This document shows positions 1-64,000 of a stretch of 64,000 nucleotides of DNA, in pieces. Location of the stretch: the NCBI RefSeq assembly GCF_003073045.1, contig NC_037597.1, positions 12,373,217-12,437,216 of the forward strand. The letters run 5' to 3'. Made by a program: the position numbers and the translations under genes. Every line of letters starts with the position of its first letter. The stretch's first letter is position 1. The stretch is from Pomacea canaliculata. Its lineage: Eukaryota; Mollusca; Gastropoda; Architaenioglossa; Ampullariidae. The notes under the pieces are model-generated. The model saw nothing but the letters and a program-made list of their open reading frames with translations, ran no database searches and was not told where the DNA came from.

Positions 1-576
1 ACAATGATTTATGTATTAGCAAAGATACAGCTGAACTGGCAAATCCTAGCAAAAAAAAAAAGTGCCATAAAATTTTTTTTATAAATGGATAGGCTGGCAA
101 AGTGAGAGATTATAAACAGAACAAGCACTTCTGTCCGAAGTAACTTAAGAAATGTGCATTAAACCAACCCAACAGAAGTCTGAAAAGAATAAGAAGAAAA
201 AAATTTGACAATATGATACACTGTTATCCAAGTCCTTTTTATCCTTAAACTGATTTTTTTTAAAAAAAAATGTAAAATCCTATTCTACAAGTGCTTACTT
301 TTTTCTACCTTCCACAACAAACTCAAAAAGTCCTTAGTTAACATTTCTCAAAAGCTTTGCATACTTTACAAACAGATACTACTGGTAGTCATGCGTATGG
401 ATCCTTATGCATCTGTTTCCACCCCATAAAATTATGCTGCTTTCTCAGCTATGTTTGTGATATATATATATAAGAGAAGGTTAAGGCAGATAATATTTTG
501 ACACCGGTGAAAAAGAAAGTGTCATTTCAGGTATTGTAGTAAAAAAGGTCATTTTAGATTACTGGTAATAACTTAC

Positions 577-3289
577 CTTTCCTGTTTCAGAGCAAATTCC
601 AACATCTTTATCCTCCTAACAAGGTCTTGTTTCAAATTTTCTTGACCTTTACGCTCACCCTGCAGAAAAGCAATCCTTGCCTGAAAAGAAATATTGCACA
701 CATAAAAATGAAGGAATAATTGTTATTTCAGCCAGTTTAAATCAGCAAAACCTTTTCTATCACAATACAATGGAACCTCGGTTAGCGAACTCCTCGGATA
801 GCGAACATTTCGGATAGCGAACAAAAATTTCGTCTCGGATAGCAAACAAAATTTCGGATAACGAACAGCCACGTGAACCACTCGTGACCGACCAAGCATG
901 TTATCATTCACGCTCGAGACACAGTTACGATCGGTCATTCCTTTTCACTGCGGATCCTTCTTATTTAGTGATTTTTGTGCTTTATTTTAATAAGATAATC
1001 CTCAATCATGGCTCCAAAGAAGATTAAGAGCAATAGTAGTGAGGTAGTGACAAGAAATCGGCCAACAATTGAATTGAAAAAGGAAATGATTTCAAAGTAT
1101 GAGGGAGGCATGCATCTATCGGATAGTCTTTCCCTAACAGTGCGATAGGCAATAGGAGCCTAAACGTGTTCAATGATAATGTGATGTCATGTTACCAAAG
1201 AGTTTTACAGAAAAGGCAGAAGCAACAGACACCGGACAAGTTTTTTCCTTTAACCTCAAAGCGACAGAAAAGGGAAGTCCCCCCCCAACACCGATTTTAC
1301 AATGTCACATGCTCATGGAGGGGGAATCCAAGCAGTAATTCCACCCCTTCCTCCCCACACCACATATCTATATAGCCTGTAACTTTCAAATATTAGCAAG
1401 TCAGCAGGGGCTGGGAACCAATTAAATCTATTTCCTTTTTTTTCTTATGGGAAAAATTGTTTCGGATAACGAACAATTTTCCAGAACGGATTGTATTCGT
1501 TAACCGAGGTTCCACTGTATTTATCTTTTAATACTACTTAATGATAGTGAGAATGATTCTTCAGTTATCAGCCAGACTTTGTAATACTTATACTTTTATG
1601 CAGCGCTAACAAAGTTATGCTTCACTAAATAACAAGAGTAAAGCAAAAAACTCAAAAGTTCCTGAACTAAAATAAGTTTGTAATGATAATACTTTCAAAT
1701 TTAACAGCAAACAAGAGAACACAGCATACAAATGTATTACTTTAACTTGATACAATGGGTGCTAAAAGTATTAGTTTCTTACTTCTATTCAAACATCCAA
1801 TGTCACCAAGAAATATGATAGCAATGTATGGATAGTCTGGCAATAAAACTGCCTAAGTTTTTATGATCTTTCATGACAACCAGGCATTATAAAAGGCCAC
1901 AACAGTGTTGGCTTACTTAAAAACAAGAACATGTCATAAGGTATAAAAAAATTAATTATTATCTAAATCTGACAAAATAATACATACTGCAAGACACAGC
2001 TTCCTGCTTTTGAAGTGCATACCAACATTACCTCATATATGCATACCAAGATGCAAATAATGTCCATTTCAGATGTGTACTACAAACAATTACTATTTAA
2101 TTCAATAACAGTGTCACCATAAATTTTAAGCAATATTACAATAGTTCGAAACTTTCTGCATCCATAACACTACTGATATTTATACACTAATTAACATAAT
2201 TTTATTTTAATTAACACATTAACATTTAAGCTATTGGAATTTTTGTAATGTACCACTACTATGGTTTTGGAATAAAAACTGCAACTCTTGTGTCAAAATT
2301 GTTCCACATTAAGTACAGCATTGACAGAATTATCTTTATTTCTAATATTATGCAATTCAGAGAATAAAGTTACAGCTAAGTAATTCAGACAGTATATATC
2401 TCTTTTCTATCATGTTTCAGGTGAACTAAGTACACTTAAAGGTACAGTCTATACCTTCTTATATCAGATTATGATTCACTCCCTCTGAATGAGGTGGGTT
2501 TTCCAATGAACTATTCAACATCAAAGATACCAATGTTTTCTTTCGTGTTTACAGGTTGCAACATGCAACATTTTTGCACAGGTCCTAATATTGTGAATGC
2601 TTAGTACTGAATGTGTTATAATGTATCAACACTTTGAACAGTGTAAACAAAGAAACTATCTGACAATGAAATTTCAAGCACTATCGTTCTGTATAAAACC
2701 CAATGAAAGTACAACTATTAGTCACTGGCGCAATGAAGTCAGCAAATATTAGAGCTTCCCATTATCAACGATCTTCCTGTATCATGCATGCTATGACAGC
2801 AGGACCATACAGAGGGAGTACTGGATTAATGTTAAAACAATCGAACTTCATGCTATTTGTTATCACATTCATAATGACGCTTAACTTATGAATGGAGATC
2901 CGCCATCTTGCAATATGGCGTCCAACAGTAGATGACCAACGAACACGGAAATGAACGTGACGTCTTTCAGTAAAAGACTATGCACTGAAAATATTATTAC
3001 TTGCAACAGAAATCTCGAAACTAATGCACAAAACAGGCACGAACGCTGCAGAAATAGTGTTTAACAAATGAATGCTACTCACTTGCAACTCAGCCCTTTC
3101 CACTTCCCACTGTGATCGCTCCATCTCGAATCTTGCCCACTCGGTCTGCAGAAAATGCAGTATGCCGGGCATTGAATACTGCGGACGTTGTCCATCAACA
3201 TCTTGTTGTTGTTTAGTCACCATACCTATACCTCCTGATCCAGGCCCTAGCTGGCCACCGTGCTGAGATGCTGTACTGTCTTCGATCAT
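577..3289 (-). CDS. STRN3: Striatin-family protein, first two coding exons (partial)
   Basis: Striatins are the regulatory B''' subunits of PP2A and the scaffold of the STRIPAK kinase-phosphatase complex. Two minus-strand exons are visible. Exon 1 (3289 down to 3083, 69 residues) starts at ATG 3287-3289 and carries a Gly/Ser/Gln-rich leader, then the hallmark N-terminal block with PGILHFLQTEWARFE near residues 41-55. It ends at a GTGAGT donor. Exon 2 (680 down to 577, 34 and two-thirds codons) begins ARIAFLQGERKGQENL, the start of the striatin coiled coil, and ends at a GTAAGT donor. Phases join cleanly. The caveolin-binding, calmodulin-binding and WD40 parts lie beyond the left edge. Invertebrates usually have one striatin, so the STRN3 symbol rests on its AP4S1 neighbour rather than on sequence that separates STRN, STRN3 and STRN4. 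Confidence 0.93.
768..1517 (+). mobile_element. Tigger-like (pogo/Tc1-mariner) DNA transposon, internally deleted
   Basis: Inverted ends match over about 20 bp: CAATGGAACCTCGGTTAGCG on the left, and CAGTGGAACCTCGGTTAACG read inward from the right. They are flanked by TA at 766-767 and 1518-1519. Subterminal copies of GGATAGCGAAC and GGATAACGAAC follow the left end. Inside, ATG 1008 opens a 46-codon frame (stop 1146-1148) resembling the N-terminal CENP-B-type DNA-binding helix of Tigger transposases. A second short frame near 1166-1300 resembles the basic transposase tail. The DDE catalytic core is absent, so the copy is non-autonomous. It sits in intron 1 of striatin. Confidence 0.88.
1520..2880. 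other. Striatin intron 1, remainder: nothing recognised
   Basis: AT-rich intronic sequence with no ORF showing coding character and no recognised repeat. The short frame at 2703-2891 has no recognisable composition or relatives and is probably chance. Confidence 0.5.
2901..2920. promoter_or_regulatory. Paired YY1-like motif (near-palindrome)
   Basis: The sequence CGCCATCTTG followed by CAATATGGCG is an almost perfect inverted repeat. Its left half, read on the minus strand, gives CAAGATGGCGG, which contains the YY1 consensus AAGATGGCGG. It lies about 180 bp inside striatin intron 1, near the shared promoter region. Its function is inferred only. Confidence 0.4.
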
Positions 3290-3861
3290 CTTTGCAGGGC
3301 CGCCATTACAAATTGCTAGATCAAGAGGGCGCTGTCTGTAGTGCTTGACGTCATGGGCATCTGACTAAGGTCATGTTTGTGTCTGTCTACATCTGCGCCT
3401 GCGTACAGCGGTTATCGGGGAACATTTAGCAGACGACATTTACAATTTTGCAATTTTCGACACTTTCTGTCAAACTTATGACAGACACTAAGCTTGAACC
3501 TGGTATATTTGAGCAGAACAGCGTTCTTTATAAACTTCTCATGTAACAATTCGAAAAGGAATAAATAGGATCGTAAAAGTGATCAGCATCTAACATGGCG
3601 ATGACGACCGCATAATCCAAGTAAAAAAGAAAAATTGTCAAGATAGATGAATACAGCAGGAAGGAAAAATCTGCAATGTGGTAGTAAAATCTGTTTAGTT
3701 TATTCCTTGTTGCTCCTTTGGGGAGCATAGGGCCGCAACAACACCTCGCCAGCGGACCCGGTTTTGGGCAGCTCCCTTCAGTTAAGCCCATGTGATTCCG
3801 ATGTCCTTTCCCTCGCTCTCTACTGTTCTTTTCCAAGTATTCTTTGGAGTAAAATCTGAGG
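3290..3861. promoter_or_regulatory. Shared bidirectional promoter region, striatin / AP4S1
   Basis: The two start codons are only 572 bp apart on opposite strands, so both promoters and 5'UTRs must fit here or overlap. The striatin side (about 3290-3460) is richer in G+C and CpG than its surroundings. No convincing TATA box is seen. The AP4S1 side is largely a dispersed-repeat copy (3692-3850). Confidence 0.6.
3692..3850. repeat. Dispersed repeat, copy 1, reaching the AP4S1 start
   Basis: This segment aligns by eye to 4538-4700 with shared blocks such as CACCTCGCCAG, CGGTTTTGG and TACTGTTCTTTTCCAAG. It ends about 12 bp before the AP4S1 ATG, so it probably forms that gene's 5'UTR or core promoter. 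I do not recognise the family; it may be the end of a non-LTR element. Confidence 0.7.
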
Positions 3862-6454
3862 ATGATCAAATTCTTTCTAATAGCCAACCGTGTTGGCCAG
3901 CTGCGAGTTTCCAGGTATTAACTAAAATGTCATCTCTATTTCTTTCTTACTTTTCCTACATTGTCAGTTATAAGATATAGAAACTTCAATTCCAGGCACA
4001 CCAACAGGCATAGAATGTGAATAGTGCTACGCGTGGCATGCCGAATAGAATGTTATACAAATTATAAACTGTACTTATTAAGCTTATGCAGCTTATGGAA
4101 ACTTGTCTATAAGGGCAGATGATTTCATCTATATACATTTGTCATTGAAATGTACTTTATATGACAGGTATTTCGAGAAGATTGATTCTTTAAAACGACA
4201 GCATTTGGAATCTACAATTATTAGCCACTGTCTCAAAAGAATTGATAAGCAGGTAACAACCATACCAATTTATTTTCCCATCATATGATGCTTATTCTTT
4301 ATTTTTAGTCCACAATTGGTGCATATTTTCCTAAATTAACATGTACACAGAAAGTTTGCATCAATGCATGTTAAAATGACCATAATCAAATGAGCATTGA
4401 TCACAAACATTTGGCTACAGAAATAATGAAATCTGCGAGAAAGTCCTCCCAAAAATGGACTTGCTAATGTATTACTTCCCTTTGACTGTCCTTTTCTTGC
4501 TGGACTCTATAATGTCAGATCAACCTTCAAAATTAGGTATTAGTTTAGTCCTTGTTACTCCTTGAGGATCATAGGGACGCAAAAACACCTCGCCAGTGGA
4601 CACGGTTTTGGCCCCCCACCCTCAGTTGGACCCATGTGGTTCCGACATCTTTTGCCTTGCTCTGTACTGTTCTTTTCCAAGCTGCTTTGGTCTCCCAACT
4701 CTCCTCTTCCCCTGAGGATTCAAGGGCCTGCTTGGGAATTGTGTCAGCTGGTTTGCGCAGGGTGTGTCCTATCCAACCCCTTTTTGATGTCTTGGCTAGT
4801 GGGATTCTGGTTGGTTCTTTTCCAAAAATTAGGCATTGGAAATAGCAAATTACAAAATGAAATTATACACCGGTGGCAGCTGTCATGATTATATGATACC
4901 TTAAAGACATACTTTTTTTGGCATTGTTTTCCCATCACTAGAAACTTGCTTGAGAATGAGTCTGCTGTTTCTGAGCTTATGCATATTTTGTGCATGCTGA
5001 AAATTGTTACTATTCTTTTATTTCAGTGTACAATTTTTCAACTTGAAGACACAGTTATCATCTACAGAAAGTATGTCAACTTGTACCTGATTGTAGGAAC
5101 AACACCCGATGAGGTGAGAGACATGGAAGTTGCTTTAGTAAGGTTTCTCATTAAGTTCATGAATGTATTATGTATCTCAAAGATACACTTATGGTAAAAA
5201 TATAGGGGATATTATTTATCTCTTAGTCATAATAGATGGCATTAGAAGTTGGAAGAGCAATTAATGGGAAATCATAAACAAAATTTTTATTTATTTATCT
5301 TTGAATGTCCTTTAGTCTTAGAATGTTTTACTTTTGTTATCAGTGGAGAAAGTGGATTTAAAAAAAATGAAACTGGATATGTGACAACTGTTTTTATTTA
5401 TTTGAAACTTTTTTTCACTTTCTTATTATCATCTGAACTTCTTTCAGAATGAACTTGCTGTTCTAGAGCTTATGCACAACTTCCTGGAAACACTTGATTT
5501 ATACTTTAAGAAAGTGGTGAGTTTTTCTAAGCAGTTAAGCTATTTAGAAGTATGCCTGTAATCTACTCTGCACTCATGTAATCGTGTAATGTATGCAAAG
5601 AGTATATTCATTTTGAAAAAAGTTAAAGTTAATGATACTAATCAACACATATGCATACACACTCTTCCACTCAGATGCTTGTAATACCTGTTGTTGCTGG
5701 TTTGTAAGCACACATATGCTGGCCAGCATGTTTATAACACACATTACATTAAAATTAATAATTACTTTGTTACAAGGTCTTAAAACTACATTTTCTGTTT
5801 TCATTTTACAGTCTGAGTTAGATGTATCCTTTGGAATATTCAATTTTTAAAATTAATTTTACTTTTTTAAAAATTTATATTTTTAATGTACTTTTACTTT
5901 TTATTTTTACAGTTTTTGGTGTGTATGACTATAAATTTGTTTAATAATAACAAAGATACTACTCATATCTGCAAATGGTAACCTATTTGAGAAACTATCT
6001 GTTGTTTAGAAAGGAAGAAAAATACCAAACTACACCTAAAGCTAAACCATGTATAAGCAGTAGTCCTTCCCCCTTCTCCCCACCAAAAAATTACTTAAGT
6101 AGTTTCAGAACCTAAAGATGATTAAGTAAAATAAATGTGAATAAAAAAGATTGCATAAAAATGAAACAATAAACTAATGTAATACATTCGCAAGTGAATT
6201 CAATTCCATATTTTGAGACATAGTTTTTTTTATGTGTCAGGAACACTAAGTATATTTATTAGCTACACTATTATTTTGCTTTTGCTCAGAAAAGTTTTGA
6301 ATTAGTAATTTCCTTGATCAAGAATTTACAGATTATGTTCAATCTGGATCGGGTGTACATGATTTTGGATGAAATGTTGATCAATGGAATTGTGGCTCAG
6401 ACTACAAAAGATCGTATTTTAGTACCAATTCAGATGTTTGACTCTCTAGAATAA
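3862..6454 (+). CDS. AP4S1: AP-4 complex subunit sigma-1, complete
   Basis: This is the small sigma chain of adaptor complex AP-4, which sorts cargo such as ATG9A at the trans-Golgi. Coding exons: 3862-3914, 4168-4252, 5027-5113, 5448-5516, 5812-5823, 6332-6454 (stop TAA 6452-6454). All junctions are GT-AG and all phases agree. The product is 142 aa, against about 144 in human. It begins MIKFFLIANRVGQLRVS and carries YFEKIDSLKRQ, the VNLYLIVG strand, the LELMHNFLETLD helix and SELD-IMFNLDRVYMILDEM, all typical of AP4S1. AP-1, AP-2 and AP-3 sigma fit less well: the FNLDKVHIILDEM-like block is AP-4-like. The start follows from the conserved MIKFF N-terminus. The fifth exon is only 12 nt. Confidence 0.94.
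4538..4710. repeat. Dispersed repeat, copy 2, in AP4S1 intron 2
   Basis: Same family and orientation as 3692-3850, about 850 bp away, with roughly four in five bases matching by eye. This copy seems to continue further right than copy 1, to about 4780. Confidence 0.7.
5812..5823 (+). other. AP4S1: 12-nt microexon of AP4S1 (encodes SELD)
   Basis: The acceptor TTTTACAG at 5804-5811 and a GTATCC donor at 5824 bracket TCTGAGTTAGAT. The preceding exon ends phase 0 in ...YFKKV and the next begins IMFNLD. Human AP4S1 reads VSELDIMFNLD across the same point. Leaving the exon out would delete four conserved residues. Confidence 0.85.
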
Positions 6455-7149
6455 CAAACTTTTAACATTGATGCGATTTACATGTTACCTGATTGTGGTT
6501 AGTGGCTTTTTAATTCATTGATTTTATTGCCCAAAATATGTTAAGTTTGGTTATTATAGTAAAGTTTGGTTTGGTTATTATGCTGAATGTACTACAATAT
6601 ATGTCTCCTTCAATTTTTGTGTTAAATTATATCGATGAAGGAAAGGAGAACAGACTATTATCATCCAGATATTTTGCATAGCCCTTCTTGTTCTGTGAAG
6701 AGAAAAGATTTAGAGGCACTGATTGTGTCAGTTTTTCCCCATAATTCATTATTAGTAATTCATTTATAAGAAACTCGTGATAATGACTTAAAAAGGGACT
6801 TCGTCTGGAATGAATACTAGAGTATTACAAAAAGTATATTTGAAGGCTTTTTTGCATTTAGAACAATGTTTGTGTTGTCGAGTAAAGATTAAAGCTATCT
6901 CTAGCTGTAGTGTTAGGTGCTTAGTGAGTGGTCACTTGAAAAAATACACTCCAAGTCCATGTTTAAGGAATCAGTGCATGCACTTTGATTGTCAGCTTGT
7001 CAATTATTAAGTTTTGTAAGTATCAACATTCTGTCATCATATTAAATTATTGTTTTAGCCCTTATTATTAGAAAGTAGAATCAGATGAAAATCTTTTTAA
7101 TCTGTTTGAAGATGTTGGTATTTGTTAAATGCAGATGGTTATAAGGGCC
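6455..7149 (+). other. AP4S1 3' flank / probable 3'UTR
   Basis: AT-rich and free of recognisable coding sequence. An ATTAAA at 7041-7046 is a possible variant poly(A) signal. The flank is cut at 7150-7165 by the LINE target site and resumes at 13361. Confidence 0.4.
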
Positions 7150-7157
7150 TGTCTAAT

Positions 7158-7165
<8 letters not shown>
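7150..7165. repeat. Target-site duplication of the LINE, 3'-tail side
   Basis: TGTCTAATGAAACTTT, identical to 13361-13376. Its last T's merge with the poly(A)/T tail, so the exact boundary may shift by a base or two. Confidence 0.88.
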
Positions 7166-7195
<30 letters not shown>

Positions 7196-7456
7196 TTTTT
7201 ATTTCATAATACTTAAATACACCAAACAGATACAATAAATATACAATATTTAACATCGTAGGAAAAAAAACAACCACAAACGCACAAGGCACAGTCAAAA
7301 AAACAAGTCATGCAACACAGTATGCGCACACTTCCATGTCAACCCATATGAATGTAAGTTAAGCACTTCTCTCAAGCCCTGAAGCAAAGCACGACAGTAA
7401 CAGGAAATTACATCAACAATCATGTGACCTAATACCTCCACACACACACATATTTA

Positions 7457-8371
7457 AAAACACTTTCCAGAAATGTGCAGTTTGTTCTAGCATAAATCAA
7501 AATTTGAATGACACAAAAAACTGCAACCATATTGTTCTCACAAAAACTTATTTCTCCTTTGTACAAAAAAAAAAAAAAAAAACACCAAACTATCACAAGG
7601 TTCACAAGTTCAGCAAATGTATACAGTATATCAAAAGCTTTAGAAAAAAAGCTGAAAACAATTGTTCGATCTAGTCATTGCACGACAGTACCTACACCCT
7701 CCCTATGTAGGAATGTTTGCATAATAGAAATTCACAAATTTATTTAATCTCGAGGCAACATCCAACAAACTGTTATTCAGAGCAATAATAGCAAGACCCA
7801 TTTTTATTCACATCAGCTAACAATGAAGAATCAAAATATTTTCTATATAAAACAGCAAATTTATTTTTTTTTTAAACCATGAAATATCACGCAAATTGTT
7901 CAGTTATACTAAACTTGTGAAACTGTACAGGCCAAAGTAATTTGGTTCAGCACAAAGTACAGTCTCTCTCAAAGCAGAAGTCTTTTACACTTTGCCTTCA
8001 GACATTATGACTACAGATGCTACGAGGAAAATTTTCCAACCTGAGTGAAATGCAAATCTTCCCCATGCAATCTCACAAACAAACAAACAAACAAAAAACA
8101 AAAAAAAAAAAAAAAAAAGCGCATTTATACAAATGGCTGATAATCAAACAAGTATTTACATATTTTAACAGAACTTCCATCTTCATTGGTTGCATACCAC
8201 CGACTGCAAAACACTTTCCAGAAATGTGCAGTTTGTTCCAGCATAAATCAAAATTTGAATGACACAAAAACTGCAGCCATATTGTTCTCACAAAAACTTA
8301 TTTCTCCAAGCCCTAAGCGCATTTATACAAATGGCTGATAATGAAACAAGTATTTAACATATTTTAACAGG
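7457..8371. repeat. Internal direct duplications in the LINE 3' region
   Basis: Block A (7457-7557 and 8208-8307, about 100 bp) and block B (8119-8171 and 8317-8370, about 53 bp) are each present twice in direct orientation and nearly identical. The order is A1, B1, A2, B2. Runs of A (7566-7582, 8100-8118) lie between them. Confidence 0.85.
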
Positions 8372-8633
8372 GAAGCAAGACAGATAAAGAATGTGAAAAA
8401 GAAAGACTAACTAGACTATTAAAGAAAGTGTTGTGGAGACTGCCAAATGTTGGCAGTAAAGCACGAATTAAGACAGAATGGATAAAAAATTGCACCAAAA
8501 ATGTAAATGAAAACAGATAAAGGACACCTGAGGCTTAACACAGTTTTTGCAGTTAAACACATGGTTGATGACGTTGCCAATGGAAGTAACAGTAAGCAAG
8601 ACTGTACATTTGTTCTACACCTTGAGAAAACAT

Positions 8634-8866
8634 AAATAAACAAACAAAAAAAAACAACAAAAACAAACAAAAAAAAACAAAAACAAAAAAAAACCACATA
8701 AATTTACAAAAAACAAAACAAAACAAAACTATGGATTGTCACAAAAACACAAACACAAAAGAGGGAGGAAGAGGAATGTGGAAAAGAACAGGATTCGCAG
8801 GCTTTTCATTAGACCACAATGTAAATGCATTCTCACTTATAAAAAAAAAAAAAAAAAAAAAAAAAA
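8634..8866. repeat. A-rich / (CAAA)n low-complexity tracts
   Basis: Degenerate CAAA and CAAAA units run from about 8634 to 8730, and an A run covers about 8840-8866. Both are inside the LINE 3' region, T-rich in its own orientation. Confidence 0.8.
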
Positions 8867-8959
8867 TACAGACAGAAACATTCAATGTGTGAAGAAAAGC
8901 TGCTCATATGGTATCCATTTTAGTGCAAAACATTCTGGCTTACTATTTATTGTGTAATA

Positions 8960-11900
8960 ATATTTTTCTACATGATATCTTTTTTTTATTTCCAATACAA
9001 ATGAGTTCACATTTAGATGAATATTGAAACATTTGCACCGGTAAATATAAAAACTTTGCCATAATTAGAATAAGGCTGAATATCTTATCTGTCATAAGCT
9101 CATTTTGGACTCCAAATAGTATTAACTGTTTCTTTACTTCTATCTGCTCACAATGAGCACATTTTTCTTTTAACTTAGTAAAGAGATCATTCCAAAATTT
9201 TTTAACAATAATACAATCAAAAAAACAAGTGTTCTATAGATTCCCTTGACTGATTGCAGAAGGTGCAAAGATCTGAATCTCTAAGTTTTATTTGGTATAA
9301 ATAGTGTGTTTGTAGCTAAAACACGATGCAGAATACGATATTGAAACCACTGAAGTTTTGTATCCATTGTAACAATAAAAGGGTGAGCAAATATTTGTCC
9401 CACTGAAGGTCTGGAAAAACTTTTTCCCATTTTCTAATGCATGTAGGAGGCGTCTGTGGACACAACAGTTTATTATATATACCTTTTGTGCCTTTTTTAT
9501 GCTTGTTTATGGCTAACAGTGGTGCATAGCATGTAGTATTTCTATCTGATTGTTTCCATAAGTGACCAATCTTTCTTTTATATCTGACAATGGCCATGAT
9601 TCTACTGTAATACTCGAGAAAGTTTATATTTTTGCCATGTATTTGTTGGAATATTTCAAATTTCATAGGTATTCCATTATTATCAAGTAAATCCCCAATT
9701 TTCATAATATTACAGTTTAACCATTTTTCTACTGTTTTTTGTGTATCATTTTTGGACAGAAAAGTATTAAAAAATAACGGTTCATGCAGAAATTCTGTAA
9801 GTGACAAGGGGGTAAATCTAATGCAAAAGTCAGAAAAAATAGCGAATACATCTTTCCAAAACACATTTGTTTCAGCAATATTTTCCAGAAAGTATCCTCC
9901 ATACTGTTGAAAATTTAAAATCTGTGGATGAATTGAATTCAAAAGGTACTTCCAGCCTGCATTTGATGTACAAATCTTCCTTATCCATGTCAGCTTGAGT
10001 GCATTATGAAAAGCATTGATATCCATTACCTTTAGTCCCCCTTCTGAGTATTTCCTGATAACAGTGGTTTTTTTAATTTTGTGAATTTTCTTCTTCCAAA
10101 TGAACTCAAAGGCTGACTGACTAATTTTCTTAAGAATATTCTTACCAGGACAGGGAAGAGTAATAATAGATGAGTAAATAAAGACAGTATAAGGGATTTG
10201 AATACAGCGTTTCTCCCTATTGGTGTGAGATCTCTCGCCTTCCATTCCATCATAATCCTGTGCATTTTAGTAAATTCTTTTGGTAGTTAATATTTATCAC
10301 AGCTTCAAGGTCTAGAGAAAAAGTAATACCAAGAACTGTAAATGTTTCGGGATTCCATTGAATTTTTAATTGAGTCATATAGCGTGTCAAGCAGCCTCGA
10401 TTAATACCAATCCAAATTGCAGCAGTTTTATCAAAGTTAATATTGAGACCTGAAAACAGAGCAAACTTCTCCAATTCCCAAACAGTTGCTTCAAAAGATT
10501 CTTTAGATCCATCAAGAAACAATGACATGTCATCAGCAAATTGTGACACTAGGAATGATTTGCTTCCACAACTATACCTTTAATATCAGCATTATCTCTA
10601 AGTAGAATGGAGAGAATTTCCGCACATATAAGGAAGATATATGGCGAAAGAGGATCGCCCTGTCTGCAACCTCGTTCTATACGAAAACGTCGAGAGACAC
10701 AGCCATTTACAATAAGGCAAGATTCTGCATCTTTATAAAATACATTTACCCACCGTAAAAGATCTGGTCCAAAATTAAACAGTCTAAGGGCTTTCTGAAT
10801 AAATGAGTGTGCAATGGAATCGAAAGCTTTCTCAAAGTCCACTAGCAGTAGCAAACCTGGCTTCCGCTGTAACTGAGTATAGTATAATATATCATATACT
10901 AGTCTAATATTATCTGCAGTCGATCTTCCTTGCATAAAACCTCTCTGATCCTCGTGAATAATAGATGGCATAACTCGCTTTATTCTCTGAGCTATACAGG
11001 CTGAGGCAATTTTATATGACACATTTAATAAAGAGATTGGGCGCCAATTTTTTAACAGATGTTTGGGTTTGTCTCCTTTTGGTATTAGTGTTATAACCCC
11101 CTGTCTCTGTGTTACAGATAAACTGCCCATTTTGAACCCCTCATTTAATGATCTTATTAGAAATATTCCTAAATCTTTCCAAAAGAATTTGAAGAACTCT
11201 ACTGGGAAACCATCATTTCCAGGGCTTTTATCATTCTTCATTTCTCTAAGAGCTCTGCATGCTTCTTTTTCTGTTATTAAACCTTCTAATTCATTCTTTT
11301 CATCTTCAGTTAGTATTGGGAAGTTATTTTTCTCCAGACAGTTTGGCTTAAACTCCATTAATTCAGACTCCTTACTTCTATACAATTCTCTATAATATGC
11401 TTCACATTCTTCTGTAATCAGTTTTTGATCGCAAAGGATTTCCCCATTTTCTTTCTCTATTGTCTTCATTAATTTACTTACAAAGTGTCTTTTCTCTAAA
11501 TTACAGAAGTATTTAGAATTTTTTTCTCCTTCGAAAATCCATTTTGCTTTCGATCGTATCCTCAATCCTTCAACTCTATGTTCCCTAATATTCTGTAGTT
11601 CATTTTGCAGTGCTACAAGCTGTAATGTGGAGTCTTCAGTCATGTTTTCTTCTATGTTACTTATTTGTTGTTTTAGCTCTTTCTCTCTTGTAATCTGCTT
11701 CTTCTTTTTGGCAGATGCATAAGCTATACTGGCTCCCCTAATCTGTAAAAGTAACATTTCAAAAAAAAGTTGATCACTTATTTGGAGGTGAAGATCAGAA
11801 GGAGAAATGGAGTCCAGTGATTCACGGACAATATGGTAAAGCTGCATATTGTTCTCTAGTCTCGCTAATGACCTTCTTGGCTAATTGTATGTACTCCTCA

Positions 11901-12671
11901 TCTTTAAGAAGGGATTTATTAAACTTCCAGAATGTCTTGCATTTTCCATGATTTTTTCCTAGCTGAAGTGATATCATTATAGGGGAATGGTCAGATCTAT
12001 AAGATGGTTCTATTTTGCTGAAGTAACTTCCCCGGCTAATGTTTCTGATATCAGAAAGAAGTCTAACCTAGCCTGTTGTAGTGGGTGTCTCTTGCGCCAA
12101 GTGAAACCTTTAGTCTCAGAATGCATCTCTCTCCAAATATCAACTAGATTAAACTCTTCAATAATGTTTTTTACTATTTCCTCGAATTGGGATTATTTAT
12201 TCTTTTATAGTTGCAATAATCAAGAGTTGGGTTTAACACCAGGTTCCAATCACCAGTCATGATGACATAGACTTTTTCTCGATTATGCAGCTTTTCTTTA
12301 AGTTCACTGTAATAAAGCTGGACTATCAGTATTTGGGCCATGAAGGTTAACTAGCAGATAATCAGAGTCATCAATGCACACTTTTAAAATCATAAAGTTT
12401 CCAGCTGGATCATTGTATAGATCTTTGTATTTGTATTCGAAGTTATTATTGATTAATATTGCAGACCCTTAGCGTTTGAACTGTGAGAATTAAAGTAAAC
12501 ATCATATCCCATTTTGCTTTGACAATATGTTCTATTTTTTTAGTAAAATGAGTTTCTTGAATACAGTATACGTTGTATTTTTTTTTCTTTAAGGAAATGG
12601 AGAATATCATCTCTTTTATTCGGGTCTCCCAAGCCTCGACAATTCATAGAACATATAGTTAACTTATCCAT
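8960..12671 (-). pseudogene. LINE ORF2 remnant: endonuclease, reverse transcriptase, C-terminal Cys domain
   Basis: ATG at 12669-12671 opens an endonuclease reading CSMNCRGLGDPNKRDDIL, then YCIQETHF and, further on, LVNLHGPN and RLDFFLIS, all L1-group endonuclease motifs. The longest open stretch (11847 down to 10549) holds the reverse transcriptase with NWRPISLLNVSYKIA, DQRGFMQGRSTADNIRLVYD, LLLVDFEKAFDS and GCRQGDPLSPYIF. A stop and one-base shift near 10545 separate it from the FADD catalytic box, which reads in another frame (10549-10250). Further shifts lie near 10250. A CTFCNQSRESIEHLFFDC-type motif near 9200 and a basic tail end the ORF. At least three frame breaks mean no full protein can be made. 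Confidence 0.88.
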
Positions 12672-13360
12672 TATTTTTAATTAGGAAAAAAAAAAAAAAA
12701 AACCAAACAAACAAACTAGACTGCCCAAAGAGTCATAATTAGACTGTTTCCTCTTCCGAAAGTAAAAAGTAACAAAGTACAGAACAACAACATGTAACAA
12801 CAAACAAAAAAGCTGGCATGGTGGCGCAGCAAGGCCACAGCATTTTGCCATGAGCGGTATTCACAGATGTATTGATGTCGATGATGTATACTGTTACAGA
12901 AAGGGATGACATAAAGGTCCCACTGTGCATCTATGTTTACGTTGGTGAGCTTTTTGCTGTGCATAAGCGCTACCTTTATTTACGGCTGCGTACTTTTTCT
13001 TGATGCGAGTACATGGGAGGGGGGAAAGAAAGCACACTCAATTCTAAGTAGTAAGAATTCGTGCAGTTTAGAATTTAAATGCGCTAATAACTGTCTCTTA
13101 CTTTTTTATTTAATAGAGAGAATCTCAAAGGGTGGGCTATTTAAAAAAAATAATAATAATAAAAAAAAAAAAAAAAAAAACAAACAAACAAAAGGTAACC
13201 CATCCTTGGCTCTGCGTATTCCTACTAGCTTCTTCACTCCCCTTATTAAGGTCTCAAAGAGTACAGAACATATATATATAAGAAAGTTACTTACCAGTAC
13301 ACACTGGTTTTTGAGGGGAAATCACATATATCCATGAATTTTCAGTTTCTACATACCGAA
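12672..13360 (-). other. LINE 5' leader, no ORF1 recognised
   Basis: Upstream of ORF2 I see two A-rich runs on the plus strand (about 12686-12703 and 13158-13181) and only short frames with no gag-like or RRM/coiled-coil look. Confidence 0.5.
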
Positions 13361-13376
13361 TGTCTAATGAAACTTT
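13361..13376. repeat. Target-site duplication of the LINE, 5' side
   Basis: TGTCTAATGAAACTTT, identical to 7150-7165. Confidence 0.88.
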
Positions 13377-16300
13377 ATCAGTCTTGCTGACTATAAAGTA
13401 TAATCTAAAAATGACTACAGGTACATGTTTTGCAAAGTGAGCAAAGATTAGAAGAATGACCATGGTTGAAGGGTAGTGTTAATGAAGTCCATTTGGTCAC
13501 CAGACACCAAGAATTCGGTTTCATTTTGCCAGCAAGACTAATCTCTGATAAAAGCAAAGTTTGCATCTGATATCTGATAGTATCCTAAAAAGAAAGCTTC
13601 ATTTCTTTGAGGTCTGCTTTGAAATTTGTGTTGTTATGATGTCCTGCAGTTATATGATTATAGCGGGAGCGCTTGTTTAGAGCAGCATGTACCGCTGACA
13701 GTGCTCGTTACCTTCCACCCCTTCCACCCCCATACTTGGTCGCGCAAGCGGTGCAGCGCTAGACGAACGACAACAGCGGGTGACGGAGCACCCAAACTTT
13801 CCAGTATAAATAGCAGGCAAAAAATTCAGTGCGAAATCATCGCGAAGTGGAAATACTTTTTCTCCACAATCAACAACAGTTCTTGCACCTGTTTACCGAA
13901 AGCCGGCTGGTCCGGCTACATATTTACAAGTGAAGCCAATTGACTTTATTTCTTCTATTTGTGCATGTATTTACATTTTATTAATACAGGCAATTATGTA
14001 TTATTAAAATTAAAAAGAATGACAAAAAGTATGTTGTTTGCTTGTAACCCCAGCTGAATGTTATCCTTATCTACGACTTCTAGACGCATTCCACCACGCT
14101 AGGTAAACGATCCCATCGGTAGGAGGGTGGGACAGTTGACAATTTTACTTGGCTTTAGACCTCACAGCAGCATTATTAGCTGAACCTGTAACAATTCATT
14201 CATTTATTAGATTGGTTCACTTCGCAAATACGAACTATAGTTTGTCGATTTGCATGTGTATGGAGAAAAGACAATGAAGCAGTGATCTTCTGGAGCATTT
14301 AATACCTGGAAAGTTTGAGCTCATTTAGTTTTCAACCAGCAATAGCCACGCCTCGGATAAATGTTCATTGAATGTGAACGGTCTTTGACTTCAAATGTTA
14401 AGAAATCAAAATGAAAACCGATAACGTCAAGTTCTGCGAGATGAGTGGTCGCAGCAGGCTGTGCATGACTGTAATGCAGTTTAAAAATACAGCATAAAAA
14501 AAGTGTTTGCATCGCTAGCTAATTTATTTTTATGAAATGGGAGGGATGCACGTCTACTTCAATGTCATACGTTATCTGAACAATAGCTTCTGTGTATTCC
14601 TAGAGTTAGAAGGCTGATCAGCATGGTGCGCTACCATTTTATGAGTAGAAATGCACGAGCATCGTATGGAAAACTGGAGCTGTGTATCACACAGACATGT
14701 ATAATATACACGCTCTCACAAACCCCTATGGTCAAAATTAATGCGCAAGACCACCATGCAGGACGTTGCAGCGAGCAGGACTGGGGAAAGTAGATCAAAT
14801 GTAAAGAAGGATTATATAGCGAGAGAGCGCTCATTGGTAAGCAATGTGATGGAATGCGTCAAATGATTGACATTTAAAGTAGCACACGTGACTTGTGAAA
14901 CAGAACTATTTCTTTGTTTCCAATCCCCAGCATTTTACACTTGTACGCAAATTCGGCGCTTTAGAGTGTATTAAAACGGTACCCCTTTTTTTTATTAAAA
15001 AAAATAAAAGAAAAGATAGTGAGAATAAATGGACAGCAAGCAAAAGTTAAAAGATGGATAAAAAGAAGACTGAGCAAATTCCAAATGTAAGTTTCGAATA
15101 AATTGTTCTACATGGAAGTCAACCCCTAAAGGGGTTAAAGTGCAATTACTTCTCATTTAGTTCCGCGTCAGCGATGACATGGTGACACTGTAACAAACAA
15201 CGTGAACTCCGCCGTGGCACCACAACAAAGTTACGAAGATGCTAGAAATAGGCAGACTGGTGTCATAAATAGCAAACTAAGAAGCTGACGGCTACACAGT
15301 AGCGGTGCAAACGCAACTAGCTTCCAGTATACATTGCATCGCACTTTGTTGCCTGCCTTTTCAAACAGTAGGTCCCTCTCCCCCGCCCCTTTCATCGAAG
15401 GTTCCTTTTTCAGCAGCCTGAGTTCATCCATTATTGCTGGTTGTCATCCGGTCTACTTTACCAGCAGCCAGATCTACAGAAAAAGTAAGGTTTGATCGTA
15501 TAATTACAAATACTATACAAAATGGCGACTCAGCGGAAACCATACACGGATCGTGGAAAAATATGTAACTTAATTTAACTTACAGACAGAGGGTTTGGAA
15601 CTTTCCTCATTTTTAAAGGTCTAATCAGGTTTGAATCTTGTAAGTATTATTTTACTTTCAATCTTACGCTAAATCTCAGCTGAATTTTTGTTATTTGGGG
15701 TTTTTCCCCTTTTTAATTTTTGTCATCAACAGTCTTCCTTCTTAACTGTGTTTTTGCTTTCGTCATTAATGTTTTCCCCATGTAATGCGCATTTGACTTA
15801 TTTTAAGAAATTGTGCAGCTGCTATGATATTATTGTCGTGTCACACAGAACCTGTTCGATATAGTGTGAAGATCTTAATCTATGCAGACCCAGGCCATTT
15901 CTCTTTCTCTTCCCAGTTTGTGGGAATAGTTTTTTTGTTACTTGTAGTCTTACTCAAACTTAAACGGCTGTTATGGAAGTTTACTGTGTCTCACTTTCTT
16001 AATATTCTTGTTTGGGAAAAATTAAAAGTCCCGTATTTTCAAATACACAAACACTGAAAGAAAACAGCAATAAACATTTTAAAGTCGGACCCCCTTGTTT
16101 GGAAGTACCATGTATTGATTTCAGATACTGTATTTATTTATGTTCATAAGCGGAGTTGTTATTTGTGCACTGTAAATACTTTTCTTTAAAAGTAAAACCC
16201 TATACAGATAATTCTCGTTCCCAGATATAACTTCTTGTCGAACATTAAACATAATTTATTTGATAGTGTTGATTGTTGCCAAGTATTACATACAAAAAGC

Positions 16301-17508
16301 CAAGTCAGTGCTTTTAGAACAATTTGAATGTCGGAGGATAACCTACGTATAACGTTATTTTCAAATAAGTAGGTTTGATTTACTAAGATATTAAGTCCCT
16401 ATATATGACAAAAAAACAAAAATGCTCTTCCAATCACGAGATATATTGACTAGGAATTCTCACCTGCGACCTAATAAAAGTAGGCCCGATGGCAGGGCAA
16501 CACCTCATTACCACATACCAGAATCATAAGCACATTCACGAAGGATGCAGCCTTCAGTAGTACTTAGAATTCGAGTCTTTTGTCTGTGTGTGTGCGCGTT
16601 TAAAAACGCATATTTGTAATGGTGTCAGCGCTGTGTTCTGTTATCTTACAGCAATCTTGAGCTTAATTTCATGTTTGACTTGGGCTGTAGCGTTTGACAA
16701 GTCGTGTACATTTTTCAATGTCACGTTCTAATAAATCTACATATATTCAGAAAAATATTATAATCCCTAATTTTTCTGTAGGATAGTGTCGCTTTTAAAA
16801 ATATCCAATACAGAACACAGTAAATGAAGACTAGTGAAAAAGAAATTTTGATTTTATGGAATTGGTGAGTAGTGTATATCGATAGTACACGTTATTACGC
16901 ATAGCATTCTACAGTCCGATGGTGTAAATCTAGATACAGCTTTTAGTCATGACCTCCGTAGGCCGTACCGCTGTGAGAAACTGGTAGTATTAAAAATTAT
17001 TCAAAGCATAAATGTATCCCTGCAAACATTCCAAGTACAAAACTCGATTTTATCAAGTGCTTGCTTGTGCGTAGATTTATTGGATGACAAGAACTGGTTT
17101 TCCTAGCCTTTATATAATGATTTCCTAAAATGTAAATGCCTATTTTGGCGCCATCGAAGGGCCTTAAACAGTTACTTGAGGGTTCACGTAACTCTTCATT
17201 AGGGTCTAAAACGAAAGAAAATATTTCATTAGATGAGTAAATGACCAGGTTAAATAGTGTGAAATCCCAAATACGCGAAGTAAATTTTGTCATTTTATCT
17301 ATTTCTTTCCTTCTTTATGATGTCAAGTATATTGTCACTTCGATTTACTGATGGTTATGTTAATAGGACTATCCTGTGTTTTTATTTATCTTTGTTCGTT
17401 ATGTAAAAAGACAAGTAAAACTATTTTAAAATAATACTGTAACTTTTGAGAAGTCATTCCATCACTCCCTCCCCCTCTCTCTTTCTCTGTATATAGTCTC
17501 TCTCCATA
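13377..17508. other. Intergenic: no gene recognised
   Basis: Two patches are richer in CpG than the surroundings, about 13640-13800 and 15140-15550. The second contains ATGGCGACTCAGCGG at 15522-15536, a good start context followed by a frame of only about 19 codons. No exon chain could be built from it. Short ORFs here (for example minus strand 15231-15431) match nothing I know. Confidence 0.4.
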
Positions 17509-17510
17509 TA

Positions 17511-18321
17511 CAGACGCCACCCTACTTAAAACATTCGGACAAACGAACAAACGCCGTATAGTTAAAATTATTTCTTGCAATACTTTCACGGGTCCGAATT
17601 TTGAGATGCGCGCTTTCTTCTGCCTTGCGACAAGCCATTCGTCAACAACTCCGAGGGCTTCAATCTGGAAGAGAATGCAAAAGAGATTGTCATCAACATC
17701 GTAGGTATCAATGAAAAACTTCAGCTGGACCTGGAGGAAGAAGACTTTGAAGCGCTGTTTGCGTCACACTATGAGCTAACGAACGAAGATTAGATGAACT
17801 GGAAGATATGCAGCGTACGAAGAAGAGGAATCTGTTTAACCCAAGAAGTTAGAGACCAAAATGATGGGTGAAGCATTTTCTTTTATAGAGAGGGGTCTCA
17901 GTATGTCTGAGCAACTGGATCCCAACATCGAGAGGTTCTCATAGGTTTCAACGCGCTTTTCTATGCTAGCGTCTTATTTGCGATGATAAGGAGGAACATT
18001 GTAAACTTCCCTGGAAAAATTCTTCAGACCAGTGCCGTCTACCTCAAAAGCCTTCATAGATGTTGAAAAAACCAACACTAATGAAAATCTGACTGATGAA
18101 GCATTTGATAGAGATGAATCCGCATGAAGTGGGCGACCTTCTCTCCCAGACGCCCCACACAAACACTTATCCTCTTCTATCAGCTCTATAGCACCTATCT
18201 GAAAGCTAATCAAAGTTTTATTATAATATTTGTATTAAAATGGAAAAGAACGATTTACGAACAATTCACATTACGAATTTTTTTTTTGAACATAATTTGT
18301 TCGTAAGTAGGGTGGCGTATG
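17511..18321 (+). mobile_element. Tigger-like DNA transposon, second family, degenerate
   Basis: The left end CAGACGCCACCCTACTTA and the right end, read inward as CATACGCCACCCTACTTA, are inverted repeats. TA dinucleotides flank them at 17509-17510 and 18322-18323. Subterminal ACGAACAA-type motifs lie at both ends. Inside, a plus-strand remnant (about 17645-17960) reads GFNLEENAKEIV, then LEEEDFEALFASHYELTNED, and after a stop GLSMSEQLDPNIERFS. These are typical of the C-terminal part of CENP-B/Tigger transposases after the DDE domain. Several stops break it. The end sequence differs from the element at 768-1517, so this is a separate family. Confidence 0.8.
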
Positions 18322-18323
18322 TA

Positions 18324-21300
18324 TATATATTTTATAATACATGTGTGTGTGTGTTTATATATATAGAGAGAGGCATTATGGGGCTGGAATAACTGGACAA
18401 AGAAATGCATACAAAACTTTGGATCATAATCAACTCAACAAAACGCATCACTTCTAATAGTACGCCTTGTCTCTTACCAATCTTCTTGCCATCGTTATTC
18501 CCATAAACGAAGACAAGAAGCAGGCCAAGAAATACTTGTCAACCGAAGTGCTATACAATCTCTGTTCAGAAGGTAGACGCTTTTCTCTTTAGTCTGTGAG
18601 ATAGCTGCAAAACCACAAATAACAGAAATATAATAATGCGTATAAGCTTTTATAAATTAATCATTTTCTTTGTTTTATGCTCACCTGTGCAAACGCTGAC
18701 CATGGTAACGTTCTTATCCAGATATTTAGTGTGTCGATACTTGTGTCTTGTGAGATCTTGCAAACCAATCAAAATTCCAAGACTGCCTGCTTTATTAACC
18801 AATTTATCCGCTCCATTTACGTTGAGGAATCCAGAGCTGTAAGGCTGTGGTTTCGAAAAGATGGCACAGGTGGGTGTTGGTGCCTGTTTCTGGAACATTT
18901 CTCAACTTTCCACAGAATTTTTGCCATTATATTAAATTCTGGCGGATGTCGACAGTAGTCTGTAGTAGATTTTGTTTGACATTGGTGTATTAACCCAAGA
19001 CGCGTCTTTGCAATATAATTAAATTCCTCCACCACGTGTCTGCTGGCTTCTTTCCAGTGGACGAGTGAGAACAAAAAGTGCACCACTGGGTATACACTTC
19101 ACTTGTTTGGTTTTATTACCAAAACAAATTAGTTGTTTAGGAAGATGTTCACCTCTTTTTGTTTTGTTTTGTTTTTTGTTGGTGAGGGGAGCTACATGCT
19201 AACAGTGAACGACGTTTACATTCTTGTCCCCTATCGCTTTTGATGGGGCGGCTGTCTCCCTTGTTTCTACGCCACATAAACTGCTCACTTCGAGCTACTT
19301 ACGAAAGCGATGTTTTCCCGTCAACTAGAAAAATAAGAATTTTATTTTAACTTCTAAAAGAAAAATGTAAAGTTCGTTTGTTTCCCATGAGTCGATCTAT
19401 CGTCTGGACCATCAATGATTCGCCAAATCATACATTTATAGAAGACAATAAATCTTTCAAGGTGCTATCTGGTTTTATGGTATGAAACTATTGCAACTTT
19501 TATTCGGGTTTTCATATCATTTTTTCCTGGACTCGCAACCTGGCATGCATAACAATCATATTTTTTTATGTAACGTTTATCTCGATGCATGGAAATCTCA
19601 AAACCGGTCTTTAAAAAAATGCACATGAGCACTCTCAAAGCAACAATTGTTCAGTGTTGACTTTGTTTTACGAGGTGTCGTGCTTTCGAACTTCGACAGG
19701 TTCAAGGTATACATATTGCATCTTTAAAATAAAATGGAGCAGGACGCTGTAGAGCGGCTCAAAAATCTGTTTATAATCGTAATGTTCTATCGCATGTAGA
19801 ATCCACGAAAATAAAAAACCTGAAACATTTCTAACCCCCAACATTTTCATGTTCTAATTATTCACAACGTATTAAAACAAATCAATACACAAGCACTAAT
19901 ATCTCCCGAAATATGTATGCAAGTATATAAAGAAGTTATGTTAACCAGACAAGTGAGCGCGGACTATTTCTCTAATATAACTGCTGTTAGATAGCTCAAA
20001 TCGTTTCTTTATATTAAATTATATGAAATTTTATTTTATTAATATGAGCTGAAAACCAAACTTTGGAAAAAAAAGTGTCAGTTTCATAAATTTTTCTAAA
20101 CTATTTCTTTAGCTGCATCGCCGCTTTAGAGTCGTCATTTTAGCTGTTTATGCTTGAGGGAGTCTTGCGTCACACAAATGCCTCAAAAGACTAAGAAAAA
20201 TGAAAGTAATTTCTGAAAATATTTCTCGCATTCTCATACGCGCACGCATTCGCAAATTGGATGTTGCTTCCTAAAGCTTTACTACATTGATGAGAGTACA
20301 TGGAACACAATTTTAAGGCAGGAAAAAACCTACAGAGAAATGTTAGCAAAATAACGCAATTTTTTCAAGAATTATTCGTTTTACAATGACACTCTTAAAC
20401 GTTTAAAGTTCTCGAGAAGCATGTCCATGGAGACCGTGAGCACAAAAGGATAATCAAAGAAACAAATCACAAATCAAGTGTTTAAGGTAGCGGAATATCT
20501 TTAAATGTACCCATCCATTTGCCATGAGACTGAGGTGGTTATTGTCAAGTTGCCATCTCGGCGTTAAACTCCCATAAAATCATTCTATTTCAATGACCTT
20601 TATTTTTATTATTTTAGAAGCGGCAATGCGGTGATACACCTTTTGTCTGATCCCCATCAAATCTGGCAGGAATATTTGTTTCAGTTACGGCTAGATTGTG
20701 TGGTTATGGTAGCTGTACGTTGCTCTGGGGAATGCTAATTTTTGCCTTTTATTTTCTGCAATTTAATGAAAATAGGGGGGAAAGTGGGCGAGAGACAAAG
20801 CCGCACAAAAAGATGGGGAGCACTGCAATCTTCCCCCCACCCCCACACCCGCGCCTTCCCTCACTTGAAACGTCGTGCCATCGTAACCGAACCTGAGCTG
20901 TTAACCCCAACACGAACACAAGAATTTCACTATTTATTAGTATTACACTGACGCCCGTATCAATACGCTAGACTCGAATGAAGTGATCGAAAGTTGACAA
21001 TAAAAAACAAAGCTGGAAGAGTAAACAGAGGAAAGCAACCATCGCGAAGCCAGCTGACCTGGCTTAATTGTTTCTACGTAAATCAGTAAGTCCAGAAGTG
21101 AGTTTTCCCCTTATCGTGGAATTAAAAAGAAAATATTAAACAGCTCATTTTTAGCAACACTCATCTATGATTAAGTGTAACATGACAACAGGCCAGTCGA
21201 TAACGCTAAGAGGCCTTCAACGCGGTTATATGCACTGTCTATAGTAAACATTTATAGACATTATATACACCAAACACCGATGCGCGCACACAATCGAGGC

Positions 21301-22440
21301 GAAAAATCTTCGCTTCCCTCACTACTGAAATATGTATCTTGTTTTACATGTAGTCGGAAACCTTTAGGCGTTGAGCTGCCAACCGTGACTGATATTTAAC
21401 AAAAGTAGTGTCACTGATCCTAATTGTAACAACCTGTGTTCAAGTTATGTGCATGTATGCTTCTCCAAAGGCATACCACAGATATAAATCATATACTGTA
21501 ACAGCATTCATGGAGCTATACTTCAATGCCCATACACACAGTGCCACGATTTCACACACTTCAAATGCACGTACGTTAAGAACAAATCGATCTTTTGTTA
21601 AGAATTTTGATCTTAAACATTTTCTATTTATTGCTTGGGTTGAATGCATATATGTTTAATTTTAAGTATAGATCGACGTTTAAGAGATCGAGTGGGAGGA
21701 TTGAATAAAACGTATTATTGTTTTCTTTTTAAAATGTCACAGATTTGTTTTGCATATATTAAGATGACCAGATGTGATGTGAGAGTTTATAAAATATTAA
21801 TCATGGAATAAAATACACACATTGGCAGAAAGTAAATAATGTCCCACAGCCTATATATAAAGGAAGTATAGTCTGTATGGCTATAATTATAGGACACAAT
21901 GGAGTACGTATAGGGGCCTATATATTCTGTAACATATTATTTCTTTGTATCATGTTTACATTTGCGTAGACTAGTTTTGTTCTGTTCCGCAGTCCAGTGA
22001 AATTCACGATCTCAACAATTCTTAATCGAAGGGAAACATATCTGCATGGGTATTTTATCTGTTCGGAGTTTGATTTCTTCTGACAGAATTGAGCATTTTA
22101 AAAGTTTCATATTTTATAACATAACAACTACTGTGTCGTCTTAAAGAAAAATTTGAAATGGATATCCATTTCAACCAAATTAACTATTACACAGGGTGGT
22201 GGGAGAGAGAGAGACCCACTCGATCGAACTGATCCTTGTTGCAATACAAATAAAAAAAGGAAGCTGAAATAACCCTAGTTACCAATGGCATGGGGATTTC
22301 CTGCAAGCAATACAAACCTACGCTGGCGCTGGAAAATCCAGATTAATTGACAGAAACGTCCAATTAAAACTTAAGTGGTCTCGCTTTTGTTTCTTCAAAA
22401 ATCAGACATTCGGTTGGCCCACCATCAGTTGTTCATGGTT
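18324..22440. other. Intergenic: mostly unrecognised
   Basis: No exon or RNA gene could be supported. A (TA)n/(TG)n microsatellite follows the Tigger element at about 18320-18365. Scattered ORFs of 60-90 codons lack coding character. Confidence 0.4.
20500..20600 (+). repeat. Possible SINE 3' tail
   Basis: The stretch ending CGGCGTTAAACTCCCATAAA then ATCATTC resembles the common 3' end of tRNA-derived SINEs in molluscs. No tRNA-like head is clear upstream. This is a recognition by resemblance only. Confidence 0.35.
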
Positions 22441-22628
22441 ATTCGCTGAGGCACGCGTGCTGTTAAGTACTGCCGCTAGGTGCCCGCCATCATGTGACGT
22501 CACTATTAGCATAAAGGATTCGGATAACATGTGGAACCGAAATAACCAGAGGAAGGCAGTAAGATCTGTTTGTTTCGCAGCAGAAGTATGGATACAGTGT
22601 GCTTACGTTCCCTAATGTACCGGAACTG
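22441..22628 (+). promoter_or_regulatory. Candidate SAMD4 promoter and non-coding first exon
   Basis: A CpG-containing patch includes the full palindromic CRE TGACGTCA at 22495-22502. A consensus donor, AACT then GTAAGTA at 22629, could end a non-coding exon 1 that splices to the acceptor TTATATTTCAG at about 24788-24798, in front of the SAMD4 start. This is inferred from motifs and position. Confidence 0.4.
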
Positions 22629-24911
22629 TAAGTATAACTGTTGACTTTTTGATTTTTTTTTTTCAACTGAAGTTTTTCTTGAGGAAGTTGTACGGTTTCG
22701 ATAGTCACCGAGACGTAGAGAAGTCGGACTTGGTGGCGACACAGCTCTGGTCGACTTCTTTTGCGAACGTAACAAACGTTGATGTTATCATTACAGTATA
22801 AGTAATAAGCTGATGTTTCAGGTTGTACTTAATTCTTTTTACGGCATGTCAAAGAAGAAACGGAACGCCAAACTAATAGTTAATCTGTTGATAAGAAATG
22901 TAAACAACAGCGCGATTGTCTGCCCGTGTCTGACCCACTGCTTAGCTTTCGGAGCCTGAAGCTAAATTTAGATCGAGGCACGCAGACCGTCTACGACACT
23001 ATTTGCAGTTCATTGCTGGCACCAATATTGATGTACAGCTATGTATGTGCTTCTCAATGCATTGATTTCATACACTTTTAGGGACTGCATTTTGAGTATG
23101 ACACTAGAACGATTAGCTGTGAGCCGCAGACAGTGAAACGATTACTGGGACCTAAGGGATGAGCCAGCGGCCATGTACGCTGTTGATATGCGAAAGTCAC
23201 GTTCGGCTGCTTCACACAGTAATAGACAGTGCAGTTTTATCAAAATTCGTCTTTGTGGAGATGTAAAGTCACGATGTTCGATAAAATTATACACGTACAC
23301 AAAGTGGTTCATAGTAAAATGTCAGGCAACAGAAAATTGAATAAGTATGTTATTTAACTGGATATGATAACCAGACCACCGACGCCTTAATGAAATTAGT
23401 GGTGTATGCATTTACAACAAACAAAAAAGGTTTATCTTCCTCATTTCAAGTAAATACAGGCTTCAGACATTCATAAGAATGATATTCCTTTGCATACTTT
23501 CATAACATTACAAATAGTGTCATGAAGGTGACCAGTTTTTAGTTATTCAAACTTATGAGAACTTCGTTCATTTATAATACACACATAGACTTTCATCAGG
23601 AAAAAAATCATGCAAGTCGACGAATTTATTTGTCAGAATGCGATATAGTTTTTAGTTGGGATAGTTCACATTAATGTATTGGTTGGTGTGAGGAAAAAGA
23701 GCATTTGATGACATCTAGAGATCATTGTAATTGGATGGAAACATGAGAATTGAGAGCCATCACTGGATCATATCCAACACCAGAGTTTTATCCATCTTGA
23801 CTTTATTATTTATCAAACTTACTTCTTTATTGGGTTTGCTCAGAGGATGTTCTCCATCAAGCCTTTTTTTTTTTCAATGTCATTTTAAGTGCCGATAATT
23901 ATTGAAAAATGGAAGACATTGTAGAGACATTGCATTAGTCTGGATGATCAGTTGTCATTTGTTGATTTTCTAATCTTATAAAATGCTAAGGCTTCATTAT
24001 AATGCTTAAGAATATTCAGTATACAGCAAGTATTTTGGATATGCTGTCTGAAACAACCCTTTACAAAGCAGTTTTTTCCCAAAACAAATGTTGTATGCTT
24101 ATGACTTATGTTCACACATTTAGTTCTGTTTGCTCTGCACAGAGACATTATAAAGTCTGTGCATGTGGTCAGTTAGATTAGAGATTGTATAATTATTATT
24201 ACACTCACATCTGCTGTAGAACCATTTAAAATTGTTTCCTGGGATCATTAAGTTTAAATTATTAGTCTTACTGATGGTGAGGGGAAGATCACATTTGCTT
24301 TGCACTACAAAAGAGAGAAAAATACCAAATGCTCATGCATTCATGCTGCAGGCTGTTGTCTTAAAGTATAAAGAGCCTTTGTCCATTATCAAGATAATGT
24401 AGTTGTAGTGACACTAATTTTTTCATCCCACCTCTACTGACAGATTTAGCTGTTTTAGCTACCTTTACTGTCAAGATTTAACACTCAAATGTAGGCATAG
24501 TCTTAATGATGTTTTAATATTTTTTTAAGACTATGATGCTGATTCTTGTAGGAACAAATATAAATGAGCCACAGTTCATGATACAATATTTTCAAATATA
24601 TTTGACCAGACCTTGTGTGTAAAAAGTAGTTGAGTTTTTTCTAGATCTTAATCTCATAAAACCAAAATGGATCGTAGATATTTAAAAAATCCTGTTAATA
24701 TAGTGTTTTTCTTTACAATAGATCATTGCAGTCTTGATTTCTGGCACGGATGTGTTGATATGTATATATCAAAATAATAAATCTGTTTTATATTTCAGAT
24801 TAAAAACGACCACTTGAAGGACACTGTCTTCCTCTGGGGTTTTGGGCTGTGGAGTTGAGTCGTATTTGTTCCTATCTTAGCAAAAGTCCAACAGAACACC
24901 AGGTTTTTCAG

Positions 24912-25073
24912 ATGCAATCAGATCACTTAGGTATATATACTCACAATGTGACCATCCAGCTGGTTCCGTGGATAGAAAAGTTGATTTCTGTTATGGTGCT
25001 AGGACAGATCATTGAACATTTGATGGAACATGTAGTGAATATAATGAAAGGAGGCACATTTAGGAAGGAATAG
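24912..25073 (+). other. Upstream ORF in the SAMD4 5'UTR
   Basis: An ATG-initiated 53-codon frame ends 30 nt before the SAMD4 start codon. It lies in the same presumed exon (24799-25311), so it should be in the mRNA if that exon is used as modelled. No similarity is recognised. Confidence 0.5.
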
Positions 25074-25103
25074 AATTGACAGTAGAAGGCACAAACGTTT
25101 GAC

Positions 25104-28100
25104 ATGAAGGCAAACAGTAACTTTCGTGACCAGGTGGGGCAGGTGACAAGTTGGTTCAAGGAATGGAGTGAGTGTGAGCAGACAGTAGCTCTGTACTCTT
25201 TGCTTAAAAAGCTGTCACCAGCTCAAGCCAAGTTTCTAGACCAAGTCCTTCAGCAAAGTTTGGCAGACTGTACTGATGTCATGCAACTGCAGAAGAAAGC
25301 CAATGATGAAGGTAACTCTTGAAATTCGGGCAAGTGTTTGTGTAGCTGTGTAGGTTAATGGATGGGTGAGTGTTTTCCTTATCACATTTAATTAATCTAT
25401 TTTGTCTTTCTTTCATAGACAGACATGGCCTTTGTAATTTGAGTGTTTTGTTTCTTTTGTAAGCTATAGCATTCAACATCGAGTGTTTGCGTGTTTTTTT
25501 GTCTTTCCACTAACATAGGAAGCAGGCAAGCAAGTATTTGCTTATCTATAAAGCATATGTAAGTTGTACAGTTTTGTGAAAATAACTTTTTTGTTAGGTG
25601 GACCAGATTTATTAAGGTTTTTGTTCCGTTGGGAAGAACTACTTTGCCATAAGCAGTGGCACATACTGCTAATATTGTCAGAGGAAGTATGGATTTGGGT
25701 GTGCTTTTGAGAAAATCTTTTGGGAAACTTTACTTTTTAAGAAAAGTATTGTAAAATGGTTCAGGATGTTATACTTTTGTGGCTGGTAATGAACATTTTT
25801 ATTTATCAACTATATTGTATTGTTGTGCTTATCGCTGTTTGTCACTGGACATAGTGAGAAGATACGGATATAATTTTAGTACTTCTGTATAGAGGTAGAA
25901 CCTTGAGCAAGCTTTTGTATTTTCTAATGTTTCCAAAAGGGAAGAAACTTTGCATCCAAATCAAAAGATTCTTTAATTTAGAAAAGTAGTCAGAATTTTT
26001 TTTTATGGCACCTGTGTTTGCACGTTGGGTGTGATGGAGGAGAGGGGTACAGTTGCCTGCTGATAAAAAAATGTTTGGCATGCACTCATTAGTTTCAGTG
26101 TGCACCATCTGTGAGAACGATTGTCATTGCCCAGATCTGAGCTTGGGAACATGAATAAAATGTCAGCTGCAGCAGAGACAGTGAAAAAATGTGAAAAAGA
26201 AATTCATGCACATTTTTATGTAAATGACACAAACACACACTATAATTTATAGTGTTTTTTTTCAACGTGTGTCTGGTACAGCTGAAATTTTATCCATGCT
26301 CCAAAACTCCAGTAACAAAACATTCCAGATTAAATGCTTTATAAATCTTTAACCTTGTTTTGCTACTTTAATACATTGTTTTGTCTGGCAATAATCAATG
26401 ATTAGCAAGTTTAATTGACGGGCTTTACATAGAACACAATGTCGAAGGTCAAATTAAGGAAGTGATATATTCAGTAACATGATGTTTCCTGCTTGACAAG
26501 TATTTTTCTTAATACCTATGGTGGTGTTATTTTGGAGAACAGAACTGAGGGTGGTCATCATTTTTCTTTAGCTAAAGTTAAAGCATTTGATTTTCAATAG
26601 TTGTGAGAGAGACCTGATTCAGGTGACATTTTTTAAAACTGGATTTTCTAGGTGGTTAGAATATTAATAGGTGTTTTAATTTTTACAGTAATATTTGATG
26701 TTTGTACTGGCTTTCCTAACAAGGGATGCAAGGTAACTGAAAGCCTCCTGTTTTAAATTAATTCAGTAGATGTCAATATTAAATTTTGAGAGGCTTAAGA
26801 GTTTGAAAAGTGTGGGTGAAAAGAGAAGAAAGTGAGGTAATCAACAGAATAAACACAAGTGTGGAATTTTGCTACCAGCAGAAGATAGAGGGTAGTCAAA
26901 GAATGGCAGCTGAACCACTAAATACAGCATTCCCTGAAATGGGCCATTTATTTTAAATCTAGTAATTGTTAGCAGATCTTTCATTTAGTCAGCATGTTAT
27001 TGAAGCAAACTACCATTGCAAATATAAAACCAGAAATTTCTGTTGTGATGATTGTTGCAGGGCATATGGTATGATGGGGTTTAAGAGGACCTAAGTTGAT
27101 CACTAAGATTATGCAGCACAATGAATTTTTCATGTCTTGACAAATTGCTTTTTTATTACGAATGAATAAACCATAACCTGGTTTGTCTAAACATATTTAT
27201 TTCGTTGAAACAGTGATGTAAGAATATCAGTTTTTCCCATTTATTTGTAGAATTTTTTTGTTCATAGTAATAAGTTTGATTTCTTTAGTACACATTTTTT
27301 TAAATTAAGAAATTATTATTTTATGGCAGCAAAATATTGAGAAATAATAGAATAAATTTTGTATTGTTTCCCATGGCTGTTTCAGTTTTTGTAGCTGGAC
27401 TCTGTGGGGAGGACAAAGGCAAAGTCATTCTACAGTTACTGCAGTTACTGCCATTGCTACAGGCTGGCAATGAGAAAGCTAAAGCAGAGTATTTGAAGCT
27501 TATACCTGAGGTGTTATCTCACACTATTGAGAATGGTGTGAATATTGAGGAAAGTAGACAACTTTTGTCCTATTCACTCATTCATCCTGCCATTACGCAA
27601 GAAGAGCGCTCCAAGTTTCGCATGTGGCTGGGATATCTTGAAGAGCGCTTTACCTACTCCATTTCTCACACACGCCCCTCTGCCACTGCACCTGAGGGAC
27701 TTGCCCCTGCAGTGGCACCCATTTCTGCCTCCCAGGAGGGGCTAAACAATCTGCAAGGTGCTGGAGGCCCTAGCCCTCCCTATGGGAAATGGTTGGCATG
27801 GACAGGGTCATGCTGCCCATTATGGGATGGATGGTGGAGGTGTGTCAGGAAGTGGTTCAGGAGATGGTGGAACAGTAGGGTCAGGTCTCCTATCAAATGG
27901 CCATTATGGCCTTCGGGCTACAAACAGTCATGCTGGTGTGTTTAGTGTGCCTAATGGACATCATCTGCCTCTTCAAGCAACCTCTTCAGCACCACCCAAC
28001 TTTGAAACACTGTCTACATCAGTTTCACAGGGTGAGTAATCAGTTTTGTTTTTAATAGTTATTTTTATACTTCACATTAACTGGAGTAGTTTTTCTTCAT

Positions 28101-31100
28101 TTCCTTTAACTTTTGCTTAATTTGTAGTTTATAAGTTTACTGGTACAAAAAAAATCAGAGAATTGTATTCGTACAAGATATTTGACATTTGGAACAACAC
28201 TGTAAACAGAACTACATTTTGAAGCATTATTCTTATGATCATTGTATATTCACACTAGTAAGACGTTGTTTTAAAAAAGTACTTATTAATATTTATGATT
28301 AAAATACATTTCACATGGTGGGAAACACAGCAGAGATCAATGAGATCTATTATATATATATGTGTGTGTGGTCATGCCCATTTATATCATGGTGTAAGTA
28401 GCCTCAGTAACCTGAGTAGTTTAACTTATAGTTGTCTTGGAAAAAAATAAGCATATACATGTAACCTTAAATGTATCATAAATCTTATCATTTACTGTGC
28501 AAAACGGAAACAAAACAATATTATGCTGGAAAATTGTTTAATGTTAGTAAATTTAAACCCAGTGATTTTTCAACTTCAGGTATCAGCAGTCAACCAAACA
28601 TGCACACGCGTTTGCACCGCACCACATCAATTGTTCACAGCACGCCTCTACCACTGAGGGTTCAGAACCCAGAAAAGACAGTTACTGATTGGCTGCAGAT
28701 GCACTCATCTGTGACTGGAGGACCTGGTGGTTTAGCAATAGGAAGGGGGCGATCGCCATCTTTTACAGAGCATGCTCCACTGTCACCACAGAGCAGTGTG
28801 ACTTCTTCAGGGAGTGGAGGCAGTGATTCACACCATGATGATGGGCCCCAGCCTGTAAGGGACAGTTTTCTGGAAGAAGGCAGTGGTATGCGAGGTCAGT
28901 TGAGCTATTTTTTTTTTTTTAAAGTACATTTTGACCACCTTTGTTAATAGTGTCAGCATGTGTTTTCTTCTGTTTTTTTTTTATGCAGTGATTCATGAAA
29001 TGAAGCTAGTTTTTGTGATATCTTTGTTCTGGCATTCTGAACAATCTGTAGGGGAAAGAAAGGGAATAGAACTGTCAAGTAAGAACATTAAACTCCCAGC
29101 AGAACATTCATTTCCTCACAAATATTTGAATTCAAAAGTTAATCTGATGCTTATTGAATTACAAGAAAGACATCCTTCACAGAAAAAAAGTTGCTTGCTC
29201 CTACTGCAAAAGAAGAATTGAAAAAAATGTATATTCTGGAATCCACAAACTGTACTAACATTTCAAAAGAAATTTTCTTAAGAATGTGAAAATTTCATTT
29301 TCAAATATATTTTCCTCGGTAATGTGCAGTGTTTCATTTTGGAAACATGGGTAAATCATGTAAGAAAACTCCAAATCAAGTAAAACTGCTAAGGGGGTCT
29401 GAAAAGGTAAATAATTTGGCACTGAAAAATTTTAAAATGTTATATAGATTGATCTGAAGGTCCTATGAGTCATTTTATTATATGAACCAAGCATATGAAA
29501 ACTGAAATTATGTTATTAATGTTATTGGATGTCTTGTCATTTTTAGTAATTTTTCATGTATATGGATATTGAGGTGTACTTTTTTCCTGGGTTTAGTTGA
29601 TAAAACTTTCAGTGTGGCTACATGAGATCTTTAGAAACCCTATGAACTCTATGAATGGGGGAAATACTGATAACATAAGTATATTCTAAATAAAGCCAAA
29701 GTACTCATGATCAGTACCATCACTGCTATGCAAACACTATCATTCATTTTGTTTCTAACCTTTTGAGAGATAACATTTTGAAAGCAATGTAAAATGTTTA
29801 TTTAAATGATTTGCAGTGTCATACCAAGAATGCATGGACATATACACCCTCACTCATTGACTCCTAATGACATTCAGAACCTGAACATATCCTCTTGATT
29901 TTTTTTTTTAAATTGAAAGACCATCAAATTGCCCACTGGGACAAATAAAGTTGGTCATTGTCATTGTCATCATACCTGTCAAGATGGAATGGGTATAACC
30001 TATTTCATTATTTACATTACACCTTAAATTATGACTGTTAGCCTCTAAAGGACCTATCCAACATTTCAGAGCTTTCTTTGCACTTAAGATGATTATTAAA
30101 TAAGTAAGGAGTGTCCGTTGAACAAGCTTGCCTTGATATTTATGATCCTGTCGTGCAGTGTATGCACACTTAATTAAAAGAGGTTTCTGACAGGACGCCA
30201 AAGAAGATTGCATGCTAGTGTGTTCCATGTTAATTTTTTATGAATGTCCCATGGAATTTTAGCTTTTTTAAAAAAAATATTCAAAGCACAAAGCATGCGT
30301 AAATTATCGTTGTCAGTGTACAGAAGCACATGACAGGCATAATTGTCTGTGGAATATTTAGCGTTCCAGACTTTAGATAGGCCAAAAGTTGTAGTTATCC
30401 TTTTGATGCTGATGCACCATATAATTAAACTTTTTTAGTGAAGGTTGACTGCTTTATTGTAAAGTGCTTTTCAAAATAGACTAATAATAGAAAAGGAAAT
30501 ATGAAAAAAGTTTTGTAGAGCACATAAAACTTTAGATTTCAATTTCCATTTCAGTGTCACCAACAAAGATATAACTTACTAAAAATGATTATTTATGGAT
30601 TTTTGTTTGTTTGTGTAACTTATTAATAATTCAAAAGTAAAATGGACAGGAAAATTAAAAACAGGTTTTTGCAAAAAGCATTTTTATTCTTAAAGATGTA
30701 GTTTAGCAGTAAATTATCTGTTAACTAGCATTGTTAGTTAATCTAATTTAGAACATCCATATTATTGTACATGTAATTCAATTATTAAAAGTCTTGATTG
30801 TGAAGTTAAATTTTGACTTCGGACTTTATCACAGAAAGTTGGTATGTTGCTAATATTTAGGAACTGAAGACTGAAATGCAGTCCTTCTATTGTGTGATGT
30901 TAGCTGGACTAAGGAGAAAAGGCTTAAATATATGTGTGCAGCAGTCACACAGTTGTGTTGGTTCCAGGTTTTTGGAGTCATACTCTATGATCAGGATTTC
31001 CTATCCAAAAATTGCAGGGGTATTTAGAGCTGTGATAATTGTTGGGTTTTTTTTCTCAAGCTTTCTTTACATCTGTACAGGATTTGGACATTCTTATAGG

Positions 31101-34100
31101 GTGGTCTGGTAGTAAACGGTTAGCGCCTGTCACCAATACAGTGAATGTTGGCTACCTGGGCTCAGCTCTCGTCTTGGGCACGCTGTTCTTTCTCTGCATG
31201 TAGCATCGGTTTACAGGGCTGACTGCCTTGCCGTGATGTAGCCTTAGTTGCTGGCTCTGTGTAAAACACCAATCTCCTCCCCAATTAGGCATTCTTATGT
31301 GTCTTAAGCACACTTCATTTCACACTATGTGTGTTAAACATTGAATGAAAGTGTGTATATGTGAAAGAATACTTTGTTTTGGCATTAATCAAATCAAAGA
31401 GGAATATAACACTATAATCAGTATTCTGGGATAGATGAACAGTTGAATGCTAAACTGGATTGTTAAACGACTTATGACTGGCAAGACAAGACCATTTAAA
31501 GCAGGGGTGGGCAATTAATTTTCCCAAGGGGCCGGATGAGAAACTGGAATGGTTCTAGAGGGCCGGATGAGAAACTGGGGTGGTTCTAGAGGGCCGGACT
31601 AATATAGTTAACACAGTTTTATCCAATACTGTATACATAGTATATATACTGGTGGGCGGCCAGCGGGCGGGCCGGTCAGAGACAGGAGGCGGGCCGGATC
31701 CGGCTCGCGGGCCGGCGTTTGCCCAGGCCTGATTTAAAGGGTATTTAAAAAAATGTACATAGACAGTCTAGTTTAAAGTCCCTGGTATATGGTTGTTTGT
31801 ATTTAGTATGTATTTGAATGGTAAGAAGAAAAGTTCATGGAGATACTGTGTTAAAGAGCTTTGATTTTGAATCTCTGAGGTAATTAGGAGCACAGTGCTG
31901 GGTGCCGGTCATTCCTGCAAATTAATTAACGGAAAGTGCTTCCTGATGTCTCTGGCTTTAACAGAGCTCTGAGGTCATTGATTACAGATGCTGATTTTCC
32001 TAACAATTTATCTTTATACTGACAGCCATAGCTTCTTCAAAAAGTATAGTTGAAGAAAAAAGAATGTATAAAAAGATTTGATTTCCTGTGTGTGAGTTTT
32101 TTTTTGGCAAACAATATGCATGAATAAAAATGAAGAACTGAGGAGTGACCAGAAGAGTTAGCTTATTATAAAAGATATTTTTTAAACAAAAAAGTCTTGA
32201 CATTGGACATAAAATCCTCAGACATATACATACATCCCTTGACTGGTAGCACCTTATGAGTGGTAAAACTGGTCCATTAGTACTCATGATAGGGAGTGGG
32301 GTGGACAGCTGGATAGAAGTGGTGGCTGACAAAGCTCGTAGGTTAGGCCTGTCTTAAATGGTGATGAACAGGACTGCATGGAAGGATCGGTCCACTCTTT
32401 TCTGTTTGCCAGCCTTGTACAAGGAACACTCAAGGACAGTTTTAGATAGTGTCATGCCATGGTCACATGGCGACTGTTCTCCATACAAAGTAACTGGTTT
32501 GACACTCCCTGTACAAGATCCAAAGCAGTCTTTTGAGGTGCTTGGTCAGAGGTGTGCCTTTATTCTTCTCTCTGTATCACCAAGCAGAGTTTATGTCTTG
32601 CATCCATGCAACAGGACCAAAACTACAAGAGAGGGCAACACAAGCAGACTGAAGAGACTGACTCAGGTGCTAGGGTGTCAGTTGCTGATAGACTGGGATG
32701 AAGTGGTGAAAACAACTGTAACATAGTATGGCAATTTTGTAAGCTTGAACTATCAGCCAACTTGTGGCGAACGATGTAGAAACATGTGAGTCATATTTTA
32801 TACTTTAAATGCACCCAGGCTGTCTTTACTTGCACCTGGCTGAAACCTGTGGTTGTGATTTGAATAATGGTGAATGAATTTGTAAGATGCATTTGATGCC
32901 CACTGAGAAGTCTGTGCTCGTGTAAGCACCTTATATGCAAGCATCTAAGCCCGTCGTTGGTGGGGTAAACTGTTTTATAAATAAACATTATTATTATTAC
33001 ATGAAGGAACAGACTGAAAGATGCACAACAATGAAGATAAAGTACAAAAGACAGTAAAGACTCAGAGGAAACAGACAGTAATGACAAAATCAATAAAGGG
33101 ATATCGGAAGAACAGACTAATCTAGAGGGAAAAGGAGAGGGAGAAGGGAGAAAGACGTAAGCAGGTTAGTAGTGGACTGTTTTTAGGATTAGTGTTTGCG
33201 TAAAACATTTTGGGTAAGTTTCGGATATAACAGGAAAGAAATCCACCACTTTGCTGCACCATAGCAAAAGAGCAGGTGACATTATTGTTTTGGTGATAGG
33301 TGTAAATAACATGTGCTGGTCACACAACCAGAGAAAGACTCTAGGTTCTGGTTGGGAGATAGGGGGTGAGAAGTTAAGAGAAATTGGCAGGAAAAGTGTT
33401 TTCAAAAAGAATTAAAACAGATCACAGCAACTTGTACTGAAAGCAAGTACAGACGGCCACGGAAGAACAAAGGAAAGGGTGATATTGTTCCCTTCTTTTT
33501 TGGATGAGCAATCTGGGAAAAGGAAAAAGGAGTAAGTTCTAACTTGATATAGGTTCAACCATGTCTTTCGAGATTGTTTTCATGTTTCTTCAATAAAGAG
33601 GTTGGGCATGGCAGAATTCATGCTCTCAGGTGGGATGCCAGTAGCAGATGGGGCTAAGGTTGAAATGCACGATTTGTTAAAGCAAGTTAAAGCCTGTTCT
33701 CTGTAATAATTGTGAACCTTGATTTTTCTGGTTTCTTCAGTTTTTTTTTTTTTGCACCCCACCAGGATTTTTCAGTTCTGTTTCTCCTCTCTGTGATATT
33801 ATTAAAGACAGTGGAGTGCATTTATGCTTTAAGAACTGACCTTTAGTTAAAGATGCAGAAAACTCTCTTAAGAAAAACATAGATTTCTTTTTGGCAGAAG
33901 TCCATTCTATTTTGATAGGTATTGTTGTATGTGATATGTTTTATAAAATTTTGTGTATTTTATTTGTCCTTTATAATGCATAGTCATTAGTTTGCATACA
34001 GCAAACAAAACTTTGTACATAAATGTGTTGGCAATAATTCTGATCATTTTTCATTATGTTGAAGAGTGCTTAGTGCTTTTTATTTTATTAACCTGACTAG

Positions 34101-37100
34101 CCTGAACTATACAGGTTTAATCATAATTTAAATGACCTTTCATACCAGATTAAACTTTAGTTTTCAGAGGTATTACATGAATAATTCTAAGGTAACATTT
34201 CTTGTGAGAGCAGGCAGAATAATCAATCATAATGTAAATGATAATCATAATAATTGAACTCACAATAAATTTTATTATTGCAGAGGTGCCAGTATGGCTG
34301 AAGACACTGCGACTTCACAAGTACTCATATTTGTTCCGACAAATGACTTATGAGGAGATGCTTGACATCACAGAGGAGTGGCTGGAAGCGCAGGTGAGAA
34401 ACATTTCTAAAAACTCTTTTAAAAACTCCAAGATATACCTGTATGCAACTGCACAGTTTTATTTCATTGTGCTGAACATTAGAGTACTGTGCTAAGGCAG
34501 TTGTTCATCAGCTTAACTGTCTGCCCTAGTAACCAACCCCCACCCCCCACCCCCGCTTTTTTATTTCCTTTTTATTGCTTTGGTTCTTATTCATATTCTC
34601 TTTATGTGAAATGAGCATCTTCATGATGGAAACACATACCTTAATTTAAAAACATATGGTCATCATTATCATGATCTTCATCACAGTCAGGCATGTTTGC
34701 ACCACCATATGTGTATTGCCATGTCATACACAGCGCTTGTATTGCCTGTTTTATAAAAAAATAAATTCATAAATTTATGATACACCCTTTTAGAGATTAG
34801 CATGTAGAAATCTGTGCCATCAGCATTTCATATTGATGAAGAGAGTGATTTCTGGCTGCTTTTCATTCTGACCTACCCATGAAATATCCTAATTTACCCT
34901 TTAAGACTTCTTTTCTTTGCAGAAAGTTACAAAGGGTGCAAGACATAAGATTGTTATCAGTATTCAAAAGCTTCGGGAGCGACAGCAGGTACTTCGTGAC
35001 TTCGAAAAGGTAAATGCATAGTGATAAAAAGAATTTATGCTATATTGGTACTGGAATATAATTTTACAGTCACGAGATAGAAATTGCATTTTTTTTTTGT
35101 AAATCCTAGAGCATCATGGAAGGTGGATCTATCAAGGAGGTTCTTGGTGAGATGAAAAACATGCTGAATACTCCAATCAAGGCCTATAACATGGCCCATT
35201 CAGGGGCTGCATCTACTACACCTGGCACTTCTCCATTCTCACCACCGCCATCACCTGACTCAGAAATTGTTGAAGGCAACTTACCTGGACAATTCTGTAG
35301 ACTTATGGGGAAAGGTAAGCATTGCAATGCAAATGTGTACGTGTGAGTTTATTGTGAGAACATGTTTGAATTTATGTGTCTAAAATCCTGAACCTATTTG
35401 CATCTGTATGCAGTAGATAGTAATATCTTCTAAATTTTTTTTAATCTCTCCTTCCAAGAGTAGAGAACTTTTACAGGTATACTGGCTTTCTTTCTTTGTA
35501 AAAGTAAACTTAAATTTGTGTCTGTTTTTGTTGTTGTTGTTGTTGTTGTTGTATTTTTCAGTGTATCCATCTTTGTTTATGTCAGTAGCAATTTGCCTTT
35601 GGCAGTTGAGGAAAGTTTCTGGAAGTTTGTATTTAGTGCTGTTGTTTATCCTTCCATTATTCATCTGTTGTTTGCTTGTTCTTCTGTCCCTTATATGTTT
35701 CCCATGTCTCGTTCTTAAGTGCTTAGAGCATGCTTCTTAGGAGTGTGAGTATGCCCTATATAAATTTTGCATTTATTATTGTTATATGAGTTTGCTGTTG
35801 AAGATTTAATTTAATTTAATCACACACTTAGCTAAGTGTAAAAATATGTGTGGATCTTGATAGGAGCTGTTGTCTTTTACAAGTATCTCATGAAAAGGCA
35901 GAAAAGATCTGAAAATATCAGCACTCACTTAGACAAACATCTTTACCACTGACTTCATCTTTTGCTTGCATTGTGAATAGTAGACATGTTGAGGAATATG
36001 GAAATGAAGAAGGCAGTGGAATAAGTATTGTTGCTAATCTGCATGTCAGAAACAAACAGAAATACCACCCACCAGAATATATTCAAACAAAATAAATTTT
36101 TTTGATTTTACAGTGTGCACCCAGCTCCTGACAGCAAGCATTCCAGATGATGAGAGCATACAGCTTTATTTTCAGCTCATCGATAAATGTCTCAATCATG
36201 AGGTGGGTCCTGCTAAATATTAATAGGTGATCATTTTATCCAGAGGTAACCAGTCATAGGGGAGATATGATAAAGCGTAGCAGTGATGAACTTTTACCAG
36301 CATGTTATGCGCCTACATGAGAAGGTCATCATAGGTATACATGCATATGAATGCATTCACACTCTGTCACTAATTCATTTAACCTCTGTCACTCTTTGTC
36401 TGAACACTTTTGATCCATTAAAAGCCACCCTTATAAAGAAAAGTATCTTTTTCTTGCAGGCCTTTTCGCAACGACAGAAATCCCTTCTGTCTTCTTGGAA
36501 ACAGCAAGCTCAGAAAATCTGGCAGCCACCTTCTCACAAGTTTGATAGGAGGCAGAAGGGGTATGTTGGGTGATTGACTTCTTTATTGTTAGTTTTAGAT
36601 TTTCATCATAAACATAGTTTAGTATTTGTGTGGGTTTGTTAAAAATAATCAGTCACCAGTTGTTTTACTGTTTATCTCATTATTTTTATGTTCTTTATTT
36701 GTGTCTAAAGGTGGGGCAATACATTTCCTATGGGCAATGCAGTAACAATACGTGGGGGAGGCTCTCGTTCCCGTCTCACACCAGGTCAAACAGGAGTTCA
36801 GCAGTGGAGTTTTGGTTCCAAGGCGCTCAGTTCTAGGATCTGCAGCTGTCCACACACCACTGCAACGCAATAGTTCTCTAAACACATCAATTTTGAATAA
36901 GCCAGGGCTTTTAGAGGTGAGACGACTTGTGATTATATTGTGGTAGTACCTTCTCAGTGGAAACCTTCCATACTATGAATCCTTTCTTTGATAAGACCCA
37001 AAACATTTTGACAGATTTTGTCTTATAAATTTCCTCCTTAGTGTGACTAATAAATGATCATTTGTGCTGTATTAAACTTTTTGTAGAAATTATATGTTAA

Positions 37101-38263
37101 ACTGCTTCTTAAAAGAGTGCTTGTGACAAAAATTATCTGACTTTTGAAGAAAGAGTGCAGGTTATCAAAGTGCTTTGGGTTAAAGACTTTCCATAGGGAT
37201 ACAGTTTTCCTCATGCAGAAAAAAGTATTTTTTTTTCACTTTAAACACATAGGGAAGCTTTAGGTAGGGCTTCGAAATTTTACTGAAAGATTAAATTGTG
37301 TAAAAAAAAACAACAAAAAAATACCAAAGAGACTTGACTGATGATAAATAAAGACTAAGGTGGTTAGAACACAGTTGAAGATAGGAGAAAAATCAAGAAC
37401 TCGAGAAGTTTACAGCTCCTCCATATCCCACCCCCACCCCACAAATAAACAAAAAACAACTTAAAAATTTAAAAAAATGGAGTTGACTGGGGACAGGAAA
37501 AGATGTCAGAAATTTCCTTCAAATTACTATGTCTTCATTGTCTGTTTTATTCACAGTTTTGGTCATATGGATTCTTTCAGCAGTTCGATACTGATGTCTT
37601 TAATAGTTTATGCCGCTTGCATTTCAAAACACTCTTTTTCTTCTGTAATGCTGGCTTGCCAGTTATATGTTTTATGTAGTGTTGGTATAGATGAACTGCC
37701 TTTCTTCATTATGTGTGCACTTCAATTAAATTAACTTGATGACTCATTAACTTTTTGGTATAAAATTTTTTGACAAACTTGCATATCTTCTGTGACAGAT
37801 TATAGAAAATGTATTCTTCTCCCCCCAAAAAAAACCTAAGTTATTAAATATTTGACAGGCAAAACAGCCAGTAACAAGAACCCAGTCTGCACCATTGCGA
37901 TCATCTCATCTTACTCTGACCATGCAAAGTACCGGCACAGAGCCAGCCACAGACACAGAAATAAATGCCAGCCTTGATTCTTTATGCTTAAGGATGACTG
38001 AGCATGCTATTGGCAGCCTTGGTGAGCTAAATTTATTTTACTTCAACTGAATTTCTTTTTATTTATTGACCCATCTTTTGTTTTGATTCTCTTTCTATAT
38101 CTGTCTCCCTCTTCTTCTGCTGAATTGTGACACTGACATTGTAAAATGCTTGTTGAGATGTTTTCATACACTCAGATTAAGAAAGTATATAAAGTATTCG
38201 GAGCTTAGGATCATTGTGATTTTTTTTTTTACAGATGGCAGCGACAAAGGATCAACATTCTGA
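25104..38263 (+). CDS. SAMD4A: Smaug / SAM domain-containing protein 4, complete but with two apparent frameshifts
   Basis: Smaug binds stem-loops with CNGG loops in mRNAs and represses translation or recruits CCR4-NOT deadenylase. Coding exons: 25104-25311, 27386-28031, 28580-28894, 34284-34393, 34923-35009, 35110-35314, 36114-36202, 36460-36560, 36711-36916, 37859-38021, 38235-38263. Allowing one extra base in exons 2 and 9, the product is 718 aa, the length of human SAMD4A. The N-terminal Smaug similarity regions read [20 protein letters not shown] and [34 protein letters not shown] follows near residue 360. The SAM domain (about 390-452) has [22 protein letters not shown] and [14 protein letters not shown]. 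The PHAT region (about 512-585) has [19 protein letters not shown] and [13 protein letters not shown]. The C-terminus has [13 protein letters not shown]. Invertebrates have one Smaug, equally related to SAMD4A and SAMD4B. Introns 2 and 3 hold most of the repeats. Confidence 0.95.
28350..28371. repeat. (TA)n(TG)n microsatellite
   Basis: Alternating TATATATATATGTGTGTGTG in SAMD4 intron 2. Confidence 0.8.
29925..29985 (+). repeat. Possible non-LTR element 3' end
   Basis: GGGACAAATAAAGTTGGTC followed by repeated ATTGTC units looks like the 3' terminus of a CR1/L2-type LINE or its SINE. It lies in SAMD4 intron 3. Upstream sequence is not recognisable. Confidence 0.35.
31100..31320 (+). mobile_element. 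tRNA-derived SINE (probable)
   Basis: The head GTGGTCTGGTAGTAAACGG then TTAGCGCCTGTCACC resembles a tRNA 5' half with an A-box. GGGCTCAGCTCT about 50 bp later could be a decayed B-box. A body of about 150 bp follows. It cannot fold into a full tRNA cloverleaf, so it is not called as a tRNA gene. SAMD4 intron 3. Confidence 0.6.
31502..31731. mobile_element. Non-autonomous hAT element with 8-bp target-site duplication
   Basis: The ends CAGGGGTGGGCAA and, read inward from the right, CAGGCCTGGGCAAA are hAT-type inverted repeats. The 8-bp duplication ATTTAAAG occurs at 31494-31501 and 31732-31739. The element is strikingly GC-rich against its surroundings. It contains two tandem copies of an about 31-bp unit (GGGCCGGATGAGAAACTGG...) near 31530-31592. 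There is no transposase. SAMD4 intron 3. Confidence 0.88.
32230..32440. repeat. Dispersed repeat fragment, related to 52180-52400
   Basis: Shared motifs include CTTGACTGGT, GGTGATGA-CAGG and GTC-ACTCTTT spaced similarly to 52180-52400. Both are probably decayed non-LTR fragments. The adjoining frame 32358-32726 may belong to it. Alignment was by eye only. Confidence 0.4.
32905..33000 (+). repeat. Non-LTR/SINE 3' tail with (ATT)n
   Basis: GTAAGCACCTTATATGCAAG ... TTTTATAAATAAACATTATTATTATTAC is a typical LINE/SINE end with a short (ATT)n tail. SAMD4 intron 3. Confidence 0.45.
35526..35553. repeat. (GTT)n microsatellite
   Basis: About eight GTT units in SAMD4 intron 6. Confidence 0.85.
35640..35790 (+). 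repeat. CR1-like LINE 3' end
   Basis: GTTCTTAAGTGCTTAGAGCA then TGCTTCTTAGGAGTGTGAGTATGCC, with CTATATAAATTTTGCATTTATTATT as the tail, matches the reverse complement of 57646-57740. It belongs to the same family as that larger copy. Confidence 0.65.
37877..37894 (+). other. RTQSAP motif in Smaug (possible 14-3-3 site)
   Basis: Residues 662-667 fit the RxxSxP mode of 14-3-3 ligands. Human SAMD4A has a similar TRTRSLP at the corresponding place before its conserved C-terminus. Binding itself is inference. Confidence 0.4.
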
Positions 38264-41200
38264 TTTCCATGCTGATTCCATGTGTTTCTTGGCTCCATAA
38301 TCAGGTCTTGATGGAAGATTTGATTATAGCGAGCACCTTACAGAATACCACACATTTACATATTCCACTCTATGTTTTGCTTTTTCTGATTCTGACATGC
38401 TTTGCATTTTCGCAAAATCTGAAAGGCTAGAGAATGTGTCTTGAAGGTTTCTTTTATACATGCTGTGTCCACAAAACCAGCCGACAGTATTTTGGGATCA
38501 AATATTTGAGTCCATCTTCTCAACATTTATTTAGCATTGTTATGTGCTGTTGAAAGGTAATTCTTTTTTACATATTTAAATAGACATTGTCTTCAAACTA
38601 GATTATGGAATCAAAACAGTTTTACAGAAAGTAGTCAGCCATAAAATCCCACTAAAGCGAGAAACATTGTGGGATAAAAAATTGTTGTTTTCTTGGATTA
38701 AAAAAAAACGTACAAGAGCAACTCTTATATTTTAGCTGAGAAAAAATTAAAGGGTTTTCACTTAAATTTTTTTTAAAGATTTTGTTACTAAAAAGTTCAA
38801 TGATGATCTCAAACTCAGATGTTTTCCTCTGTTTGCTGAAAAACAAATTAAGAAAATGTTCAAAACTTAGTGAAAAATAATATCTGAAAAGTCAGGTATT
38901 GATTAAGAAATAAAGTACACCCTTTCCTCAATTTACAAACTTATTCATTTCTAAATATTTGTTAATCTTACCCCAGTGACCCTAAAAAGTGAACCTTTTT
39001 ACAAAAGAGGTGTTAAACTGTCAATCCATTTGCACCATGTGAACAGCCTAAAACACCAATTTCAGAAGCTGCCTGCAGGAATATACACATTTTTTACTGC
39101 CACATTGTTTACTGCATAGAGACATTCATTGAGCGGCCTTCGTGCTTATCTTCATTTGTTTAAAAAAAAGCATTAAAAGGGACTTAACTACAGTTAAACT
39201 TACAGTTAATAGTTTCTTAACAAAAAATTATATATTATGATTTGTTAATGTGTTAATTTGGCTGTAGATATGTATTTTTTACGTTCACATCCTCATGCTG
39301 AAAATTGTAGAAAATTTTTTTTTTGACTGACAGTGAATGAACAGGATGTATGTCCTCTCATTTCTTTCAAGATGTTTTATTACTTCCATTGTTTCTTTCA
39401 GTTTTGTAAACACATTCAATTTTGCTCCAATTCAGAAAGATTTGCATTCTACTTTCATTTGCACCCTTATATTTTAATTTTATGCACAGTTGTTGCTAAA
39501 GTGCAGAGGATGTACTTTCCCACCTTTCTTTGAAGATTTATTATTTCTATCTTATCTTCCAAACAGTCGCTTGGTTGTACTCTTTATAGTTATCTTTTCT
39601 ACTTTTTTGTAAACTCCCTCATTATGGATTATGAGCACATTATGGCATGACATCTTTAGCAGAAATGAACAAAGCTGGCTTCATGCTAGTGGTGGCTGTT
39701 CATAGGCGCGTACTATAAAATTTCTGACATGCTTGTATTTCAATGTGGAGTGGCATAGAATGTGGTTTGCTACAGCAAATCACTGGCTCATCAATTGGAT
39801 TTAGGTATTAATAGTTAAGGAACGAAACAACTTTTTGTGAGAGTTGCTTATGTCTGCCATAAATTGTCAGAACCCACAAAAGAAATATTTGTGAAACACC
39901 CAGATTACAGTTGCTGAGGCAGGAAACAGTTTTTTCTTTTAAATGGGGGCTGCTTATATATACCAGCAGGAAAGTTTATGTGCTTATTGATAACCTATTA
40001 AAAAATTGTATGAGTGAAAGATTTGAGAGTGCTTAAAATGAATTAACCATGGGAATATCAATGGACACAGTAGAAATGTGATCAAGAATGCAACAGTAGT
40101 CAGAACTTTTTTTTATCCTTGGTTGTCTAAACATTGAGTGATCTGGTGGTCAAGAAATAATGGTCATGTGGTCATCGTAGATTTGTGCACAGACAAATGT
40201 TATTGAGTTGCAGAGAGGGGAAAATGTGAACAGATCTATGCTACTTCTGTGAAGTAGCAAACTATATATTTTTAAAATTCTTGATGGGAGGAAGGGGGTT
40301 GTACATTTTTAATATAATGTCCTTTGATGCGGAAGTGTTCTAACATTTATTTGAGGACTGGTACCAAGGTTTTAATTTTGGATGCATCGATTTAGGTCTG
40401 ATTGTTGTTTTTAAATTAATAGAAAGTGTTGTTAGTTAAAGTTCTCACGTTGATTGTGCTTTTTTAAAATTATTAGAAAAATCATTTATTAAACACTGAT
40501 AGTTCTGTGCTTTACTTTAATGTTGATCCTTTACCATCTGTACAGTTTTTCCTGTAGTTTGAAGTAGTATACAGACCTCTTAGTTTCTCTTTTTGCTGAA
40601 GAACAGCTACAAGAGAGTTGATATTGTGAGGTCTTTTGCACTCTGTCCTCTTCTTAAAGGTCTTCCTGAGTTCAGTAGTTCTGATAGCTTAGTATGACAG
40701 ATTTTCTAAAATCTGAGTGAACATCCTGCCTCCATTCTGAAGTTGACAAACACCACCATACACAAAAGACATCAGTAACAGTCAAGGTTACAGCCAATGG
40801 GATAATTGGGACCATATATTAATTAGACATATCTCTTTTTCTCCATAGCAATATTTGTAGGCAAAAGAACTTAGATTTTGGGAAACAGTATTTTGTGCTG
40901 AGCTCAACCTAGTGATTTGCAGCTTTAGACGTTTGTATACCTTTAACAGTAAATACATTTTCCCCAAGCTTCTGCCTGCTTGCTTAAGTGCAGCATGGAA
41001 TGGAGATTTCGTTTTCAGTCCATTTAACTTTGTCCTGCTCTTTGAAGATTGTAGTTCCACCACAGAAAGAGACCAGCAAATTCTTTCAGACTTCAGCTTG
41101 GTTATCTCCAGAACAGGTCAGTCATGTAATGTGATTGGCTCAAATTTTTAAAGCAAAATATTTTGTTAATTTCCTTGATTTATAATGTCATGACTCTTTT

Positions 41201-44200
41201 GGTTGATGTCTCATACAATACCTTCAGTTAAGAATTAATGAAAGGGTACCTTCAGTTAAGAAATGAGGAAAGGGGTATCAGAGGATGAAAAGTAAAGTGT
41301 AAATAAACCACAAGCAATCATATGAAAGCATCTTAGGACTCGTAGAGCTTATATGTGCCTAGAATAGCTGGATATCTGTAAATGAAAACATCTAACGCCA
41401 ACTAATGTGTGCCTGTGTCTGCACATTTTGTAAGGATTCTGCAGAATGGAGTGACATGCTTAATTAACATAGGCTATCATAAAATCATAATCTTGCTAAC
41501 TTGTATGTTTAGTAAACAATTTTTTTATTATGACTGTTATTTTAAGTCAACATGACAGAGTGACAGTGAATAACTTTTGACAGTGGTTGCATGTAAGGGT
41601 ATGCAGGACAGGAAAAAGAGATTTTAATTTTAAATTATTTAAGAAGTAAAACTTTTTTTATTTAAAAAATGAGATTAAAAACTTTTAATCTCAAGCATGA
41701 CTTTTCCCCCAAAATAGCTGAACATTTGTAGAAATTCTTCCTCCAGGTAATTCTAAGCAGTTGTCACTGTCATTGTAGTCCATTTTGCTGGCCTGATTGG
41801 TTTGACAAAATTCATTCTGCCTGATTTAAATTTTTTCACTGCATTTTTTTAAAATTAAAATGGATGTGCTTATAGGGCATTTTCTTGACAACACATGTGT
41901 ATTTATGCTTACACATGCATATATGCATGCATGTGCACACATATAGTAATGGTCATCAGGTGAATGACAAAATTCAGTGTGTGAATTTTGAAAGCAAATT
42001 AAATGCCTTACGAAAGGAAGGAAAATATTTTTATGTGTTTTTTTTAAATAAAAATCTCACTGGGATGAAGCAGGCTTGTGATAGAGATGGAAATGGTGTG
42101 CATTAGTCTAAATGTCTGAGTTTTTGTTTGTTTTTTTTTTTAATTGGTACCCTTGTGCTCCATCAACTTGAATTTTCCTGTTGCAGTTATTTGATATCTG
42201 CACCAGAAGTAAGAGGGGGATAGGGTGTAACACAGTAAGAGACTCTCGGGAACCTTTACATGATGAAAAGATGTGTAGTGCAGGTGAATGCGTCTGCAAT
42301 ATTCAGCATTCATTTCTCTGTGAACCTTGCTGTTTTGCATAACTGTTTGGTGCCTTATGGAAATCGTAGATGTTTTTGACATGAATCAGTTGTTTGTATT
42401 TTGGTATGTTTTTCAATGTCAAACCAGAATGATTAATGTCTATTTTCATACCCACTTCATGTCAAAAAATGGTGATTCACATGTGAATGAACTGCACTAA
42501 CCAGTTCTCAAAGCTTTTTTATCTCTGTATAAAGAAAGGAAAACTTTTTGTTTGCAAAACATGTTGGAAAATGTTTTACTGTTTGCCATTTGCTGCAGAA
42601 TGATTACAGAAAGTTGCAAATTGTTTGTACTTGTTTCCACAGTGGTTATTATTTGGGGTGTTTGTGTTCATAGTGGCTGTTCTGTCATGGCTTTATCTGC
42701 ATCTGATCTCAGAATCATTATGCAAATTTGTATGTTTGGATTGCCATCACCTGCCAATTGTTCATGCTAGATACTTTAGAAAAAGCAACCAGTTGGTAAC
42801 TTATGAATCCAAAACAAACAAAATCTTTCTTAGTATCTTAATAGAGTAAAATCTTATGAACCTTTGCCAAAATGTGCCTTTGATAGTTCAGAAGTTGATA
42901 TAAAGTAAAACTGTATTAACAAAAAAGTTATTCTTTATGCCTTTTGTTTTAGAAAGATGTCTGAAAATTTGAAGAATTTCACATGGGAAAAATCAATTCC
43001 CCACTGTTGTCAACTGGATTTAAGTAATCTCATTTACAAGATTATGATTAAAACATGATACTTAAAATAATTGTTTTTGAATATTCTGAATATGCCTTGT
43101 GTAGCATTTAAACCTCCCTAGATGGACACATATGTTTGATAGCCAGCAAAGCATAAATATTTGGTAAAGATAATACCTTTAACATGCATACACTTAGTTC
43201 AACCTCAAAGCAGTGCAAATTTTGATCCTGTATATATTTGAATATTACAGGCAATCAGTATCAGTGATGTTATTTTGAATGAATGGAGAGCAGAATTGTC
43301 AGTCTATGGCATGAAGCTATTTTAATACCCATAGTTCAGTTTTCATTTTTACAGAATTTCCTTTATTGCAAGTAAATTCCTAAGGTTTAACCTTGTCTCA
43401 AGACATTTACAGTATGTTAAACACATTTTTCCCTTTATATATCCTATGGTATATGCATGTAAGAAAAGTCGAATGTTTTTAAAGGACACAGAACTGTGTC
43501 TCATTTTAAGAAAGTTTTGAGCTCATTTTGGCAAAGGTTTCTATAGATTTATCTGCTCTTAACTGCCACAACAAACAAATTATATCCATTGCATTGCAGT
43601 AAGATATCTTTTTGTAACTGATATTTTTCTGTTCACTATGCACTGTATTTCAAGAAAATCAGCACTGCAGGTTCAGTGCTAAGTTTTGCCAACTAAGAAC
43701 ATTTTCATGTCAAACAATACAATGTATTACAGGATTTGCTGTGATTATGCAAATTTCTGAGTGGTTAGTCTGAAAATAGATTCTTCATATAAGGATTTGA
43801 CATCTTAGTCCTACAAGTGTAACATTGAAACATTTAGGGCAAATCATGACATAAGAAATCTAAATTTACAAGATTTCCTAGAGTATCAACGTATGCCTCA
43901 TCACTTTTTGAGTTATTTTTAAAGTATTTGTTCAGAATTCATCTCAGTGGTGTATTTTCATGGAAGTAGGATTGGGAAGATTTTCTTGTAATGATTGTGG
44001 TTATTTAATTAGTCCTTTCAACAACTGTTATATAACTAGTAACTATATAACTTAATAATTCCATTTCTGTTGACGATGAAACAGATAAACAGATCCATAG
44101 AACACCAAATTCATTGAAAGAATCCCTGATGCAAAATTGAAGGATAGAATGTTCATTCTTGATGAATGGAATTTTCCTATGCCCTTATTTCAAGTAGACT

Positions 44201-46247
44201 TTTTTTTTTTGCAATATTTATAAAATCACAGTAGATGTTAATAGGTGCCTTTGCTGCTGATGTCCGTTACTAATGTTCAGGTGTTGTTTAAAAGATTACA
44301 GAAGTTACAATTACACTACATGGCTAGCCTGCAACAAAAGCAGCATGTGAGCAGGACTATTTTGTTGTTTAAAACTGTTGTCAAATTTTAAGAATCTCTG
44401 GTTGTGCTATTGTTTTCTGTCACACAGTCAAGCACCCGTGGTGTTATTTCATTTTTGTTTTTTGCTTTATTGGGGTTATTACACACTTTGTCCATCTAAA
44501 ATTGGGGTGTGCCTATTGCCTCCTCTCTGTGCAGCTGTAGAAGTAGGGAACTTGGAATGAATGATGTCACTCTTTCAGTGGAAGAAGTTACATCTAGAGT
44601 ATGTTGACTGCTATTTTACCTAGTGTCAAAATGCTTTGTAGCTAGTTTTTAATTAGGTCACAAGCATTCAATCTTCTGTGACAGTTCTCAAAAACAAGTG
44701 ATGCTCCTTAAATAAACCATGCGTCAACTTCAGTCTTTACCAAAATATAAGAGCTACAGTATCAACAGAATTTCAAACAAGTGTTTTTAAAGGAGTATAA
44801 TGCATAAACATCATCCAGAATATTCCATACTTTTTAAAACTAAAGTGACACTACAAATCCCCAGCTTATAGAAAAAAATATCTTTGTGGAATTGTGTAGG
44901 AGAAAATATTCCACGAAAATAGACAAAAACATGAAATCTTTCTTTTTGAAAATATCTGCAAAGCAGTTTCATTGAATATTCATATTTGTTTTGATTATTT
45001 AAAGTTGGAGCAGTTCATATGCTCTGGTGCAACAGTAATTATTCTGGATAAGTTACACGAAAGAGGACTGAAAGTAGCATTAGAGCCTAAGAGTTTAATC
45101 CAATAATTTAAAATGTTTTTAGTCATATCAATGAGGCCCTGGCCTGGTCTCTCATTTAAAATTCAAATATGACAGATTTTAAAGTATAACAAAATTTCAA
45201 CATTGCTTGTATGATGCTTTAAATCAAGTACATATGAGGAGAATGTTGAATAAGTAACTGTTTTCTTATTGATGTGATTGACCAGTACTGTTTTCATGAT
45301 GGGTGGGGGAAGCATGTTCAATTATTAAGTCTGAAAATTTTTCTATGTTTGCATTTCTCTAGTGATGCTTTTTCATGGTTTGTATTGAAGTTTTTGTATT
45401 GTAAGTAGAAAACTGTGCCATTATGAAAGACACAGATATTTATGTGGGTTATTTTGCTCAGTTTTAGTGGCCATTTAGAATTAATTTTTAGGTTGCATAA
45501 GTTGATTTTTAGTACTCTGCCATCCCCCCCTCTCCTCTATCTGTCTTTGTAGGTTCTTCCCTTCCTGTGGAATTGCTGTGGAATGCTTCATTAGAAACAA
45601 CTAGCATTCATATTCTGATTTGAACATGGTTAAATTTGGTTAAAGCTAAGAAATGCATATAGCAAGAAGTATTAAGTTGGCAGTAGGCAGAAAACTGTTC
45701 ATTAAAAGCTATCATACTATTACCTCATTCAGTAATGTTGTGGCAGCATTTCTAACAATCTATTAGATCATTTTTGTTTTTAGTTGATCAGAATACTGTG
45801 TTACATATTGGAAGAAAGCTGTAACTAGGTTAAGTATCATGAAACTGGCTTGATACACTTTCTTTGGCACTTCCCACAATTAGATGTGCAGATCTAGGTA
45901 GGTTTTAAGAGAATTTTATATGATTTGCTTAAATAATGATGTCAAGGATTTCCAAATGTAGCTTAAGCACTGTGGACAAAAGACATAGATACAGTGAAGG
46001 CTTTTTACAGGTTTTCAAAATTACAAGAGAATCACCAAGGAGCAATTCTTGACTGTGTACACGTAAGACCCGTTTTGGTCATGCACACATGCAGTTTGTT
46101 TTTATTGCCAGTTTTATTTTGAAAGTTTAAAACTTGTAGTTTAAATGTTTGTTTTAATTAATATTAGTTCTATTTTGGAGTATACTGTTATGCAGCATTT
46201 AACAGTTGCTGGGTTGCTTTTTCTTTTAAAGAGAAATAAATGTGTAA

Positions 46248-46511
46248 TGTCCAGGAAGACAGCTACACGTTTCAGTTGCACTTCAGGTAGATAGAGTGCT
46301 TCCTTTTTGATTTCCAAGGTGGGAGTGTTTAAGTTCTGATCATGGAAAGAGTACAAATGTGATTTTAGTTTCTCGTTATCAAAAGAAGAGAATTTGTGAT
46401 TTTGTTTTTATGGTGTCCAGGAAGACAAGAACCATGTTCTGTTTTATTTAGTTGTCCAGGAAGGCAAAATAAATTTTTTTTCACCAAGTGAAAATCTGTC
46501 CAGGTAGACAG
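46248..46511 (+). promoter_or_regulatory. Cluster of four Smaug-recognition-element-like hairpins
   Basis: Four copies of TGTCCAGG[A/T]A[G]-type sequence start at 46248, 46414, 46453 and 46496. In each, UGUC pairs with GACA (or GGCA through a G-U pair) and closes a six-base loop CAGGAA or CAGGUA. That fits the CNGG(N)0-3 loop bound by Smaug. Copies 3 and 4 extend the stem to 5 bp. They lie about 8 kb downstream of the Smaug stop codon on the sense strand. Confidence 0.55.
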
Positions 46512-48420
46512 TCTCTGTTAAAATCTTTCAGTTTAGATTGTTGTTTCATCTCCAGAATGGAGTGATGTTGAAAATGTTTTACATGCACATTATCAGTTGG
46601 CCATTCTGAACATTTGAAATAGGAATGGAGAAACATTTTATGCAAAGAAAATCAATAAGGTAAGGCCCTATAGTGAAAAGATTTTCACCTAGATGTTGTT
46701 TTAACAGCTAGAGACAGTAATTAAAATAGGATTGCTATAGAGTTCATTCTCCTTAAATATCTTATTCCACCCTAGACTTTTGCAGGACCTCGGTACTGTA
46801 GAAACCATGTCTTAAAGGTCATTTTAAAAGTCAGTACATGATGCATGCATCGTGGCTCTTTATTTTGTTCTTACAAGCATAGAAGTGTAATTCATGGCCA
46901 CATGCTTGACATTTACAGTGTTTAAAATATAGTTTTAATGTTCGTTAGACTTGGATGGTGAAGAAAAGGGTTGGGAAGAGATGTTAGGTGCAATTTATGT
47001 AGCAAAAAGAACTGTTAAGTTTAATATCATTCAGGATATACACATATTTGGGAACAAAAATTTAAAGCAGCTTAATCTGGTAATGTTTGGTGCGGCAGTT
47101 TGCTTTAAGCTTTTGTGAGTGAGTTATTAACTTCCTGATGGCATACTTCAAATAAAGAGTTGGTTTATTTGTGCTCGCCATAAAGATCTGTAAGGAATTT
47201 GTATTTGCAAAACTGTTGCAAAAGTTCAACAAAGTAGCAGCCTAGCAGATACTGATTTAAATTATTTTTGATGTAGAGGTATCTTGAGAAAGGCTTCAGG
47301 CCTTGGAGTTCCATTATAATATTTGAACCTTGCAACACCAGAGAATGCCCATAAATTTTAAGGAACAATATGAAATGGATGTTTTCAGGAAGAGCATCAG
47401 CTTTTTAGATCATTGCTGGTGTGAATTTTTAGCTGGCGGTAAAGGGGTCATGGAAGGAGTAGATACAACAAGAGATACATCACTTGTTAGCAACATTTTT
47501 CAAGACCACATTTAAGCTAAACACAGTTAATATTATCTTCCTTCCCCTGTAAGATAAGACAAGAATTATTTATCACAAGCATCTCTTAAGAAACATCTTT
47601 TCCTCTCCATCAGCCATAGTAATTAAAGCATGTATATTTTATGTTTTTAGTTTTGATAGTTTAAATTGCCAGTAAAGACTTGTAGGAATTGACTTGCAGG
47701 TTCTGTAAGGACTGCACAGTAGTCATAATAACAGCACATAAACTGGCACTTAACATTTGCAAATTATCCATAATAATACCGTAACAAAGAATGAAGATTA
47801 GGAAGACCTGGGAACTAAGTTCCGCTATATGGTTTATTACTGTCCCACCAGATATTTTTTTGACAGGGCTGGTCAGTATGATCCCACCAGACAGAATAAC
47901 TATGACAGAATGGTATCTCCTGTTACTTGCTAGGTAACTGGCTTTGATGAAAGATTTTTGACTATTATGTTGAAGACAGTTATTGTCATAGATTACCCTT
48001 TATTTTTTTTTTTTTGGCTTCATAAACATTTTCACATCATAGGGAGTAATTTTGTTACGGTGCTTGACAGTTGACAGTTTGTTCAAGTTGAAGTGTTAGG
48101 TGTTGGACACATGATTTTAAGTGACTGTTAAAGTTTACTGTTCTCTTGAAATTTCAAAAGTTGCCATTATTAGCTTTAACAAAATCATATCACTGACATT
48201 TACGCTTTGCATTTCTTTTCAACTACCCTATTAACCAGACTGTAAAGAGAATTAATAAGACTGTGTTCAACAGTTATATTTGCAGTAGATCACTGCATAA
48301 ATGATAGTTACTTTTGCTTATTTAACAATGAACAAGATGGATTGTAAGGGAACAGCTATTTCAGCACTGATATCTAAGCTAAAATGAAAGTTTAAGACCA
48401 GGGTTATGAAATATGTTGTT

Positions 48421-48441
48421 AATAAAACATTGAGAAATAAA
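48421..48441 (+). terminator. Candidate poly(A) signals (two AATAAA)
   Basis: AATAAA at 48421-48426 and 48436-48441, in the sense direction of SAMD4. Assignment to SAMD4 is inferred. Confidence 0.35.
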
Positions 48442-48470
48442 TATCAATTTTAAGTAGTCTTTATTTTATC

Positions 48471-49208
48471 AGGACTATTCTGTTTCATCAGTAGCAAGGA
48501 CTTGCAGACATGTGTTCTTTAAACAGGAAAATCATAAATATTCAAATTCCAAAGACTTTATTCTACTAATAGCTTTGGGTAAACTGAAACCACTGTATAA
48601 CTCAGTAGACAATGTTCTCATTAGATCTGTTTATCTTTGGTCTTTTCCTATTCTTCCTGGCATGTCCATCTTAAACTTTTGTCAGTAAAAATCCAGACAA
48701 AATGCATATCAATAGAAAAAGCCTTATTCTGCAGGGTAGTTGTGAAATGTTTTAATACACTAATCATGCACAATCAAACTGTGTTGAAATGTAGAGTGGA
48801 TAGAACTCCTTCTCAGTGGTTGTGAGAATGACATCCTCCAAGCTTATTGAAATAGTTTGATTTTTTTTTCCCCAGTGGTACTGTTTTTCTGCTGTTGCAT
48901 AAGTCTGCCAATATGTCAAACATTTTGTGGGAAATTAAAATTCTTGAAAATAAATATTTCAGGTCGGTGATAACGGTGTTTGCTTGTGTTCTGTTTGCTA
49001 AGATGAGAAGCTTGGATAGGAGCCGACTGAGCCATAGTGTTAGCAAACTGCAGCCAATGATAAGAACATGACCAAATCTTCCACAATGTAATGACACCCT
49101 TTGTTGAAAACTAAATATTTTAAAATCTGCATTGTTCATTTCTGAGTACTTTGCTTTTTCAATCATTATAAATCATAAGTGACAGCTGCACACTGCTATT
49201 GAGCACAT
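48471..49208. other. Intergenic between convergent SAMD4 and MRPS12
   Basis: AT-rich; no exon or repeat recognised. The minus-strand frame 48813-49166 has no recognisable domain. Confidence 0.4.
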
Positions 49209-49950
49209 TTATTTCTTGACATGGGCTAAATCATATTTGCCTCGGATACATTTAAGCTTGACACCTGGCAAATCTGGAACTCTCCCCCTCGGACCAACAC
49301 AATGCTGTGTTCCTGCAAATTATGACCTTCACCAGGTATATAAGCTGTCACTTCCTTACCAGTACTCAGTCGCAAGCGCACACACTTTCTGTTTGCAGAG
49401 TTGGGCTTTTTTGGCTTTTTGATAAGAGTTTTCAGTACAACTCCCTTTAGTTGTGGTCGCCCATCCATGGGTGTCCGTTTTTTTGGCTTGGGTTTAGGAG
49501 GACCTTTGCGATGCATCTGATTCAAGGAAGCCATTGTGCGAGTTACAATGGATGTGACCCAGACAGAGATTCCAGTGCTAGCCTCATTCTGAGGATAATG
49601 ATATGGCATGCCTGCCACAAAAAACACAATTTTTTAGTACATTTCAGTGCAGCGATTCCTGCAATTGGTTTCAGTTTAACTGAACATTTATACTGCGTAG
49701 AAGCACAGCCAAATAGGCTGCACTAACAAAATAAAATGTAAATTTTAAAATTTCATAAATCTTAGTTCAATGCATTAATCCCATAAGCTAGTCCCTAAGC
49801 ATTCTTTACAATTTATAATTACAGTGTGTACAGAGTTAACATACCATTGTAAAACTTCTGCCCTATGTGTGAAACATGTAGAAATCTGGACAGTTGTCTG
49901 TATGCACAGGATATCCACTGTCCTGCCCCAAACATCTGTGGCATGAGCAT
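49209..49950 (-). CDS. MRPS12: Mitochondrial small ribosomal subunit protein uS12m, one apparent frameshift
   Basis: uS12m sits at the mitoribosome decoding centre. Two minus-strand coding exons: 49950 down to 49845 (exon start 49960) and 49611 down to 49209 (stop at 49211-49209). They are joined GT-AG in phase 1. The N-terminal stretch, beginning [18 protein letters not shown], is basic and Ser/Tyr-rich and acts as a probable mitochondrial presequence. The mature part starts [19 protein letters not shown] and contains the uS12 signatures [18 protein letters not shown] and [12 protein letters not shown]. The expected C-terminus ([21 protein letters not shown]) lies one frame over. A base is missing, most simply from the five-C run at 49284-49288. 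Counted with that base the protein is 169 aa, longer than human (138) at the N-terminus. The AATAAA at 49208-49213 overlaps the stop codon. Confidence 0.92.
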
Positions 49951-49960
49951 AATCTTCCAG

Positions 49961-50998
49961 CTGAACAAAATAAGTGTAAAATAAAACAAATGAAGTGTGG
50001 AATATGACATGGCACATCTTTTCATTAATTTTTCTCATGAAAAATTTTCTACATAATTTTCGTGTTTTTCAATGCACACCTACATTTTCTTTCACTAATG
50101 GAAAACTGTATGCAATTTTATCTATGAACAAGTTACTATACTTCCACACTAACCCGAATTTCTAAAGTGCACTGCAATAAAATAAATGCACTGTGTTGCA
50201 GTGGTCTCAAAATGACATGTCTCTTAATGTTGCGTGTACTGATCGGAGCTGTATAATCTACTGTTTCAGAAGGAGAGAAAAAAAAAACCATGATGCACAA
50301 TGCTATACGAAGTACTCCAAACACAATGTTTGAAAAGATAGTGGGCTCAAGTGCACATTCTAGTAACATAGCACAGACAATGACACAACCAATTTAGATT
50401 TCTTCTGGATTAGAAACTGAATTCCTTTTAGGTGCTGTCAACAGGATTTTGTTATTGAACGGCTATCTAACGTTTGAAAGTGCACGAATGAGATGAATGT
50501 ACACTCATATTTTTGACTTGGTTTTTTTCCACCTACGGTTTATTTTGCATACACTTTTTACCAGTTCGAGAATTCGTTGGTTCTGACTAATACTCACTAG
50601 TAATTAAGGTCTAATGTATGAATTTCTTATCACTGCTGTTTTGAAGCGTACTAGGTATTCTGTCGCCTAACAATCAGCTAAAGCTGCCTTACAAATATTT
50701 AAATGCGTCATTTATGTAATAATCTAATAAAGTAAAAGCGTGGACTGACTTACTAGGTCTAGCACATCAAACGATATCGCAAAATCTCACTGAATTTCCC
50801 AGATTAACAAGAGCCTTGGAGGACACAAGGGTGGTCATATGCCTTTGAAAAAGAACCGAGTTGTCGTTCCGAAAGCATTAAGGGGGGAGCAATCTCATTA
50901 GTGCTCACTTATCAGATAGAGTTATTGTTTAGTAGCTTATATGTGTCCCTGCGTACCATTTTTTTCTAATATAGTAAGAACGACACGGAGACTGGAAC
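49961..50998. promoter_or_regulatory. Divergent promoter region, MRPS12 / SLC25A21
   Basis: About 1 kb separates the MRPS12 coding start from the SLC25A21 start on the other strand. It should hold the MRPS12 5'UTR exon(s), since the coding start lies in an exon preceded by an acceptor (GTTCAG at 49966-49961), and both promoters. No TATA box or other motif stands out. Confidence 0.45.
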
Positions 50999-53900
50999 AT
51001 GTCCACAGTCGCAGCTAAGGAGTTTTCTCCGGCCACCCTTGCAGCGATGCAGTTTGCATCTGGAGGATGTGCAGGTATCTTTTCACCTGAATCGATCTAT
51101 TATTTGAGTATATGGTTATAGCAGTGCCGCACTTGTCAATCTACAGACTTGACTCAATGATTGTAATTGAGTAGATATTTCTAAATTCTCTGGCTGTGAA
51201 GTATTATAATATGCTTCTTTTCCTTCATAAACTGTTAATCATAAGGTGGAGAAAGTAGGGGTCGTTTAGGGAAACTCCCCGTCTATTGCTGCTTACAGTA
51301 TGAAATACATATCTTTGTGGAGTCCCCTTTTTTGACTCGAGTTAAAACGCCGATCAAGTCATACTTGTGGTTAGACTTCTCTCACAAATAATTTAAGATG
51401 ATTTTCAGATTTATTTTGAAAACATTTTGAAACGCCTTGAACAGATTACTGAATGTTATACTGTTTGTGCCTTTGGTGTTGCTGTGCGTTGCGCCTGTGC
51501 TTGCATGGTAAATTTGGCCTTGGCCTAAGCAGTCATCTCATGCCAAGGAATGACAAGCACTTTTAACTGTGTCATAGCTATTCCCGCTATGGATGCATTT
51601 ATCACTATAATTTTGAAATGACAGAAAACTGGAAGTCATTTTGAGTGGCAGAATCATTATTATGGGTAGTGCAAACCAAAAGGGAGAATAGATTCAATAA
51701 GCAAAATGCAAGATTTCATCAGGCTTTGTAGTAAAAACCAGCGTTAATTTTCTTTGAAGGGCAAAGGGTTTGTTGTAACTTTCCTTTAGCAATGTGGGCA
51801 CAGTTTTGGATACCTTGACCTCCCACAACCCTTAATGTGATGATATGTGCCTTTGGCCTTCCTGATTCAACATGTTCAGGATAGAAATCAGTATAGGGTC
51901 AGGATCTAGTTTTAAGGTTCATTTGAGATGTGTTCACCTGCTGCAGCAACTTTTCAATTAAATTTATAAAATCATAAATTATAACTACTAATCCATAGGT
52001 AATCCATGAATTTAACATCCTTTCAAGACATTATCTAATATTTTGATTTCATTTTTAAGCTTCCTATTCACTTTTCATATTAACTTTCAAATTGAATTAA
52101 AATAAACTCTGAATGAATTCGAAAGAGCTGATTAGATTGGGTTTATCTTTATCATCATCATCATCATCATTATTCATCTCTTGACTGGTTGTTGACTACC
52201 AGTTGAGCTAGCCTGCTAGTACTGGTCATCTGAAAGACCTGGCTGCACACAGCAGCTGACTAGACTCTCCATTTCAATCAAGTCATGAGTGGTGATGAGC
52301 AGGTCCTGTGTGCAACAACCAGTCTACTCTTTCACATTTGCAAGCCAGTTCTTTATCTATCCAGCTCAGCACCAAGCTTTACCTAGAAGGATGGTCTTGC
52401 ATAGTATATTGTGGGGTGACATGTAGATAATACAAAGGAACAATTTGGTTCAGTCCCTTTACCTGTACCTGTTGTTGGTGGCACTTGATGGTTGCAACAG
52501 CTGACAAGTTTCTCCAAAGTTACCTTTGCTGAATGGTAGCAAGCAGGTCTGGCATAGAAAGTTTAGTCCACTCCAATAAATAGTGTTTGTCAGAAAATTC
52601 TTCCTTTGTTTACCTTGGTGTCAACCTCTCACAAGGGTGCTCAGAAGGATATTCTTAGATTGATGTACTGGGCCATATAATGTTGATTTCTGAAGTACTG
52701 TTGCCATCTTTGGACACGATGGTTTCTAGGTATCTCCTCATGCCGTTGTCTCTTCATGTAGATCTGTGCATTGTTGTCAATGTTAGTGTTTCCAGTTCTG
52801 ATTTTCCTTTTGTATGTTATTTGACTATATTTTTTATTCTTATTAAATTTTTTTTAAAGAATGATGAGCACACTGACTTCACATTGTCATCATCAGCAGC
52901 AAGATTTGTAGTATTAAGGGAGAATGTAAAAAAAAGAAAAAAACCATCAAAATACAGAAATCCTAGGGTAGTTAATCTTCAGTGAAACCCTTAAAATACA
53001 GTAGTAAAAATACTGAAATAATCCCAGATGGGCAATTAAAGCAAAGGATGATAAAAACAAGTCAATACTCAACAGTTAATAATAAAAAACATTGAATGAT
53101 CATGAACAGCAGTGAATACATCTTATGTGAATAGGAGGCATGGAGCATAAATATCACAAAAGAAAAAAGTCTTTCGATGCATACCTGCTTTTACAATGAT
53201 GCATAAGGATCTTTCAAGTAAAATTTTATTTATTGCTTATTTAGCAGGGTGTGGAATAATGTAATGGGTTCATCCCAGTTTATCTAGAAGAATGTGATAT
53301 ACATTTATGACACCATGTTTTGGTGTTGGTCATTTATGATGCATGCTAATTAAAAAAAAAGCAGAAATTTAATTTGTGACCAGTCACATCATTTTTCATT
53401 TGTATGCATATATATATATACATGCAGACACAGGCACATACAGGAATTTACTCATATTTGGAAGCATTTTGTTTCAACAGCGTGTTTGGTTTGAGTGTAA
53501 GATTCCTACTGCATTATCAGTTCAGTTGTGGAATACAGTATTTTGGATAAGTTTTTCACTTTATTCTACTTAATCACTAAAATATTTTTCTGTTGAAAGC
53601 AAAATATTTCTTTTTTTTCTGATTAGGTTTTGTTGAAGTCTGCATGATGCATCCCCTGGATCTAATCAAAACACGTTTCCAGATTCAACGAGGACCAGAT
53701 GACCCAAATCGATATACTTCTATTGTTGATTGCTTCCGCAAAATGTACAGACAGGAAGGGTGAGCTGTACTAGAAACTGCATTTTAAAAAATTGTGTGCA
53801 TGTGAATATATCTATGTGTGTTTGTGTGTTCCCTTGTGCTTCTCCTGTTAGTGCCTTGTATATGTATAGCCAGCCTTGTCAATAGTCAAATAGTTTAATG

Positions 53901-56900
53901 TACCGATTTAGAGTTTGTATATATATAAATCTCTATTGAATAGCAGTGAGATGCTGATAGTAGTAGTAAACTTTTGTAATTCATTTGCAGCTTCATGTTT
54001 GCTTCATAGTTTGTCTGCTGACACATGTGGATCTTATTACTCCACTTGAAAAAGCAAAGTACCATTAAGGGTAAAAGTTAATATAAATAGCAGTAAACTT
54101 GAATGTCAGTCTATTAATTGAATCTAACTTTGCATGGAAAATAGATGACTAAATAAACAAAGAACAGCTGGAACGAAAGATTCATATTCATTTTTATGTT
54201 CCGCACAGGAAAAGACTAAAGTAGTTTTCCTATCAGTTGCTATGTGAATCATGAGTGAAACTTTCTTTGCTATCTGTGCATCACACCCTTGTTCTATGAA
54301 AGACATGAAGAGCAGGAGAGTATCTATATGTACATTTGCATGATAGTAATAGCAAAAAATATCTTTGCTCCATTCCCAAGCTAATAAATTGAAAACATTA
54401 TTTCTCCAGACCTCTGTCATTTTACAAAGGGATTTTGCCACCTATTTTGGCTGAAACACCAAAACGTGCTACAAAATTCTTCACTTTTGAGAGATACAAG
54501 AATTTGCTTGCATATGGGAATTATCTCTCACAACCAGTTGTAAGTTTCACAAACAAATGTATGGTCGAAGGGAATCATAACAAAATTTAGTTGTCATTTA
54601 AATGAATTTTATTATACTAGGTAGCTTTGTTATACCAGTGTGTTCTTTAGCAAGAAAATTGACTATCTGTCCAATTTAAGTCACATATACCCACATTGAT
54701 ATAGTTTCTGCAGCTTACTCTGATTTTGAAGATCTGTATTTGAGATCGATACTTCTGTGTGCCAATTGAAGATTTAATCCTTGAAGGAAAATTTAAAGAT
54801 AGGGAACATCTAGTGCAGCTTTTACCCAAAATTTTTTTAAAACAAATATTTAAGAGTAATAATAGTAATACTATTAACATTAGAAAACTCACCTCAGAAG
54901 TATATCTGCTATATCATTGTCTTTTTTTTTTAAAAAAAATGTGGCTGCTTAACATTAGTTTCATGAATGGTTTTCTGTGTTTTATCAGACTCTTTGTACA
55001 ATTTCTCCACAAGTTTTAAAAATCAGTTTCTAAATCTTACTTTTATTTAATAAGACATTTAACATACTGACCCTGTGTATTTTACTGCATAAAAGTGCAA
55101 AATAGTAATACTTGGTGATATTGAGCAGGCAGTGATTAAAGGCATCATATCAGCTGTAGTCGTTAGCCAGTGTACACCGCCAGACATTTTCTCTCTATTT
55201 GATAAAATATACTTTCCTTTGGGTTAATGGAAAAGATTTATCCCCCATTAGTTGTAGGACTCTTTGCATTTGTTGGCAGGACTTTGATGTAAGTTTCTAA
55301 ATTTAAGATGCACTTTTATAACTGCTGACATCAACACAGACACATAATTTGCTGATTGAAAATACAAGTGTCCTTTCTTACAGTATTATGCCTATATAGA
55401 ATTCATCATATTCTGCCAATTCATTTGAGTTTGTATGATTTTAAAAAAGAAATTCCCAAAGGCAAATGCAGTTTAGAATAATAATCTGCCTTGATATCCT
55501 CTTTAACTTTTCCCTGTAACATTAGGAACAATGACAGATTGATAGCTCTGTGACAGATTTGGTACTGGTCAGTGCAGAGTTATTGTGCTAATAATGCTGG
55601 TTATAGGAGATGTCTAATGCTTTTTGCTAAGTTTTTGTAGAATTCTGCCAGTATTATAAAATTTAAATAACTAGTTTAATTATTATATGTTGCAGGTGCT
55701 GACCATAGCTGGCTTGTTTGCAGGTTTTACAGAAGCCATTGTTGTAAACCCATTTGAGGTTGTCAAAGTGCGTCTGCAAGCTGAGCGACAAAGTTTTACA
55801 CAGGTTAGTCTAAGCAGCGGTTCTCAACCTGTGCTTACAAGGGGGGCGCGAAGGTGGTCATTTTTTAAATTTCTTATACTGGTATTAGTGAAATTAGCTT
55901 ACATTGCTGGTTAAGGGGTCGCGCGGATGTACCTTTGTTCGTCAGGGTGGCGTCACAAGTAAAAGGTTGAGAACCGCTGGTCTAAGGTGATGTAATTCTT
56001 TGTCAATCAAATTTATTCACCGCTTTTCTTCAGAATCATTATCGTTATAAAATTTTTTTTCTTAAGTGTCGTAAGAAACAAGTAATTCATTCTTTTATTC
56101 ATGTTTGCTAGAATTTAAATAGCTCTGTTTATTTCAGGGTTCATGCATAACAATGATTAGACAAATGGATGTAGAGGAAAAGTAGATGATTCATACATTT
56201 GAAAGACATTTTACTCCTGTTAATTTAGATTTTAGCTGTTTGTGATTGTATGATGCATATACTGTTTGCTGATATTCAGTTGCTTTTGTGTGCAGCAAAA
56301 AGGTACTATTCAGACTGCCAAGGAAATTATTGCTAAAGATGGATTTGGTCTCAAGGGGTTGAATAAAGGTATGACTGCGACTCTGGGAAGACATGGTATA
56401 TTCAACATGGTGTATTTCAGCTTTTATCACAACATAAAGGGGATTGTTCCTGAAATTCAGGTTAGTTTATAATGTTTGAAAATATTTAGTACATTCTATA
56501 GGAATTTGTAGATTATAATTCCACTGTCTTCATAATTGCAATGTCGGGGGTGGTGGGGTGAAGAGAATGAGTGAGGAAGAGATATACTATTGTTTTATCA
56601 GCCTTTTAGCAGTGTTATATGGAGAACAAGTTTGTTGTCAGTGTGAAATATGATGACAGTTATACTTGAATAATGGAATGATTAAAATAATCATTTGGCA
56701 GATTTTCAGTTTATTTGTCTTCTTCCTTATGTTAGACTTCAGTGGGGCATTTTTCACTATGCAGAGTCTGTTTCTCCTGCAGGATCCTACTATGGACTTC
56801 TTCCGAAGATTTTTCATTGGCCTTTGTGCTGGAACATTATCATCAATTGCAAATATACCATTTGATGTAGCAAAGAGTAGAATACAGGGACCACAGCCAG

Positions 56901-58339
56901 TGCCAGGGGAGATAAAATACCGCACATGCTTCCAGACGATGAAATTGATTTACAAGGAGGAAGGGTATGAACAGAATTATTAATTTAGGTGGTCATTATT
57001 TCATTATTTTATAATAATAAATTTATAACAGTGAGTCATGATATGTGTGGTTGTATTTCCACATTGTTACTGACTATTATAATAATTGTTTGTTCTCTTT
57101 ACATCTTTTTCTTCCATGTTTTTCTGTAAGTGAGAAGAAATATATTTTTTATTTTGTAAAACAAATGCATGACTTTCTTGATTTTGCACAAAATTCTTGA
57201 GATATGTATAGTGAAAAGCACAGCTATAGAGATGGAAGCTTTTTATAGTGCATATATTTTTTTTGTGTTATAATGATATTTCATAAAAAAATTTCTTATG
57301 CAAAAAGTTGTATGTGGGTATGTGGGACATACAATACATTTATTTCTCAGGATTTAACGTGCTTCTCTCCAAAGGTATTTGAATCTGTCCATAAATCATG
57401 CAACACCTAACACTTCTGAAATTGGTGCTTAAGATTGCACATCTTATATTAACCTCTCTTATTGTGACAAATATTTTATGCAATGTCTGTGATGTGAGAC
57501 ATAAAGATCCTGGTATATGTAATGTAGGTTAAACAGTTTGAAGGTTACTTGGATATTAGAAAACTTCATCTGTTTTGTGGTGTTTTTGCAGGTATTTTGC
57601 ACTTTACAAGGGTCTGTTGCCGAAAGTTCTTCGACTTGGTCCAGGTTTGTTAATAATAATAACTGAAAAATTTGTAAAAGGCATACTAACACTCCTAAGG
57701 AGCATGCTCTTAATGCTTAAGAACAAGAATGAAACATGAACAGAGTACAAAAGACAGGAAAACAAATAACATATGAACTATAAAAGAATAAATAACTACT
57801 AACGAACAATAAAATCAAATACAGAAAACACGAACAGGAACCAAATGAAAAGAAGAAGAGCTGAGAGTAACATGATATTGCAAAAGGAAGGGTGTGAAGA
57901 AAGACTGGCATTATGGGAAAGGTTGTTAGGTGTAATGTTTACGGAACAGGTGCGTTTTCAGTGAATGCTTAAAGGATTTAATAATGGGTAAGTGGCGGAT
58001 ATGGAAAGGGAGAGAGTGCCATTGTTTCTCTGCACAATAACTAAAAATCCTCTGTCCATACATTGTTGTTCTGGTGACTGGAAGAGTAAGGAGACGATCA
58101 TCAGACGAGGAGCAGAGTTGTCTAGCTGGGACCAAATTTATTAATTTTCCTTATTTATTTGTATTCAGTGTCACTTTTACCAGATACTTTCACACTGTAA
58201 AATAAAGTTGTTATTAAGAAGTTTTGGGAGTAATTACTTTTGATATTATCTTCATCTTCTGCATTCCTATTTTTCAGGTGGAGCTATCATGCTGATTGTT
58301 TATGAAGCAGCTTTTGACTGGATGAAGACTAATCTCTAG
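50999..58339 (+). CDS. SLC25A21: Mitochondrial 2-oxodicarboxylate carrier, complete
   Basis: This inner-membrane carrier exchanges 2-oxoadipate and 2-oxoglutarate, feeding lysine and tryptophan breakdown. Coding exons: 50999-51074, 53627-53759, 54410-54539, 55696-55803, 56296-56460, 56783-56964, 57592-57644, 58278-58339. All phases agree; the protein is 302 aa (human 299). Three mitochondrial-carrier repeats are marked by PLDLIK (35-40), PFEVVK (132-137) and PFDVAK (230-235). Subfamily blocks match SLC25A21 closely: LPPILAETPKRA, EAIVVNPFEVVKVRLQA, GLNKGMTATLGRHGIFNMVYF and RIQGPQPVPGEIKYRTCF. The start ATG gives a short N-terminal extension of the usual length. Transposon copies sit just inside the donors of introns 4 and 7. 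Intron 1 (2.5 kb) is the largest. Confidence 0.96.
52149..52171. repeat. (ATC)n microsatellite
   Basis: About seven ATC/TCA units in SLC25A21 intron 1, at the edge of the repeat fragment that follows. Confidence 0.8.
52180..52400. repeat. Dispersed repeat fragment, related to 32230-32440
   Basis: Shares motif order with the SAMD4 intron 3 copy (CTTGACTGGT, GGTGATGAGCAGG, AGTCTACTCTTTC). It probably extends to about 52650. Likely a decayed non-LTR fragment; the family is not identified. Confidence 0.4.
55815..55979. mobile_element. hAT-type MITE, 165 bp
   Basis: Inverted ends CAGCGGTTCTCAACCT (left) and AGGTTGAGAACCGCTG (right) match well. GTCTAAG is directly repeated on both sides (55808-55814, 55980-55986); hAT elements normally make 8 bp, so one base may have changed. 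No coding capacity. It starts 12 bp inside intron 4 of SLC25A21. Confidence 0.87.
57646..58140 (-). mobile_element. CR1-like LINE, 3' fragment
   Basis: Read on the minus strand, about 58135-57926 encodes the C-terminal end of a CR1/jockey-group reverse-transcriptase ORF: LLTLPVTRTTMYGQRIF, KQWHSLPFHIRHLP and SFKHSLKTHLFRKHY. A 3'UTR follows, sharing the AGCATGCTCCTTAGGAGTG block with 35640-35790. It ends in an (ATT)n tail at 57647-57661, immediately beside the exon 7 donor of SLC25A21. It is 5'-truncated. Confidence 0.85.
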
Positions 58340-60204
58340 CGAACTGCAAGTGCACTGGCAGATAAGAAATCCAGTTGAAACTTATTCTTGTTGAAAAAAA
58401 GCCGGGCTTAATTGTGCGAAAGTAGTAATCTGATATCATGCAGGTTGATTGTGACTGAAGTATTTAGTGTATACTAAATCATAATAATCAGTATATATAT
58501 TTTACAAGTTTTACAATCTACAAGTAACTCAAAACTTCCACCTGTCCATATACTACATTGCTGGGTCAGCAATGGCTTCTTCAGAACAAACCAGATTCAT
58601 TATTAATTTACTTGTGTTAACATGCTTCCTGTACTGAAAATATCTCAGGAATTTATATGATTTTGTTACATGTTGCTGCAATGGGATACTTATGAGGTAG
58701 TTTTCTGTTCATCATTAAAGATGGTTGTGGTTCATATGCTCTGTTGAAGAGCTTGATCCTATATGTGGATTTATATTATTTTAAAATGCATGTATTTTGA
58801 TATCCTTCTTGGTGTAATAATAATTGATTGAGAAAATGTCTTATTGAAAAAGGCTGTGGCTATGTGATACTCATAATTAAAATTAAATTTCATCCATTTT
58901 TATTATTCAAGGGATAGACTATATCATGAACCTAAATACTGTATTTGTATCAAAAAGCCATTTAGATAAGAGGGTTGTCTGGGACCAGTTTCTTCATACT
59001 TTATGCATTTTACCTTCACTTTCATAGTTAAGACAAATATATAGCCAGGAAAGGATTCTTCATAATGGTTTTTATAATGCATGTTGCTTTTACCCTTCAG
59101 AAACACCCATATAAATTTTCAGTAAAATGTGATCTTTCAAGTAGCTCACTTGGAGTTTCCATAGTGAGCCACAGCTATTTTTAAATATGATTATTGTTAT
59201 TATATCTCTTGTAAGCATGTATATTTAAAACTATGCATAATCTTAAGATTATAATGGCTTGAAACAGGGACAAAACTGATTTTTATTTATCAACACCTGA
59301 TACAGAAAGCAGTGTGCAATGTTCTGTTTCTCATTTTCAGTCAAAAGTACTGAAGACTGAATTTGAAGAAAACTTCTTTTAAAGGATCCTATGTCATTCT
59401 GAGGCATTATATGAATTGCTTTACTGTAACGTGACCAGGCATTTTGGAAGCAAATGTGGGATGCATGAGATTGTCCCGGCATAATCGTGACATATGGTCA
59501 CCTTAAATTTAATGCATTTAGGTATATCATCTAACCATCATGATTACTTACAAGCATAAATAGTATATCCTTAATCTTACATGGAATTGTGCATGCTTGA
59601 ATATTTAATATATGAATGCTCCAGCTGGATTGTGATTCTGTACAGATAAAGCACTTATATTTTTGGGGGGTAATTGAAATGTACACTTTGATCATATGCA
59701 TTTTTTCTTTGAGGAACATCTTATAATTTTCGTGTAAGGTGCATGCTCACTCTGTGAAAATTTTTATGCAAATAAAAAGAACGAAGTCTTTAAGTTAAGT
59801 AGATTTTGCAGAAATCAGTTTCTCAGATACGTATTTCATTTTAAGAGTGTTTCTCTTCCTTTGCTATGGTTATTTTTGATCATGTCATAGCATCTTTAAT
59901 AACACTTTTATTTTACATTCGTTAAAAGTTTTCATTCAGATGTACAGTCCGATCAACAGTCTGATGTGTGTTTCAAAATGGACCATCATACTCTCTGTGG
60001 GAGAAGATTTTTTTTCCAAATCAGAAAAATAGTGTTCTGAGTTCTGGTAATTGTGTAATCTATCATTTATATGATTAAAAACTGTCTTTAGGTTTTCCTG
60101 CTTTGAAGATTTAAAAAAGCTTACAGTCAGTTAAAGAAATCTCTGATGGTTCTGGTTTCTGAAAGAAATACTGCTGATTCCTTTATCTTGCTTGCTAAAT
60201 GTCA

Positions 60205-60312
60205 GACTTTTCTCTTCCAGTACAGTTCTTTGCATGTTTGGAGTTAAACTTACTGAATTTTTATATTTAACTGCTTAGTAAAGGCAAAGAACTGTACTGG
60301 AAGAGAAAAGTC
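60205..60312. repeat. Perfect 29-bp inverted repeat with 50-nt spacer
   Basis: The left arm 60205-60233 (GACTTTTCTCTTCCAGTACA...) is the exact reverse complement of the right arm 60284-60312. Pairing does not continue into the spacer or flanks. Confidence 0.92.
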
Positions 60313-60526
60313 AACAAGATAACAAGATGACCAGACTGTGCTACTGTTGTCGTGATCTCACTCCAGCATGCATGTTCAAGCTACTGACAGCTTACCATTT
60401 ATGCATATATGTAAACAAATGTCAGTATCTTCAGTCTGTTTGTATTGCCCTCTTCTCTGTGCTGTGCTTCAGAAATAAGAAATTCAGTTTCTCTTCTTTC
60501 TTTGCTCTTTTTTCTTCAAATTGTGT

Positions 60527-60720
60527 CTAAATTCAAAGCCTTCAAGTCAGTCTTAAAACCCATCTCTTTAAGAAATACTTGTATAATCAAGTGTACTATT
60601 CTGTTCACTCATCAGTTCATCATGAACTTAGTTGTTTGTCATGGTTTCATCTATTTGCTGATCATATTTCTTTTACAATTGGTTCTTTTGCAGTCTGTTG
60701 AGTTTGCATCTACACAGGGA
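60527..60720 (+). repeat. Possible CR1-like LINE 3' remnant
   Basis: A plus-strand frame reads KFKAFKSVLKPISLRNT, resembling the FK..LKTHLF ending of CR1-type ORF2, followed by about 150 bp without coding. It seems to be an older copy than 57646-58140. Confidence 0.4.
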
Positions 60721-61499
60721 AATGGGCATTGCAAATTCTATTATTGTAATTTTTAATATTTTGAAGAGCATTTATTGTATATGGTTATGAAAATTGTGTT
60801 ACTACATTTGCTCAACACAACGTGTTCTTTGGGGAACTGATCAGGGTTATTTTTTATAATAACTGAGGTTATTTTTAATAATGGTGATTTGAAACTTAAA
60901 TGTTTTTATTTTTAATCTTTTACCAAACAGCTACTATTCAGTTTACTATGGACTTTGTGGTCTCTTCTTGTTCATTGTGTGGCAGTGTGTGATAAATTGT
61001 CTGAGAGATGTATTAGCAATTGTAGGGTTGATTCCATGTCCATACAGGGTACTGAAAAACACATGTCCTAGCTACTGACAGAGAAAAACTGAAATATTAA
61101 AAAAAAAATGAATGTATCCTAGCACTGGAATGTGTAGCCAGTTTCAGGATGTTATAAAACATTAGAACTACATGAAAAACTTATTTTGTTTAACTTTGTC
61201 AATTAGTTTTTTATGTATCAAGTAAAAAATTTACAGTAAAGTCTATTAAAAAAATGTGTTTTAAGAACTATCTTATATGTTTGGTTATCTGCCCTTGTGT
61301 GAAGTGGTTTTAACATGCAAGATGTGTATTGCCCTCAGCATGCAGACAGGCAAAACAACAAACAAAAACCGTTGCCATTGGTCTTGCAGGAAAGTTTGCT
61401 TCCTTATTTAAATACGCAGAGAAGTATCACATGCCAAGTGATCTGTGTGCTACATGACTTTAATTGCACTATTACCAAACATGAAAAGTCATAAAACTA

Positions 61500-61574
61500 C
61501 CCAGCAAACAAGCAAGATTGGGCCAAGCTTGTAACATTGGCCCAAGCTTGGCCGAATCTTGCGTGTTTGCTGGG
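61500..61574. mobile_element. 75-bp palindromic MITE
   Basis: CCCAGCAAACAAGCAAGATT at the left and its near-exact complement at the right (read inward CCCAGCAAACACGCAAGATT) make almost the whole unit an inverted repeat with a short centre. TA flanks it at 61498-61499 and 61575-61576. This is consistent with a foldback MITE of a TA-inserting family. Confidence 0.75.
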
Positions 61575-62052
61575 TACGCCTATAGTATGCATATCAGTTT
61601 AGTACAAGCTTTTGCTATATATGATTTTAATATAATTTATACAAGTTCAAAGAAAAAAGAATACAAAGTGAATGAATTATCATCAGCAGAGCATAGCCTG
61701 TTATAGCTTAAATAAATGGGTTTAGTAATAAATGCGGGAAAACAGTTTACATCAGATTAAACGAATCAATGCAAAAATTAAAATTAGGTCTCAAAATGTG
61801 AGGAGTTAGAGCGCTATGCAACCTAAGGGAAACTACCATACCAGCTTGCAATCATTCTTTCAGTAGATTTAATTACCCTGTTGACCCTAATCGCCTTCAT
61901 TTTTAAAAGGATAGAATCTAAATCGAATTTCTGTTTATCAGCTTTGTTTTATATAGTATTTTATTATCGTGTTCCGTTGAGGCATTAATGAAAATCTATT
62001 TGGAACTTCGACTAAAGAGGATTTGCTACGACCCGCATGCAGTAAATATAAA

Positions 62053-62124
62053 ATGGCGCGAAGAGTGAACTTTCAATCTCAAACACGGACGTATATTTGC
62101 TCTCAAACCCCTCGTCGAGAATGA
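62053..62124 (+). other. Possible upstream ORF / TATA-like site before XRCC3
   Basis: TATAAAA at 62047-62053 overlaps ATGGCGCGAAGAGTG, the start of a 23-codon frame ending 14 nt before the XRCC3 start. If the TATA-like sequence works as a TATA box, the mRNA would begin downstream and the uORF would not be transcribed. Only one of the two readings can hold. Confidence 0.35.
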
Positions 62125-62138
62125 TAGATTAAAAGGAA

Positions 62139-63601
62139 ATGAATAAAAGTTTAGGAGAAATTGATATAAATCCTCGCATCGCAGCAGCAGCAAAACGTGG
62201 TAAGTTTGTTTTTAATTTGCGAAGGTGGTGGCCAGAAGAAAATAATCGAAACGTTCACTTACCAATTGCGCTATGAGAAAGTAATTATATGTAGTAGACT
62301 AATCTGACAAATTCATTATGTTTCAACAGCTGGCCTTACCACCGCGGGATCTGTTATAACTCTGTCAGGACCAGAGTTATCTCATCTGACCGGTTTAAAT
62401 TCTGGTGATGCTAAGCAACTGGCAGATGCTGTTGCAGAGGTAGTGCTATTCGGTCCTCCGACAACAGGTACAATTGTTTATTTATCATGTGTTGTTATAC
62501 TTCCGATCAATGATACCTACTAATCACATACTTAATGGTTAATGATATTTGTTAAATACTCAAATATACTACAGGAATCAGTAACTTGGTGTTTTGGGAC
62601 TTCAAAGATATGATGAAGAATTACATTTTATTTTTAGTGCAAGGTAATGGTGATCGAGCTGTTTGAATGCTGCATTTAGGATTTTATTGACAGTGTCCTT
62701 ATAATATTTCATAAACCATTTGAAAATTAAATACAATGATCAGAATATGAGTAAGTTGAATCCTATGTACTATCATTTATGATTTTGTAAGATGTCACTT
62801 TTTCTGTTGCCTAACTTATCAAGCATTGGAGATTTTAAGAGGAGGATCTTCAAGTGACTATTTCATGCTCAAACTCTCAACTGGTTGTCGCACTTTGGAC
62901 CAGCATCTAAGAGGTGTGATAGATGTACATGTATTTATGAATGCATGGTGAATGTATGACATTGCATGACAGTTACTTTGGTCATTAATTGTTAGCATTT
63001 GTAATAGAAATATTGTGCATTTTACAGAACTACAAACTTTATTATGTCTGCAGGTAGAATTTTTTTGCAGTGCATCATTTAACCACATCCGTTACTCTTA
63101 GTAACGCTATTCATGTCCTTACTTTTTATTTTTATGCGTATTTTGCAAAGTATGTAATTTTATGTAAACTTATTATATATTATATTTCTTGCAATTATAT
63201 ATTGGTATATCTTTGTTTGACCCTTTAAAAAAAAATTTATATCACACAAGTTTATCTGTTTCTTTTATATAGTTGCGTGAAAATCATTGCTCTTATTGCT
63301 TCATTCTTCTCAGTAAGAAAATTTTATTTTAACAAAGTGATTGCTGTCTACTGAGATTTATATAGCTACAGAGTATATTGCTGTAATTATTTAGGCTATC
63401 CGTCCTAATGTCCAAGTTTACCATAATCATAATTTTTATTTATTTATTTTGTGTGTGTGATTGACTGCTGTGGCACAGGTGGTGTCTTGACAAGAGTAAT
63501 TACAGAAGTAGCTGGAGAAAGTGCTGCTGGCAAAACACAGTTTTGTCTTCAGCTTTGTTTAACTGTGCAGCTTCCTTTAAAAGAAGGGGGACTGGGCAGT
63601 G
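62139..63601 (+). CDS. XRCC3: XRCC3, RAD51 paralogue, first four coding exons (partial)
   Basis: XRCC3 pairs with RAD51C in homologous-recombination repair. Exons: 62139-62199, 62330-62467, 62824-62913, 63479-63601, all phase 1 and GT-AG. They encode residues 1-137. The N-terminus has DINPRIAAAAKRAGLTTAGS, like human XRCC3 LNPRIIAAIKKA, followed by an LSGPELSHLTGL helix-hairpin region. Exon 3 supplies LSTGCRTLDQHLRGG, the segment before the ATPase core. Exon 4 gives the Walker A motif GESAAGKT at 109-116, then FCLQLCLTVQLP. Exon 3 has a weak acceptor (TTATCAAG), but without it the conserved block is lost while the frame stays open. The remainder, including Walker B, lies beyond the right edge. 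Confidence 0.92.
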
Positions 63602-64000
63602 GTGAGTGATAATATTTAATTCACACAACCATTATGGCTCTTTTTTTTATATATGCAAACTTTTTTTGGAAACATTAAAATTGTTTTGGAATACTTGATT
63701 TTATCTATTAATAAAACCAGTACACAAACTAAGTATGATCATGGAAAACAGTAAAAGGTTTAGTCACATACTATCTTTGTACATGTAGATTAGTCAAGTG
63801 TATTTATCTTTCATTTAACTGTTGTCTGACATGAAGCCCTAGAACATTTTCATGCTGAACTGCTCACTGCTAATGTCTATGGGTCACAGTGAAGAATGCT
63901 CTCAGCTGTGGCTTTTCTCTCCTACCCCTACCAGGCCAGCAAGGTCAAGGCAGCAGACTATCTAAGCAACTTTCTAGAAAGATGCACATTTTTTGTGCTT
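63602..64000 (+). other. XRCC3 intron 4, start
   Basis: Begins with a GTGAGT donor. No exon is recognised before the window ends. The last 150 bp are richer in G+C and could be a repeat, but I do not recognise it. Confidence 0.6.

Follow-up and report, generated by a model that had tools for sequence, protein, structure and literature searches.

Smaug recruits repressors and causes deadenylation. In fly embryos it clears maternal mRNAs, and its own level needs tight timing. Its targets in Drosophila include the nanos translational control element and Hsp83.

Targets of Smaug carry in the mRNA hairpins with CNGG loops that are recognized by its SAM domain (PMC4053848, in part). The loops follow the rule CNGGN0-4, and fly Smaug ranks CUGG, loops of five bases and a G before the loop best (PMC4053848, in part). 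In C3H10T1/2 cells, fusing three Smaug-recognition elements (SREs) to the 3' end of a luciferase reporter is enough for SAMD4 to repress it (PMC5259697, in part). In the mouse, Mig6 mRNA is under SAMD4 via sites in a 5'UTR, that of a gene other than Smaug (PMC5259697, in part).

That RNA-binding proteins can regulate themselves is well established (PMC6884704, in part). One such case is the polyadenylation inhibition element of U1A, in which the protein sits on structured sites in its own 3'UTR near the poly(A) site and exerts negative feedback (PMC6884704, in part). For many yeast RNA-binding proteins an association with their own transcript has been reported, the likeness to the proposed case being the self-binding (PMC2573929, in part). 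Among the literature matches listed, in which subscription journals are thinly covered, no report of Smaug self-regulation was found; the main text of PMC4053848 contains neither "smg mRNA" nor a word beginning with "autoreg", and that of PMC6884704 neither Smaug nor SAMD4.

In a stretch of 64,000 nucleotides from the snail Pomacea canaliculata (from here on the window), a block of four similar 14-mers lies downstream of the gene for SAMD4/Smaug. The block resembles the fly targets in that its copies can pair as hairpins with CNGG loops that would be offered in an mRNA to the SAM domain of Smaug. It differs from them in that its CAGG loops, of six bases, share one almost fixed stem and in that the fly targets are other genes, whereas the block would target the mRNA of Smaug itself; unlike the Mig6 sites, it lies downstream of the stop codon. 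From U1A it differs in the protein, in the RNA fold and in that only two AATAAA words are found within 20 nt of its copies. The neighbouring hairpins suggest that Smaug turns down its own mRNA.

The SAMD4/Smaug gene and its surroundings

From its sequence we identify the + strand gene as a gastropod SAMD4/Smaug. It has ten coding exons with AG/GT borders (Table 1), and its stop codon ends at 38,263. Both hallmarks of the Smaug/SAMD4 family, a SAM domain with RNA-binding residues and a PHAT region, were found. The SAM domain matches that of fly Smaug (1oxj, E 1.7e-21) and that of yeast Vts1. The PHAT match is weak (E 0.00097; 19.2 bits, under the cut-off of 21.5), and the 30 protein matches listed for the region of exon 1 all carry the precomputed PF26034; a Pfam profile scan gave no match in the first 190 residues of exon 1 or in P0001, a near-identical protein of other source. 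The nearest named relatives are Smaug homolog 1 of Aplysia and a hypothetical protein of Nucella. Eight RNA-contact residues are given for yeast Vts1 (PMC9499636, in part). At these positions, aligned by eye, the snail protein is identical to fly Smaug in 8/8 and to Vts1 in 5/8.

The reading frame shifts within exon 1 (27373-28031) and within exon 8 (36711-36916). In exon 1 this is a one-base change relative to P0001, which reads straight through. Since P0001 is uninterrupted at this point, the frame changes in the two exons are likely to be length errors of the assembly.

Past SAMD4 no coding exon was recognized by eye among the + strand frames of at least 28 aa, up to 45.5 kb. The four copies lie 7,985-8,247 nt beyond the stop codon, and 15 AATAAA or ATTAAA words precede copy 1 in the presumed 3'UTR. 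Because of this distance of 8 kb and of these earlier words, the common SAMD4 transcripts may end before the block. Strand composition was tried as evidence for transcription and rejected, the skews from 26 kb to the window end leaving the 3'UTR undistinguished.

Further downstream the minus strand carries a gene (Pfam S12, E 2e-22; relatives uS12m of Babylonia and Nucella) that we take to be MRPS12. In its exon 49226-49633 the frame, compared by eye with the S12 sequence, apparently changes at a G run near the end. Elsewhere in the window are an N-terminal exon of striatin (2978-3364, minus strand; PF08232), a mitochondrial carrier exon (56657-56983, + strand; PF00153) and a reverse transcriptase ORF (10549-11880, minus strand; RVT_1, E 1.4e-28), and the minus-strand ORFs next to the latter, to 9.3 kb, seem on inspection by eye to belong to a single non-LTR element.

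Table 1. Positions in the window of the SAMD4 exons, of the presumed 3'UTR and of the CAGG hairpins (P, predicted probability)
Feature	Positions	Strand	Remarks
SAMD4 coding exon 1	27373..28031	+	SMAUG/ZCCHC2-like PHAT region
SAMD4 coding exon 2	28580..28894	+	splice sites, frame
SAMD4 coding exon 3	34284..34393	+	SAM domain, first half; SAM_1 E 8.9e-08; Smaug 1oxj E 1.7e-21
SAMD4 coding exon 4	34923..35009	+	SAM domain, second half
SAMD4 coding exon 5	35110..35314	+	
SAMD4 coding exon 6	36114..36202	+	
SAMD4 coding exon 7	36460..36560	+	
SAMD4 coding exon 8	36711..36916	+	reading frame changes inside
SAMD4 coding exon 9	37859..38021	+	
SAMD4 last coding exon	38235..38263	+	Nucella relative ends DGGDKGSTF
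Presumed SAMD4 3'UTR (inferred)	38264..47180	+	no coding exon recognized by eye up to 45.5 kb; AATAAA at 47151; presumed MRPS12 beyond
Separate CAGG hairpin	43661..43680	+	perfect 7-bp stem AGCACTG/CAGTGCT, unrelated; loop CAGGTT; P 0.99 (0.20-0.995 over 18 settings)
14-mer copy 1	46248..46261	+	TGTCCAGGAAGACA; stem TGTC/GACA, loop CAGGAA; hairpin predicted
Extra CAGG hairpin	46278..46299	+	6-bp stem GCACTT/GAGTGC unrelated to the copies; 10-base loop CAGGTAGATA; P 0.90 (one setting)
14-mer copy 2	46414..46427	+	TGTCCAGGAAGACA, identical to copy 1; hairpin predicted not to form in context
14-mer copy 3	46453..46466	+	TGTCCAGGAAGGCA; CAGG hairpin, U-A to U-G in stem, 5 bp
14-mer copy 4	46497..46510	+	TGTCCAGGTAGACA; CAGG hairpin, loop CAGGTA, 5-bp stem 46496-46511
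Candidate distal poly(A) signal AATAAA	47151..47156	+	GT-rich DNA after it

The four 14-mers and their recurrence

An earlier note on this DNA had reported the four 14-mers in sense orientation to SAMD4, a stem substitution in one of them that preserves pairing, and a lengthened stem in two. Positions and letters proved to be exact, 4/4 copies lie on the + strand as does SAMD4, the U-G pair replacing U-A in copy 3 keeps the pairing, and the two longer stems, of 5 bp, are those of copies 3 and 4. The hairpins had been called conserved in the note, a word that can refer only to the likeness of the copies to one another. Twelve of the 14 aligned positions, among them the eight consecutive bases TGTCCAGG, are invariant across the copies; the two substitutions are that from U-A to U-G and one at a free position of the loop. 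Both are allowed by the SRE rule, and so would be 13 of the 42 possible single changes; their placement therefore counts as weak support for the SRE reading.

A piece of about 14-24 bp could have been copied a few times nearby and the copies could have survived by chance, in which case the hairpin shape and the Smaug neighbour would be coincidental. Such a local duplication would agree with the stem sequence, which is near-invariant beyond what the SRE rule asks, and with the finding that clustered repeats are not rare, a family with at least three copies within 300 bp being present in 6 of 20 genomic stretches of 10 kb. Also, copies 2 and 3, 39 bp apart, share 15 of 30 flanking bases, a value reached by 106 of 7,850 positions of the same spacing; this pair is one among six tested, and the other five showed no clear excess of flank identity. 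Against a duplication speak the pooled flanks (15 bases each side, six pairs), in which 49/180 bases are identical versus 27.9% by chance, the similarity ending where the stem ends, and the irregular spacing of 166, 39 and 44. Moreover, the exact hairpin shape is found in only 8 other 14-mers among 127,974 (window, both strands), so that a 14-mer repeated at random would rarely be such a hairpin. We consider a local duplication unlikely, albeit a serious competitor.

That four copies would not be expected by chance had been claimed in the earlier note, and the counts bear this out. With up to 2 mismatches the window has, on both strands, 6 matches versus 1.89 expected, and 0/100 shuffles reached 6. 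If up to 1 mismatch is allowed, the window contains two families of complex 14-mers with four or more direct copies inside 300 bp: the CAGG family and one at about position 794. None of 100 3'UTRs simulated with matching composition yielded a family of four; a three-copy family at two mismatches was contained in 5/100.

The note had also named beforehand a dispersed repeat as one of two findings that would speak against it. In the assembly (440,159,624 bases, 24 contigs) the pattern TGTCCAGGNAGRCA gave 26 + 22 = 48 matches and the backwards pattern 21 + 14 = 35, which is near background, whereas a truly dispersed 14-mer of the same window, used as positive control, gave 640 matches versus 0 reversed. 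Four of the 48 matches are the block copies, and these form the sole tight cluster of the pattern in the genome; the next closest group, in a list judged by eye, consists of three copies on C4 that are separated by 5.5 and 6.3 kb. As an exact word, TGTCCAGGAAGACA has ten entries in the genome match list, two of these in the block. From the 48 versus 35 matches and the lone tight cluster it follows that the cluster is unique for the word and that the word is not of the mobile-element type. A dispersed or mobile-element repeat was therefore rejected for the 14-mer.

The 14-mer of the positive control, TCGGATAGCGAACA (640 exact matches versus 0 reversed), is clustered at 775-856 and is also present in L020. 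This cluster, the one at about 794, looks like mobile-element repeats.

The same counts bear on whether the block acts as DNA, independently of RNA, either as clustered sites for a transcription factor (an enhancer) or as the remnant of a mobile element with subterminal repeats. TGTC...GACA is indeed an inverted repeat in DNA, and the other such family of the window, that at about 794, resembles a mobile-element repeat. A dispersed element should recur, however, as the repeat at 794 does and the 14-mer does not, and all four copies have one orientation and keep the asymmetric centre CAGGNA, while a palindromic DNA site would leave its spacer free. A DNA-level element is thus very unlikely. A tandem minisatellite was rejected since Tandem Repeats Finder, which gave 28 rows at score 40, did not list the block and the spacing is irregular. 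A resemblance to a STAT-like site was rejected, a core base being wrong in 4/4 copies.

Predicted folding and density of the hairpins

As folding score we used the summed probability of the base preceding CNGG being paired so as to close a loop of 4-8. It was modelled on the published SRE score (PMC4053848, in part), with fewer windows and our own settings. For each copy the hairpin probability was computed over 18 settings of context and temperature.

The six-base loops, CAGGAA or CAGGTA, conform to the rule CNGGN0-4 in 4/4 copies. That each copy folds, as the earlier note had it, holds for the local stem of 4-5 bp round CAGGNA, which is possible in all four; in context, misfolding is predicted for copy 2, and the folding of copies 3 and 4 varies with the context. 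The predicted probability for copy 1 was 0.988-0.999 in 18/18 settings, the hairpin being extended across a 1x2 internal loop by an outer stem of 9 bp (46238-46246/46264-46272). For copy 2 it was at most 0.004 in 18/18 settings. For copy 3, which has an outer stem of 5 bp (46446-46450/46470-46474), 15 settings gave 0.44-0.95; the other three, those with flanks of 60 nt, gave at most 0.011, down to under 0.001. For copy 4 the probability varied over the settings from 0.26 to 0.88. An AATAAA at 46235-46240 abuts hairpin 1, and another at 46468-46473 overlaps the outer stem of hairpin 3.

With the hairpin forced, the energy was reached by 2.3% (of 300), 49%, 55% and 5% of the flank shuffles for copies 1-4, respectively, and with these percentages uniformly favourable flanks were rejected; the gain of copy 4 is due to another hairpin, located in the flank. 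When inserted at 400 randomly chosen 3'UTR sites, the word had a mean hairpin probability of 0.33, so that the real copies are mixed rather than uniformly favoured. The extra CAGG hairpin between copies 1 and 2 has a loop too large for CNGGN0-4. Its core departs from the family pattern by 4 mismatches; 57 sites on the + strand of the window (the four copies included) come as close or closer, and its kinship with the copies is therefore not established.

Per 300 bp, the summed hairpin probability of the block is 2.34-2.35, and no other part of the window scores as high on either strand. The best 300 bp of the window without copies reached 1.01 (+ strand, at 13664) and 1.00 (minus strand). The maximum was 1.70 in 160 order-1 simulated 3'UTRs and 1.92 in 40 genomic strand-stretches from 20 loci, covering 200 kb, both of which are below the block.

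The total for the whole presumed 3'UTR, 3.52, exceeds that of 160/160 simulations (mean 0.71) and is reached by 4/40 genomic strand-stretches. CNGG words number 43 in the presumed 3'UTR versus 52-127 per genomic strand-stretch. The score per site with CNGG (3.52 over 40 sites) is higher than in any of ten altered loop classes tried on this strand; three of the ten, with more sites, have larger totals (4.10-5.02). Most of the 3.52 is contributed by copies 1, 3 and 4 and by the hairpin at 43668. An SRE enrichment along the entire 3'UTR was not supported, the total being equalled or exceeded in these genomic stretches and loop classes, and the signal is thus the cluster and not the 3'UTR as a whole.

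Possible self-repression of Smaug and competing readings

We tentatively propose, with somewhat less than even confidence, that the block forms a cluster of SREs in the distal 3'UTR of the mRNA for SAMD4/Smaug itself and serves in negative feedback. A SAMD4 transcript would have to extend to the block, several Smaug SAM domains would bind the CAGG loops together, and the bound Smaug would recruit repressors and the CCR4-NOT deadenylase, by which translation and stability of the Smaug-encoding mRNA would be lowered. The earlier note had likewise read the block as a means by which Smaug represses its own mRNA via the distal 3'UTR. Its reading agrees with the gene being Smaug, with the contact residues, with the loop rule and with a unique, non-random cluster; it does not agree with copy 2, which is predicted to misfold. 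Self-repression is further favoured by the density of predicted hairpins, the rarity of the hairpin shape among 14-mers, the shared sense orientation, the two additional CAGG hairpins on unrelated stems and the luciferase result with three SREs.

Other findings also count against self-repression. CAGG, a six-base loop and a preceding C are acceptable to fly Smaug but below its top rank (PMC4053848, in part). The predicted fold of copy 2 is not that of an SRE, copies 3 and 4 are predicted to adopt it only in part, and few likely SREs are found in the presumed 3'UTR outside the cluster. SREs have no requirement for a particular stem, and the near-fixed stem of the block therefore counts against the SRE reading; it exceeds what Smaug needs for binding and would be explained better by duplication or by another ligand.

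Such a ligand could be a trans-acting factor other than Smaug, either a microRNA or an RNA-binding protein reading stem and loop, that controls SAMD4. The invariance of the eight consecutive bases and of 12/14 bases in total would then be accounted for, and to a reader of linear sequence it would be irrelevant that the hairpin of copy 2 is out-competed. Invariant bases are found on either side of the loop, however, which is more than the pairing of one microRNA seed explains, and no Rfam family was found in the window at the gathering threshold; at a relaxed threshold there were three weak C/D-box snoRNA matches, none overlapping the copies. A resemblance to miR-7 was rejected, as the match would be confined to two copies and would lie on the minus strand. 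We regard another trans-acting factor as quite improbable.

Within the proposal that Smaug acts on its own mRNA, the protein could control the choice of the 3' end: binding of the SAM domains would mask the AATAAA words at 46235 and 46468 and shift the balance between mRNAs that contain the SRE cluster and mRNAs that lack it. Two of the seven AATAAA words of the presumed 3'UTR are within 20 nt of a copy, where 0.15 would be expected (Poisson P 0.010, for a feature picked post hoc). We hold this variant to be highly improbable; if true, the feedback would depend on the choice of the 3' end.

If the block arose by chance duplication, nothing of general interest is left. If self-repression is true, Smaug would join the RNA-binding proteins known to regulate themselves. 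A cluster of binding sites for Smaug in its own mRNA would give a conserved repressor, here in a lophotrochozoan, a concrete feedback circuit that can be put to the test, and it would mark a candidate place to inspect in the SAMD4 3'UTRs of other animals.
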